A stretch of DNA of 64,000 bases from Ananas comosus (lineage: Eukaryota > Streptophyta > Magnoliopsida > Poales > Bromeliaceae), in NCBI RefSeq assembly GCF_001540865.1, contig NC_033625.1, positions 10,075,741-10,139,740 on the forward strand, written 5' to 3'. Below the pieces are notes generated by a model. That model saw nothing but the letters and a program-made list of their open reading frames with translations, was not told the origin of the DNA and ran no database searches. Position numbers and translations under genes: made by a program. Positions 1 to 64,000 of this stretch are shown piece by piece; position 1 is the stretch's first letter, and every line of letters starts with the position of its first letter.

Positions 1-234
1 CTTTTGAGCGTTCGAAAATGCACCGAAAACATAGATTAAGGTGAAATATGTTTTTCCATTTTTGCATCAATTTTATGCCAAAACAACTCCAACTTAGTAC
101 AGCTCATTACATACGTGCTGACCATCAACTCGCACTACAACAATGCCTATTTGTCAAGGTCTAGTATATTACATTCTTTCCCTCTACAAGAAGTTTTATT
201 CTTGAGACTTAAAAAACATACATCAAGTCTCAAA

Positions 235-798
235 TATCTCCCACATCTCATCCTCCAGCCCCAAGTTGCCTCTCACCCTTCATGGTTGCTCCACAAAACT
301 TTTACTTATAGGATGAGCTGATTTCACAATTCTTTAACTTCTCGTGCAAAAATTCGAATCGATTGCTCCTCGTGACTTAGATCCTCACTCAGCTATAATA
401 GAGCAAAATCAATTACATGCGAGGGGACGGATTCATATCTCCTCAATGCTGAGACATGAAATATATCATGGACTGCTGCTAATCTCGGCAGTAAAGCAAT
501 TCATTATGCTATTGGTCCAACTCACTATAATACCTCGAAAGGTTTAATATATCGTGGACTAAGTTTTCCACGTATTCCAAGCCTCTTTATTTTCTTAGAT
601 GGCAAGACCTTTAAAAATACACGATCTCTAATCTGAAACTCGAGATCTCGTCGCCGCGTGTCAGCATAACTTTTCTATCAACTTTGGGCGGTTACCAAAT
701 GTTACCTTGCAATCCTGACCTTTTTTTCTATTTCCAATAAGATATTAGGACCCAAAGTCTTAATTTCACTCACTTTATTCAATATAGGGGCGATCAAC
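235..798 (-). pseudogene. Ty3/gypsy pol 3' remnant (integrase C-terminus plus chromodomain-like tail)
   Basis: Read on the minus strand from 798 downward, this encodes the C-terminal part of a Ty3/gypsy integrase. A KSYAD-like segment leads into a DRVFLKV block and a GKLSPRY block, then a VHDIFHVS-like block and a chromodomain-like tail near 240-330. At least four in-frame stops and a frameshift in the tail show it is dead. Family knowledge: this order (integrase C-terminal domain, then group-II chromodomain) is typical of Tekay/Del chromoviruses and would guide insertion in an active element. The upstream (RT) side is cut at 798 by an LTR. Positions 1-234 should be the downstream end of the same element, but I recognise nothing there. 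Confidence 0.8.
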
Positions 799-3011
799 TG
801 TCACGCCCCGCGATCGCCAATTTAGTCGGTTCGAGCATGTACACAGACGCCGAACGGACATACTCTCCCCTGTCCGCCCAAGGCTCCACAACCACCAACA
901 TGTATAAGGAAATGCCCAAAAAAAATTTCAATATACATGGCTTGCACAATGGCAAGCAACACGAGTAAGTGAAAGTAAACTAGCTGTTACATCCATACAT
1001 TGTATCATGATTACATTTTCCCAAAATACAACACATGTTCTTTACATATTCCTTTTTCTCAAATACAAAAGATGAAATATACAAGGTACATCTATACTCG
1101 AAGAAGTTCACTATCTAGTGCGCGATATCCATGCCGCGATCCTTGACCGCCCCGCTCACGCTAGGACCGACATGGTTAGTGGGGTGAGAACTAGAAGAAG
1201 TTTTTAGTGGGTTCGGCCACCGACCCCACCAATTCACTTACTAGGTCTAATCAGGCACAAGTAGGAAAAGGAATAGGTAACAAACCAAACTAATGCTACT
1301 ACTATGCCTGTAGAACTGAAACAACAAGTAATATGCTCATGATGCATGCATTTTCTTTTACCTTTACCTTTACCCAATTCACTTGGTTAACCATTTGGTT
1401 AAACCCAAGTCACCAAACCAAATTCCTTTTTGTCGGAAAGAATTCCACTATGACCCGACGGGACCGGCTGCTGGGGAGAATTCCGCTACCGCCCAGTGAT
1501 GACAACTCCGGAGCTCATCGCTTGAGGTGGAGTGACCACCCTCAAGCACTCAGACTACATGTGAGTACGATCCAATCCTCGGCTTCGAGGATACCATGTC
1601 ACAATTGCCACAATATTTACAAAGTTTTCTCTGTTTAGCATTTCACATTTTTAGGTGCTAACCAATCCATCTAGTCACAATGCCACCTTGTTTACTATTG
1701 TCATGGTCCACAACAAGTTCATACATTCATAGGGTTTCTATGTCCATAGTCTATTGTCCACATGTATCTTTACATTGGAAGTATACAAGATTGCCCATAT
1801 CTTAGCTACATAATAGCATTAACCTTACAATGCATGAAAACACCATACATATACATAGATGCTCAAAAAGGTGACATAGACATAATGAAGGATTTGAAAA
1901 TTTCGGATAGCACCACCCACCTCGTAGGGATGCCGAGATGCAAGAAACCAAGTCACGCGATTTTTGGACGTCTATTTCTCTCGACCCACAGCTAACGAAG
2001 GCAAAATAAAGCTTTTCCTCAATATCTTGCCGTAGACTCGTCGGAACGTCGATCCGAGTATTCCAACGTGTCGAATTTACCTTCAATTAGGATTACATGA
2101 GATCAATTCCACGCTAGATCTCCATCCCTACAAAATTCCATTTTCATGTCTAGGTTTCACATAACCTCAGCATACTCAAATTTCTTAGAAATTCATGGAA
2201 TAATCTAAACCCCCAAAACCTAAGAACCTCAAAAACCAACAATTTAGGGTATTTAGATTAAACCCTAGCAAATAGGAGCAAGAGAACTTACCTTGACTCC
2301 CCCGCTACCCAAGCTCTCCTTGTTCTAGAGCTTCTTCAACGTGAAAGTCACCAATTCCCCCTTCAATTCTCCTCCAAAATCCTCTTGTCTTGGAGCTTCT
2401 AGAGAGAGAATGAGAAGGAGATGAGAAGGAAGAAGAAACGAGGCTTTTCTTTGCATGGGGAATACAGGTGTAGGGGTTTGGGATATATATAGACCCCAAC
2501 ATTAGCACTTAGGCCCCTCACAAATACCCCATCAGCCATTACAATTCAGTCCCTCACAGGCTGAGTATCGGTACTCGGGCTGGAGTACCAGTACGTGAGG
2601 CTCCCAGTACCGGTACCTGCCGCCCAATACCAATACCAGCGACTCAACCCGAGGCTGCGCAACTTCTGGTCCGAGGCGTAGTACCGGTACTCAACACCAG
2701 TACCGGTACGCGACCAGTTCAGTACCGGTACCAGCCTCAGGTACCGGTAGACAGCTTACCAGGGTCCTAATCCCAAGAAGCTGACCAAACTGCACTCCTG
2801 CTGGGTACCGGTACAGCATTGGCTTGGTATCGGTACTCAATGTCCCTTGTGCAATCCAGCAACTATAGTGTTTCGGATTCTGTTTCCGCGCCCAATTTGC
2901 GCCGAAAACACCCAAACACCTCCGAAACTCACTTTTAGCCATCCAAATGCTTTCAAGGCCACTCGGGATGATCAAAGTTAGCATTACAATTCAGGGATTC
3001 GGTATATTACA
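799..3011 (-). repeat. Complete type II LTR, minus orientation
   Basis: On the plus strand it runs from TGTCACGCCCC to GGTATATTACA, so in coding orientation it begins TGTAATATACC and ends GGGGCGTGACA. U3 carries GTACCGGTAC palindromes at about 2585-2830. A TATA-like run (gatatatata) lies at 2480-2490 and a CT-rich leader follows on the minus strand. Conserved inverted repeats lie at 1183-1212 and 1521-1546 (R/U5 part), 939-957 and 855-876. Flanking 5-mers (TCAAC and TCATG) do not match, and both flanks are integrase fragments, so this may be a recombination product rather than a clean insertion. Confidence 0.85.
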
Positions 3012-3226
3012 TCATGGGCTAGCCCTGATGTTTATTGGGCCCTATAGCACTTGGGCGGACCAATTGATAGGTTCTGGCATCCAAACTAAGCCAGAAGATG
3101 ATCAATCAGAACTAGATTCAAGTGGAGCTATCTTGATGATCGCCTTGCAAATGTTATTGTATGCAAACTCTGCCATTGCCTAGTGTCAATGCGACCCACC
3201 ATTGTAATTGAGGATGCAAACTCTCG
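3012..3226 (-). pseudogene. Ty3/gypsy integrase core fragment
   Basis: The minus-strand translation contains a YNGGS block and an AEFAYNN block, followed by a KIAPLE-like block. These correspond to the region just after the catalytic Glu of Ty3 integrases. Several stops interrupt it. It lies against the LTR at 799-3011 and may belong to the same ancient element as the 235-798 remnant, although both pieces appear to include the short L-G-P segment. It is cut on the other side by an LTR terminus at about 3226. Confidence 0.65.
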
Positions 3227-3398
3227 GTCACGCCCTGGGGTTCAGTCTAATCCGAACCCACCAATAGATCTGCCGCAAACAAGGATGTCCTGTGCACATA
3301 AAGCGATAGTATTTGTAAAGCATTCAATAATAATTACAAGCAAGTAACAGAGCTGTAAATAAACTGTTAAAACTAAAATATAGTTCTGTCACGCCCCA
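3226..3398 (-). repeat. LTR terminal fragments, minus orientation
   Basis: From 3226 the sequence GTCACGCCCTGGGG continues like the 3' end of a minus LTR (CACATAAAG and nearby bases), but only about 160 bp survive. At 3387 a second TGTCACGCCCC appears and is followed after one base by the plus-strand LTR start at 3399. Both pieces are truncated. Confidence 0.55.
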
Positions 3399-4420
3399 TG
3401 TAACATACCGAAACCTCGGTTGAGTCTATCGAGCTTTAGTCGAATCGACTAAAGTGTGCGAAAGAAATAGTTGGAAATAGTCAAGTTAACATTCCAACAA
3501 GGTTGCAAGGGTTAAAAATGAGTTTAAAAGAGTTAGAAATGTTTTAGCATTTATCGGAGCGAAATAGAATCGAAAAGATGCGAAAATCGGAAATCTGGAA
3601 TTGTGTTACCGGTTTAACATCAAAAGTGTATCGGTACAAAGTGTAAAACCGAGAGAAGCAGCTCTCGAGTTTGAGTTGAAAAAGGCTGTTGAACCGGTGA
3701 CAGGATTTTGTGTACCGGTACAGTGCACCGTGGGCCGCAGAAAAAGGCTATTGTACCGGTGACAGAATTTCGTGTACCGGTACAGTGCACTGTGGACCGC
3801 ATGCACAGCCTGCTGTAGATTTAGAGAGTTGGAGGGCTTTATTGCAATTTTGATAGCCCATATAAGGTTCCCCCACCCCCTCCTCTCTTGTCCACAGCCA
3901 ACAAAACCTCTCCTCTCACATTTCTCTCCCTCTATCTCTCTAGAAGCTCTCTACCAAGGTGAATTAGAGGTGGATTTGGAGGAGATTAAGAGGAGATTTG
4001 GATTTTTGAAGGATTTAGATCTCTCCTACAAGGTGGACATTGGAGAGCTAGTGGCCAAGGTGAGTTCTTATGTAAGAATAATGCTAGGGTTTAGTTTTAT
4101 ACCCTAAATCTTAGAGTTTTGATCCTCTCACATGGTTAGAAACCTAGTAGAGACTATAGAACTTGTGGAAATCCATGTTTTGCTCAAGTGCTCACATGGT
4201 GGTTTTCTAGGGTTCATGTTATATGCCCTAGGAATGAATGGAATAACCTAGAAATGGTTTTAGAGGAGTTCTTAGATGGTTCTAAGCTAGTTTTTGCTTA
4301 GCTCTAAGATCAATTCAAGGATTTGGACTATATGTCATATTTGGGCAACCCAAAGAGGGATTTTGCTCAAGTAGGGTTTTAATCTAATGTGAGCCTATAC
4401 AAACCTAATTAGGGGTATTG
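3399..4420 (+). repeat. Truncated type II LTR, plus orientation
   Basis: It begins TGTAACATACC and is homologous over its length to the 3' LTR at 47342. U3 holds ACCGGTGACAG and GTACCGGTACAG motifs at 3690-3790. A TATA-like CATATAAG lies at about 3858-3866, followed by a CT-rich leader (3880-3960). Homology to the 47342 LTR stops near 4420 (compare GGGGTATTGTAAC with GGGGTATTTCTAAC), so the downstream half is missing. Confidence 0.7.
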
Positions 4421-4647
4421 TAACAATGTGAATTCTCGATGTTCCGGTACAAGCCCTGCTGCAGGCTACCCGAGAGCTGTCCAAAAATCCCGATTTTGGG
4501 ATTTTGGTGCCAAGTCTCACTCCAACATCCTCGGGATGCGCGCCAGGGGTCGGAACACTATCAACGACCCTCCAAAAACTGTGGAAAGGCTCCACACACA
4601 GATCAAACACTCGAATCCCGCAATTTGCTAAGATCCAGTGTATTACA
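4421..4647 (-). repeat. Type I LTR start fragment, minus orientation
   Basis: On the minus strand it starts TGTAATACACTGGATC and runs through a TTCGAGTG block into a TTCCGGTACAAG-type palindrome. It is close to the end of the LTR at 11404-14142 but lacks the extra bases seen there. Only about 230 bp of the LTR remain. Confidence 0.7.
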
Positions 4648-5186
4648 ACCAGGTTCATCACAAGTCATGGGATTCCGGAATCCACTTTCCACAAGTCGAG
4701 GGTCCATAGCCAACCCTATGCTGTCGACCTAGCTCATCCTAGTGGCTATACTACAACACTCTAGGTTCTATGTCCATGTCACTTAACCTAGTTACCATTG
4801 CTAGGTTCTTGTCCTCTTTGCCTAGATGTCCATTTCTAGGTTTACTAGTTCGACCTAGGTTTACTAACACTATGTTCGATACCACACACCTAGATTGTTC
4901 GACTCTAGGTTCACTTGTTTAACCTATGTTCTTTAACACTAGGTTAGATGCCACTCGATCTACCTGACAACCTAGTTGTCCAATCAACTCTGCTCACAAT
5001 AGAGTTCTTATCTAGTTTATATGCATATACTTCTAGCATATTCCTTAGTGCCGATTATGCATTCTTACTTGTCATGCTCATGATGCTTCCTACTTAGCAT
5101 TTTCATCCATGCATTGTTGTTACCATGCATTCTTTACTTAGCTCTTACTTTATGCATATTTATTAACATGCACCATTTAGTCTTAT
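4648..5186 (-). repeat. Probable left part of a minus LTR interrupted by the solo LTR at 5187
   Basis: This contains repeated CTAGGTT-type phrases and no pol homology. The 5-bp duplication CTTAT (5182-5186 and 7665-7669) shows that it is continuous with 7670 onward once the solo LTR is removed. The downstream piece is clearly a minus LTR, so this piece is inferred to be its R/U5 part. Its own left boundary is not visible. Confidence 0.4.
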
Positions 5187-7664
5187 TGTAGCACACTGGA
5201 CCTTTGCAAATTGCGAGGTTCGAGTGTTCGATTTGTATTCCGAACTTTTCCACACTTGGTGGAGGGCCGTCGATGGTATACCGGCCTAAAAGTTCGAACT
5301 CGAGAGTTTTGGCTGAGTCCTGAGAGTTTTTACTCTCGGGGACCGGTCCCTGATAGGAGAGACCGGTCCCCCAGTGAACAGTGCTGCGCAGCAGGCGAGG
5401 CAACCGGTCCCTAGCAGTTGAGACCGGTCCCCGAGCGCGTCTGCGCGGGGAGAGACCGGTCCCGCACAGGGAGAGACCGGTTCCCGAACGTTGGATTTTC
5501 GAGGGCAGGCTGAGAGACCGGTCCCAGGTCGGGGAGACCGGTCCCTCTGGGCGAAAACTGCCCAGTCCGGGCTGATGTAAATTTGAGTTTTTGAGGGGCC
5601 TATGTGGATTTTGTTACTTTAGAGGCTATAAGCAGCCTCTCCTCCCCTCTCACTCTCATTTTCTCTCCCTCACACTCTTCCTATACTTCTAGAGAGAGAA
5701 AGGGAAGGAGAAGAAGGAGAAGAAGAGGAGAAGAGCTTGCATAGAGGCCTTGGAGCACCATCTTCTTCCTCATTTTCCACCTTTGGAGGCTTGGAGCATG
5801 CGGTTGGAGCTTTGTGGAGGATCAAACTCCAACCCTACTTGGTTTTGAGCTTGGATTGGGGCTTCTCTTGAGGTTGGTAGCTTATAATCCCCATTTGATA
5901 CTTGTTTTCCTAGGTTTTTCTAGATGAAACCCTAGATTTTGGGATTTAGGGTTTATTTTGGAGGTTTTCAAATTTGGGGGTTATGAGACCTAATTGATGG
6001 GTTTGGAACCTTTATATAGGTTAGATTGGAAGACCTCTACCTTCCATTTGAGGATTTAGAGAGGGTTTTCCACTTGAGGTGAGTTTTTCCCAACCTTAGC
6101 TTGAGTTGGTTAATGTTTGAGCTATTCGCTCCTCGTTTCGTTTGGGTGACCCTATTTTTGATGTTTCTAGGGTACTAGGGAGCTTGTGGATATCTTCGTT
6201 CGGCGAAACGAAGAAGTCGATTTTTTGGTGGGTTTGACTTCATGAAAATGGGGCAAAATGGCCCCTATGCCTTCTAAACTTTTGTAAAGTATTTTTGAAT
6301 GCAAATTCATGCTAAACATGATTTATATGAATTTTAGAACACTTAACATGCATGCCTCATGTATCATAAAATTTGTACTCCATATAGTAGAGCTATATGT
6401 GTAGATTGCATGCATTGTGGACAGTACTTGGTTTCGCAAGTTGAGAACATGCCTCCATGCTAGAATTGAGGGAACTATGCATCATTTTATGACCATAGTC
6501 TAGTCATAACACTTGGAATGTACATATAAATGCAACTTAAGAACATCATGAATAGCCATTGTACATCTGCTATAACATATTCATGTTAGAGACATGAGAC
6601 AATAGAGATAAGGCCTTTGGGACATTCGATACATTCCATGTTATTAGACATGAGACTTGGTACTTGCCGACAGATCGTTTGACTACTTGCTATTGTGCTC
6701 ATTCGCACATGCTTGTGAGGGTCGCTCCCTACAAGCCGGCACTCCGGAGATAGCGTTTCGCATGATACATATTCGCCGGGCGGGATTGGGCGCGAAGTGG
6801 ATTGGCCGTGGACCAGGCTTCATTCCTAGGGTGGGATGTAGTGACTACCACGGGGCCATTAGCTCGGCACCGCCAGACAGCCTTCGGGGGTCTCAGGGCC
6901 ATAGACAGCCTCGGTGGGTCTCTTCAGATTTGACTTGAGCATTCATCATGATGTGGACAGATACTGACTTAGAGTATTACTTGGACTTTGACTAGAATAG
7001 TAAACAACGGAACTTTACTATTTCGTGCATTGTGAACATTATGAAGTTGGAGACTTTTACCTCATGCATAGTTGCTTCAAACTTAGCTAATTTATGCTAA
7101 GTAGAAGATATCATGTTGTAGTAATTAACATTTTATTACCTTTCGTTTTCTACATTATAGTCACTAACATCTTTTATAGCTTGGGCCTTGTGGTGCATTC
7201 ACTGAACAGTAATTGCCCACTGGAACTATTTTAATAGTTCTCACGCCCCTGTTTATGGTTTTCTTTTTAGAGCTTCCGGCAAACCCGCGGAGGCACGGGA
7301 TCGCGGCAAGGGAATCGCTTAGCTAGCTAGCGAGGAGCGGTACTTGCCTAGGTGGTTTACTCTTTCTTTTGTAGTTGAGAGAGTGAGAGGTTTTGTATCC
7401 ATGTATAGAGACCACCTATGTACCTACCTATAGCACTTGTATTTGGGATTTCCTTTTGTATTTACTTCATGTCTTATTTAGTGGATTTACAGTTTTACCT
7501 TATCCTTTGTTGTAGCATTTAGACATTTATTATGCTCTGATACTCCTAGATGTCTTTTATTATTGCTTTTATTATTGTTGTTTCTAGACGCCTTATACGT
7601 TTTAGACGTATGGCGGGTCTGGGCACGTGCCGGGCGGGCTTCCGCTGGGTCCCGGGGCGTGACA
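5187..7664 (+). repeat. Intact type I solo LTR with target duplication CTTAT
   Basis: It starts TGTAGCACACTGGACC and ends GGTCCCGGGGCGTGACA, 2478 bp. Perfect 5-bp duplications CTTAT flank it (5182-5186, 7665-7669). U3 has repeated GAGACCGGTCCC units at about 5339-5553. A TATA-like CTATAAGC lies near 5617, followed by CT-rich leader sequence and a GA-rich stretch. The R/U5 part contains two conserved stem-loops (6712-6735 and 7217-7246). A PBS and coding region are absent on its 3' side, so it is a solo LTR left by LTR-LTR recombination. Confidence 0.93.
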
Positions 7665-8950
7665 CTTATCTACATGCATCAACATGAGATGACATTGCTA
7701 AGAAATAAAGGGCGACCTAGTCGCTTCGGTAAACACAACCCACCTTTAATTAGCTTTCCGATTGCTCGTCGACACTTGCAATCGGCCTCCCGCGGCACTC
7801 AGCACCCGTTTGGGCCCGATCTCACAGTGGCTCCCCAAGAGCGCGCCGCTTCGCCGTTACGGTGCTTGGGACCCGATTTCACGATTTATGGACGTCGCCT
7901 CGGCCTTCCAGGCGGAAACGAAGCTCAAAGCGTCCGATTCTTCAATATCTTTGCAACAGCTTGTCGGATTGCCGAACCGACTTCACCAACATGTTTCGTT
8001 ACCTATCAATTAGGTTTACGAAGGGTCAAATGAGATCAAACCCTCCCAAATCACAAAATCCCATTTTGGGTGCCCTAGATGCTATTACTACCAAATCCAC
8101 CAAATCGATCTATGAAATGGGAAAAAACCATCTTAATAGCATGCTAGGGTTCTATTCTAACCATTTCTAGAGATCAAAACCCTATCTTTAAGGATTTACC
8201 ATGAGAGGGCACCAAGCTTACCTCTCCAAGAGCTCCAAGGTGAGAGGAAGATGAAGATGAAGATGAGGAAGAGGGTCTTCTCCTTGATCCTCTTCTTCTT
8301 CTCCTTCCCTTTCTCTTTTTCTTCTTCTCTTCTCTTTTTTCTTTTCTTTCTTTTCTTCTTCTCCTCCCTTGCACGATCAGAGAGAGGGAGAGAGAGGCTG
8401 AGGGAGTGAGAGAGAGAGAGAGAGAGGAAAAGGTATCTCTAATACCCTCTCTCATTTTGTAACAATATCCCCTAAGGCCCCTCCACTTTTCATCTCTTAC
8501 ACAGCCCTCACTGGGCATTCTGCGCGCGGAGGGACCGGTCTCCCCGACCAAGGATCGGTCCCCGGGGCCTCCCCCCGCGGGCACGCGTTCGGGAACCGAT
8601 CTCTCCCTGAGAGACCGGTCCCCCGGAGACCGGTCTGCCCACCAGAGACCGGTCCCCGAGAGCTCGTCTCGCGGGACTTAGCCGATTTTCGGCCATTCTC
8701 GCGGGTGCCGCAGGCTGGGACCGGTCCCTCCTCTGCCAGGGACTGGTTGCATCAGCAACCCCGCAGCCTTCAGCTGATGGGACCGGTCTCCCTCCTCGAG
8801 AGACCGGTCCCCGAGAGCAACCTCAGCCCAAAAATTCAGATTGCATTATTTGCTCTCGCGGACCTCAATTCAATGCACTTCTCGATTTCCATGCATCCTC
8901 AGCTTTTCCAAAGCTTATCCATTCGACCATTAATCGATCCTGGACGAATC
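7665..8950 (-). repeat. Minus LTR, U3 half, right-truncated
   Basis: This continues 4648-5186 across the solo LTR. It holds a pyrimidine-rich leader and GA repeat at 8280-8430, a TATA-like element near 8460, and an ACCGGTC palindrome array at 8533-8815. Near 8920-8950 it resembles the last part of the LTR at 30923-33485, but it stops roughly 30 bp before the expected TTACA end, where another LTR begins. Confidence 0.7.
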
Positions 8951-10155
8951 AAATACAAAGTTTATACATTTTCTTTACATTCATTCATCCAATATATATT
9001 TTCATGTCCCAAATGAATTTATTATATTTCATATACAGTTTACATTCATCGACAAAATAGATGAAATATACATAGGGTGGCTCTATACACAACGGTAGTC
9101 CGCTACCTAGAGCACGATAACCATGCCACGAGCCACGATCGCCCCGCTCGCGCTAGAACCTGCATGGTTAGTGGGATGAGAACTACAACAAAGTTTCCAG
9201 TGGGTTCAGCAACCGACCTCGCCGACTTACCCACTAGGTCTATTTAGGCATAAGTATTTCAAAAAAGAGAAATAGTAACCAATACTAATGCTAATACTAT
9301 GCCTGCAAGAAACTGTCAACAGATAGATAATCATATGTATGATGAATATGTATGCATGCTTTGTCCACAATATAACTTGGCTTTTACCCAATCTTACTGG
9401 TTAATCTTGTTAACCCCAATAACTCACAATCCAAAATCCCTTTCATTCGGGGAGGCTCTAAGCACTACAAGACCCGAGGGACCGTCTTCGGGGACCGCAC
9501 TCCCCGTGGTGACAATTCCAGAACGCATCGCTTGAGGGGGAGCTACCTCTCTCAAGTCAAGACTTATCGTGAGTATCGATCCAATTCCCACTTAGGGAAT
9601 GTATAACCACTAGCCACAATGCCACTATCATAATAGGTTTCTACCTATTTATTCATACCACTCTCTAGGTCATTCTTGCCACAATGCCACTAATGGTTAA
9701 ACCTTGTTTAACTATCCTTTTCTCGATGCCAATTTTGTCTCTATTGTTAATGTCACCTTTGTTTACTATTATCATAGTCTCGGTCTCACATCACACAAGT
9801 ATAGGGTCCAACATACATGTCCTCTATGGTTATATCAATCTCAATGTTCATCTATGTTAGAAGCATATAATTGAAGCCCAACCAATATTCACATGTAATA
9901 TATCCTATCATGCATGAATGACTATTGACATGATGCTCAATGAAAATGTGAAATAGACATAGAAAGGAATCCAACGATTCCGGAATGCACCCCTCACCTT
10001 GTAGGAATGCCAAGAAGCTACGGTTCAAATTTCATGATTTTTGGGCGCCTATTCCTTGTGCTGCAGCAATTTGTACGAAAAATGGTATTTCGTCAATATC
10101 TTCGCATACACTCGTCGGATTGTCGAACCGAGCGCACCAACGCGTTCATTATACC
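8951..10155 (-). repeat. Minus type II LTR fragment (R/U5 part)
   Basis: It matches the middle of the LTR at 57126-59593, with conserved inverted repeats at 9171-9205 and 9531-9556. Its left end is truncated at about 8951. On the right it is broken at 10155 by the next minus LTR. The U3 half would lie beyond that insertion but is not seen. Confidence 0.65.
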
Positions 10156-11403
10156 TGTCACGCCCCGCGACCAACCATCTATTTGGACCGGGTCGCGGCG
10201 CCGCCGACAGACCGCCGAACGGACAGAGTTTTCCCTGTACGTCCAAGGCGTCGCAATCCAAACAATCAACGAATATTCCAACTAGGAACGGATATCAATC
10301 CAGATTGCATAAGGAAGTATCAAATACATAAAACTAACTGCTATTACACGCGTTCATTTCACACAATATTTTTCTTTTACACTTTTGCCTAACTTCCAAA
10401 TACAATTACATTATTACAATTTATTACAAGTTTGCACTTTGCCTCTAAACCCCTCAAGCTAGACCACCAACTCGGGTACTGCTACCTCGGTCTCTGTGGT
10501 AGGGCGCTATCTACTGAGCTACGCCCTCGCCTCGCGCTACCGCGCCGCACACGAACAACCTGAAAACACCCCAAAATCACGTGGGGTGAGAACCAACTCT
10601 ATGGTTCCCAGTGGGTACGGCCACCCAAAGGAAAAGCTCGACCGATAGGTCCGAGGAGGCACTGCAACATGTTAGTTCAACAATATACAACAGATATATA
10701 TATTCAATTGAAATACATGCCATGCCTCACGATATGCGATATGGAAATCATGCAACACTATGCAACGTCTAGTAGGTCACTTGATTCTACGTTTTGCTTA
10801 GCTACTCTTAGCTCATATCTTTACTTTAAGGTTCTATTACCTTAGGATCTCAACTCAGTCCACTGGCTTCTAAGGTCTCTATTACCTTAGCTCAAGCCTC
10901 TATCTCTAGCTCATAAGGGTTCCTCTATCCTACCAAAGCTAACCACCCGACTCGGCTCTGAGTCGATAGCCCACACGCTGGCTGCTCATCAGCCTACCGC
11001 CCTCTCTCTGTCTCAGCCCCCTAGCGGCGAAGTCGTCGCACACGCTAAGCTCGGCTCAAGTCGCATGACTTGACCATCTGGCGGCGATCGCGTTGCTCTT
11101 ACCCAGCGTGAGCTCGAGACCTGACACACCGTCTGGCGGCGAACGGATCGCACCGCACCCAACAACGGTACATGTTAGACTCAGCCACCTAAAGGCACCC
11201 GCATCGTACTTACCTAGCATGGATTTAGTCTGCTCTGGCGGTCTGATCCTCAAATGGCTTAACCATCCGGTGGCGAAATCGTCGCACAAACGCTAAGACA
11301 ATAGTTCAAGCCCCGGGCGGTGATCTCCATGTGATCACCCCCAATCCTCCCTCGGTACCAAGCTCGGCGGCGAAGACGTCGCACACGCCCTAGCCTCTAC
11401 CAG
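10156..11403 (-). repeat. Minus type II LTR fragment (3' part), broken by the next element
   Basis: It starts TGTCACGCCCCGCGACC and carries the CGGACAG terminal inverted repeat. The TAGTTC-type stem at 10586-10615 has become GAACC...GGTTC, a paired change. It stops at 11403, where the minus element at 11404 begins. Confidence 0.7.
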
Positions 11404-14142
11404 TGTCACGCCCCGGGACCCAACGAAAGCCCGCCCGGCCGTGCCCACGACCCGCCATACTGTCTAGCAACATATAAGGCCCGTCTAAAAACAACGATGA
11501 TAAGAGCAAAATAAAAGACATCTAGGAGTATCAGAGCATAGAAATGTCAATTGCTAACAACAAGGGATAAAAGTTCAACAGGGGGCGGGCGGGGGCGCGG
11601 GGGGGGGGGGGGGGAGGGGCAGGGGGGGACTGTAAGTCCACTAAATAAAACATAAAGTAACATACCAAAGAAATCCCAAGAACAAGTACTATGATAGAAT
11701 ACATACGGTGTTCTCTATACAGGGTAGCAAAAACTCTCCAACTCTCTTCCAACTACAAACAAAAAGATAAACACCTAGGCCAAGTAAGCTCTCTCGCCTA
11801 GCTAGCTACGGCGATCCCCCCCTTGCCGTGCGATCCCGTGCCTCCGCCGGTTGGCCGAAGGACTCTGAAAAGGAAACATACGAAACAGGGGGCGTGAGAA
11901 CCTATCCAAAAATAGTTCCGCAGTGGGCAATAATCTGACTTCAGTGAATGCACCCAAGGCCGCAAAGCTTAGCAAAAGAGGTAGTGACTATAAATGTAGG
12001 AAGAGCGAAAGTAGTAAAAAATGTAATCTTACCTACAACATGATATCTCTATTCTTAGCCCTAAAATACCATAAGTATGAAACAAACAGCATACATGAAT
12101 AAAAGTCCCCAAACTATCATAATTTCACAAGCGGAAATAGTAAAGTTTCTATTGTTTACTCTCTATGTAAATGTCCAAAACAATCACTCATAATCATCAT
12201 CTGTCACATGATTCATAACGAAGCTCGAAAGCCGAACTGTAAGAGACCCCACCCCCGACAGGCTGTTATGCCTGAGACCACCCCGAAGGACTTGTCTGGC
12301 CGGCCGAGCTAATGGCCCCGTGGTAGTCATCATCCCACCCTAGGAATGAGCCTGGCCACGGCAATCCCACTTCGGCGCCTCACTTCCGCACGGCGAAATA
12401 TGGTAATCGCGATGGCTATCCCCGAGTACCGGCCTTGTAGGGGCGACCCCTCCAAAGCATGTGCGAGATGAGGCACAATGGCAAGTAGTCAAACGATCTG
12501 TCGCAAGTACCCTAGGAGTCTCATGTCTAATGACATGGAATTGTCAGATATCTTCAATGCCTATCTCCTATGGTCATCCATGTTCTTCTACATGGAATAT
12601 AGCCGATATGTTAAGTGGCCTATCAATATTCTCTTATGTTGGCAGGTTTCATAGTTTACTAGTTTCAAGTGCCCCTTTATGACACTTCTTGGCTCTCTAT
12701 GTCAAAACATGGCACTAATGTTCCGAAGGTACATATTCCAAGTTCATCATCATCAACAGAGAATGTATTTTTCATTATGCAAAACAAGTAATTTCCGTAT
12801 GCATGCATTCTACTCCCATATCAGCTCTATACTCTATATAGTGGAATTTTCATAATACTCAAGGCATGCATTTTTAATGCTCCCTAAAATTCATATAAAT
12901 CCATTTAGCATAGAAATGAACTAAAAATATTTATAGCAAACAAGTAGAAAAGAGCATAGGGCCCCCATTTTTGCCCGCACATTTTCATCACGAAGCCGCA
13001 AACCCACCGATGACAACCAAACTCCTCGTGCGCTCCAACGAGGGTGTCGCTCTAGGTCTCCTAGTCCCTAAAGGTAGAAACATGTTGTCACAGCCGAACG
13101 AAACGAACCATCATAGCTCATAATCATAGCTAGACAAGTATAGGTGTAGAAGAACTCACCTCTAGTGCAAAAAAAAAAAAAAAATTTTCCCCTTCCCCCT
13201 CTAAAAAAAGCTCCAAAATGAGCTAGGGCCCTCATCCAATCCAACCCTATAATGGGGGGAAAGCCTCTATCCAAACAATCCTAGCTTCAAAAGCCCTAGA
13301 TTTCAAATGCCCCAAATAGAACCCTGAAATATCAGCACATCTAGGTTTTCCAATTCCAATAAGCCACCCCCCCGCAAGCCTCCAAAAACATGAACCAACA
13401 AGGTGGAATCATGTTTTCTAACCTCCCTTTGGAGCCCCAAACTTAGCTCCAATCCCAAGTGGCGGTGGGAGACCTCTTCCTCAGCCACAAGCTCTCCTTC
13501 CAAGCTCTAAGCCCATCAACAATGGTGGACCCGAAGCGCACCAAGATGCAAAAAGAGAGAGAAAACGCCCAAATACCAAACCAAGCCAAAGGGTAAAAAT
13601 GCAAGAAGGGGAAGAGAGAGCTACTCTCACTTTCTCCTCTCCAGGTCCGCAGCACAAAAAGAAAGCCCCCTAAAGGGGCCCCGTGGGGCATGTTATATGA
13701 AAGCCCACCCAAAATCGCGAAAACCCCCCTGCAGTTCAAACTGGCACGAAATCTGCCTCCCACTTGTACCGTACACAAAGGGTTCTTGTACCCGTACAAG
13801 GCCGACGAAATTGCAAACCCGAGGCCCGGGTCGCCGCGTCCTGCGGCTCTGTAGCCGGTACAAGGCCACAACGATGGCTGTACCGTACAACCATCCACCC
13901 TTGTACCGTAACAAGACGCAGTCCTGTTCCGGTACAAGCCCCTCGCAGGCACCCGAGAGCTGTCCAAAAATCCCGATTTGGGATTTTTCGGTGCCAAGCT
14001 CTATCCAGTACATCCTCCGGGATGCGCGGCCAAGGGGTCGGAACACCCTATCAACAGCGACCCTACAAAAACTATGGAAAGGCCTCCCAACAGATCCAAA
14101 CACTCGAATCCCCGCAAATTTGCTAAGATCCAGTGTCTAACA
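11404..14142 (-). repeat. 3' LTR (type I) of a minus-strand Ty3/gypsy element
   Basis: The plus strand reads TGTCACGCCCCGGGACCC at the left and GTGTCTAACA at the right. It is followed at 14143 by a purine-rich (minus strand) polypurine tract and the GTTTCGCGGACGAAAC-type block that precedes 3' LTRs in this family, so it is a 3' LTR and not a solo. GTACCGTAC/TTCCGGTAC motifs lie at 13755-13945 and a TATATG near 13690. Compared with its relatives at 4421-4647 and 22427-24820 it has many single-base insertions. A G-run of about 15 and further G-rich sequence lie at 11580-11632. Confidence 0.85.
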
Positions 14143-15440
14143 TTTCAACCCCTCCCTAAAAAAAGTGAGTTTCGTCCGCGAACCTCGGAAATGGGACGTT
14201 ACGCTCAAGACTCCCACCTGAAAAAGGTGAGGGTAAGCCGCTCCCCTGCGGCACTCTCCCCGAGCTCCCACCGTGGCTCCGCTCCCGTGGTGCTCCAAAG
14301 GACATTCAACATAGCGGAATATCCCGATTCCGCAGCTTCTTCACTTCGCCGTACGCCAAAATCTTCACTGGTGCTCCTCCGAAGCCTCCAAATCCCTCAA
14401 CGCAGCTCCCCAAAACTGTACAGCAATCCCAAACCATGAGCTGGGATTCGTGAATGTTATCTCCGAAAAGGACCGATACAATGAAAGAACGTTGTGTACG
14501 CCCATAGGCTTTCGGCTGGTAGAGCAACGTCGATACGCTACCGGGACCCACCAGACGCTCTAAGATCCTCATACGCGTCCAAGAAACGGGAGCTCAAACT
14601 TTCCCGCGAATTCCGATCTCTTGATTCCTCCTAAGTCGGCGAGACCTTCCAAGAAAAAAACATGGTCTCGCAACCTTTGAACTCCCCAAAGTCTCCGCCG
14701 TCCGTCGATCGGCCGTAGCTCGCTCTGTCTACTCTGCGCCGTCCAAAGTCGCTCCCCGAGCCAATCGAACCCTTGTCTTCCAGGCTTCCTGGAAGACATC
14801 AGGGCCTAGAGCCAACCCTTCCGCCAAACTTTCGCTCCAAATGAAGTGCCGATCCTGGCAACTTCAGTCCATCCAAAGTGCTCGAAAGGGGCGCCCCATC
14901 TTGATGCTTGCTTGATAACTGTTGTTATAGCAGAACTTCCCGCCAATAGGTAGATGCTGGCGACCATCCCCTCCCTGGAAAGTTGCTTCACCCACAAGCC
15001 GATGCCATATCCTTCTAAAGTCCTCGAATAGTGCGCTCCCGACTGTCCATCCACTTCCTGCGGGTGGAATCGCAGTACTGAAATCCCAGTCGGTGCGTAA
15101 GGCGCCTTGTAGACTCCTCCAAAACCCGTGAGACCAAACCGGGGTGTCTCGATCAGATACTATCGATGTAGGCACTCCATGAAGTCCGGCACAAGCCAAT
15201 CCATGCACGGTACACTTGTGCGAGCTCTCCTCCGGTCGCAAGTCGTATGAATACGTATGAAGTGCGCGAATTCGTGCAACCTATCCACGATCACCCCAAC
15301 ATACGCACTTCCAAAGCCCGCCCTTGAGAGCGTGCATCCCCTGTCCACCCACAAGTCTATGGTGGATCTTCTCAAACACTTCCCACCCCACAGGAATACG
15401 GCCAAACTCCCTGAAGTTTTCCCCCGCGGGACGACTCGGT
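14143..15440 (-). pseudogene. Ty3/gypsy integrase plus chromodomain-like tail, frameshifted
   Basis: On the minus strand, moving down from 15440, several frames together give a VDRLHEFAHF block (first catalytic Asp), then SIVSDRD (second Asp) near 15140. NSYQASIKM lies near 14910, TAQSRQ near 14720 and RDHVFFL near 14660. The C-terminal EILERLVGP and KKLRNRDIPL blocks lie at 14310-14570. Family role: integrase inserts the cDNA copy and the tail binds chromatin. No frame stays open for more than about 125 codons. The breaks are mostly single-base gains, which could be sequencing error rather than decay. Confidence 0.8.
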
Positions 15441-15640
15441 GTTCAGCCTTTACTTGTGGCCAAGTTAAGCATCTAGCGCAAAGCTCGCAACATCCTTTTT
15501 CATCCCCGCCACCAATAGAGCAACTTTAAATCCTTATACATTTTATGGTGCCACCCCGGAATGTATGAAATGCAGGGCGCCCGGTGCGCTTCTTGAAGAA
15601 TATCCTCTTAAATCCCCGAATCCGCGCAGGTACACAAATC
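15441..15640 (-). pseudogene. Integrase zinc-binding (H2C2) region, degraded
   Basis: A C-x2-C pair followed by a TWPQVKAEH-like block is read on the minus strand near 15440-15500. It corresponds to the CxTCQQVKxEH end of the Ty3 integrase zinc-binding domain. The histidine part upstream is only weakly recognisable because of frameshifts. Confidence 0.55.
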
Positions 15641-15849
15641 CGCCCACGACAACGCATCAATCCTGATCATCCAATAGGAAGTCGCCGGTGCCAACCATCC
15701 AACCATTTTACCGTCGAATCCTTTTGCCACGGCCACCATCGGAAGCTTGCTTTTCTTTAATTCTATCCAACAATGTAGGTTGCACCACCAAATGTCATCC
15801 AACCCTCCATAGGCGTGTCAGGAGTCCACTATCTCCAACTCGCAACCGC

Positions 15850-16450
15850 TTCAATCTGCTCGATCAACTGCGGTTGAGTTCACAACATGCATCGCTAAGT
15901 TTTCCATCGATTTCTACTTAGCCGCATCCGCCACCCACGTTCAGCCTTGCCCGGGTGGTAAAGGATCGTCAACGATCATAAATCCTTGAGTAGCTCCAAA
16001 CCCATCCCCCCTGCGCTGCCTCCAAGGTTCAAGCTCCTTCTGAGTAACAGGTACTTTAAGCTCCCTGTGTCCGTGTATACTTCACCACCGTTCGCCCATA
16101 AAGATAGTGGCGCCATACTTCAATGCGAACGACATACAGCCAGGCCAATTCCAAATCAATGCCGGGTAGTTCTTTTCAATATTCTCCTTTAGTTGGCGAG
16201 AAGCAATACGCGAGCACCTTGCACTCCCTGGCCATCCAATACCACAGCCCAATCATTCAAGTGAAAGCTCACTATATAACCACATACCCCTGACTCCAGC
16301 TTAACCCGGGTAGGGTCAAGATTCGGGGGCAAGATCCCCGTCAATTCCTCTGCTTCCAACTCTTGGAAAGCTTCCGCTTCCTGCCCGACCGCCGTCATTC
16401 CCAAATGAACTTGAACTCCCCTTTGTGCGTGAGCGCTCGTGAGGGGAGTA
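15850..16450 (-). pseudogene. Ty3/gypsy RNase H region, frameshifted
   Basis: A YHPGKA block followed by an A-D-A-L-S-R-K-like end lies on the minus strand at about 15895-15960, which marks the C-terminus of the Ty3 RNase H/connection region. The upstream part, to about 16450, is too frameshifted to place the catalytic residues. It is assigned from position between RT and integrase. Confidence 0.6.
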
Positions 16451-16459
16451 GACATGTTT

Positions 16460-17260
16460 TAGCAACCCCTCCTACAAATCTCCGGTAGTAAACCGGCCAA
16501 TCCAAGGAAGCTCCGTATCTCCCGTGACGCTCCGTCGGTCTCCGGCCATCCTTTGATTTGCTCTAATCTTCTTGGATCCACTGCTTGCCTGATCCTGAAA
16601 TCCAGTGCCAACGGAAGGCTAACCCTTCTCGAAGCCAAAAATCAACATTTCTTCAAACTTGGCATAAGCTCTTTTCCCGCCGAAGTACCTGGACAACAAT
16701 CGCTCCCAAATGCCTCCGTGAATCTGCATCACTTCGAGAAGTAGCCAAAATGTCGTCGATGAAACACCAACGACGAACCCTGTCTAGATAAGGCTTTGAA
16801 AACACCCGTGTTCCATTAGATCATAAACTGCGGGGCATCTAGTAAGGCCCAAACGGACCATAACTGTGAAACTCATAGTGTCCATAAACCGTGTTCTACC
16901 AAGCCGTCCTTCGATTACGTCCTCCGGTTTTAGATCTTCAACTGGTGGTATCCCACCCTGGCAAGTCCGATTCTTCGGAATACACCCCACATGATCCCGA
17001 AGCTGATGCAACACAGTCATCCCGATCCTCGCAACGGGAACTGTTCTTGATCGTGACCCTTTATTAAGTTTCACGATAAATCCAACCACAAAGGCGAAGT
17101 GAATCCGTCTTTCTTTCCCTTGACGAACAAAACTGGTGGCTCCCAGGTGAAACGCTCCGGTCCGGAACGAAGCCCTTGTCCAAACAAAATCCCCTCGCGC
17201 AACTGTGCCCTCAGCTCCCTCAGTCTGCCGGTGCCAATCCTATAGGGTGCCTTTGAAGAT
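16460..17260 (-). pseudogene. Ty3/gypsy reverse transcriptase, frameshifted
   Basis: The minus-strand frames show an IGTGRLRELRAQLREG-like entry block (near 17210), a VKLNK-like piece of the VDYRxLNKV motif (17060), KNRT plus an EDLKPEDVI-like block (16920-16970), and SFTVMVRLGLTRCPAV, a frameshifted [16 protein letters not shown], near 16830-16870. The order is correct for RT, which copies the RNA genome in the particle. Multiple frameshifts prevent a single ORF. Confidence 0.75.
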
Positions 17261-17559
17261 TGGGGTAGTTCACCAGGGACCGAGATCTAAGCCACAAACT
17301 CCCCAATGCTCGCCCTATGACGAGGCATACCCGGTAGGCCTCAGGGCTGGAGAACACGTCCTGGAACTACCCGCACACCGGGATATCCTTCGATCCTAGG
17401 GGTGTCCATCTTCGCCCCTCTAGCACAACACTCAGCCCAAATAGCTACACAACCTTCTACTCAATCAAGCCTGGGCCTAAGCTCGAGACCGAGCTGATTC
17501 CGTTCATCGCAAACGCGAACTCCCGGCATCCACAAAATACGCACCTCCGTCTGCCCAGG

Positions 17560-17850
17560 TTCTTAAAAGTAAACCGTGCGATTCTTACAATCAATCCCGT
17601 GGGCAATAATACTTGGTCCAAGCAAATCCCATGCCCAAAACCACATCAAAATCCCCCAGCTTGCGCAAAGCCTAGCAAATCTACGGCATGGATCGCATCT
17701 CCTACCCGAATAGGGCCCAACTTGGGGGCTATACTCTCCTAATATCCAAGACATGGTCGCGTACCTACAACTATGTCCCGTAATTGGCAACAAAGGAACC
17801 AAAGGATGCGCATGCAACCTCGGCAAACAGCCGATCTATGAATGAATGCG
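17560..17850 (-). pseudogene. Ty3/gypsy aspartic protease C-terminal part
   Basis: The minus-strand ORF ends with an M-W-F-W-A-W-D-L-L-G block followed by IDCKNRTVYF. This matches the DVVLGMDLL...IDCKNRTVxF end of the gypsy protease, with a frameshift ahead of it. The D-S/T-G active site would lie near 17850 but I could not place it securely. Confidence 0.6.
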
Positions 17851-18299
17851 ATGCACGCGGTATCAAATAAAAGCACGAACTCTAATGCCATCAAGTAAAA
17901 TGAGTACTTGCACCACCATCCTCTCGGCTGCTGCCGCGCTCAACGATCGGTCATGAAGCGGTGACATTACATACGCCACGGTCTGTGTTGATCTGGCGGT
18001 GGTCCCCATTAACCCACCAGCAGTGTCCACAGCGGGCGCCGGTATTCCACGTGTCCAGGAGGGCCACGTCCGGGCCTGTCGAGATCCCCTCGCCTCTGGC
18101 GCTGAACGGGGGGCGCACCAGGCTGATAACGGTGTCGACGGAGTCCCGTGGCTGACCGGCTGGTTAGAGCCGGTGCCGATGCAGCTCGACGGTGCCGGTG
18201 AAGAAACCCTCAGGCACGTCGGTAACGCACGTCGGACCTCACCTGGCCCACACTGGAAAGCACCTGCCCCGCTGTGGACACTGCGGTGGGGTAATGGGG
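17851..18299 (-). pseudogene. Probable gag C-terminus/protease N-terminus of the minus element
   Basis: This GC-rich stretch between the protease remnant and the assembly gap is placed by position only. A weak PQCPQRGRCF-like run read on the minus strand near 18240-18299 could be the first half of a gag zinc knuckle. There is no continuous frame. The rest of gag, the primer site and the 5' LTR are hidden by or lost in the gap. Confidence 0.4.
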
Positions 18300-18399
18300 N
18301 NNNNNNNNNNNNNNNNNNNNNNNNNNNNNNNNNNNNNNNNNNNNNNNNNNNNNNNNNNNNNNNNNNNNNNNNNNNNNNNNNNNNNNNNNNNNNNNNNNN
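18300..18399. other. Assembly gap, 100 N
   Basis: A run of exactly 100 Ns, the usual placeholder for a gap of unknown size. The sequence differs completely across it: a minus gypsy interior on the left and the U3 of a plus LTR on the right. Confidence 0.99.
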
Positions 18400-19106
18400 C
18401 TATACCTGCTAAAGCAAAGTCTACCATATAGAAGTGGGCATATAGATGTGGCAGGTATATGGGCGTGCTTTTCAACATGACAGCTGTACCAGACCCCTCT
18501 AAAACTCTCCCGTTCTAAGCCATAATTGCAAAAGTACTGAAAAATTATGACTTTTTCAATGTTAGGGATCCGGATCCTAAGGAGGATCCGGACCCCGTAG
18601 GTCCTATCTGTATGCTACGCAGAGAGAGTCCAGACCTGTGCTTCAGAATCCGGACCCCGTAGGTCCTCTCTGCATGATACGCAGAGAGGGTCCAGACCTG
18701 TGCTTCAGGATCCGGACCCCGTAGATCCTCTCTGCAAGATACGCAGAGAGGGTCCGGACCTGGGCTTCACGATCCGGACTCTTGCTAGAAGGTCCGGACC
18801 CTCCGCCCGACTTCATATAATCTCTTTGGTCCATTCTCTCTCATACTTTCCCAATCTTCTCTCAAAACATCTCCCATGAACACTTGAAACCTCGAGGGTG
18901 AATTTGCTTAAGTTTTCTTTTGGTTTTCATCTCATTTTCGGTAAGGTTTTCAGATTTGCTTTGTTTCTTGGTGAATATTCCGAAATTGTGCCTATTTTTG
19001 TAATTGATTCATATAACTTGTTAGATCGTTTCTTTCTTTTGTTGGTTTTTGATCTAGACTTGCTGGAGAATATCATATTGTGTTTTTGCATGATTTGGAT
19101 AGTATA
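18400..19106 (+). repeat. Plus LTR, first surviving part, with a tandem 62-bp U3 repeat
   Basis: U3 holds ATCCGGACCCC units at 18585, 18648, 18710 and 18772, a tandem repeat of 62-63 bp. Inside it are CTCTCTGC...GCAGAGAG inverted repeats. A TATA-like CATATAATC lies near 18813, followed by a CT-rich leader (18830-18870). It is cut at 19106 by a block of minus LTRs and appears to resume at 24821. Its start lies in or beyond the gap. Confidence 0.7.
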
Positions 19107-22100
19107 TGTCACGTCCCGCTATTGCCAATTTGGTCGATCCGGGCCCGTACACAGACGCCGAACGGACAGAATCTCCTCTGTCCGCCCAAGGCTCAACAAC
19201 AACGAGTACATGTATAAAGAAATAAACAGTTCCCAGGATAACATTTCAATATACATGGCTTGCACGAGGGCAAGCAACAATCACAAGTGATAGTAAGTTA
19301 ACTAAACATAAAATTCATTGTAACTTAAAACTTTCAAACAGAACTGTATAACTGAAATATTTCGTGATTTACATGCTTTATAATACATTCATTACATGTC
19401 TCACATGAACTCAAAATGGTAAACTACTATACTCTGGTGTCAGCTAGCTAGGCTGCGGGGCTCTTACCACGATCCTCGGCCACACCGCTCGCACTGGAAC
19501 CTGTATGGTTAGTGGTATGAGAACTATTGAAAGTTCCCAGTGGGTTCGACCACCGAATTCGCCGACTCACCCACTAGGTCTACTCTGGCATATGTAGGCA
19601 AGAAAGTAAACAGACAGTAACCAACTATAATATGTAACTACTACAATACCTGTACAAAACTGAAAGAAGCAATATATAAAGACTGTAAATATGCATGCAT
19701 GCTTTTACTGAATTTACCCAATCTCTTGGTTAACCTTTTGGTTAACAATAACTCACTGACACTATCGCTATCCCAAATATCGAGGGAGACGCACCTGCAC
19801 CATGATCAGATGGGGCCGTCAATGGGGAGACGCACCTCCTGGTCCAAAAGATGACTACTCGGAGCTCATCGTTCAAGGAGGAGCGACTCACTTGAACCAA
19901 ACAAATGTGAGTAATGATTTGATCCCCTTTAGAGATTCAACTGAAAAACACTGTCACACACGTTACTCTAACTAGTTCTTTATACTAGTTTCACATTCCA
20001 TTCTGATGCTAACCAAATCTTGAGTTAATGTCACCAAGTTTATATTGCTATAGTCCATACATTCATAGGGTTCTATGTCCACATTCTAAGTTCAACATTT
20101 TCTCAACATTGATAAACATTCACATATTCAACTATCACTTGCATAATATCACTTACCTATGATGCTATGAATACAAGTAATATGCTCAATGGAAATACCA
20201 TAGACATAAAAGGTGATTCAAAGACTCGACCACCCACCTGTAGTGGTGTCAACAATTAAAATCCACGTCTCGGAACGCGTCGATAACTAGCTCTCGCAAC
20301 TCGATGCAAATAGAGCCCAAAATGGCTACTATCCTGATTAACGCGTCGCCGACCTGTCGAAAAGTCAATTTAGACTTTCGAGCAAACTTAACTTTCATTT
20401 ATACACGAATAAAAGAGGTTACACTAGAGTCATATTTACATATTTTGCAAATTTGCATTTCCATTCCAATTGCTTGTGTATAAATATATATATATATATA
20501 TATAGTATCAATATTTTATACACATAATCTGTCATTAAACCCCCCTATGGCAGTTTAAAATTCTTAAGTCAAACAATTCATAATTACTCCTTTAAGGCAG
20601 CAAACATCAACTCTAATATTTAACATCTCAATTCCAACTTGCGTTTATGTATGTACTACTAACATATACATATACGTGTCTTACTATTAAGTTCTCTACT
20701 TTACTTTAATAATTAAGAACTAGGAACAACTAGTATCTACTTTAAATAGGTTTAAACACGGTCCCAATTCAGCTTTTGGCTTTCCATAATTATTCACATG
20801 TATATGTACATGTAGTATGCTGTTTTATATAGTAGCTGAATACTAATTCCAGCACCTACACATTCCTCAAGATCCTTCCAATCTATAATTGGGATTCAAT
20901 TTATCTTAATACTTGTCATTTCATTAAAGTAATGTACACCATTCAACCGGAATTTAGATTCACTTACCTCAATTTTGAGCTCCTCCTGCTCAATTAATTA
21001 GCAAGCTGTCAACCTTCACTCCCTCTTTGAATCTGGATGCCCAGCAATTCCTGAAGCCGCAACAGCTTCACAATTGGGTCTCCACTTTGGCAATCCCAAC
21101 AGCTCAACACAGCTTGATCTGTCCACTGCAGTAACAACCCTCTAGTTGTACTCATTTTCTTAATAAAATTAGTTAGACTATCATTATCTATTAGGTACAC
21201 TTTACCTTTATTTGATAATTCTCTAGATCACTCTCAATTCAAAAGGCCCAATTCTCCTACTAGATAGCTCCTACAACAGGAACACTCTCCTTTAGATACA
21301 ACTCTAATTTGACAGCTCCACTCAACTCGAAGCTCCAAATTAGCCACTTTCAGCAACAAAAAGTCCATATATGCATCTTTTCCAAAGTAATTAATTTGTC
21401 TAGGAACAAATACCCATCAGACTTACCTTGTCTTAGATATCTCACCAAATCTCGCTCTTTCTCTCAATTCGAATAGCCCAAGCTTCCTGTTCGGCTACTG
21501 CCACAGCAGGAACTTTCTCCAATTCTGCTGCCCAATTCACCAAACTGCAATTTCCTGGCAGCAATACACCTTATTTAACTTTTCTCTAAGGTAAGCAATT
21601 CAATTATAATTAAAAGTCAACTCAATCTTACCTTAATTTCAAGGTTCCACAGCTGATACTCAGCTTCCACAACTTTCTTTTCAGCTCACAACACATAAAC
21701 TTCTCCACAGCATCAACTCCACCACCCAACTTGAGCTGAGGACCAATCTATTACCTAAATACCCAAAGCTTTCTCAGCTGGTCCCCTTTGATCGAGCAAG
21801 CTCCAAAGAGTTCAGCTCCATTATCCTCACTAATTACTTCTTGGCTGATACAAGAGAAGGAGAAGGAGAAATGGATGAGAACAAACTAATGAGGTGAGTC
21901 CTTGATACGTGTACACATACAGCTCAGCTGGGGTTAAGTGATAAGGATGGAAATTTGCAAATAAACCCCCCAATTCCATAAAAGTGCATTGCAGTCCAGC
22001 AGCCTGCACTTGCTGTACCGGTACAAGAAGGTGTACCGGTACAGGGCAGCAGCTTCAGCAGCAGCAGCATCAACAGCTGCTTCCACTCTCCTTTTCTCTT

Positions 22101-22426
22101 AACCAACTCATTCTAATTTCATTTGAACACCTCAAAAACATTCCAAATGAACTTCCCAAGCTACCAAGTTAATTTGGAAGCATTGAATTCTCAATCTTGC
22201 ATTAATTTGATCAAAATCAACTAAAATTTCAGCAATCGCATTACAAGGGCAATTGAAGTTCTTTTGCTACTGCGATTCCATTGTTACCCATTCTCACATT
22301 TCCCAAGTGTGCCAAGGACTAATCTCAAGCTTCTAATTAGGCTTAAGATTGCTTAATTTTCATTTTTTGCATTATTGTGATCACTTTAGTCACAATTAGC
22401 CCGAGAGAGATTTCCAATACATTACA
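19107..22426 (-). repeat. Long (3.3 kb) minus LTR
   Basis: The plus strand reads TGTCACGTCCCGC at the left and AATACATTACA at the right, so the coding-orientation start is TGTAATGTATTGG. Two GTACCGGTAC units lie at 22016-22046. Conserved inverted repeats lie at 19258-19275, 19511-19545 and 19872-19896. A TA microsatellite lies at 20484-20504. Positions 20240-22000 are AT-rich and longer than the same region in the other LTRs. No ORF of note is present. Flanking 5-mers (GTATA, ATATC) do not match. Confidence 0.75.
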
Positions 22427-24820
22427 ATATCCGTCTCTAGTACAAAAGTGGTGGTCTCTATACATATACGGGTACAACTCTCAACCTCTCACAAAAAGAA
22501 AACACGAGAGGTAGACCACCTATCGAACGATCCCTCGGTAAGCGCGCTAGCCCGAGGCGATACCCTTTCCACGATCCCTGGTCTCTCCCTGCGTGGAAGG
22601 TTCTGAAAACATCGAGAAAAAGAGGGCGTGAGAACTATAATTTATAGTTCCCAGTGGGCAATTACTGACCTCAGCTTTATGCACCACTAGGCCCCAAAAG
22701 AAAAGGGTAAGTACAATGATAAAAGCAATAATGACTGCGATATAAAGGCATAATTAAAATGCTAAATTACTAAACTCAAGTATAAACGATGTCATGGTGA
22801 TGTACATCTACGATATCATAATATCATGTCCAATGGCAATAACTAAGTGTTATTAACCTTTATCAATACATGATTTATAAGTTCTGTCATGGCAACCAAG
22901 TATGCTTTAATGCAATAAAAGACTATCAAGTATACTGCATGTCTCAACACTATGCTAAAAGCATATAAATGTAATTCAACTACTAAATCTATCTAGTAGT
23001 GATTAACCATTCTCAACACCGTGTCGATTTCCATTCCAATCAAGGACCTACCCAAGGGTAGTCCAGCTTGTGCCGCCTAAGTGCCTGTGGTAGCCCAACA
23101 TCCCTACTCTTGGAATGTGTCTGTCCCACTCGACCCCGTAGGCTTCTCAATACCGCACGAGCGAACATAAGTCGCGTAGGCTAACTCCGGAGTGCCGGCT
23201 TGTAGGGAGCGACCCTCACAAGCATGTGCGAATGAGCACAAATAGCAAGCAAGCATAGTCCAAGTCTCAAATATCCAATCCTCATGTCTCTAACATGGTA
23301 TGGTCACTAGCATCCCGAAGATCTAGTTTAAGTCACAATGTGAAGTTTCAACATTTGCTACGCCTAGTGCCCCTTGATGACACTTAGGCAATTTGATGTT
23401 CAACATGTATTCCCAAATCCCTCAATGGCCCTACCCGCTAGGTTCTCACATGTCCCGAGCTCAATGTCGCTTGATGACATTAGCTCTCTAGTTCACATAC
23501 CTTCTAAATAGCAATCTTGTCATCTTTCATGTCACAAGTAAACTCAAGTTTAAATGCATGAATCCGAACTCATTTTTACTATAGAAGTATGAAACCAAGT
23601 CTCATAAAGAATGCTAAATGCAACCAAAGATCTCCCAAGCAACTCTCTACTACATAGAGGTCCAAAATTTCATCATATATAACATATGCATTTTAAGCAT
23701 TCTAAAAATCATAATAAATACATCTAGTATGAACATGCATGCTTTTTCAATTTACGGAGCATATATAACCATATATGAGAATTTCTCATAGGTAGGCTAG
23801 GTCAAACCCACCGAACCGTCGCGTAGGGTCTCGATTCGCCGAACAAAGTTGCCCCCGAGTCTCAAAATACCCTAAAAGGATTGAGCGACAAGATACACGG
23901 GCATTACGATAAACTATAAGATCAAACTTTAACAAATTTAGCAAAAGGGCTAGAACTCACCTAATGTGTGAAAATCTCTCTCAAGCTCCAAAAGAGAGCT
24001 AAATCCCTTCCAATCCAAGCCCAAGGAAGGTTCTAAACCAACTAATTAAGCTCCAAAAGCCCTAGATTCAAAACGCCCAAAATAAGCCCTAAAACCTCAT
24101 TCTAGAGTTTCATCTCAAAACCATCAATAAAAATCCAATCTAAAGGGAGAGGATAAGTGGATTACCTCTTAGAAGCTTCAAATCAAGCTCTAAACTCTCT
24201 AAGTCCCGAAATCTCCCTACCACAATGCTCCAAATCCAAGCTCCAAAGGTGGAAAAGCTTCCAAAAGCATAAAGAGAAGGATTAAACCTTAAATCCGAGC
24301 CAAAAAGGGGATCAAATCCAAATGGGGCAAGGTGGAGCTCCTCTCACCTTCTCCTCCTCTGGTTCCAGCACAAAGAAAGCCCTAAGGGGCGTGGGTGGTG
24401 TTATAAGAAGGCAACAGTGCAAAAACACTCCTGCAGTTTCGAACTGCTCAAAATCTGCCGCCTTGTACCGGTACACGGGCTCTTGTACCGATACAAGGTC
24501 CACGAAATCCAAACCCGAGGCTCGGGTTGCTGGGCTCTGCGGCTCTGTACCGGTACAAGCTCCGATGGCTGTACCGGTACAACCATGAACCTTGTACCGG
24601 TACAAGCACAACCTTGTACCGGTACAAGCCTGCCAGAACTCAATCCGAGAGTCAGCCAAATCCCGTTTTTTCGGGTTTTGGTGCAAGGCTTTGTACCGCA
24701 AATCTCGGGACACGTGCCATAGGTCGGAACACAGTCAACGACCCACCAGAAAGTCTGGAAAAGCTCATAACACGGCCAATCACTCGAACCTCGCAATTTG
24801 CAAAGGTCCAGTGTGTTACA
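22427..24820 (-). repeat. Minus type I LTR, left-truncated
   Basis: It ends GTGTGTTACA, that is TGTAACACACTGGACC in coding orientation. GTACCGGTAC units lie at 24463-24625 and a TTATAAG TATA-like box near 24400. Conserved inverted repeats lie at 22625-22658 (a perfect GAACTATAA/TTTATAGTTC palindrome) and 23199-23222. The GGGGCGTGACA end is missing because the sequence starts inside the LTR at 22427. Confidence 0.8.
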
Positions 24821-26026
24821 GTTTACTAGTGGCATTAGACTTAGTGTGATAGAAACACATATGACTTGAACTTAGTATTGGATTGGTTATTGTACTAGAA
24901 ACTCTAGTTAACGTTGATCGAGTTGCATATTGGGATATTGCATTATAGGGTGCTAGATGGCAATTGTTACATGTCATGGCATGCTAGTGATAGTGTAGTG
25001 TTAATTGTTTAATACTTGTACTTATTATGCATGAGATTGGGACATAATGTTGTGAAACCCTATAATGGCATGATTGGTGTGGATTAAACTCTAGTTGAGT
25101 GACCACCTAGTGTATATGTGCAAGTAGTGCATCGAGAACACTTGAATTATGACGAGTGGCATCTAGTTAATGTAAACCTATGACGAGTGGCATATGTGAA
25201 TCTTAGTGTAGCTGAGACACTAGATTGATGAGTTTAGACACCTATTGGTTTCATGCTAATTTCCCTTAGTTGATAGGGTGCTCCCAATTAAGAAGGATTG
25301 GATCGTGCTTACATAGCCTGTCTGTGCTTGTAGGGTCGCTCCCCACAAGCTGTGCACTCCGGAGTATTTGTCACTTGAGGGGCAGTCACCATGCGCTGCC
25401 CGGACAGTCAGCGAGTTGTCCGCAGGCGGTCTTGGGGAATAGTTCAGCGAGGCTTTTCCCTATGAGTCTTACACACGTGAGATTGAGAACAAGTTTCGGA
25501 ATAGCCGATCAATTGGACAAGTTGACAAGTAAATGCTATCCTTGAGTATAGTGGCATAGTAGTTAGCTTTACTACAAGTGGTCTCGGGGGATAGTTCAGC
25601 GAGACTTCTCCCCTATGAGAGTTTTCGGGTTAGCCGAACGATTGGGTATGTTGATGAATAGCCTTGTTGATGAACATAGTAGTATGGTAGCTAGCCTTTA
25701 CTATGAGTACATCGATATTGAGCATAGTCGCTTGGTAGTTGGATTAGTGGATTTGCCGACATACAGTGAGTGGACATACTATTACTTCACCTATAAGATT
25801 TGAGCGGGGCAGCTTGTACCTAGTAGAGCGAGATTGAGTCGGGCGAGGAGCGGGGTAGATCTTTGCCTAGGACCTTCGAGATTGAGTCGGGCAAGGAGCG
25901 GGGAAGCTCTTTGCCTAGGACCTTTGAGATTTGAGATGTTAGGCAAGTTGGCCTAGTCGATTGGGTTGTAACATGAATAGTATAAGTAGATTGCATTCAT
26001 ACCATGATTAGACATAGTAGACTGCA
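24821..26026 (+). repeat. Plus LTR, middle part (continues 18400-19106)
   Basis: This is R/U5-type sequence in plus orientation. A conserved stem-loop lies at 25327-25349 (CTTGTAGGG, loop TCGCT, CCCCACAAG). Two near-identical GGG(G)ATAGTTCAGCGAG phrases lie at 25434 and 25588, and two GCGAGGAGCGGGG phrases at 25838-25900. The spacing from the TATA box at 18813, after removing the inserted block, resembles the intact LTR at 5187. It is interrupted at 26026 by a solo LTR. Confidence 0.65.
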
Positions 26027-28708
26027 TGTCACGCCCCGGGACCGATACCAATTTGGCCCGACCCGAGCATGTCAAACAGACGCCGAACGGACAGAGTTTC
26101 CCCTATCCGCCCAAGGCTCATCACATGTACATTTTCATCAATAGAGAAAAGCACTAACGGAAGCATACACAAACGGCTTACACGAGGGTAAGCAATAGCC
26201 ATTAGTGAAAGAAAAGGAAACTAAACATTCACTTGTACTATGATTCATTTTTTATCATATACATTGCATTCATCTTGTTCATTTTCGGATTCCTTACATT
26301 TCATTTCATCATCTCTTTCTTACATCACATTTACCACAAAATACACATTACATTCTTTTCTTTACATCCTTTACCATCATGTACAAAAGATGATCGTAGG
26401 GTACTTTACTACAAAATGAAACCCAACTTTGGTGGCCTCTGTCTAAGGCGCGATACCTTTACCTCGGTCGCTCGCCAGCTCACTCGGTCCCGGCTCTGTG
26501 GAAATAGTGGGGTGAGAACTACAACAAAGTTCCCAGTGGGTTCGGCCTCAACATCACCGACTTTTCCACTAGGACTAACTCAGGCATAATAGAAAGAATA
26601 AGCTGCATATAGTAACCAATCTATACATGATGCTAATATGTCTGAACAATAAAGCAAGGGGTATGCTCAACAATAAATAAATGCAGATTATGCAAATTCT
26701 TTCGTTCTTTATCTTTACACTTTGTTCTTTGTTCTTTGCTCTTTGCTCTTTGTTCTTTATTCTTTTCTCTTTGTTCTTTATTCTTTAATCTCAAGGCTAA
26801 CCCGGGGGTTTCGCCACATTAACTTGCTTCACATTAAGTCCCATCATCGCAGGAACTCACCCGCTAGGACCGTCCTTCGGGTTTACTCCAACCCGTGATG
26901 CATAACTCCGGAGCGCATCGCCCGAGGGGAGCGACCGCCTCCGGAGCACGGAACTCATAGCAAGTATGATCATATCCTTAACTCAAAGGATTTATAAGTT
27001 CAATCTTGACTTTACACTAGCTCTAGTGTTCTTTATGTCACTTTATGTTGCAACTCTAGCAATCGTTGTTCTTTACTTTTTCTTTTACTTTGCCATCTTT
27101 AGCATTCTTGTCTTTACACTTCTTGTTCTTATTGCCCATTTTACTTTAACTTTACACATTGTCATTTCATCATCCTTTACATCACTTTGGTTCTTTGCTC
27201 ACACTAACTCTAGTGTCACTTTACTTTACGTTTCAAATGCCACTCGATCTATGTCATTGTGCCACTCGTTTCTTTTGGCTCACTTTAGCACTCACATTTC
27301 TCTCATGCATACATATAGGGTTTCTAACATTCATAAGGTTCTCAACCATCACATTTGGCAAGATGTACTCACAATCATGGAACATCACATTTTTATCATC
27401 ACTTTACCCTAAAATGCATGCAACAAATAATATAACATATGCTCAATTGAATGACACATTAGGCATAGAGGAAAGTTCAACGAGTTTGAGAAGCACCACC
27501 CCTCGTAGGCTTTCAAAGGTGCTCCGATGATTTTCTTTGGGATTTTTAGACTTCTCGTTCTTTACCTGCGGCAAAACAAAGCCAAATTAGGCTTATTTGG
27601 CCATAACTTTACATTGGCTTTTCGTAACATTAATCCGAGCGCACCAACGCGTCGGAAATACCCCCAATTAGGTTTCTAGAGGGTCAATTGCACTTAGAAA
27701 TCCCTATGAGCGAAAGCCCCAATTTTGGTGCCCTAGCTCCATAGCATCATCAAACCTAGGGTTTGATCTCAAAGAGAAGCAAAAGTAGCTTCAATATACT
27801 CTAAAGAGTTCATCTAAACCATTCCTAGCTCATTCCAAACCCTAGTTTGGATTTCACCATGAGAGGGGTCAAGCTCTCCTTCAAGCTTTACCTCCAACAC
27901 CAAACCCATGGTCTTGATCTCAAAGGAAGCAAAAAAAAAGCTTCACATACTCTGAAAGCTCCTTAAAAACCATTTCTAGGTCATTTGGCTCTCACCTTAG
28001 GGTTTTAGCATGATTAGGGTTGAAGCTTACCTCAAAGCTTTCCCTAACTTGCACTAGAGAGGAAGAAGATGAAGTGGCTTCACTCCAATAGCTTCTCCTC
28101 CACCTTCTTTTCCTTCTTTTCCTTTGTCTTCTTCTTCTCCTTCTTTGTCTTCTAGAGAGAGAAAGAGAGGAGAGAGTGTGAGAGGGAGTGGAATGAGAGA
28201 AAATCTCATTAGCCCTCATAACATAGCTATTGGGTTGCATAATTGCTATAAACCCCTCAACTTTCACTTTAATACACTGCCCGAACTGGGCAGTTCGCGC
28301 AGGCGGGGACCGGTCTCTCCTTCAGGGACCGGTTCCCGAAGGTCGTCCCAGCGTAGCCAGAGCTGCTGCGCGCAGTGCAACCGGTCTCTCCTTGGGGGAC
28401 CGGTCTCTCGGGGACCGGTCTCTCAGGCAGGGACCGGTTCCCGAGAGCTGGTTTTTCAGGACTTAGCCGATTTTTCGGCTGTCTCACTTCATACGCGTTC
28501 GGGGACCGGTCTCTCCCACCAGGGACCGGTCCCCGAGAGCTCAAAATCTGCAGTTTTGCAGAATTTGATTCTTTAGCTCTCGAAAACCTTCCACAACGTA
28601 CTTTTAATCATTTTAACACCTTCGGACTTTCCGAAGTGTACCATCCTCGCACTTTGGTCAATTTGACTAAAGTTTGATACTTATTTTTCGAATTTTTGGT
28701 ATATTACA
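26027..28708 (-). repeat. Type II solo LTR with target duplication CTGCA
   Basis: The plus strand runs TGTCACGCCCCGGGACCG to GGTATATTACA, 2682 bp, between perfect CTGCA repeats (26022-26026, 28709-28713). GGGACCGGTCTC units lie at 28305-28535. A TATA-like TATAAAC lies at 28248 (read on minus). A pyrimidine leader lies at 28085-28155. Conserved inverted repeats lie at 26175-26193 and 26506-26540, with a weaker one at 26921-26946. A CTTTGTT-type heptamer minisatellite lies at 26698-26790. It sits inside the plus LTR 24821-29442. Confidence 0.93.
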
Positions 28709-29442
28709 CTGCATAACTATGTTGTAGTTGTATTCATTACACTGTTGAAGTATACTAGCATGATAGTAGGTTATTGCTAGATGATGTTCCATGCATTCTT
28801 TGCATTTGATGGCATAGTAGATATAGTAGCAATGTATTTCTATCTACCTTTCTATCTATCTATCTGTGCCAGCTTGGACCTAGTGGGAAGATCGGCGAAG
28901 TCGGCGGCCGAACCCACTAGGAACTATATTTATATAGTTCTCACCCTGTGTCGTTTTGGGGTACAGGTACACACGAGAGCGGACCGGCAGATGATCGCGG
29001 TAAGGGCTTAGCGCCCTAGTGCTAGTTAGTAGATGCTTTCCTACTGCATTAGGGTTACCCTATATATTGAGAGTAGATGATGTATAGGGCGTGAGGTATA
29101 TTTTGAGATGAATGTAAACTAATGTTTATATTTTGGGGAAATGCAAAGTTGTAATTAATTGTATCATGTTGAATTAATGTAATAGCTTAGTATCTTTCTC
29201 TCTCTTTTGTTTCACTGGTATTTTTATTACTCGTGACGCTTGCTCTTGTAATGTTCAGCACTGTTTGTGCTCCCACTGTTGTTGTATGATCGTGTAGGTA
29301 TTCAAGTTGATTTCCTAGGGACTTGTTGTACACGATCGTGTTGTTTAGCCTTGGGCGGACATGGGAGGTACTGTCCGTCCGGCGTCCGTTCGCCGCGCCC
29401 GAACCGTGCCAAATTGGTAGCGGTCTCGGGCGGGGGTGTGAC
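28709..29442 (+). repeat. Plus LTR, 3' end (continues 24821-26026)
   Basis: It resumes directly after the CTGCA duplication. It carries the conserved GAACTATAT/ATATAGTTC stem at 28914-28946, a CGGACA...TGTCCG inverted repeat near 29354-29373 and the LTR terminus GGGCGGGGGTGTGACA. From 28749 on it is reproduced in complement at 35477 onward. Confidence 0.8.
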
Positions 29443-30738
29443 AGCATAGAGGTCCAACATGCATTGTATACAACATAAGCATTCTAAAATTCATAAATAA
29501 TGCATCTAACGTGAAAGTGCATGATTTTCTATTTTACGATACTTAAATCAACAAAAATGAGATTTTCTCATTTTTTGGTGAGGTCAAACCTACTAAGAGC
29601 TCCACATGACCCTTCGTTGCCACGACTCTCCTAGCTCCAAGACTTTAGGTGTTGTCACAATGCTACGATTCCGGTTTCGTGATTTTTGGAAGCTTACGCC
29701 GCGAGCTGCGGCAATCTATACCAAAATCGGCATTTTCTTCAATATCTTCGCGTAGCCTCGTCGTATCGCCGAACCGACTTCGCTAGCGCGTTCGTATACC
29801 TAACAATTAGGTTTGAATAGGTTCAATTAAGATCAAACCCCTTTATATCGCAAACCCTCTTTTTAAGCCCTAACATGCTACTACTGCAAGAAATCACCAA
29901 ATTGGAACTTGATTCATGCAATTAACATGTTATTAGCATCTAGGGAGTCCTCTAAACCCATTCCTAGAGCATATAATTGAGGCTCTAAAATTCTACCATT
30001 AAAACCCTATGAAGCTTACCTCTCAAGCTAGCTCCAATGGCTAAGTGATGAAGAGGATGAAGACTTTCACCTCCAAGCAACTCCAATCTCCTCCAAATCC
30101 CAAACTTAACCTCCAATTTCTCCTCCAATTAATCCTCTTTTGTGAAGAGAGAGATCTTAGAGACAAAGAGAGAGAGAGAGAAAACAAGCTTGCTCTCCAA
30201 GCCTCTCTCGGGTTGGGCACAAAGGAGAAAAAGAGTGCAAGTTCAAATATATATATACCCCCAAAATACTATTCATCTAGCAGAACTGACGTTTTTCGCC
30301 GAAACCCTTCTGAATGTTTGATTGCGCTCAAATTTGACAGTCAGGCTCGGTTTTACCTAACTAGAAAAAAAAAATTTAAATCTTTCCGTTACGACCATGT
30401 TTCGTCACCGAAAGCTCTACCGAACTGTAATCTCTAATAGATAGCAGTCGGATTTTATTTTTTACCTTCCGGGTGTCGGATCGACCTAAAACTTTAAATC
30501 TAGCCTCATAAAAATATTCCTGACATATTCCCAAATTTTCATAATTTTTCGACATTGTATATTTTCTGCTAAAATATCAGCCCCGTTTCTCACAGAAAAT
30601 TTTAAATTTTCTGTTTTCATTCCGATTTCAGCACAAGTCGTTCTCGACTTATATTCTACTTCTATAAGTCCAATAAAAATAGTATCTCACACTATTTTTA
30701 TTTATTTTTACCCTATTATAAAAATCTGGTATACTACA
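29443..30738 (-). repeat. Minus LTR fragment (U3 side) inside a reverse transcriptase gene
   Basis: It ends GGTATACTACA on the plus strand, a type II LTR start in coding orientation. Just after it RT coding sequence begins. Its other half is missing: the left side is cut by the plus LTR ending at 29442. The A-, T- and pyrimidine-rich parts resemble 42300-42450 read as complement. A GA repeat at 30160-30180 marks the leader. Confidence 0.7.
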
Positions 30739-30922
30739 TTGCCATCGAACCGGGAGATTGAGTTCGTCATTGATTTGATTCCCGATGCGGCGCCAATTTC
30801 GAAGGCTCCGTAAAGAATGGCACCGGTGGAGCTACTGGAGTTAAAGGCCCAATTGCAAGACTTGCTCGATAAAGGCTTTGTGAGGCCAAGTGTGTCGCCG
30901 TGGGGAGCTCCGGTGCTATTTG
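30739..30922 (+). pseudogene. Ty3/gypsy reverse transcriptase, N-terminal piece
   Basis: The plus-strand translation gives REIEFVIDLIPDAAPISKAP, a stop, then [21 protein letters not shown] and PWGAPVLFV. This is the conserved entry of Ty3/gypsy RT. The codon run is cut at 30922 by the solo LTR at 30923 and resumes at 33486. An in-frame TAA replaces the Tyr after APISKAP. This is the first of three RT pieces of one plus-strand element. Confidence 0.9.
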
Positions 30923-33485
30923 TGTCACGCCCCGAGACCGCTACCAATTTGGTCCGGTTCGAGCGCGTCGAATAGACGCTAAACGGACAGCACCTCCCTT
31001 GTCCGCCCAAGGCTAAACACCCATATCGTGTACAAGAATTTGCCCAGAAATAAAAATTCTATACATACACAATCAACGAAGGGCACAACAAGTGCCCACA
31101 ACTAAGAGCAAGAGTCATATGTATATACAAGTGAACAAAAGAGAGATTTACTAGCTATTACATCACATTGCATTCATTTACCTCAGGTTACATTTACATC
31201 TTTTCCAAAATTGATACACGTTTACTAAATAATCCCAAAATACATACATCAATAGCTCTCCAAATTCTCACCTACATGAGTCCCTCAAATGTATAAGGTA
31301 ATACTAATGCAAAATAGGAAAGCTACTATGTACTACTGCTCGGGCGCGATGCCCTTGCCGCGGTCCTCACCCGACGTACTCGTACTACGCCCTGCAACAA
31401 AGTGGGGTGAGAACTATTGTCCATAGTTCCCAGTGGGTTCGGCAGCCGACTCCGCTGATCTCCCCACTAGGTCCTAATGGACAAAAACAGATAGATAGAT
31501 AGATATAAAAAATGTAAATGACATAGTAAGAAAACTATGCTACTATACCTAAATCATGTGTAATGTATGCATGCATCATATAGTAAGTAGTTTACTAACA
31601 TGCCACTATGTCCACTGCAATATCCAATAAGCAAATGTTCAATGACAGTGATGTCCACTACAATGTCCAATAAGCAAATGTTCAATGACAGTGCTATTCT
31701 CTTGTTTACTCAATCCTTAGCGATCCCTTGGGTCGCCCACGACTCACCTTGCCATCCCGTATGGTAAGGAGACTCACCTCGCTCTCAAACCCGGGACCGT
31801 CTGCGGGACATCAACTCTGTCCCTCTCGCACCAAACTCCAGAGTGCACGACGACTTGTGTGGCGCGACCACCACAAGTATAAACAGACTGTGAGTATGAT
31901 CCATCCTCTCAACTCGAGGATACCCTATCAACTAGGGCTAAAAGTCACTCGGGAATCCACCTATCCCAATGTCCATATGTAAGTATTTAACTACACTATG
32001 TTCTTGTTCAACGAGTCATCACTAGGGAGTCCACCTATCCCTAAGTTCATATGTCATTAGTGTCATTGTACACTACATTATATGCCACTCGTTCTGTTCA
32101 TTTGTCAATCACATGCCACTCATTATGTCACTAGGAAACCATGAAGTCCATCTCTTTTCCTCGGCAATATAGGATTCAATGTCAAGACCCAATCCCCATC
32201 TATCCATAATACCAAGCATTCAACTCATACTATGATATCAATTAGAAAGCATAAGGAATGGAATAAAATGCAATCCTACAATGCAATATGCAAGAGATGC
32301 GAAATCATGGTATACTAAGACATAGAGAGGAACCCGGTTGCTTCGGGATGACACCACCCACATTTTGATGATGTCGAGGCTCTTAAGAACCCTACTCGGC
32401 ACTTGTTATGATGTCGTCTCAGCCTCCTAGGCGGAAACGAAGCTCGATCGGTCTTGTTTTGCCGATATCTTTTCAACGACTCGACAAATGCTCAATACGT
32501 CCTCGCCAACGCGTTTAGACACCTAGCAATTAGGTTTAGATGACATCAATTGAGATCAAACCCTATTAACAAGCAGAGCCCCAATTTGGAGCTCTAGATG
32601 TGCATCTATAGCAAACTATCCCAATCAAACTCTAGATTTAAGCTTTAAACCTCTATTAAGCATGCTAGAATTCTAATCAAACCATTTCTAGAGCTATAAA
32701 TCCAAACCCTAGGTTTCTACCATTAATGAGCTTGGAAGCTTACCTCTAAGCTTGCTCCAATGATGAGGAGAGGAAGAAGAAGATGACCAAGGCCCTTCTC
32801 TAGCTTGCTTCTCCTTCTTCTCCACCTTCTTCTCCTTCCTTTCCTTCTTCTCCTTCTTCACTTCAAGAGAGAGGGAGAGAGAGCTTAGAGAGAGAAGGAG
32901 AGACGGTTGGGTGTGAAAATGAGAGGGATAGAGGGTGATCTCCATTCTATACCCCTAACTAATGCAACAATTGCATCCAAGCCCCTCAACTTTGCTTCTC
33001 TCACACTGTCCAGACTAGGCAATTTTTGTGCTCGGGGACCGGTCTATCCCTAAAGGGACCGGTCCCCGAGAGCCTTTCCTGTGGGCAGAGGCTCTCAGCC
33101 AGTTTATAAGCGTACGGGGACTGGTCTTCCCCGCCAGGGACCGGTCCCCAAGAGCATAATTGGTGCGTAGCATTTTTCTGCCACTCACTATGCTTACGGG
33201 GACCAGTCCTTCCCACCAAGGACCAGTCCCCGAGAGCAAGACTTGTGCGCAGAGCTTCTCTGCCGCACCCTTTGCTTACGGGGACCGGTCCTTCCCACCA
33301 GGGACCGGTCCCCCAGAGCAATTTCTGCAAAGTGCAGATTTTTGCACAACTTGTTCTCGCGGGTCCGTTGCAATACACTTTTTGGGTTTTTGACTTCTTC
33401 GTCTTTTTAGAAGCATACCCACTCGACAATTAGTCGATTCTGAGCGAAGTCCAACTCTCGGATTTCGAGAATTCACTTCCTTACA
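30923..33485 (-). repeat. Solo LTR with target duplication ATTTG
   Basis: It begins TGTCACGCCCCGAGACC and ends CACTTCCTTACA, 2563 bp, flanked by ATTTG (30918-30922, 33486-33490). GGGACCGGTCCC units lie at 33034-33315, a TATA-like CTATACC at about 32945 and a pyrimidine leader at 32810-32870. Inverted repeats lie at 31081-31098 (GGGCAC...GTGCCC), 31401-31438 and 31853-31878. ATAG repeats lie near 31489-31505. It splits the RT gene at the V-L-F-V codons. Confidence 0.95.
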
Positions 33486-33775
33486 ATTTGTAAGAAAAAA
33501 AAGATGGCACACTTTGACTCTGTGTGGATTATCGCGAGTTGAATAAAGTGACAATTAAGAATAAGTACCTGTTGCCGAGAATTGATGATTTATTCGATCA
33601 GTTGCAAGGGTCGAAGGTGTATTCGAAAATTGATCTTCAATCGGAATATCATCAGTTGAAGATCCGGCCGAAGGATGTGCACAAAACGGCGTATCGTACG
33701 CGGCATGGCCATTATGAGTTCACGGTAATGCCGTTTGGGCTTACTAATGCCCCTACAGCATTTATCGACTTGATG
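33486..33775 (+). pseudogene. Ty3/gypsy reverse transcriptase, palm piece
   Basis: It continues the RT from 30922. A run of eight A causes a frameshift. A [19 protein letters not shown] block follows, in which CGA has become TGA. The frame then stays open through [14 protein letters not shown] (usually SGYHQL in the family), [20 protein letters not shown] and IDLM. It is cut at 33775 by an LTR start. The YxDD catalytic part is found at 44887, so about 18 bp of coding sequence is missing between the pieces. Confidence 0.92.
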
Positions 33776-34110
33776 TGTCACGCCCCGGGACCCGGCATAG
33801 GCTCTGCCCGGTGCGTGCTGAGACACGCCATATGCCTGCACATATAAGGCGTCTATAACAAAGTCATATGAAAGATAAAATAAACAATGACTAACGATAT
33901 CAGAGCAAATATGCAGCTAAGTTCTATCAACAAGCGGAAATAAAAAGGAAAAAAAAAGAGACTAAACCATTAGAACATAAAGAAACTAATACATCATAAG
34001 TCTCCAGATACAAAAGTAGGGTGGTCTCTATAATAAGTTACAAAACTCTCACAACCTCTCCAACAGAAAACAAAAGAGAGGTGAACCACCTATCGCCAAA
34101 TCCCTCGATA
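33776..34110 (-). repeat. Minus type I LTR, first 335 bp, ending at an N
   Basis: It starts TGTCACGCCCCGGGACCC and matches the same region of the LTR at 11404. It stops at the single N at 34111. The complement-written copy at 40504-40838 covers the same bases and continues past this point, to about 43195. Confidence 0.85.
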
Positions 34111-34111
34111 N
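34111..34111. other. Single N marking a faulty join
   Basis: One N separates normal sequence from the complement-without-reversal block. The LTR interrupted here does not continue on the other side in either orientation. Confidence 0.95.
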
Positions 34112-35415
34112 CGAGTTTCCTTACTGTGTAATCCGTATCTCTCTTCAAGTTACTCAAACTTTTCGTGGTGGGTGGAGCATCCGGAGGTTTCCACGAGGTT
34201 GCTAAAAGAGGCCTAAAAATCTGGGGAGCAAGAAATGGACGCCGTTTTGCTTGGGTTTAATCCGAGTAAACCGAGTATTGAAATGTAGCTGAAAAGCATT
34301 GTAATTAGGCTCGCGTGGTTGCGTAGCCTTTATGGGGGTTAATCCAAAGATCTCCCAGTTAACGTGAATCTTTAGGGAGTACTCGTTTTCGGGGTTAAAC
34401 CCACGGGATCGAGGTTATCGTAGTACAGTTTGGATCCCAAACTAGAGTTTCTCTTCGTTTTCATCGAAGTTATATGAGATTTCTTGGGTAGATCTTGGTA
34501 AGGATCCGAGTAAGGTTTTGGGATCAAACCTAAAGTGGTACTCTCCACCCAAGTTCGAGTGGAAGTTCGAAATGGAGGTTGTGGTTTGGGTACCTGAACT
34601 AGAGTTTTCTTCGTTTTTTTTTCGAAGTGTTTGAGAAGTTTATGAGGTAATTTTTGGTAAAGATTCAGTAAGTTTTGAGTGGGATCCCAAAATGGTGTTA
34701 TATCCTAGTTTCGAATGGAAGTTTCGAAAGGGATTGAACGTGATCTCTCCTTCTTCTACTTCGGCGAAGTGAGGTTTTCGAAGAGGAGGTGGAAGGAAAG
34801 GAAGAAAAGGAAGGACAGAAAGGAAGAAGAGGAAGAGGAAACGGAAGATCTCTCTCTTTCTCTCCTCTCTCACATTCTCCCTCACCTTACTCTCTTTCCT
34901 AGAGTAGTCGGGGGTATTGTATTGGTAACCCAACGTGTTAACGATAATTTGGGGAGTTGAAAGTGACATTATGTTGACGGGCTTGACCCGTCAAAAGCGC
35001 GTCCGCCCCTGGCCAGAGGGGCTGATCCCTGGCCAGGGGCTCTCGAGCAGGGTCGCGTCGGTCTCGACGACGCGCGTTACGTTGGCCAGGGAGGAACCCC
35101 CTGGCCAGAGAGCCCCTGGCCAGAGAGTCTGTCCCTGGCCAAGGGCTCTCGATGAAAGAGTCCTGAATCGGCTAAAAAGCCGACAGAGTGAAGTACGTGC
35201 GCAAGCCCCTGGCCAGAGAGGGTGGTCCCTGGCCAGGGGCTCTCGAGTTTTAGACGTCAAAACGTCTTAAGTTAGGAGATCGAGAGCTTTTGGAAGGTGT
35301 TGCGTGAAAATTGGTAAAATTGTGGAAGCCTGAAAGGCTTCACATGGTAGGAGCGTGAAACCAGTTAAACTGATTTCAAGCTGTATGAATAAAAGGCTTA
35401 AAAGCCATATAATGT
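34112..35415. repeat. Within the block: type II LTR written in complement
   Basis: After in-place complementing this is close to, but not identical with, the LTR at 26027-28708 (from about 27447 onward). It includes the ACCGGT array, which appears here as CCTGGCCAGG at 35005-35250, and ends GGTATATTACA. At 35416-35455 it is followed by a polypurine-type tract and the start of a GTCCGCGAAA block. It is therefore a 3' LTR of a second copy, not the solo LTR itself. Confidence 0.85.
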
Positions 35416-35476
35416 AAGAGGTGGGGAATTTTATTACAGCAGGCGCTTTAATGCGTATGTAATGTGAGCAGCTAAG

Positions 35477-38400
35477 TCATATGATCGTACTATCATCCAA
35501 TAACGATCTACTACAAGGTACGTAAGAAACGTAAACTACCGTATCATCTATATCATCGTTACATAAAGATAGATGGAAAGATAGATAGATAGACACGGTC
35601 GAACCTGGATCACCCTTCTAGCCGCTTCAGCCGCCGGCTTGGGTGATCCTTGATATAAATATATCAAGAGTGGGACACAGCAAAACCCCATGTCCATGTG
35701 TGCTCTCGCCTGGCCGTCTACTAGCGCCATTCCCGAATCGCGGGATCACGATCAATCATCTACGAAAGGATGACGTAATCCCAATGGGATATATAACTCT
35801 CATCTACTACATATCCCGCACTCCATATAAAACTCTACTTACATTTGATTACAAATATAAAACCCCTTTACGTTTCAACATTAATTAACATAGTACAACT
35901 TAATTACATTATCGAATCATAGAAAGAGAGAGAAAACAAAGTGACCATAAAAATAATGAGCACTGCGAACGAGAACATTACAAGTCGTGACAAACACGAG
36001 GGTGACAACAACATACTAGCACATCCATAAGTTCAACTAAAGGATCCCTGAACAACATGTGCTAGCACAACAAATCGGAACCCGCCTGTACCCTCCATGA
36101 CAGGCAGGCCGCAGGCAAGCGGCGCGGGCTTGGCACGGTTTAACCATCGCCAGAGCCCGCCCCCACACTGTCGTATCTCCAGGTTGTACGTAACATATGT
36201 TGTATTCGTAAGATTTTAAGTATTTATTACGTAGATTGCACTTTCACGTACTAAAAGATAAAATGCTATGAATTTAGTTGTTTTTACTCTAAAAGAGTAA
36301 AAAACCACTCCAGTTTGGATGATTCTCGAGGTGTACTGGGAAGCAACGGTGCTGAGAGGATCGAGGTTCTGAAATCCACAACAGTGTTACGATGCTAAGG
36401 CCAAAGCACTAAAAACCTTCGAATGCGGCGCTCGACGCCGTTAGATATGGTTTTAGCCGTAAAAGAAGTTATAGAAGCGCATCGGAGCAGCATAGCGGCT
36501 TGGCTGAAGCGATCGCGCAAGCATATGGATTGTTAATCCAAACTTATCCAAGTTAATTCTAGTTTGGGGAAATATAGCGTTTGGGAGAAAAATTCGGGAT
36601 TGTACGATGATGACGTTCTTTAGTGGTTTAACCTTGAACTAAGTACGTTAATTGTACAATAATCGTAGATCCCTCAGGAGATTTGGGTAAGGATCTCGTA
36701 TATTAACTCCGAGATTTTAAGATGGTAATTTTGGGATACTTCGAATGGAGAGTTCGATCGAGGTTACCGATTCACTACTTCTCCTACTTCTGAAAGTGGA
36801 GGTTCGTTGAGGTTAGAGGAGGTTTAGGGTTTGAATTGGAGGTTAAAGAGGAGGTTAATTAGGAGAAAACACTTCTCTCTCTAGAATCTCTGTTTCTCTC
36901 TCTCTCTCTTTTGTTCGAACGAGAGGTTCGGAGAGAGCCCAACCCGTGTTTCCTCTTTTTCTCACGTTCAAGTTTATATATATATGGGGGTTTTATGATA
37001 AGTAGATCGTCTTGACTGCAAAAAGCGGCTTTGGGAAGACTTACAAACTAACGCGAGTTTAAACTGTCAGTCCGAGCCAAAATGGATTGATCTTTTTTTT
37101 TTAAATTTAGAAAGGCAATGCTGGTACAAAGCAGTGGCTTTCGAGATGGCTTGACATTAGAGATTATCTATCGTCAGCCTAAAATAAAAAATGGAAGGCC
37201 CACAGCCTAGCTGGATTTTGAAATTTAGATCGGAGTATTTTTATAAGGACTGTATAAGGGTTTAAAAGTATTAAAAAGCTGTAACATATAAAAGACGATT
37301 TTATAGTCGGGGCAAAGAGTGTCTTTTAAAATTTAAAAGACAAAAGTAAGGCTAAAGTCGTGTTCAGCAAGAGCTGAATATAAGATGAAGATATTCAGGT
37401 TATTTTTATCATAGAGTGTGATAAAAATAAATAAAAATGGGATAATATTTTTAGACCATATGATGTAACGGTAGCTTGGCCCTCTAACTCAAGCAGTAAC
37501 TAAACTAAGGGCTACGCCGCGGTTAAAGCTTCCGAGGCATTTCTTACCGTGGCCACCTCGATGACCTCAATTTCCGGGTTAACGTTCTGAACGAGCTATT
37601 TCCGAAACACTCCGGTTCACACAGCGGCACCCCTCGAGGCCACGATAAACACAGTGCGGGGCTCTGGCGATGGTTAAACCAGGCCAAGCTCGCGCAGCTT
37701 ATCTGCGATTTGCCTGTCGTGGAGGGAACAGGCGGGTTCCGATTTGTGGGTATAGCACATGTTCTTAAACGGGTCTTTATTTTTAAGATATGTATGTGTT
37801 AGTTGCTTCCCGTGTTGTTCACGGGTGTTGATTCTCGTTCTCAGTATACATATATGTTCACTTGTTTTCTCTCTAAATGATCGATAATGTAGTGTAACGT
37901 AAGTAAATGGAGTCCAATGTAAATGTAGAAAAGGTTTTAACTATGTGCAAATGATTTATTAGGGTTTTATGTATGTAGTTATCGAGAGGTTTAAGAGTGG
38001 ATGTACTCAGGGAGTTTACATATTCCATTATGATTACGTTTTATCCTTTCGATGATACATGATGACGAGCCCGCGCTACGGGAACGGCGCCAGGAGTGGG
38101 CTGCATGAGCATGATGCGGGACGTTGTTTCACCCCACTCTTGATAACAGGTATCAAGGGTCACCCAAGCCGTCGGCTGAGGCGACTAGAGGGGTGATCCA
38201 GGATTACCTGTTTTTGTCTATCTATCTATCTATATTTTTTACATTTACTGTATCATTCTTTTGATACGATGATATGGATTTAGTACACATTACATACGTA
38301 CGTAGTATATCATTCATCAAATGATTGTACGGTGATACAGGTGACGTTATAGGTTATTCGTTTACAAGTTACTGTCACTACAGGTGATGTTACAGGTTAT

Positions 38401-40838
38401 TCGTTTACAAGTTACTGTCACGATAAGAGAACAAATGAGTTAGGAATCGCTAGGGAACCCAGCGGGTGCTGAGTGGAACGGTAGGGCATACCATTCCTCT
38501 GAGTGGAGCGAGAGTTTGGGCCCTGGCAGACGCCCTGTAGTTGAGACAGGGAGAGCGTGGTTTGAGGTCTCACGTGCTGCTGAACACACCGCGCTGGTGG
38601 TGTTCATATTTGTCTGACACTCATACTAGGTAGGAGAGTTGAGCTCCTATGGGATAGTTGATCCCGATTTTCAGTGAGCCCTTAGGTGGATAGGGTTACA
38701 GGTATACATTCATAAATTGATGTGATACAAGAACAAGTTGCTCAGTAGTGATCCCTCAGGTGGATAGGGATTCAAGTATACAGTAATCACAGTAACATGT
38801 GATGTAATATACGGTGAGCAAGACAAGTAAACAGTTAGTGTACGGTGAGTAATACAGTGATCCTTTGGTACTTCAGGTAGAGAAAAGGAGCCGTTATATC
38901 CTAAGTTACAGTTCTGGGTTAGGGGTAGATAGGTATTATGGTTCGTAAGTTGAGTATGATACTATAGTTAATCTTTCGTATTCCTTACCTTATTTTACGT
39001 TAGGATGTTACGTTATACGTTCTCTACGCTTTAGTACCATATGATTCTGTATCTCTCCTTGGGCCAACGAAGCCCTACTGTGGTGGGTGTAAAACTACTA
39101 CAGCTCCGAGAATTCTTGGGATGAGCCGTGAACAATACTACAGCAGAGTCGGAGGATCCGCCTTTGCTTCGAGCTAGCCAGAACAAAACGGCTATAGAAA
39201 AGTTGCTGAGCTGTTTACGAGTTATGCAGGAGCGGTTGCGCAAATCTGTGGATCGTTAATCCAAATCTACTGTAGTTAACTCTAGTTTGGGATAATTGTT
39301 CGTCTCGGGGTTAAACCTCGAGATCTACACGTAGATATCGTTTGATAGGGTTAGTTTGAGATCTAAATTCGAAATTTGGAGATAATTCGTACGATCTTAA
39401 GATTAGTTTGGTAAAGATCTCGATATTTAGGTTTGGGATCCAAAGATGGTAATTACTCGAACCTTCGAATGGAGATTCGAACGAGGTTACTACTCCTCTC
39501 CTTCTTCTTCTACTGGTTCCGGGAAGAGATCGAACGAAGAGGAAGAAGAGGTGGAAGAAGAGGAAGGAAAGGAAGAAGAGGAAGAAGTGAAGTTCTCTCT
39601 CCCTCTCTCTCGAATCTCTCTCTTCCTCTCTGCCAACCCACACTTTTACTCTCCCTATCTCCCACTAGAGGTAAGATATGGGGATTGATTACGTTGTTAA
39701 CGTAGGTTCGGGGAGTTGAAACGAAGAGAGTGTGACAGGTCTGATCCGTTAAAAACACGAGCCCCTGGCCAGATAGGGATTTCCCTGGCCAGGGGCTCTC
39801 GGAAAGGACACCCGTCTCCGAGAGTCGGTCAAATATTCGCATGCCCCTGACCAGAAGGGGCGGTCCCTGGCCAGGGGTTCTCGTATTAACCACGCATCGT
39901 AAAAAGACGGTGAGTGATACGAATGCCCCTGGTCAGGAAGGGTGGTTCCTGGTCAGGGGCTCTCGTTCTGAACACGCGTCTCGAAGAGACGGCGTGGGAA
40001 ACGAATGCCCCTGGCCAGGAAGGGTGGTCCCTGGCCAGGGGGTCTCGTTAAAGACGTTTCACGTCTAAAAACGTGTTGAACAAGAGCGCCCAGGCAACGT
40101 TATGTGAAAAACCCAAAAACTGAAGAAGCAGAAAAATCTTCGTATGGGTGAGCTGTTAATCAGCTAAGACTCGCTTCAGGTTGAGAGCCTAAAGCTCTTA
40201 AGTGAAGGAATGTTAAACATTCTTTTTTTTCTACCGTGTGAAACTGAGACACACCTAATAGCGCTCAACTTATTTCACTGTTAATTCTTATTCATGGACA
40301 ACGGCTCTTAACTACTAAATAAGCTAGTCAACGTTCCCAGCTTCCACATAAGCTTTTAACTAGAAGTTAGCCTTATAGTAGTCAACTTCTAGGCCGGCTT
40401 CCTACACGTGTTTTGCCGCATAGCATGCGCCGTACCGGTAATACTCAAGTGCCATTACGGCAAACCCGAATGATTACGGGGATGTCGTAAATAGCTGAAC
40501 TACACAGTGCGGGGCCCTGGGCCGTATCCGAGACGGGCCACGCACGACTCTGTGCGGTATACGGACGTGTATATTCCGCAGATATTGTTTCAGTATACTT
40601 TCTATTTTATTTGTTACTGATTGCTATAGTCTCGTTTATACGTCGATTCAAGATAGTTGTTCGCCTTTATTTTTCCTTTTTTTTTCTCTGATTTGGTAAT
40701 CTTGTATTTCTTTGATTATGTAGTATTCAGAGGTCTATGTTTTCATCCCACCAGAGATATTATTCAATGTTTTGAGAGTGTTGGAGAGGTTGTCTTTTGT
40801 TTTCTCTCCACTTGGTGGATAGCGGTTTAGGGAGCTAT
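35477..40838. repeat. Within the block: parallel complement of 28749-34110
   Basis: The parts map as follows: 35477-36170 to the plus LTR end; 36171-37466 to the minus LTR at 29443; 37467-37650 to the RT entry piece; 37651-40213 to the solo LTR at 30923; 40214-40503 to the RT palm piece; 40504-40838 to the LTR start at 33776. The eight-A run of the RT piece appears as eight T. Every segment I compared base by base was identical. Confidence 0.95.
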
Positions 40839-43195
40839 CGATCGAGCTCCGCTTTGGAAAGGGCGCTAGGGCTTGGGGAGGGCCTCACCTTCCGAGACTT
40901 TTTTTTGTATTTTATCCCCCCGTACTCTTGATATTAAATATCAAGGGTCACCCGTTAATGACTGGACGTGGTTGACGTGATGATCCGGGGTTTCTCTCGT
41001 CTATTCCTATTGTATTTAATTGACGCCATTTATTCCGTATTATAATTTTACGATGAGATGATACGGTGTTCATACATCTTACAGTTGTACCTCATGTAGA
41101 TGAGATGTACTAGGTCATACGGTTATGAATTTGTTCATACGATACTACGTTGTTCATTATGATACTTCATATTATATATAGAGTTTCGGTTGTTGTATAG
41201 ATCATACATGATAGGACCGTTAGGTTCATGTGATGTTACGGTATTCGCTATGGCAGCTCATAGGATACTTAGAGTTACAGGTTGGGATACGGCATCGTAC
41301 AGTTCCTTAGGTTGATGATACTGGACAGATCATCACTAATAGTTGAACAACTAATTATAAGACTAAGTTAGAGTAAGTCCTAGATGTGCCCACATCAGGC
41401 CGAACACGGCAGATTCACGGACACCATCGGGTTGTAAGGACGAGAACCTTACACAGACAGAGTGAGCTGGGGCATCCGAAGAATTATGGCGTGCTCGCTC
41501 GTATACAGCGCATCCGATTGAGGCCTCACAGCCGAACATCCCTCGCTGGGCATGTTCGTACACGCTTACTCGTGTTTACCGTTCGTTCGTACCAGTTTTG
41601 GAGTTCATGGGTTAGTAGTACAGAGATTGTACCATTGTCAGTGATCGTTGGGTTTCCAGATCATGATACAGAGTTACACTTCCAACTTCGGTATCGTTAT
41701 TTATGTTACATGTTTCAAGGTTGGTCCTTGTGTAAAGTTAGTTCTAAGGTATTAGCGTTCCACTTGTTTGTTGTATTGTGTAGAATACAATAATGTACGT
41801 AAGTGTAAATACTGTAGAATGTAGTGTTTATGAATAATGTAGATTGCGAGTTTATGTTAGGCTAAATTGTACTAATCATGTTAGAATACTGCAAGTCGAA
41901 GAATGTAGTAGTTCTTTTCGGCTGAGTTCTGTGTACGATAGAGACCAGCGCCAGCATCTCGCGATTGATTCATACAAGAAAAGTTATGTTGATAATTGAA
42001 CCGTATTAAGAGTATTATTATTGTACGTGTACGTTAAATGTATAGGTAGTTCAGATTACGGCGAAATACTGTAATCGAACGATTCAGGTATAGATCAGGT
42101 TCGGGTTACGGCGAAATACTGTAATCGAATGATAAACATATGTGAGATCGGATACAGTGAATTACAGCTATACAGGTTGGTACAGTTAGTACGCAAGATT
42201 CGGGTTCTCACATTATATATACGGTATACGTGGTATACGTTGTACTAGAGTTAGTTAACATTCTTACGATTGGCATCCGGGGATCGGGTTGTACTTTTGA
42301 GAGATGATATATCTCCAGTTTATACGTAACATATATTGTACACGTAAAATTCGTAAGATTTTAAGTGTTTATTACGTAGATTGTATTTATACGTACGAAA
42401 AGTAAAATGTTGTAAATTTAGTAGTTGTTACTCTCAAAGAGTAACACACCGATCCAGTTTGGGTGGCTTGACAGCACATCAGGGAGCAAAGCGGCTTGCC
42501 TCAACAGGTGCTCAGAGTTTTATGGGATTTTCATTACTCGCTTCCCTATGTGTTCCTAATGCTTGTTGCTTATTCAATTTGTAATTGGTTGAGTTTCTTT
42601 CCCGGTTTTGAGTGGATACCACCACTTTTAGGGAGTGTTCGAGGTTTACCTTCGATCTAGGGAAGGTTAGGTTGGATCTATCTCCAAGATTTTCCTAATT
42701 AACTCGAGGTTTTCGGGATCTAGTTTTTAGGGGTTTGGTTTGTGATTAAGGAATAAAGATCCCAAAGATATGTTTTTGGTATTTTTAGTACTAGTTTTCT
42801 CTTTATCATTCGTTGATTTGAAAGTACTTCGGGGGTTTGTTCCTAGTTTTGGATGATCCCAAACTCTAGAGAGGAGGTTGTTTGAGTTGAGGTTCGAGGG
42901 TTCGAAGAGGGTACCACCTTTATCGTGGTTTTTCGTTTTTCCTTGTTTTTCTCTCCTAAGTTGGAGTTTTTAGAGTTGGTTTTTCTTCTTTTTCTTTCAC
43001 CCCTTCTCCTCTTGAGGGAGTGGAAGAAGAGGTGACGACCGTTCGGGTCCTTTGTGGTACCCCGCACCCCACATAAACATTATTACGATGTTATTGTTTT
43101 TGTGGGAGGTTTGGGCTCGTCTGACGTAAGACGTGACGCATGGCCATGTGCCCGGGCGCATGGCCATGTGAAGGGTGCTTTTCCGGTTTGGGCTA
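40839..43195. repeat. Within the block: continuation of the LTR that stops at 34110
   Basis: After complementing, this extends the type I LTR past the N at 34111. Homology follows the LTR at 22427-24820 in order: a GAACTATAATTTATAGTTC palindrome near 40950, a GGCTTGTAGGGAGCG block near 41530, and GTACCGGTACAC units near 43140-43165. It is joined to RT sequence at about 43195 before reaching the expected TGTTACA end. Confidence 0.8.
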
Positions 43196-43515
43196 GGAGC
43201 TCAGCCCCATAGTAGTTCATGGGCAACGGTTCCTAACTGCTAGATAAGCTAGTCAACGTTCCCAGGTTCCACATGAGTTTCTAACTAGAGGTCAGCCCCA
43301 TAGTAGTTAATTTCTAATCCGGTTTCCTACACGTGTTCTGTCGCATGGCATGCGCCATACCGGTAATACTCAAGTGCCACTACGGCAAACCCGAATGATT
43401 ACGGGGCCGTCGTAAATACCTGAACTACTTAGCTCAGAAATCTGGCAACAACCTAGCTACGCAGCACCACAAGTATCTACTGCATAACCAGATAAGCTTT
43501 TCGCTTCTCCTATAT
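43196..43515. pseudogene. Within the block: second copy of an RT palm region, in complement
   Basis: After complementing, it encodes the RT palm from a [11 protein letters not shown] block through [15 protein letters not shown] to an [14 protein letters not shown] block. It therefore includes the catalytic F-I-D-D that the plus-strand element at 44887 has lost. An 18-base phrase (TCAGCCCCATAGTAGTTC as written) occurs at 43210 and, nearly identically, at about 43296, suggesting a chimeric join at the left edge. Confidence 0.8.
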
Positions 43516-44886
43516 GTACTATATATTGTTGCATGCATTTTAGGGTAAAGTAATGATGAAATGTGATGATTGCATGATTGTGAGCACAACTTGCATAATG
43601 AGATGGTTGAGAACCTAATAATGTCAAAACCCTAGATGTATGCATGAGAGAAAATGTGAGCACCCAAAGTGAGCAAAAGAACAGAGTGGCACAATGACAT
43701 AGATCGAGTGGCATTTGAAAATGTAAAGTAAAGAGACACTAGAGTTAGTGTGATGCAAAGAACTAAAGTGAAGTAAAGAATGAAGAAAGTGACAACGTGT
43801 GAAGTTAAAGTAAAATGGGGCAATAAGAACAAGAATGCTAGAGTTAGCAAGTGAAATGAAAATGTTAAGAACGTGATTGCATGAGTTTGCAACATAAAGT
43901 GACGTAAAGAACACTAGAGCTAGTGTAAAGTCAAGATTGAACTTATAATCCTTTGAGTTAAGGATATGATCATGCTTGCTATGAGTTCCGTGCTCGAGGG
44001 CGGTCGCTCCCCCTCGGGCGATGCGCTCCGAAGTTATGCATCCGGGTTGGAGTAAACCCGTAAGGACGATCCTAGCTGGTGAGTTCCTGCGATTATGGAC
44101 TTAATGTGAAGCAAGTTAATGTGGCGAAACCCCCGGGTTAGCCTTGAGATTAAAGAACAAAGAGCAAAGAACAAAGTGTAAAGAACAAAGAACAAGAGTA
44201 AAGTGAAAAGGATAAAGAATTTGCATAATCTGCATATATTTAATGTTGAGCATATTTCTTGCTATTTGTTCAGGCATATTAGCATCATGTTATAGAATGG
44301 TTACTATCTTACTTATCCTTTCTATTATGCCTGAGTTAGTCCTAGTGGGAAAGTCGGTGATGTTGGGGCCGAACCCACTGGGAACTTTGTTGTAGTTCTC
44401 ACCCCACTATTTCCACAGAGCCGGGACCGAGCGAGCCGGCGAGCGACCGAGGTAAAGGTATCGCGCCTTAGACAGAGGCCACCAATGTTGGGTTTCATTT
44501 TGTTAGTAGACACCCTTTTTTCATCTTTTGTATTTGATGATTAGTGATGTAAAGAAAGAATGTAAAGTTTATTTTGAGGAAAATGTGATGTAAGAAAGAG
44601 ATGATGTAATGAATGTAAGAATTTGTTAACTTATTAGATGAATGCAATGTATGGGATCCAAAGTGAATCATAGTACAAGTGAATGTTTAGTTTTCCTTTT
44701 TCTTTCACTAATGGCTATTGCTTACCCTCGTGTAAGCCGTTTGTGTATGTTTCCGCTAGTGCTTTTCTCTATTGATGAAAATGTATATGTGACGAGCCTT
44801 GGGCGGATAGGGGAAACTCTGTCCGTTCGGCGTCTGTTTGACGTGCTCGGGTCGAGCCAAAATGGCATCGGTCCCGGGGCGTGACA
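43516..44886 (+). repeat. Plus type II LTR, left-truncated
   Basis: In normal orientation it is homologous to the reverse complement of the solo LTR at 26027-28708. It contains a shorter AAAGAAC/AAAGAGC heptamer array (44152-44210), inverted repeats at 43993-44018, 44374-44408 and 44720-44738, and the end GGTCCCGGGGCGTGACA. It abuts RT coding sequence at 44887. The 5' part is lost at the edge of the complement block. Confidence 0.85.
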
Positions 44887-45740
44887 GTTGTTGGACCGGT
44901 GCGTCGTGGTATTCATTGAGGACATGTTGGTTTATTCACGGAGCGAGAAGGAACACAAGGAACATTTGAGGACCGTGTTGCAAATACTCCGGAAAGAGAA
45001 GTTATATGCCAAGCTAAAGAAGTGTGAATTTTGGCTTTCGGAGGTTACCTTCTTAGGCCATGTTATATCCGGGAGTGGCATCTCGGTGGATCCAAAGAAA
45101 GTTGAAGCAATTAAAGATTGGCCTCGCCCGACAAGTGTAGCAAAAATCCGTCGCTTTCTTGGACTTGCGGGCTACTACCGGCGGTTCGTGGAGGGGTTCG
45201 CCAAAATAATTACTCCACTAACGCGCCTTACGCACAAAGGAGTGAAGTATGTTTGGAGCGACGATTGCGATCGGAGCTTCGAGGAGTTGAAAGAAAGATT
45301 GACATCGACCCCGGTGCTTGCCTTGCCGACGCCGGAGGAGATCTTTGTAGTATACAGTGATGCTTCATATATTGGTCTCGAGTGTGTTTTGATGCAAAAT
45401 GGGCGAGTCATTGCATATGCTTCGCGCCAATTGAAGAGTTATGAAAAGAACTACCCGACTCACGACCTTGAGCTAGCCGCGGTAATATTCGCGCTAAAAT
45501 TGTGGAGGCATTATTTGTACGGTGAGCATTGTGAGATTTATACGGATCATAAGAGTCTCAAATACTTGTTCACCAAAAAAAAATTAAATATGCGACTGCG
45601 GCGGTGGTTAGAATTGCTAAAGGACTATAATGTTACTATTCTATACCACCCCGGAAAAGCAAATGTCGCGGCTGATACTCTAAGTAGAAAATCGGTGGAA
45701 AACTTGGCTTCGGCAATTACACCCCAACCGTCATTGCAAA
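44887..45740 (+). pseudogene. Ty3/gypsy RT C-terminus and RNase H
   Basis: This open stretch starts with [14 protein letters not shown], the YxDD catalytic box, in which the first Asp is Glu (GAG at 44918-44920), so polymerase activity is doubtful. It continues through an [11 protein letters not shown] block, KKCEFWL, FLGHVIS and [14 protein letters not shown] (RT thumb). RNase H follows: [44 protein letters not shown] and [16 protein letters not shown]. Its first Asp (DAS) and the DHK Asp are present. An extra A in the run near 45738 shifts the frame. It is the third RT piece of the plus-strand element. Confidence 0.93.
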
Positions 45741-46142
45741 AAAGAGATGCAACGGTTTGCACTTGAAGTAGTGGCTCCGGGGGTGCCGACTACTCTTGCC
45801 GCATTGGTTGTGCAACCGACCTTGTTGGAGAAGATTAAAAATCTACAAGCTTCCGATCCATATCTCCAAAAATGATTTTGGTATTGGGGTGTGCTGGGTG
45901 TAGTTGAAAACGGTAGTGCCGATGATTTTGGTATTGGGACCGATGGCGCACTTCTATTCAGAAATCGTTGGTGTGTGCCCAAAAATAAAGATATTCGAAA
46001 GGCAATTATGCAAGAAGCGCATCAATTGTCTTATAGTATTCACCCGGGCGGCACTAAAATGTATCAAGATTTGAAAGTGCATTATTGGTGGCCGGGCATA
46101 AAGAAAGATATTGGGGAGTTCGTGTCGCAATGTCTCACGTGA
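45741..46142 (+). pseudogene. Pol linker and integrase zinc-binding domain
   Basis: After the frameshift the frame gives a [15 protein letters not shown] linker. It has a TGA at 45873-45875 and a nearby duplication of GATTTTGGTATTGGG (45874 and 45921). The zinc-binding part shows an EAHQLSYSIHPGGTKMY block, a HYWWPG block and C-L-T, followed by TGA where the second Cys is expected (46140-46142). The His residues of the H2C2 finger are present, while the final Cys is lost. Confidence 0.9.
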
Positions 46143-47278
46143 CAACAAGTGAAAGTGGAGTGCCGGTTTACGGCGGGAAAACTCCAAAGTTTATCTATAC
46201 TCGTTTGGAAGTGGAAAGATATTGCAATGGATTTTGTGACCGGTTTGCCTCGATCTCAAGCCAGGCACGATGCGATTTGGGTGGTTGTGGACCGGTTGAC
46301 GAAATCGGCACAATTTTTGCCGATCCACACCACGTGGTCCGAAGACAAATTAGCTCAAGTATATCTCGACGAGGTTGTGAGACTTCATGCGGTTCCGGTG
46401 TCTATTGTGTCGGATCGAGACCCTAGGTTCACATTTTATTTTTGGAAGAGCTTACAAGATGCATTGGGCACACGGATCGATTTTAGCACGGCATTTCATC
46501 CTCAAAGTAATGGTCAATCGGAGAGGGCAATACAAATCCTTGAGAACATGCTTCGGGCGTGTGTACATGATTATAAGGGCGGATGGCATGATTATTTACC
46601 GATGGCGAAATTCGCATACAACAATAGCTATCAAGAAAGTATTGCGATGGCGCCATTTGAAGCCCTTTATGGAAGGAAATGTCGCTCTTCTATATATTGG
46701 AGTGATGTGGGCGAGAGAGTTGCTCTTGGCCTCGATGTGGTGTGGGAGGCGAAGGAGAAAGTTCGTCTTACCCGCCAACGACTTGCGACGGCGCAATCTC
46801 GGCAAAAGAGTTATGCCGACAAACAGAGAAAGGATATAGAGTTCGCGGTTGAAGACCGCGTATTTTTGAAAGTATCGCCAATGCGAGGAGTAAAGTGGTT
46901 TGGAGTCCGTGGGAAGCTAAGTCCCCGGTATGTTGGACCGTTTGAAATATTGGAACGGGTCGGTGCGGTGGCAAACAAGCTTGCATTACCACCAAGGCTT
47001 GCGGGAGTTCACAATGTGTTTCATGTGTCAAACCTCCGCAAGTATGTTCACGATCCCGAGCATATTCTCTCGTATGAACCGTCTGAGCTTCAAGAGGATA
47101 TGACTTATGAGGAGTTCCCAGCGTATATCATTGCTTGAGAGGTGAGAAAACTACGGAGCAGCGAAATTCTGTATGTTAAAATCCGTTGGAGCAATCACGA
47201 TGATAGGGAAGCTACTTGGGAGCTTGAGGACGCAATGAGAAAGCATCATCCTCATCTCTTCGAAGATCTGAATTGAGG
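46143..47278 (+). pseudogene. Ty3/gypsy integrase core, C-terminus and chromodomain-like tail
   Basis: The frame is open from 46143 to 47135. It contains WVVVDRLTKSAQF (first catalytic Asp), SIVSDRDPRF (second Asp) and FHPQSNGQSERAIQILEN (catalytic Glu in LEN). It also has an MAKFAYNNSYQ block, the KSYADKQRKDIEF block, DRVFLKVSP, GKLSPRYVGPFEIL and a VHNVFHVSNLRKYV block. TGA at 47136-47138, in a CGA-type context, interrupts the tail. The frame then continues with VKIRWSNHDDREATWE to the stop at 47272-47274. The DDE triad is intact, so this part decayed late. The tail type places the element in the Tekay/Del chromoviruses. Confidence 0.94.
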
Positions 47279-47341
47279 TATGGATTTAGATTTCGATTAA
47301 GCTAGTTTCGCGGACGAAACTAATCTTAAGGGGAGGAGAAT
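47279..47341 (+). other. Polypurine tract region before the 3' LTR
   Basis: The block GTTTCGCGGACGAAACT (itself an imperfect palindrome) is followed by AAGGGGAGGAGAA immediately before the LTR. The same arrangement on the minus strand precedes the LTRs at 14142 and 59593. Polypurine tracts prime plus-strand cDNA synthesis. Confidence 0.85.
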
Positions 47342-49829
47342 CTAATATACCAAAACTTCAGTAGACTATATCAAACTTCAGTCAAATTGATTAAAATATG
47401 CAAAAGAAATAGTTGGACAAAATCCATTTAACATTCCAACCATGTTGGAAGGGTTAAAGTTGAGTTCCAAAAGAGTTAGAAAGGTTCTAGCATTGCTCGG
47501 CGCGAATTGGAATCGAAATAATGCAAAACTGAAATTTTGGAGCTTTGTAACCGGTTTAACACCAAGGGTGTACCGGTACCAGTAGGCAGACCGAGAGCAG
47601 CTGTTCTCGGGTTTGAGAAAATTTGGTTGTTAAACCGGTGACAGATCCAAATGGTACCGGTACCAGACTGCTGACCGAGAGAAGCAGCTCTCGGGTTAGC
47701 CTCTGCGAGATCGTGTTACTGGTGACAAAAATACCTAGTACCGGTACGCAGTGTCCCTCGCAGCAGACTTTGGTCTGCTGCCAATATGAAGATTGGGAGG
47801 GCCTTTTTGCTATTGTAACAGCTTATAAAAAAGACCCCACACCTTTCCCTTCTCTCTTTACAGCTGAGAACTCCCTCCTATCTCATTTCTCTCCCACTAT
47901 CTCTCTAGAAACTCTCTCCCAAGGTGGATTTGGAGGAGAACTTGGAGATTTTGGAGGAGATTTGGAGCTTTTGAAAGGTTAGGGCTCTCCTACAAGGTGG
48001 ACCTTGGAGAGCTAGTGGGCTAAGGTGAGGTTTTTTTGATTGAAAGAACTAAGTTAGGGTTTGGTTTTATACCCTAGATCTTTCGGCTTTGATCTTCTTG
48101 CAAGGTTAGAAACCTAGTTGAGGCCATGGAAACCATGAAATCCATATTTTCTTTATGTGCTCTCATGGTGGATTTTTAGAGTTCATGTTAGATCCCCTAG
48201 GAATGGTTTGAATGACCTAGAAATGGTATTAGGATGATTCTAAGCTTGTTTTTGCTTAGCTCCAAGATCAAACCAAGAAATATAATTATATGTCATTGTT
48301 AGGGCACCAAAATTGGGGCTTTTGCCCTAAGTTGGTTTAAAGGCAAATTGACCTTATAGAAATTAAATTGGGGGTATTTCTAACTAGTTTATGAACTTGG
48401 TTTGGAGTTCCGACGAGTCTATATAAAGGTATTAAAGAAAAAGCCTAATTTGGCTTCGTTTTGCCGCATGCGAGAGAATAGGCGCCCAAAAATTACGAAA
48501 TTCGAACCGTATTCCTACAAGGTGGGGGGTGCTATCCGGAATCTCTGAATTCCCTTCTATGTCTATGTTGCTTTTTTATTGAGCATATATGAATAGTGTC
48601 ATTCATGCATGATAGGGTAGTTAACATATGGATGTTGGTTGAGTTTTCAATTATATGTTTCTAACGTAGATGAACATAGTAATTTATATAGAACCATATG
48701 AGACATGTATGTTGGAACTCTATACTTGTGTGAATGTGAGATATGGACTATGATAATAGTAAACAAGAGTGACATTGATATTAGTGATGAGATTGGCATC
48801 GAGATATGAATTGTTAAACAAGGTTAAACTAATTGTGGACTTGTGGCAAGAGTAGTCTAGAGAGTGGCATATATGACAAGATAGAAACCTGTTATTTATT
48901 ACATTGTGACATTGTGGTATTGTGGCTAGTAGCTATACATTCCCAAATTGGGGATTGGATCGATACTCACATTTAGTCTTGGCTTGAGGGAGGTAGCTCC
49001 CCATCAAGCGTTGCGCTCCGGAGTTGGTCACCACTGGGCGAGATAAAGTCCCCCCAGAAGACGATCCCTAGAGTGGTTCGAGTCCCCCGTTAGAAAGGAA
49101 TTTTGGGTTGTGAGTTATGGGTTAGCAAGTGTTAACCGGGTTAATTGGGTAAAAGGCAAAGTGAATGTGGAAAAGCATGCATGCATATTTATCATACAAA
49201 TGATTATATATTGTTGATCAATTTTCTTACGAGCATTATATTAGTAGTAGCATTAGTTGGTTTGTTATCTTTCTTTCTTGAAATACATATGCCTAAATAG
49301 ACCTAGTGGGTAAGTCGGCGAGGTCGGCGGCCGAACCCATTAGGAACTTCGTTGTAGTTCTCACAGCACTAACCCTACAGATCGGAGTGCGAGCGGGGCG
49401 GCAGAGGACCGAGACAAGGGTTTAGCGCCATAGCTAGTGGCCACTGGAGTATAGTCATTCTTTTTGGTTTATCTATCAACTTTTATTATGTTGAACTAGT
49501 GATGTAAAAGAATCATATATTTTGCGTTGGATGACTATATGATGTATAAACCATGAATGCAAAAAGAATGAATGTAATAACTTTAGTTTAGTTGTATTTG
49601 GTTAAAATGTAATCAAATATTATGTATGTGGTTGTATGCAGTAGTTTAGAGCTTTCACTATTTGTTGTTGCTTACCCTCGAGTAAGCCTTATGTAATTGC
49701 AAATTTCGTTGTTTGATTGCATGATTATACTTGCCGTTGGAGCCATGGACGGATAGGGGAGGTGCTGTCCGTTCGGCGTCTGTTGACGTGCCCAAATCCG
49801 ACCAAATAGGCGGACCCCGGGGTGTGACA
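47342..49829 (+). repeat. 3' LTR (type II) of the plus-strand element
   Basis: It begins TCTAATATACC (TG changed to TC) and ends CCCCGGGGTGTGACA, 2488 bp. GGTACCGGTACC-type units lie at 47565-47755. TATA-like CTTATAAAAAAG lies at 47820-47831 and a CT-rich leader at 47850-47920. Conserved inverted repeats lie at 48983-49008, 49334-49370 and 49670-49688. The 3' flank is CTAAC. No matching 5' LTR is visible in the window. Confidence 0.92.
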
Positions 49830-51342
49830 CTAACTTAGCCGCATCATCATCAAATCCGAAAATTTTACTAATTTTTCAAATATAAATATATCTAATACTT
49901 ATTAACTAAAATCATATCCTAATTTTTAGAAATTTATTTCTTATAAAAAATTCTAAAAATTTAAAAAAGTCACTAAAATAAAATTACCAAAAATAAAATT
50001 CCTAAAATTAATTAAAATAGCCAAAAAAATGATTCTAATTAGTTTCTCTGGCTACATCAGGTTTTGACTGGGATTAGGATTGTGATAGTTTTAGAGAAAG
50101 GGAAAAGAAAAGGAAGGGATCGGCCAAAATCTGGCCAATAAGTAAAAGAAGATTTAGAGGAGGTGAGAGGAAGAAAAGGAGTCCCTTAAAATCCCGCCAA
50201 TAGGATGGAGAACATAAGAGTTAGAGGAGGTGAGAAGGACTTGAAATCCCGCCAATAGTATGGAGAACATTTTGGAGAGTGTTGGAAACCTCTGGAGTTG
50301 AATGGGAAAAGAAGAAAAGAGCGGCGCACCTATCCCTCAGCCCAAATTACCGACCCTACTTGCTTCGCTTTACGAGCAAGGGAATTTCATATATCCTATG
50401 GAGCTTTTCTTGCTTTTCTTATATTTATTAATTATCTGCTAAAAGGACTTGGATCCCTCTGTTTTCTCTCGCATACACTTGTGTTGCAGCAACTTTTTAC
50501 TTATTGTCAATTATATAACATCATTCAATCCAGAAATTAAACTAATTTTGTTTGAAATAAATCAATCATTTAACTAAAGTTTTTCTACCTCGCTAATGTT
50601 AGTAAAATATTATAAAATCTATTTATGGTGTGCAACATGACTCTCCTATGGTGCTCTACGCCATCGGATGCTCGGTCCTACTAAATATTAAGTTTTGCTT
50701 TGTCTATGCATAATTACATACGCCAAAAATTAGTATAGTACTTTGAGATTGAGAAATAAAAGAAGTGCTCTGAAATTATGCTGATAATAATTAAGAGAAA
50801 TAGTACGGGTCCCACATTACAAGTTCGTGCTTAACCAACGACAGTGTCTGTTTCGCCCGGCGACAATACCAAAGCATGGCATTACGATCTTCAACAGTCC
50901 CAAGTTTAATGGGGGATTGCACTGCAGCGGCATCGAACTAGGCCCGGAATTATTCAGAAAAGATAACGGCCATCGCTAATTTCCATTCTATGGACAAAAT
51001 AGAGGTGGCACCTGGAGGATATCGCAAATTTCTCCCAATTTTAAGGGGTTGCTCGGTTTCCAAAAAGATATTTCAAAAAAAAAAACTTCACAGAAAGAGT
51101 AATATTTTTAATTTCCTTTTCCAGACTTTATTTTGTAGTTTTTTAAGTTTTAATTTTGATCTGAAAAGCAGAAATCATGAGGAAAAAAAAAACAAAACAA
51201 AACAAAACAAAATAAAAAAAAAAAAAATCGTGAGAAACGTCTTTCTTGACAAACACTTTGTTTGTTAGGGGATTTTCTTATGTAGCTCTGACTATGGTGT
51301 ACTAACAAACACTCATATAGAGCAGGACAAACAATTTGCAAT

Positions 51343-51373
<31 letters not shown>

Positions 51374-51512
51374 CAACATCGATCAGACGACAATATATAA
51401 GATCGACTTTTCTAGATTCTGATTAGTCGACGAGCTTGTAAATAAAGACACATACATATATGTTTAAATGTATAGCTTGGGCTGATCAGCAGCGAAAAGC
51501 GGCAGTCAATCA
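49830..51512. other. AT-rich intergenic DNA, no gene recognised
   Basis: Very AT-rich at first (49830-50040). Two direct copies of a phrase of about 65 bp follow (TTAGAGGAGGTGAGA... plus ATCCCGCCAATAG...) at 50153-50275. An AAAAC-type low-complexity stretch lies at 51183-51228 and a run of A at 51341-51369. The few ORFs present look random. The last part (51370-51512) would be the 3' untranslated region of the calmodulin-like gene. Confidence 0.6.
50153..50275. repeat. Tandem direct repeat, two copies
   Basis: GATTTAGAGGAGGTGAGAGG and AGTTAGAGGAGGTGAGAAGG each precede an ATCCCGCCAATAGNATGGAG phrase ending GAACAT. The unit is about 60-70 bp. I recognise no function. Confidence 0.7.
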
Positions 51513-51542
51513 CATGATCATGATCATGATCATGATCATGAT
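51513..51542. repeat. CATGAT hexanucleotide microsatellite over the stop codon
   Basis: Five CATGAT units. On the minus strand this reads as repeated TGATCA, and the stop codon of the calmodulin-like gene (51536-51538) is one of its TGA triplets. Every second codon of the array in that frame is TGA. Confidence 0.95.
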
Positions 51543-52072
51543 GAGCTGGGTCCGGAGCCGGAGCCGGAGCCGGCGGCGTTGTTGGTGTTGTTGGTCATCA
51601 TGTTCTTGAACTCGTCGAAGCAGACGCTGCCGTCGCCGTCGGCGTCGACGGATCGGATCATGCGGGAGCAGTCGGCGACGGAGCAGGTGTCGCCGAGGCG
51701 CCTGAGCACGAGGTGCAGCTCCTCGGCGGTGATCCGGCCGTTCCGGTCGAGGTCGTACATCTCGAAGGCGTCGCGCAGCTCGGCGTCCGCGGCGGACGGG
51801 CGGGACGGGCGGTGGAAGGCGGCGAACTCCTGGAGGTTGACGAAGCCGTCGCGGTCGGCGTCCATCTCGTCCATCATGCCGCGCAGCTCCTCCGGCCGCA
51901 CGTCCGACCCCAGCGCGCGCACCACGCTCTCCAGCTCCGACGCCGAGATCCGCCCGTCGCCGTTCGCGTCGAAGCGCGAGAACACCTTCTCCACCTCCGC
52001 CATCGACCCCAGCCCCTGCGCCGGCGACGGCGACGGCTTCTCCCGATCCGGTGGAGTTTGGGGATTCGACAT
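51536..52072 (-). CDS. Calmodulin-like protein with four EF-hands (CML25/26-like)
   Basis: A 178-residue, intron-less Ca2+ sensor. All four 12-residue loops have Asp at position 1, Gly at 6 and Glu at 12: [12 protein letters not shown] (35-46), [12 protein letters not shown] (71-82), [12 protein letters not shown] (107-118) and [12 protein letters not shown] (143-154). The linker between the lobes (about 88-97) is Pro/Ser-rich. A Pro/Ser-rich N-terminal extension of about 23 residues precedes a second Met (24, MAEVEKVF), which is a possible alternative start. The tail (160-178) is Asn- then Gly/Ser-rich with no prenylation or palmitoylation motif. The [11 protein letters not shown] stretch between loops 3 and 4 resembles plant CML25/26. 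Family role: it relays cytosolic Ca2+ changes to targets, which cannot be named from sequence. The first Met was chosen because the frame is open and GC-rich from there. The coding GC is far above its AT-rich surroundings. This is the only intact host gene in the window. Confidence 0.96.
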
Positions 52073-52140
52073 GGGCGCGCCGCGCTTTGCGATATACGAC
52101 GGAACAAACTAGAACCAGAGATGTGCAACGACGGGCCCCT

Positions 52141-52150
52141 AATTATAGTG
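52141..52150 (-). promoter_or_regulatory. TATA-like element upstream of the calmodulin-like gene
   Basis: The minus strand reads CACTATAATTAGG about 70-80 bp upstream of the start codon, a reasonable position for a plant TATA box with a short leader. The adjacent TAGTTGAGGGGCGC phrase is of a kind often found in plant interspersed repeats, so part of the promoter may derive from one. Confidence 0.5.
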
Positions 52151-52213
52151 AGGCGAAAATTGTACGCAGCGCCCCTCAACTATGGACTCCTTCGTAATGG
52201 GTCCCTCAGCTCA

Positions 52214-52214
<1 letters not shown>

Positions 52215-52250
<36 letters not shown>
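52215..52250. repeat. ATT trinucleotide microsatellite
   Basis: Twelve uninterrupted ATT units about 145 bp upstream of the calmodulin-like start codon. Confidence 0.97.
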
Positions 52251-52672
52251 TAAAGATAAAAATTTGTGGAGATCCAATGCCTTTCTTATTATTATGTAGT
52301 GAGTATATAGATCTAAACTCTTATTATGCTTTAGAATTCTGACGGTCCATATTTTGCCACATATTTTATTTATTTATTTTTGTACTAAAGTCTCATAAAA
52401 ATTTTGTCAACTCTAAAATAAATATAATGGTGTAAGATGGACACTTTTATAAAAAAAACGTACGGATAGTATTTTTCACTTAATTATATATAGTAAGGGA
52501 GCCGCATTAGTTTTTCAGTTTGACAAATAGACTTTCATAATTTTATCAAAATAGTTCAATCAAACGCAGTCTTGAACCAGAGTGTTACTAATACTGCGGA
52601 AATATTATATATTATAGATTTTTTTTATTCTTTAATTCTGGACTAGTATAACCACAAAATAATAAACCCTAA

Positions 52673-53020
52673 GCTATTGTTTGGTTGGGGGTTAGGGGTT
52701 GGAATAACCCCTTAACCCCTATTTTATTTCCAAACACTTTTAAAAATGGGTGGGGTTAGCTAATCCCACCTCAAATGAGTTATTCCGGATTAGCTAACCC
52801 CACCTAACCCCACCAAACCCCAAACAAACACTATTTTCTATTCATAATAACCCACTATCCTTCTTATCCCGCCTACTCCAACCAAATACTATTTTTCACT
52901 ATCCTGAACTAACTCCAACCCCCAACCAAACACAAAAATACTCTAACCCCATCTTAACCCTAAACTTAACCCTATCCCTGGAATAACTAGTTTTTTCTTA
53001 ACCCCGAACCAAACGGTAGC
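52673..53020. mobile_element. MITE with TAA duplication (PIF/Harbinger-like)
   Basis: It starts GCTATTGTTTGGTTGGGG and ends CCCCGAACCAAACGGTAGC. These are imperfect inverted ends, flanked on both sides by TAA. Inside are many AACCCC/GGGGTT phrases and an inner inverted repeat (GGTGGGGTTAGCTAATCC against GGATTAGCTAACCCCACC). No ORF. A 3-bp TAA duplication and GTTTGGTT ends suit a Tourist-type MITE. Assignment to superfamily is inference. Confidence 0.75.
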
Positions 53021-53171
53021 TAAGTATCAAAGGCTTAAAAAACCTATAATATACGTCATTTACATACTGTTAATAGTATTTTAGCTGTACTCTGATAAAC
53101 AACTATCTTTTATTAAAATTGCTAATTGTACGTAAATTTTAGTCCCTTGTCTTATTTTAGTCCCTTGTCAA

Positions 53172-53717
53172 TAGGGGTGACAATCCAGCTTGCTGTTCGC
53201 GAGCCAACTCGCGTTCGGCTCGAAATGAGCTCGAGATCGGCTCGCTCGTTTAGTAAACGAGCCGAACACGAGCTGAATTTTTCAGTTCGTTTAATAAACG
53301 ATCGAACACGAGCTGGGGTCAGCTCGCTCGTGTTCGGCTCGATAACAATTCGAATACATATATTTTATATTTATATAATTTATTTAATTTATATTTTTAT
53401 ATATAAATAAATAATTATATATAATATATATTTTTATTATTTAATTTTTAGCAAAATAAAAAAATAAATGCGAGCTTAATTATAAAAAGACTTATTTATA
53501 TATAAAGTTTTAACTATTAGATCAAAGTCTAATGGATAAGATTTTATAAATTTACTTTTTATATATATTTAATCTAATCCTTTTTGATTTATTGTTCGTT
53601 GGCTAACTCGTGAGCTAGCTCGTGTTCGGCTCGTTAATAAACGAGCCAAACACGAGCTGAATTTTTCAGCTCGATATTTTAACTAGCCAGCTCGTGTTCG
53701 GCTCGTTTACAACCCTA
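53172..53717. mobile_element. hAT-type MITE with 8-bp duplication CTTGTCAA
   Basis: The ends TAGGGGTGACAA and TTTACAACCCTA form an imperfect terminal inverted repeat. Identical CTTGTCAA copies lie at 53164-53171 and 53718-53725; an 8-bp duplication is the hAT hallmark. Subterminal arms are packed with GAGCCGAACACGAGCT-type units in both orientations. The centre (53360-53580) is AT-rich. No transposase, so it is non-autonomous. Confidence 0.88.
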
Positions 53718-53725
53718 CTTGTCAA

Positions 53726-54120
53726 TAGAGAAGCTATTCAATTGCTAGCTTCTCTCTTGACTAGAGGGGCTTATTAACTATTTGAAAAAATTTAAAGAAC
53801 TTTATTGCCAAAATTTAAAAGTTAAGAAGGTTTATGTATATTTTTGTTTCTTATTTACATCTCTTAATTCTTAATTTTTAATTCTTTAAATCAAAATTTC
53901 AGTTAATTGATAAAATTTTAATTATTTTGAAAATATAAATAATTAATAAAGCTTTTAAATTTAAATGAAAGCTTTTAATTTAATTAGCTAGATGGATAAA
54001 AGTTTTTTTAAAAAATTAGTAGTCAAAGAATAAAGATGAAGGACCATTTTCAAACTTCGCGAAAGTTGGGCGTCCCCGTACGTTTTTTTTTTTTTTTATC
54101 TTGTAAGGAAAGGAATAAGT
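53726..54120. other. AT-rich intergenic DNA
   Basis: I see nothing beyond low-complexity A/T runs. Confidence 0.5.
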
Positions 54121-54475
54121 AATGCGGTTGTTTATATGGATTGCTGTCGGATTCAGCCACCGACCCGTCATCATCACAACCGTTTGCTTCCGCTACGGAT
54201 ATGCTGGGGATTCGGTTCTGTTCACGCGGTCTCTTACCGCGTAAGGATGAGCTGTCCGGCCAGGAACAGCAAACGCCGGATGATCGAGGCCTCTCCAGCG
54301 GACGCGTGGTTTCTGAGATTTAGTTTTTTTTTTCTTTGAAATTGCCGCCGTGATCCTTGCTGGCGTCGATCCGAAAAATTATTGTCCGGACCTGGAGCGT
54401 CAGGCCGAAAGCAGACAGCCCATCTGACACTTGGATTGCGGACGTACAACCAGGAACACCACATCTCGCATTTTA
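54121..54475. other. GC-richer island of unknown nature
   Basis: Its base composition stands out from the AT-rich surroundings, and there are short ORFs on both strands (54136-54339 plus, 54234-54464 minus). None shows a recognisable domain. It could be a decayed exon or a fragment of a mobile element. Confidence 0.4.
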
Positions 54476-54794
54476 ATGTGAAAAATTAATCCGAAATATT
54501 GATCTACGACATCCAAAGACATGTAAAATTTAAGTAAATCTATACAGGACTTATCAGAATTCTAAATCATTTTAAATTTACTATTTAATCTTCACACATT
54601 TTGGTGCTATTAGATAAAATTTTAATTTATTTGATTTAAGTTAATCAATGACGCTTTAACATTAACGTTTAAGCTAATTATTTATTATAATAAATTTATA
54701 GTTGTAAAAATTATATAAAATATAGTAACAAACCTATTTATTTATCAATCAATATTAATACATTAATTGGAAACCAACAAAGATCTTTCCTTAT

Positions 54795-55195
54795 TTTGGG
54801 GGTTGTGGGCCCACTTTTTAAAATATTAATTGCACATTGGTCCCCAACCTTTTCATTATTTTTTATTTTGGTCCTTAGATTTTTTTTTTTTTCTTTTGCA
54901 ATCAAATTTTCAAATCCCTTGATTTCAGCACGATAAAATAAAACTGTTAAAAAAGATTTTAGAATTAACGACATTATCATGCCGTCGCTTATTTAGCTTT
55001 CTTTTGTGTGTCAATTTTAGTCTCTAAATTTTGCATGTTTTCACTTTAGTCTCTAAAAATAAAAATTCAAAAATTTGAAAGCTTCCCTTTATTTTGGGTG
55101 TGGTGGGGCTCATATACAAATTTTTTTAAAAATTAATTGCACATTGGTCGCCAACCTTTTCACTATTTTTTATTTTGGTCCCTAACCATTTTTTT
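54795..55195. repeat. Direct repeat pair
   Basis: A phrase containing AATTGCACATTGGTC and CCAACCTTTTCA and ending TTTTTATTTTGGTCC occurs at about 54795-54872 and again at 55090-55182, in the same orientation, 295 bp apart. Related TTTTAGTCTCTAAA phrases lie at 55014-55060. It looks like a duplicated segment of an unclassified interspersed repeat. Confidence 0.65.
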
Positions 55196-55510
55196 TCAAT
55201 CAAGTTAGTTTGTATTCTTCAATAATTATGTATTATAGATTATCTTTTTAATATAAATTATAATATTAAACTTTGTATTAATTTACATGCCGTAGTGACT
55301 AACTATAATAATGTTTATCCGCCGCATCATGCAGATTTCTTAACTAGTAAAGATGAATGATGCATTCAAATTTTAAAAATTAAATTATCATTGACCGACT
55401 CAAATCAAACTGCTGTCATGTGGTGTGTCTGTATTGGCTCGTTCAAATTTAACCCGATTCACATAAAATGTTGATCAAAATTTATCCTAATAAGTTAAGG
55501 ATAAGTACAA

Positions 55511-55529
55511 TATATATATATATATATAT
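55511..55529. repeat. TA microsatellite
   Basis: About ten TA units, followed by an AAGAAATATATTTCTT palindrome near 55542-55557. Confidence 0.9.
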
Positions 55530-55943
55530 TTCTTATTAGTTAAGAAATATATTTCTTAATAAATATTTTAATCGATATTCTAATCTTAATCTATGTGAGA
55601 ATCAGAATATTTTAAAGAGTCCTGATGATTTATAAATATGACCTTTTTCTCTCTCTCTTCTTTTCTCTCTGGGATTTCCATTAACATTTTCGGGTTTTTG
55701 GAATGCGGGCATGAAAATGTACTCAAAGTAGCATTCTTCGTGTCCGGCGTTCGACAACAAGTGAGACGATCCGCAACGAGTAGGAGAAGACAAGATACGT
55801 GACGAAATACGTGGAAGATTTAGAAGCATTGAGACAAAAACAATTCAAGAAGGCTAATAAAACATGCAACCCGATTCATTTTTTGCTTCTAGATACGGTG
55901 GCTATCAAGTTTATAAGTTTTCGCTGTCATTTAATTCCAACAA

Positions 55944-55958
55944 TTGGTATTAGAGTCG
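55944..55958 (+). other. Orphan primer-binding-site-like motif
   Basis: TTGGTATTAGAGTCG resembles the iMet primer site of plant LTR retrotransposons (TGGTATCAGAGCC type) with two changes, and is preceded by ATTCCAACAA. A TATAAATATG and a CT-rich run lie upstream at 55630-55670. I infer a decayed LTR ending here. No gag or pol is seen after it. Confidence 0.45.
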
Positions 55959-56256
55959 TTTTTCTTGTTTTCGCCTTATCATCATACTTGTTATGCTTAT
56001 TTTGAATGCATGCTTCGTTGATCAATTTTTTTTTATGTAGATTTGTTCTATAATATTTTTCATTCATTTTTAATGTGAAATAGATTAAAAGAATAATAAT
56101 AAAAAGAAAAAGAAAAAGTATATCAGTTTTAGCTTTATTTTAAATTGATCAGGAGGCATGCAAAATGTTTTTTTTACATTATTTGTATTTTTTTTCTTTA
56201 TGATTCGTGCATTACAAAAAAATGAAACAATAAAAATACATCTATATATTTTTTTT

Positions 56257-56614
56257 AGGGAAAACTTCAAAAACCCCCCCTGTGGTTTCGTGCTTTCTCA
56301 CTTTACTACCCTGTGATTTAAAACGTATCAATTTGCCCCCCTGTGGTTTCGTTTTTCTCTTTTTGTTATCAATTTTATTATTATTTTTTTCTTAAATCAG
56401 TGACAAAGTTAAAATTAAAGGATACTAAAGTAAATATTCGATAAATATAGATGGTTATCTGAAGTTTTTTGTATATAATTTAACGAAATGTTAACGAAAA
56501 AGCTTCCGAAAAGATAAAAATGAAACCACAGGGGGGCAAATTGATACGTTTTAAACTACGGGGTAGTAAAGTGAGAATGCATGAAACCACAGGGGGGGTT
56601 TTTGAAGTTTTTCC
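56257..56614. mobile_element. Foldback MITE with terminal inverted repeats of about 100 bp
   Basis: The left arm (56257-56360) runs AGGGAAAACTTCAAAAACCC, then TGTGGTTTC and ACGTATCAATTTGCC. The right arm (56519-56614) is its near reverse complement. The interior of about 160 bp is AT-rich. T-runs on both sides hide the target duplication. No ORF. The superfamily is not certain; long inverted repeats would suit a Mutator-like element. Confidence 0.85.
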
Positions 56615-57120
56615 TTTTTTTTATTTTATTTTTTTGCTTTGTGCATTATAAAAAAAGATAAAATAAAAAAGAAGCTGGGCACATGGTCCGGCCTGGCCCG
56701 TCGCATGCGTGCGTTCGGGTGTAGATCCGCGCTCGTCGCGTGCATAAGTGGGGCGGGCCTGCAGCGATTTATTTTTTTTACTTTTTCTTGTTTTTTAAAA
56801 AAATTCTGTATTTTTTTTTGTGTTTCTAAGTGGTGCATTTTTTTTATGTTGGTGGGTGATGTAATTTTTTCCTGTGTGGTCGATTTTTTTTTTTTTTTTG
56901 TGGTAAAAAAAATCCATTATTTTCCTGTGTGGCAAAAATATTTTTTTTGTAGGGTACAAATTTTTTAATGTTTCTATGCAGTGCCTATTTTTTTATGCTA
57001 GTGTAGCATAGTATAAATTTATGCATGTGTTATTTATTTTATTTCACCTATGTTGGTGCAATTATTAATGCGTATGTAGTATATTGTGATTGCATAATTG
57101 TGTGATATTTTTTTGGCACA
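56615..57120. other. T-rich intergenic DNA
   Basis: Long T-runs and a short GC-rich piece at 56685-56765. No gene recognised. Confidence 0.5.
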
Positions 57121-57125
57121 TAAGT

Positions 57126-59593
57126 TGTCACGCCCCAATCTCCGCCAATTTGGTCGGGTTCGGATCACGTCAACAGACGCCGAACGGACAGAGCCTCCCC
57201 TGTCTGCCCAAGGCTCTAACAACACATATAATTAAGCAATTAACAAGAGAATTGCATATATAATATAAGGCTTACTCGAGGGCAAGCAACAACGGAAGCG
57301 AAAGCTCTAAGCTAAATATACAACACACCTGATGTTTGATTTCTTTTGAACCAAATTCAAGTAAATAATACTATAACATTCCATTCAACCATCATATCTT
57401 TTTACATTTAATTATCCACCAAATACATGATTGTTTTCACTTTACATACCTAAATCAACAAAATAAAGTTGATACATGTATAACAAAAAGGGAATGACTA
57501 CAAAATGCATAAAATCCCCGGTGGCCGCTACCTACGGCGCCAAACCCTTGCCTCGGTCCTCCGCCGCCCCGCTCGTGCTAGGACCTGTAGGGTTAGTGGT
57601 GTGAGAACTACAACGAAGTTCCCAGTGGGCTCGGCATCCGACCTCGCCGACTTACCCACTAGGTCTATCCAGGCATAAGTATTTCAAAGGAAGAAAAGTA
57701 ACCATTACTAATGCAACTAATACCATGCCTGCAAGAAAGAGTCAGTAGATATACAAATTCAATGCAAAAATGGAAATGCATGCATGCTCCAATCATAATC
57801 AAACTTTGGCTCTTACCCAATCTTACCGGTTAACTCTGTTAACCCCAATGACTCACAACCCAAAATTCCTTAATAACGGGGGACTCGAACCTCCCTAGGG
57901 ACCGTCAACTGGTGGGACTTTACCACGCCCAGTGGTGACCAACTCCGGAGCGCACCGCTCGAGGGGAAGCGACCTCCCTCAAGCCAAGACGAAAGGTGAG
58001 TGTCGATCTAATCCTCAACTTGAGGATCCATAGCCACTGGTCACAATGCCAATATCACGATAGGTCTCTACCTATTTATTTTTGCCACTTTCAAGGCCTT
58101 ATCTTCGACCATGTCACTATGGGTCAAACTATTTTCAACGGTCATCTCTCAATGCAATTCTTGTTTCTATGTCACTGACACCCTTGTTTTCTAATGTCCA
58201 AGTCCACACTTACATTCACACATCTCGAGGGTTCAATCACACATGTCCGTTTTGGTTCTATCATTCTCTATGTTCAACTACGTTAGAAGCATAAAAATGA
58301 AATCAAACCAAGTTCCACATGTAGCTACCCTACTATATATGAATGGGTATATATATATATGCTCAAAAATAGAGAAATAGACATAGAGGGGAATCCAACG
58401 ATTCCGGCGTGCACCCCCCACCTCTATGAGTCGTGTGGGTGTAGAATATTAAGGCCCCCGCACTTTACGAAAGTCGATTCCACGCCCTATAATCAAATAG
58501 TGCCATATTAGGCCTTTTTGTAAATGAACTATACTCTAACATTTTCGAAATATTAAACGAAGTTGTCCAACGTGTTTAGGGCACCCCCAATTAGGTTTCT
58601 ACGGGGTCAATTTGTCCCCGAAAAATCATAGGGCAAAAACCCCAATTTCATGCCCTAATGTTGCCATTTTAGGGTTTTCCATGAATCGATCCCAACCCTA
58701 AGCAAAGAATAGCTTAGGTTCATCTAAGAAGCATCCTAGTAAGGTTTCTAAACCTTTGGTACCAACCCTAGGGCTCCAAACATCATTTCCAAGGATTCAC
58801 CATGAGAGCACCTTGAGCTCTCATGGGTTCCATGGTGTTCATGGCTCAAAAGAGCTTCCAAAACCTCTAAGGAGCACAAAGCTCCAAATCTCTTAACCAA
58901 AATCCAAACCCTAGAGGAAAACCTTACAAAACTTACCTCTAGTCCAAGCTCCACCAAGATTCTTCTTGTTGGAGAGCTCCTAGAACCTCCAAAACCTCCA
59001 AATCCACTTTCTTCTCCAAGCTCTTCTTCTTCTTCTCCAAGTTCTAGAGGAGTTCTAGAGAGAGAAAGAGAAAAAATGAGAGGGAGAGGTGTAAATGGCT
59101 GTGGAAGAGAGGGGTGAGTCATATATAGTGTTGTTACAATTGCACTTAAGCCCCTCCACTTGATTCCACTTGATCTGCCCAGACTGGGCATTTTTCGCCT
59201 TCGGGGACCGGTCTCCCCGACCAGGGACCGGTTCCCGAACGGGGGTTTTCCAGGACTTAGCCAAATTTTCGAGTTTTTCGGCTGTTGCGCAGCGAGGGAC
59301 CGGTCTGCCCGTCAGGGACCGGTCTCCCGAGGACCGGTCTCACCACCAGGGACCGGATGCCTCAGGATTTCCTCGCAGGCTACGCGCACGGGGACCGGTC
59401 TCTCCTTCAGGGACCAGTCCCCGAGAGCTCAAAATCTGGGACTTAGCCAGATTTCCAGATTTGCTCTCCGGGTCCCATTTTGCTCCATTTATGAACTCCA
59501 ATGCACTTAGGGTCCACTGTAACTCGTTCAATTCCGCGTTCCGCTTGTTTTGACGGAACTCGGCACGACTTACGAGGGATGTGGTATGTTACA
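57126..59593 (-). repeat. 3' LTR (type II) of the minus element
   Basis: The plus strand starts TGTCACGCCCCAATC and ends GGTATGTTACA, 2468 bp. GGGACCGGTCTC units lie at 59198-59425, TATA-like CATATATAG at about 59109-59117 (read on minus) and a pyrimidine leader at 59000-59070. Conserved inverted repeats lie at 57269-57287, 57597-57629 and 57957-57984. It is followed by TTCTCCACCCCTTAA, a polypurine tract on the minus strand. Confidence 0.93.
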
Positions 59594-59704
59594 TTCTCCA
59601 CCCCTTAATTTAGTTTCGTCCGCGAAACTTCTAAGGTTGAAATTTAAATTTCATACCTCAGGTCGGATCCTCGAAGAGGTGAGGATAACGCTCCCTCATT
59701 TCGC
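59594..59704 (-). pseudogene. 3' end of the minus element interior
   Basis: On the minus strand it ends with the GTTTCGCGGACGAAAC block and AAGGGGTGGAGAA tract. The region before that fits the last codons of the chromodomain tail and the non-coding stretch after it. It is cut by the N at 59705. Confidence 0.8.
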
Positions 59705-59705
59705 T
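59705..59705. other. Single N replacing the element interior
   Basis: It joins the 3' interior to the 5' LTR start. The right side repeats 59399-59593 almost exactly. Confidence 0.92.
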
Positions 59706-59899
59706 NTCTCCTTCAGGGACCGGTCCCCGAGAGCTCAAAATCTGGGACTTAGCCAGATTTCCAGATTTGCTCTCCGGGTCCCATTTTGCTCCATTTATGA
59801 ACTCCAATGCACTTAGGGTCCACTGTAACTCGTTCAATTCCGCGTTCCGCTCGTTTTGACGGAACTCGGCACGACTTACGAGGGATGTGGTATGTTACA
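59706..59899 (-). repeat. 5' LTR start of the minus element, partial
   Basis: It matches 59399-59593 with ACCGGTCC for ACCAGTCC and CGCTCG for CGCTTG. It ends TGTTACA at the TAAGT duplication. Confidence 0.92.
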
Positions 59900-59904
59900 T
59901 AAGT

Positions 59905-60568
59905 ATTTGTGTTCTTTCCGAGCTTTTAACAATTTTTTTTTAAAAAAAAGGGTTTGACGTGTGTAGCATTCCTGTAGAATATTTATTTTCAAATGTTTTT
60001 ACTGATATAGAAGGTTTTATTCTCCAAAAGTGATGTAATATTTAAGGTTATGTAAAGAAATGTATTTTACACAGCATCGACGTTTTTCAACTTAAATTTT
60101 GGCACAATTACTTACTTTTTTATCTGCTTGATGATATTATGGAGATAAGTTCCAATTTTCTTCTTTTAGAAAAAGAGGTTCTTTTTAAAATGGACGAGTT
60201 TCAACTTTTTGGATTAGTTTCAAAGCTAATAAAAAATTAATAAGATTGTGATTTTTGAAATGACACTAAGTGATGATTACGAGTCTAATGAAGTTTTTGA
60301 TCTAGTCCTATTAGGGATAATATTGCAATCTTGATAATTTTTGGAAATATGCCTAATGTTCAAACCTATTTTTGAATGTAGTAAAATAACTTTAAAAAAC
60401 GTAATAGCTGATATTATTAGGGATGATAATCTAAATGAAAAGAATTATGATATCTGGCAAAAAAAAATATAATACATGCAAAATGAATAAGGGGTTTTTT
60501 GAAACTCTCTTTGTCAAATGGTCATGCCTTCGGAAAGCATTACTGCACAGCATAAAAGGAAGGTCTAT
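59905..60568. other. AT-rich spacer, no gene recognised
   Basis: Low GC with scattered short ORFs. I see no coding or repeat signature. Confidence 0.55.
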
Positions 60569-62174
60569 TATAGCACACTGAACTTTAGCAAATTGCTGAG
60601 TTTTAATGTGAGAATAGCATTTTGAGCTATTTCGAAAGTTTTGGTTGATATTCCTGGTGTGTAGGTCTATTTTTGGAGCTTAATAAGAGCGGCAACGAGT
60701 TTTGACATCAAAACCTGCAAAACTGTAGTTTTTGCATTGAGTACCGGTACTGGGTATGAGGTACCAGCACTTAGTAGAAGGCAGATTTGTGCAGTTGTCG
60801 GGTTTTGGGAAACTCGGCTGAGTACTGATACTGCATTGGGGTGTACTGGTACTGCATCGGGCAGGTACTGAATCACAATAGAAATTGAAAATTCCAACGT
60901 TTGGGGCTTGCGGAATTGAATCTCGGGTACTGGAATTGCCCGAGTACTGGTACTCCAATTCGTGTACTAATACTCTGGTGTAGAAACTGAGATACAACAT
61001 AACTAGTGGAACTATTGGACTAGAATTCTAATGGCAATTCTTTATACTTGCTAAGGCAAAAGAAAACATGACAGCTTGCATGTTAAGGACAAATTGTAGA
61101 GCTAAGTTTATCGCACTCAACCAAGATGAACAACTAGAGATGATATTATGACAAGTATTCAACTTTTAGATCGTCGATTGATATTCCATATTTTAGACAT
61201 GATGAATGAGATTTCATACGTACTTGACCATGCTTGTTTGCCTTTGTACTCATTCGTACAAGCTTGTGAGGGTCGCTCCCTATAAGCCGGTACTTCGGAG
61301 TTAGCCTTTGCGACAACATGCTCGCCCGTGCGAAATTGAGCTCCGAAGTAGGATGCCATGGACATTGCTTATTCCTAGCGGGGGAATGTTGACTACCATA
61401 GGGTCATGAGGCACGACACAAGCCGGGACGGCACCTTTGTGTAAGTCCCCATTGATTGGGTAAAAGTTAATTAAACTTGACATTAAACATTACAACTAGT
61501 TGATGCATATATAGCAGTTGGGCATATTTATTAGTTATTACACACTTGTATACTTGATAGTAGTAGAGCTACATGTTGATTGACTTAGTCATATAGAGGC
61601 ACGGTAGTAATTAAATCATTTCATTTTAGCTGTTATATTTTTATACTTCTGTTATATACTATCTTTGCCTCAGTTGACATAGTGGTGTACTTCGCTTTTC
61701 TCGACGGCTTACCCACTGGGAACTATTATTTAATAGTTCTCACCTCCATTGCTTGTTTATTTTTATTTCAGAGCCTTCTACTGCGGGAGAGGCTAGGGAT
61801 CGTGGCAAAGGGTTAGCGACTAGCTAGAGCCTCTTCGGTATTGCCTAGTTGGACCCGAGACACCTTTCTTTTGTTTTTGTTGTGAAAAGTGTACAAGATC
61901 ATTTTGTATAAAGACCATATTCTATTCATAAGATGTACTTTTTGCATGAACTTATTGTATTCATATTCTTGAGAAAGGTTTATGTTCTTTGTAGTAAACT
62001 TGGTGAATTTATTTCATAGAGTAGTACACATGCGTTGATTATCTTGATAGGATCGATCTTTATCCTCCTTGCTTGCTTGTTTTAGTAGACGCTTTGTGTG
62101 CACCAGAGGTGCCTTTTGCGCACGGCGGGTCTGTGCACGTGCCGGATAGGCTTCCGTTGGGATTCGTGCGTGAC
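60569..62174 (+). repeat. 5' LTR (type I) of a plus-strand Ty3/gypsy element, internally deleted
   Basis: It starts TATAGCACACTGAAC (TG changed to TA) and ends GGATTCGTGCGTGACA. At 1606 bp it is about 870 bp shorter than the intact type I LTR at 5187. U3 has degenerate GTACCGGTACTG/GTACTGGTACTG units at 60742-60960. The TATA and leader region seems deleted near 61000. Conserved inverted repeats lie at 61263-61286 and 61712-61744. A primer site follows directly, so it is a 5' LTR. Confidence 0.85.
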
Positions 62175-62180
62175 AGATTA

Positions 62181-62196
62181 TGTTAGTATCAGAGTC
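62181..62196 (+). other. Primer binding site, tRNA-iMet type
   Basis: TTAGTATCAGAGTCTA lies 6-7 bp after the LTR end and resembles the usual TGGTATCAGAGCC site with two changes. The leader to the gag start (62197-62519) has no other feature I can name. Confidence 0.75.
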
Positions 62197-62519
62197 TAGG
62201 GTTGATTCTCAGCAGAACTAGCAAACTATAGGCTGGTTGTACTATAGGAACTAAGAACGTGAGAGACGGGGTTTTTGGTGACTTTTGGTGAAAGCAACAC
62301 AATTGAGTTGTATCTTTAACTTCGAATGGATGGAGTTTGATTGAAGTATGCAATTTCTAACTCCTTGGAAGGTCATGTTGGCGGCCGACAACGTGACATC
62401 GGGGAATAGTTGGGGCTCACTTTATTATTTTCGCATGATTTGAATTCTTGGTTTTATAAGTGGGGTTACATTGGTGTGGGTTGTTCTGACTTATGCATGT
62501 TTTGTTGTTGTAGCTTGTG

Positions 62520-63992
62520 ATGCCGAAGACTCACTCTATGTTAGCCGAGGCGGCCGTGGCAGCTGATCCTGAGGAGGTGGAGTCCTCCGCTACTTTCGGA
62601 TCCAGTGAGGTTCGCGAGTTGAGAGAGTAGTTGGCTCTAGTAACGGATTTGGTTAAGTGACAGTCAGCTACGGCCCACCAGCAAGCGGATGCTGCACGCC
62701 GGCAAGAGGCGAGGATAGAGTGGTTAGAAGATTTATTGCTCCAGCAGGCTTTTGCGAGGATGAGTCAAGACCCTTTACTACTAGCGCCAACAGGATGAGT
62801 AACTGCGGAGGCTCAGCCTCAGATGTCCGGCACTTCTCGTGCAGCCCCGAGCACTAAGCGTAGGAAGGAGGTGGTGGTGACACTGCCGGTCCAGACACCA
62901 CCGATAAGGATGTGCAGTTCTACCGACGATGTTGATTGAAACAAAGCAGGAGTGGCTCATGAATTGTTTAAGTGAGTTCCAGAAGTATAACCCCTGGGTG
63001 CTTGATGATGAGAAAGTGGACCATTGGATTGTTGAGAAGTAGGTTCTTCACATGAAAAAGTTGTTCCATGACATATTTGTGGAGGAGTAAGATAAGGTGT
63101 GATTGGCAACACACCATTTGGATAGAGAGGCATACCAATGGTGCGATGATATTCGAGATGATCCCAATACCGATTTGGTGACGATTACTTGGAAGTGATT
63201 TAAGGAGCTTTTGTCGTTGACTTACTTTCCCCAAAGTGTCAAGCGGCAAATGGAGCAAGATTTGCACAACTTGTGCTAAGGAGATAAGTCTATGGCAGAA
63301 TATGAAAGAGATTTCTCCCGCCTATTACACTGCGTGTCTTTTGTGGTGAGGGACGACGAGGACAAGGCCAACATTTTCGAGTTGGGCATTCGACCATCAC
63401 TCTTTAAGTTGGTCTAGGCTACAAATTTGAAGACCTATTTAGAGGTTGTGGATTGCGCCTTGGTTGTAGAAAAAGGCGCTGAGATTGTTAAGGAGGAAAG
63501 AGAAGATCTGGAAAGGACTAAACGCAAGAGGCAAGCAGCTAAGGGAAGTGTAAATCCAACTCTAGGAGGCCGCCTAAGCATCCGAGGAGCCAATCGCTGG
63601 GACGTGGCTCTACTTCATTGCGAGGAGCACCTGCTCGTAGTCGGCCATCGTGTTGCGTTATTTGTGGCGGTCCTCATGTTTCGCCATAATGCCCACAGCA
63701 TGGGGGTAAATGCTTTCTGTGTGGCCAAGAGGGTCACTTTCGATCGGAGTGTCCGAGAGGTTCTTCACCAGTGCCGTTGTCTACATCCGTGCTAGTTTCA
63801 CTAGGTCAGAGTCAAGGGACTTTATCTACCCATCACCAGGCAGGATGATCACCAGTATTGCAGCAATACGAGGGGTCGCGGCAGGCACCTAGCAGGCGCA
63901 TGTATGCAGTTCAGACAGAGGAGGTAACAGTAGCACGGGAGGTCGCTGCAGGTATCATTTTAATTAATGACATAAGAGTTAGAGCATTATTT
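62520..63992 (+). pseudogene. Ty3/gypsy gag with zinc knuckle, many stops
   Basis: It begins MPKTHSMLAEAAVAADPEEV at an ATG well placed after the primer site. Later blocks include KYNPWVLDDEKVDHW, a HLDREAYQWCDD block, SMAEYERDFSRL and IFELGIRPSLFKLV, which match the capsid part of chromovirus gag. The zinc knuckle CFLCGQEGHFRSEC (C-x2-C-x4-H-x4-C) lies at 63711-63752, preceded by a CCVICGGPH block. More than ten in-frame stops interrupt it. Gag would form the virus-like particle, and the knuckle binds the element's RNA. Confidence 0.9.
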
Positions 63993-64000
63993 GACAGCGG
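63993..64000 (+). pseudogene. Protease active site at the window edge
   Basis: The gag frame runs into a RVRALFDSG block. D-S-G (63993-64000) is the retropepsin catalytic triplet. The rest of pol lies outside the window. Confidence 0.8.

Follow-up and report, generated by a model that had tools for sequence, protein, structure and literature searches.

In an ordinary inversion misassembly, the affected piece is a true reverse complement and remains valid DNA. Sequences that are merely reversed have reportedly served as benchmark decoys in one published study (PMC11099658). Contigs that overlap at a gap give rise to negative gap sizes in one assembler, and gaps are inserted within overlapping contigs by another (PMC5368935), while bases have been lost to negative gaps during patching (PMC8110574). 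The available parts of these two papers describe neither a single N between contigs nor a half-reverse-complement error, and our literature search found no description of the latter error, a result which does not show that none exists.

The locus presented here lies in a window of 64,000 nucleotides (the whole stretch of DNA that was analysed) and very probably contains an assembly artefact of this kind, in which the right-hand contig would have had some 9400 bp at its left end written in reverse order without complementing. No DNA strand reads in the sense in which this block is printed, and reversing the block restores continuity with its right neighbor. The features referred to below are as follows.

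26027-28710, minus strand: LTR-like repeat (putatively so called) in the left contig, the normally printed yardstick copy; 26027-27426 aligns with 43526-44886 on the other strand (87.4%) and 27441-28708 with complemented 34112-35415 (91.0%).
28749-34110, plus strand: end of the left contig, the exact in-place-complement partner of 35477-40838 (5362/5362), with a reverse transcriptase piece at 33518-33844 (PF00078, E 1.7e-13).
34111, no strand: single N from the N-run listing, the left edge of the block.
34112-43511, no strand: the string-reversed block, 9400 bp long under the cut that scores highest, on the evidence of the complement match, k-mer sense and join tests.
34112-35415, no strand: first half of an LTR-like repeat, printed backwards and continuing at 43512 when flipped, from alignments and from join and cut tests.
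35477-40838, no strand: copy of the left contig end, printed backwards, from the exact complement run.
40839-43511, no strand: backwards-printed sequence reaching 2.67 kb past the end of the left contig, with a reverse transcriptase match at about 43216-43511 in the complemented reading.
43512-44886, plus strand: normally printed sequence forming the second half of the LTR-like repeat; the alignment runs from 43526 and the cut is at 43512.
44885-45763, plus strand: C-terminal part of reverse transcriptase with RNase H, normally printed (PF17917, 6.2e-35; PF17919, 1.2e-29; PF00078, 2.7e-10).
46143-47135, plus strand: downstream pol part with an SH3_Tf2-1 domain (PF24626, 1.2e-23).

The relation between the block and the left contig was assessed via a position-by-position comparison. 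Positions 35477-40838 equal the in-place complement of 28749-34110 at an offset of 6728 in all 5362 of 5362 positions, with no mismatch and no gap, which bears out the constant-offset complement copy claimed for these intervals by an earlier sequence-only reading. The source run stops at the final base of the left contig (34110), adjoining the single N, and no exact source for the rest of the block, outside 35477-40838, was seen within the 64-kb window. Chance or low complexity as the origin of the match was ruled out, as the longest exact complement match elsewhere in the window, with the block masked, was a 20-bp AT microsatellite. The complement observation is thus correct and far beyond chance.

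The same reading had taken the complemented block for LTR and reverse transcriptase sequence and had proposed aligning the in-place complement to the sequence on its left. This alignment returned the exact 5362-bp match together with a 91.0% match of complemented 34112-35415 to 27441-28708, that is, to the LTR-like repeat. Further to the right, complemented 40839-41688 aligns with 22546-23351 (73.8%) and complemented 42297-43203 with 23641-24527 (72.2%). As printed, the block was searched in four pieces (36877-40838 left out) and gave 29 matches, and all 23 matches listed fall inside the block.

Reverse transcriptase matches within the block were found solely in complemented readings. When three pol-type proteins from normally printed parts of the window were used as tblastn queries, three matches were found in the complemented right half of the block, one of them being an exact copy of the query itself, and none in either printed half or in the complemented left half. 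A complemented frame of 140 residues (43096-43515) matched PF00078 (E 5.7e-21), and no Pfam family was matched by the three block frames that were scanned as printed. The RNase H domain is confined to the normally printed part at 44885-45763. From the reverse transcriptase, RNase H and Tf2-1-type domains, we read the reverse transcriptase content as being of plant Ty3/gypsy type. In a protein search in which at least 8000 scored candidates passed, the named sources among the 120 matches listed were plants, except for P0018 and P0065, and we accordingly take the window to be plant DNA. These two are reverse transcriptase and RNase H proteins which resemble those of plant retrotransposons and carry the labels Bifidobacterium longum (a 1.0-kb contig) and Snodgrassella (a 1.4-kb contig); they probably represent plant DNA inside bacterial assemblies.

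Strand sense was assessed with a fourth-order Markov model that treats both strands alike; its training used sequence outside the region and excluded whichever bin was being scored. All 18 whole 500-bp bins within the block preferred the complemented text (-1.6 to -42.2, the weakest being 37001-37500). Outside the block, six of 108 bins were weakly negative and scattered (lowest -6.7). In a second run, in which outside bins were kept in training and two bins over the block edges were assigned to neither group, negative scores were obtained at 500 bp for 18/18 bins inside and 0/108 outside, and at 250 bp for 35/37 inside and 9/217 outside; the best single wrong-sense segment in this run was 34100-43339. 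No further backwards block was recognised in the window, the six weakly negative bins, none of which remained negative when trained in, being taken as noise. Dinucleotide composition was also determined: the observed/expected ratio of GpC is below that of CpG in all three block segments (0.71-0.83 vs 0.88-1.06), and CpG is below GpC in all six segments outside the block.

The complement of a sequence is also the plain reversal of its other strand, so the match alone cannot identify which operation took place, whereas the edges of the block can. The block was therefore taken in four forms (unchanged, complemented, reversed and reverse-complemented), and each form was compared at both edges, using 400-bp flanks, with the rest of the window. 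Among the eight pairings of transform and join, a single one yields an alignment across a join, namely string reversal at the right edge, where all 800 of 800 query bases of the reversed block and right flank align to 27832-27025 at 86.8%. No spanning alignment was found at the left join under any of the four transforms. Since solely reversal at the right join restores homology, the block, anchored rightward, is most likely string-reversed and not complemented in place, and the same text appears complemented when viewed from the left contig. An ordinary inversion misassembly was rejected, as the reverse-complemented block spans neither join and its relation to 28749-34110 is that of a complement, not a reverse complement.

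The left edge of the block, given earlier as 34112, adjoins the N at 34111. At the other end, 43300-43515 has no wrong-sense signal of its own in the Markov test (+2.9), and the right-hand end of the block therefore rests on homology. With the left cut held at 34112 and the right cut moved from 43500 to 43525, the score was maximal at 43512 (194, with neighbors at 189 and 187), which places the best cut at 43511/43512 and gives a block of 9400 bp. The right edge is thereby shifted to 43511, four bases left of the 43515 first proposed. The reverse transcriptase reading presumably also departs from the family consensus near this cut. The round length of the block may be coincidental.

Flipping the block restores a 2.7-kb LTR-like repeat made up of reversed 34112-35415 and 43512-44886. 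The right contig then carries, in order, 2.67 kb of sequence beyond the end of the left contig (on the opposite strand), the reverse complement of 28749-34110 and the 2.7-kb repeat, and once flipped, the duplication relative to the left contig is inverted, not direct. The two versions diverge at 28749, where the left contig passes through a short differing stretch into its own repeat copy; by our reading, the block appears to have a purine-rich tract, on the other strand, ahead of its repeat copy.

The two halves of the restored repeat differ in how they have diverged from the copy in the left contig. For 34112-35415, the 1267 aligned bases contain 69 transitions and 20 transversions; for 43516-44886, the 1363 aligned bases contain 83 transitions and 89 transversions. 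Two such substitution patterns are unexpected from one repeat copy but would fit a join made via two copies of the repeat, which suggests that it was by way of the repeat that the block became attached to the right contig, perhaps in error, either prior to the reversal or during it. The block and the sequence to its right may thus not be genomic neighbors.

The direction of the substitutions was also recorded. Read on the repeat's own strand with the left contig's copy named first, 27441-28710 and reversed 34112-35415 differ by 39 A/G and 22 C/T as against 5 G/A and 3 T/C, a lopsidedness which is not as expected from plain deamination on both strands. The half at 43516-44886 has no such lopsided bias relative to the left contig's copy.

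Taken together, the artefact would most readily have arisen if the right-hand contig was lengthened or patched leftward through the LTR-like repeat during assembly, with sequence drawn from the locus that the left contig also represents. Working on the other strand, the step responsible would have written out half a reverse complement, and scaffolding would then have placed both contigs adjacent to each other with one N. The cause proposed earlier, a contig reversed without complementing, is strongly supported as far as an assembly artefact is concerned; it probably does not apply to a whole contig, as the reversal affects a 9400-bp left-hand part which, when flipped, runs on into the sequence from 43512 within one LTR-like repeat and with no N in between.

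Compatible with this explanation, although itself unlikely, is a genuine inverted duplication with arms of 5.36 kb and a spacer of about 2.67 kb, one arm of which was written in the wrong sense by the assembler. The end of the left contig does recur, reverse-complemented, in the flipped right contig, and beyond it the repeats prolong the homology outward (91% and 87%). However, an identity of 100% beside one of 91% within a single arm is more suggestive of one locus having been used two times.

More doubtful still is a complementation in place, under which the block would be a separate piece that shares the left contig's frame and overlaps its last 6.7 kb, the two having stayed unmerged, with one N inserted, because the complement hid the overlap. 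Taken alone, the overlap with the left contig fits equally well here, as it is a proper end overlap: from 34112 the block follows the left contig from 27441 at 91% identity, and position 40838 corresponds to the final base of that contig. The other single N in the window, at 59706, likewise separates two near copies (194 bp, 99%). However, the block complemented in place gave no alignment across the right join, and it would then be a coincidence that the reversed block runs on into 43512, one reached in two of 300 cases when the reversed block was cut at random positions. The in-place geometry of the sequence-only reading holds for the 5362 matching positions; for placing the block, complementing it and comparing it with the left contig probably gives the wrong frame.

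That the printed sequence is real DNA of the organism, made by parallel-strand copying over more than 5 kb, has the printed sequence alone in its favor and is rejected as next to impossible, as the block begins at an N, the wrong-sense k-mer signal covers almost its whole length, its reverse transcriptase matches were found in complemented readings alone, and we know of no polymerase or recombination pathway that copies in parallel.

Gap symbols elsewhere in the window were also inspected. The 194 bases to the right of the single N at 59706 repeat 59401-59594, located 306 bases leftward, in direct orientation and at 99% identity, and no backwards relation across this N was seen in 59396-59900. 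The site resembles two overlapping contigs set end to end and left unmerged, as if single Ns marked presumed overlaps. Positions 18300-18399 are a run of 100 N which looks like a conventional gap of unknown size, and the scaffold thus mixes two kinds of gap symbol.

The block is almost certainly not a real biological feature and matters for data quality alone. The affected block and its surroundings consist mostly of old transposable elements. A block of this type conceals its repeats and coding relics from homology searches and can feed false sequence into repeat libraries, and because half a reverse complement aligns to little, it may slip past ordinary misassembly checks. A sliding test of k-mer sense singled out the block in this window and could be applied to whole assemblies.

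Among known systems, plant Ty3/gypsy LTR retrotransposons are represented here in that part of the block, read properly, is reverse transcriptase of such a kind, but the element itself is nothing new and is merely the background of the error. Mirror repeats of the type that forms H-DNA share with the block a reversal without complement. A mirror repeat, where one strand carries a sequence and next to it the same sequence reversed, was ruled out, as the printed copies are related by complement at the constant offset of 6728, and they differ further in extending over 5.36 kb of decayed retrotransposon sequence by an assembly gap. An ordinary inverted-contig misjoin is similar in having a wrongly oriented piece next to a gap symbol and between repeats. 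There, the inverted piece can still be read on a DNA strand, whereas here just one of the two operations was done and the resulting text corresponds to no DNA strand.
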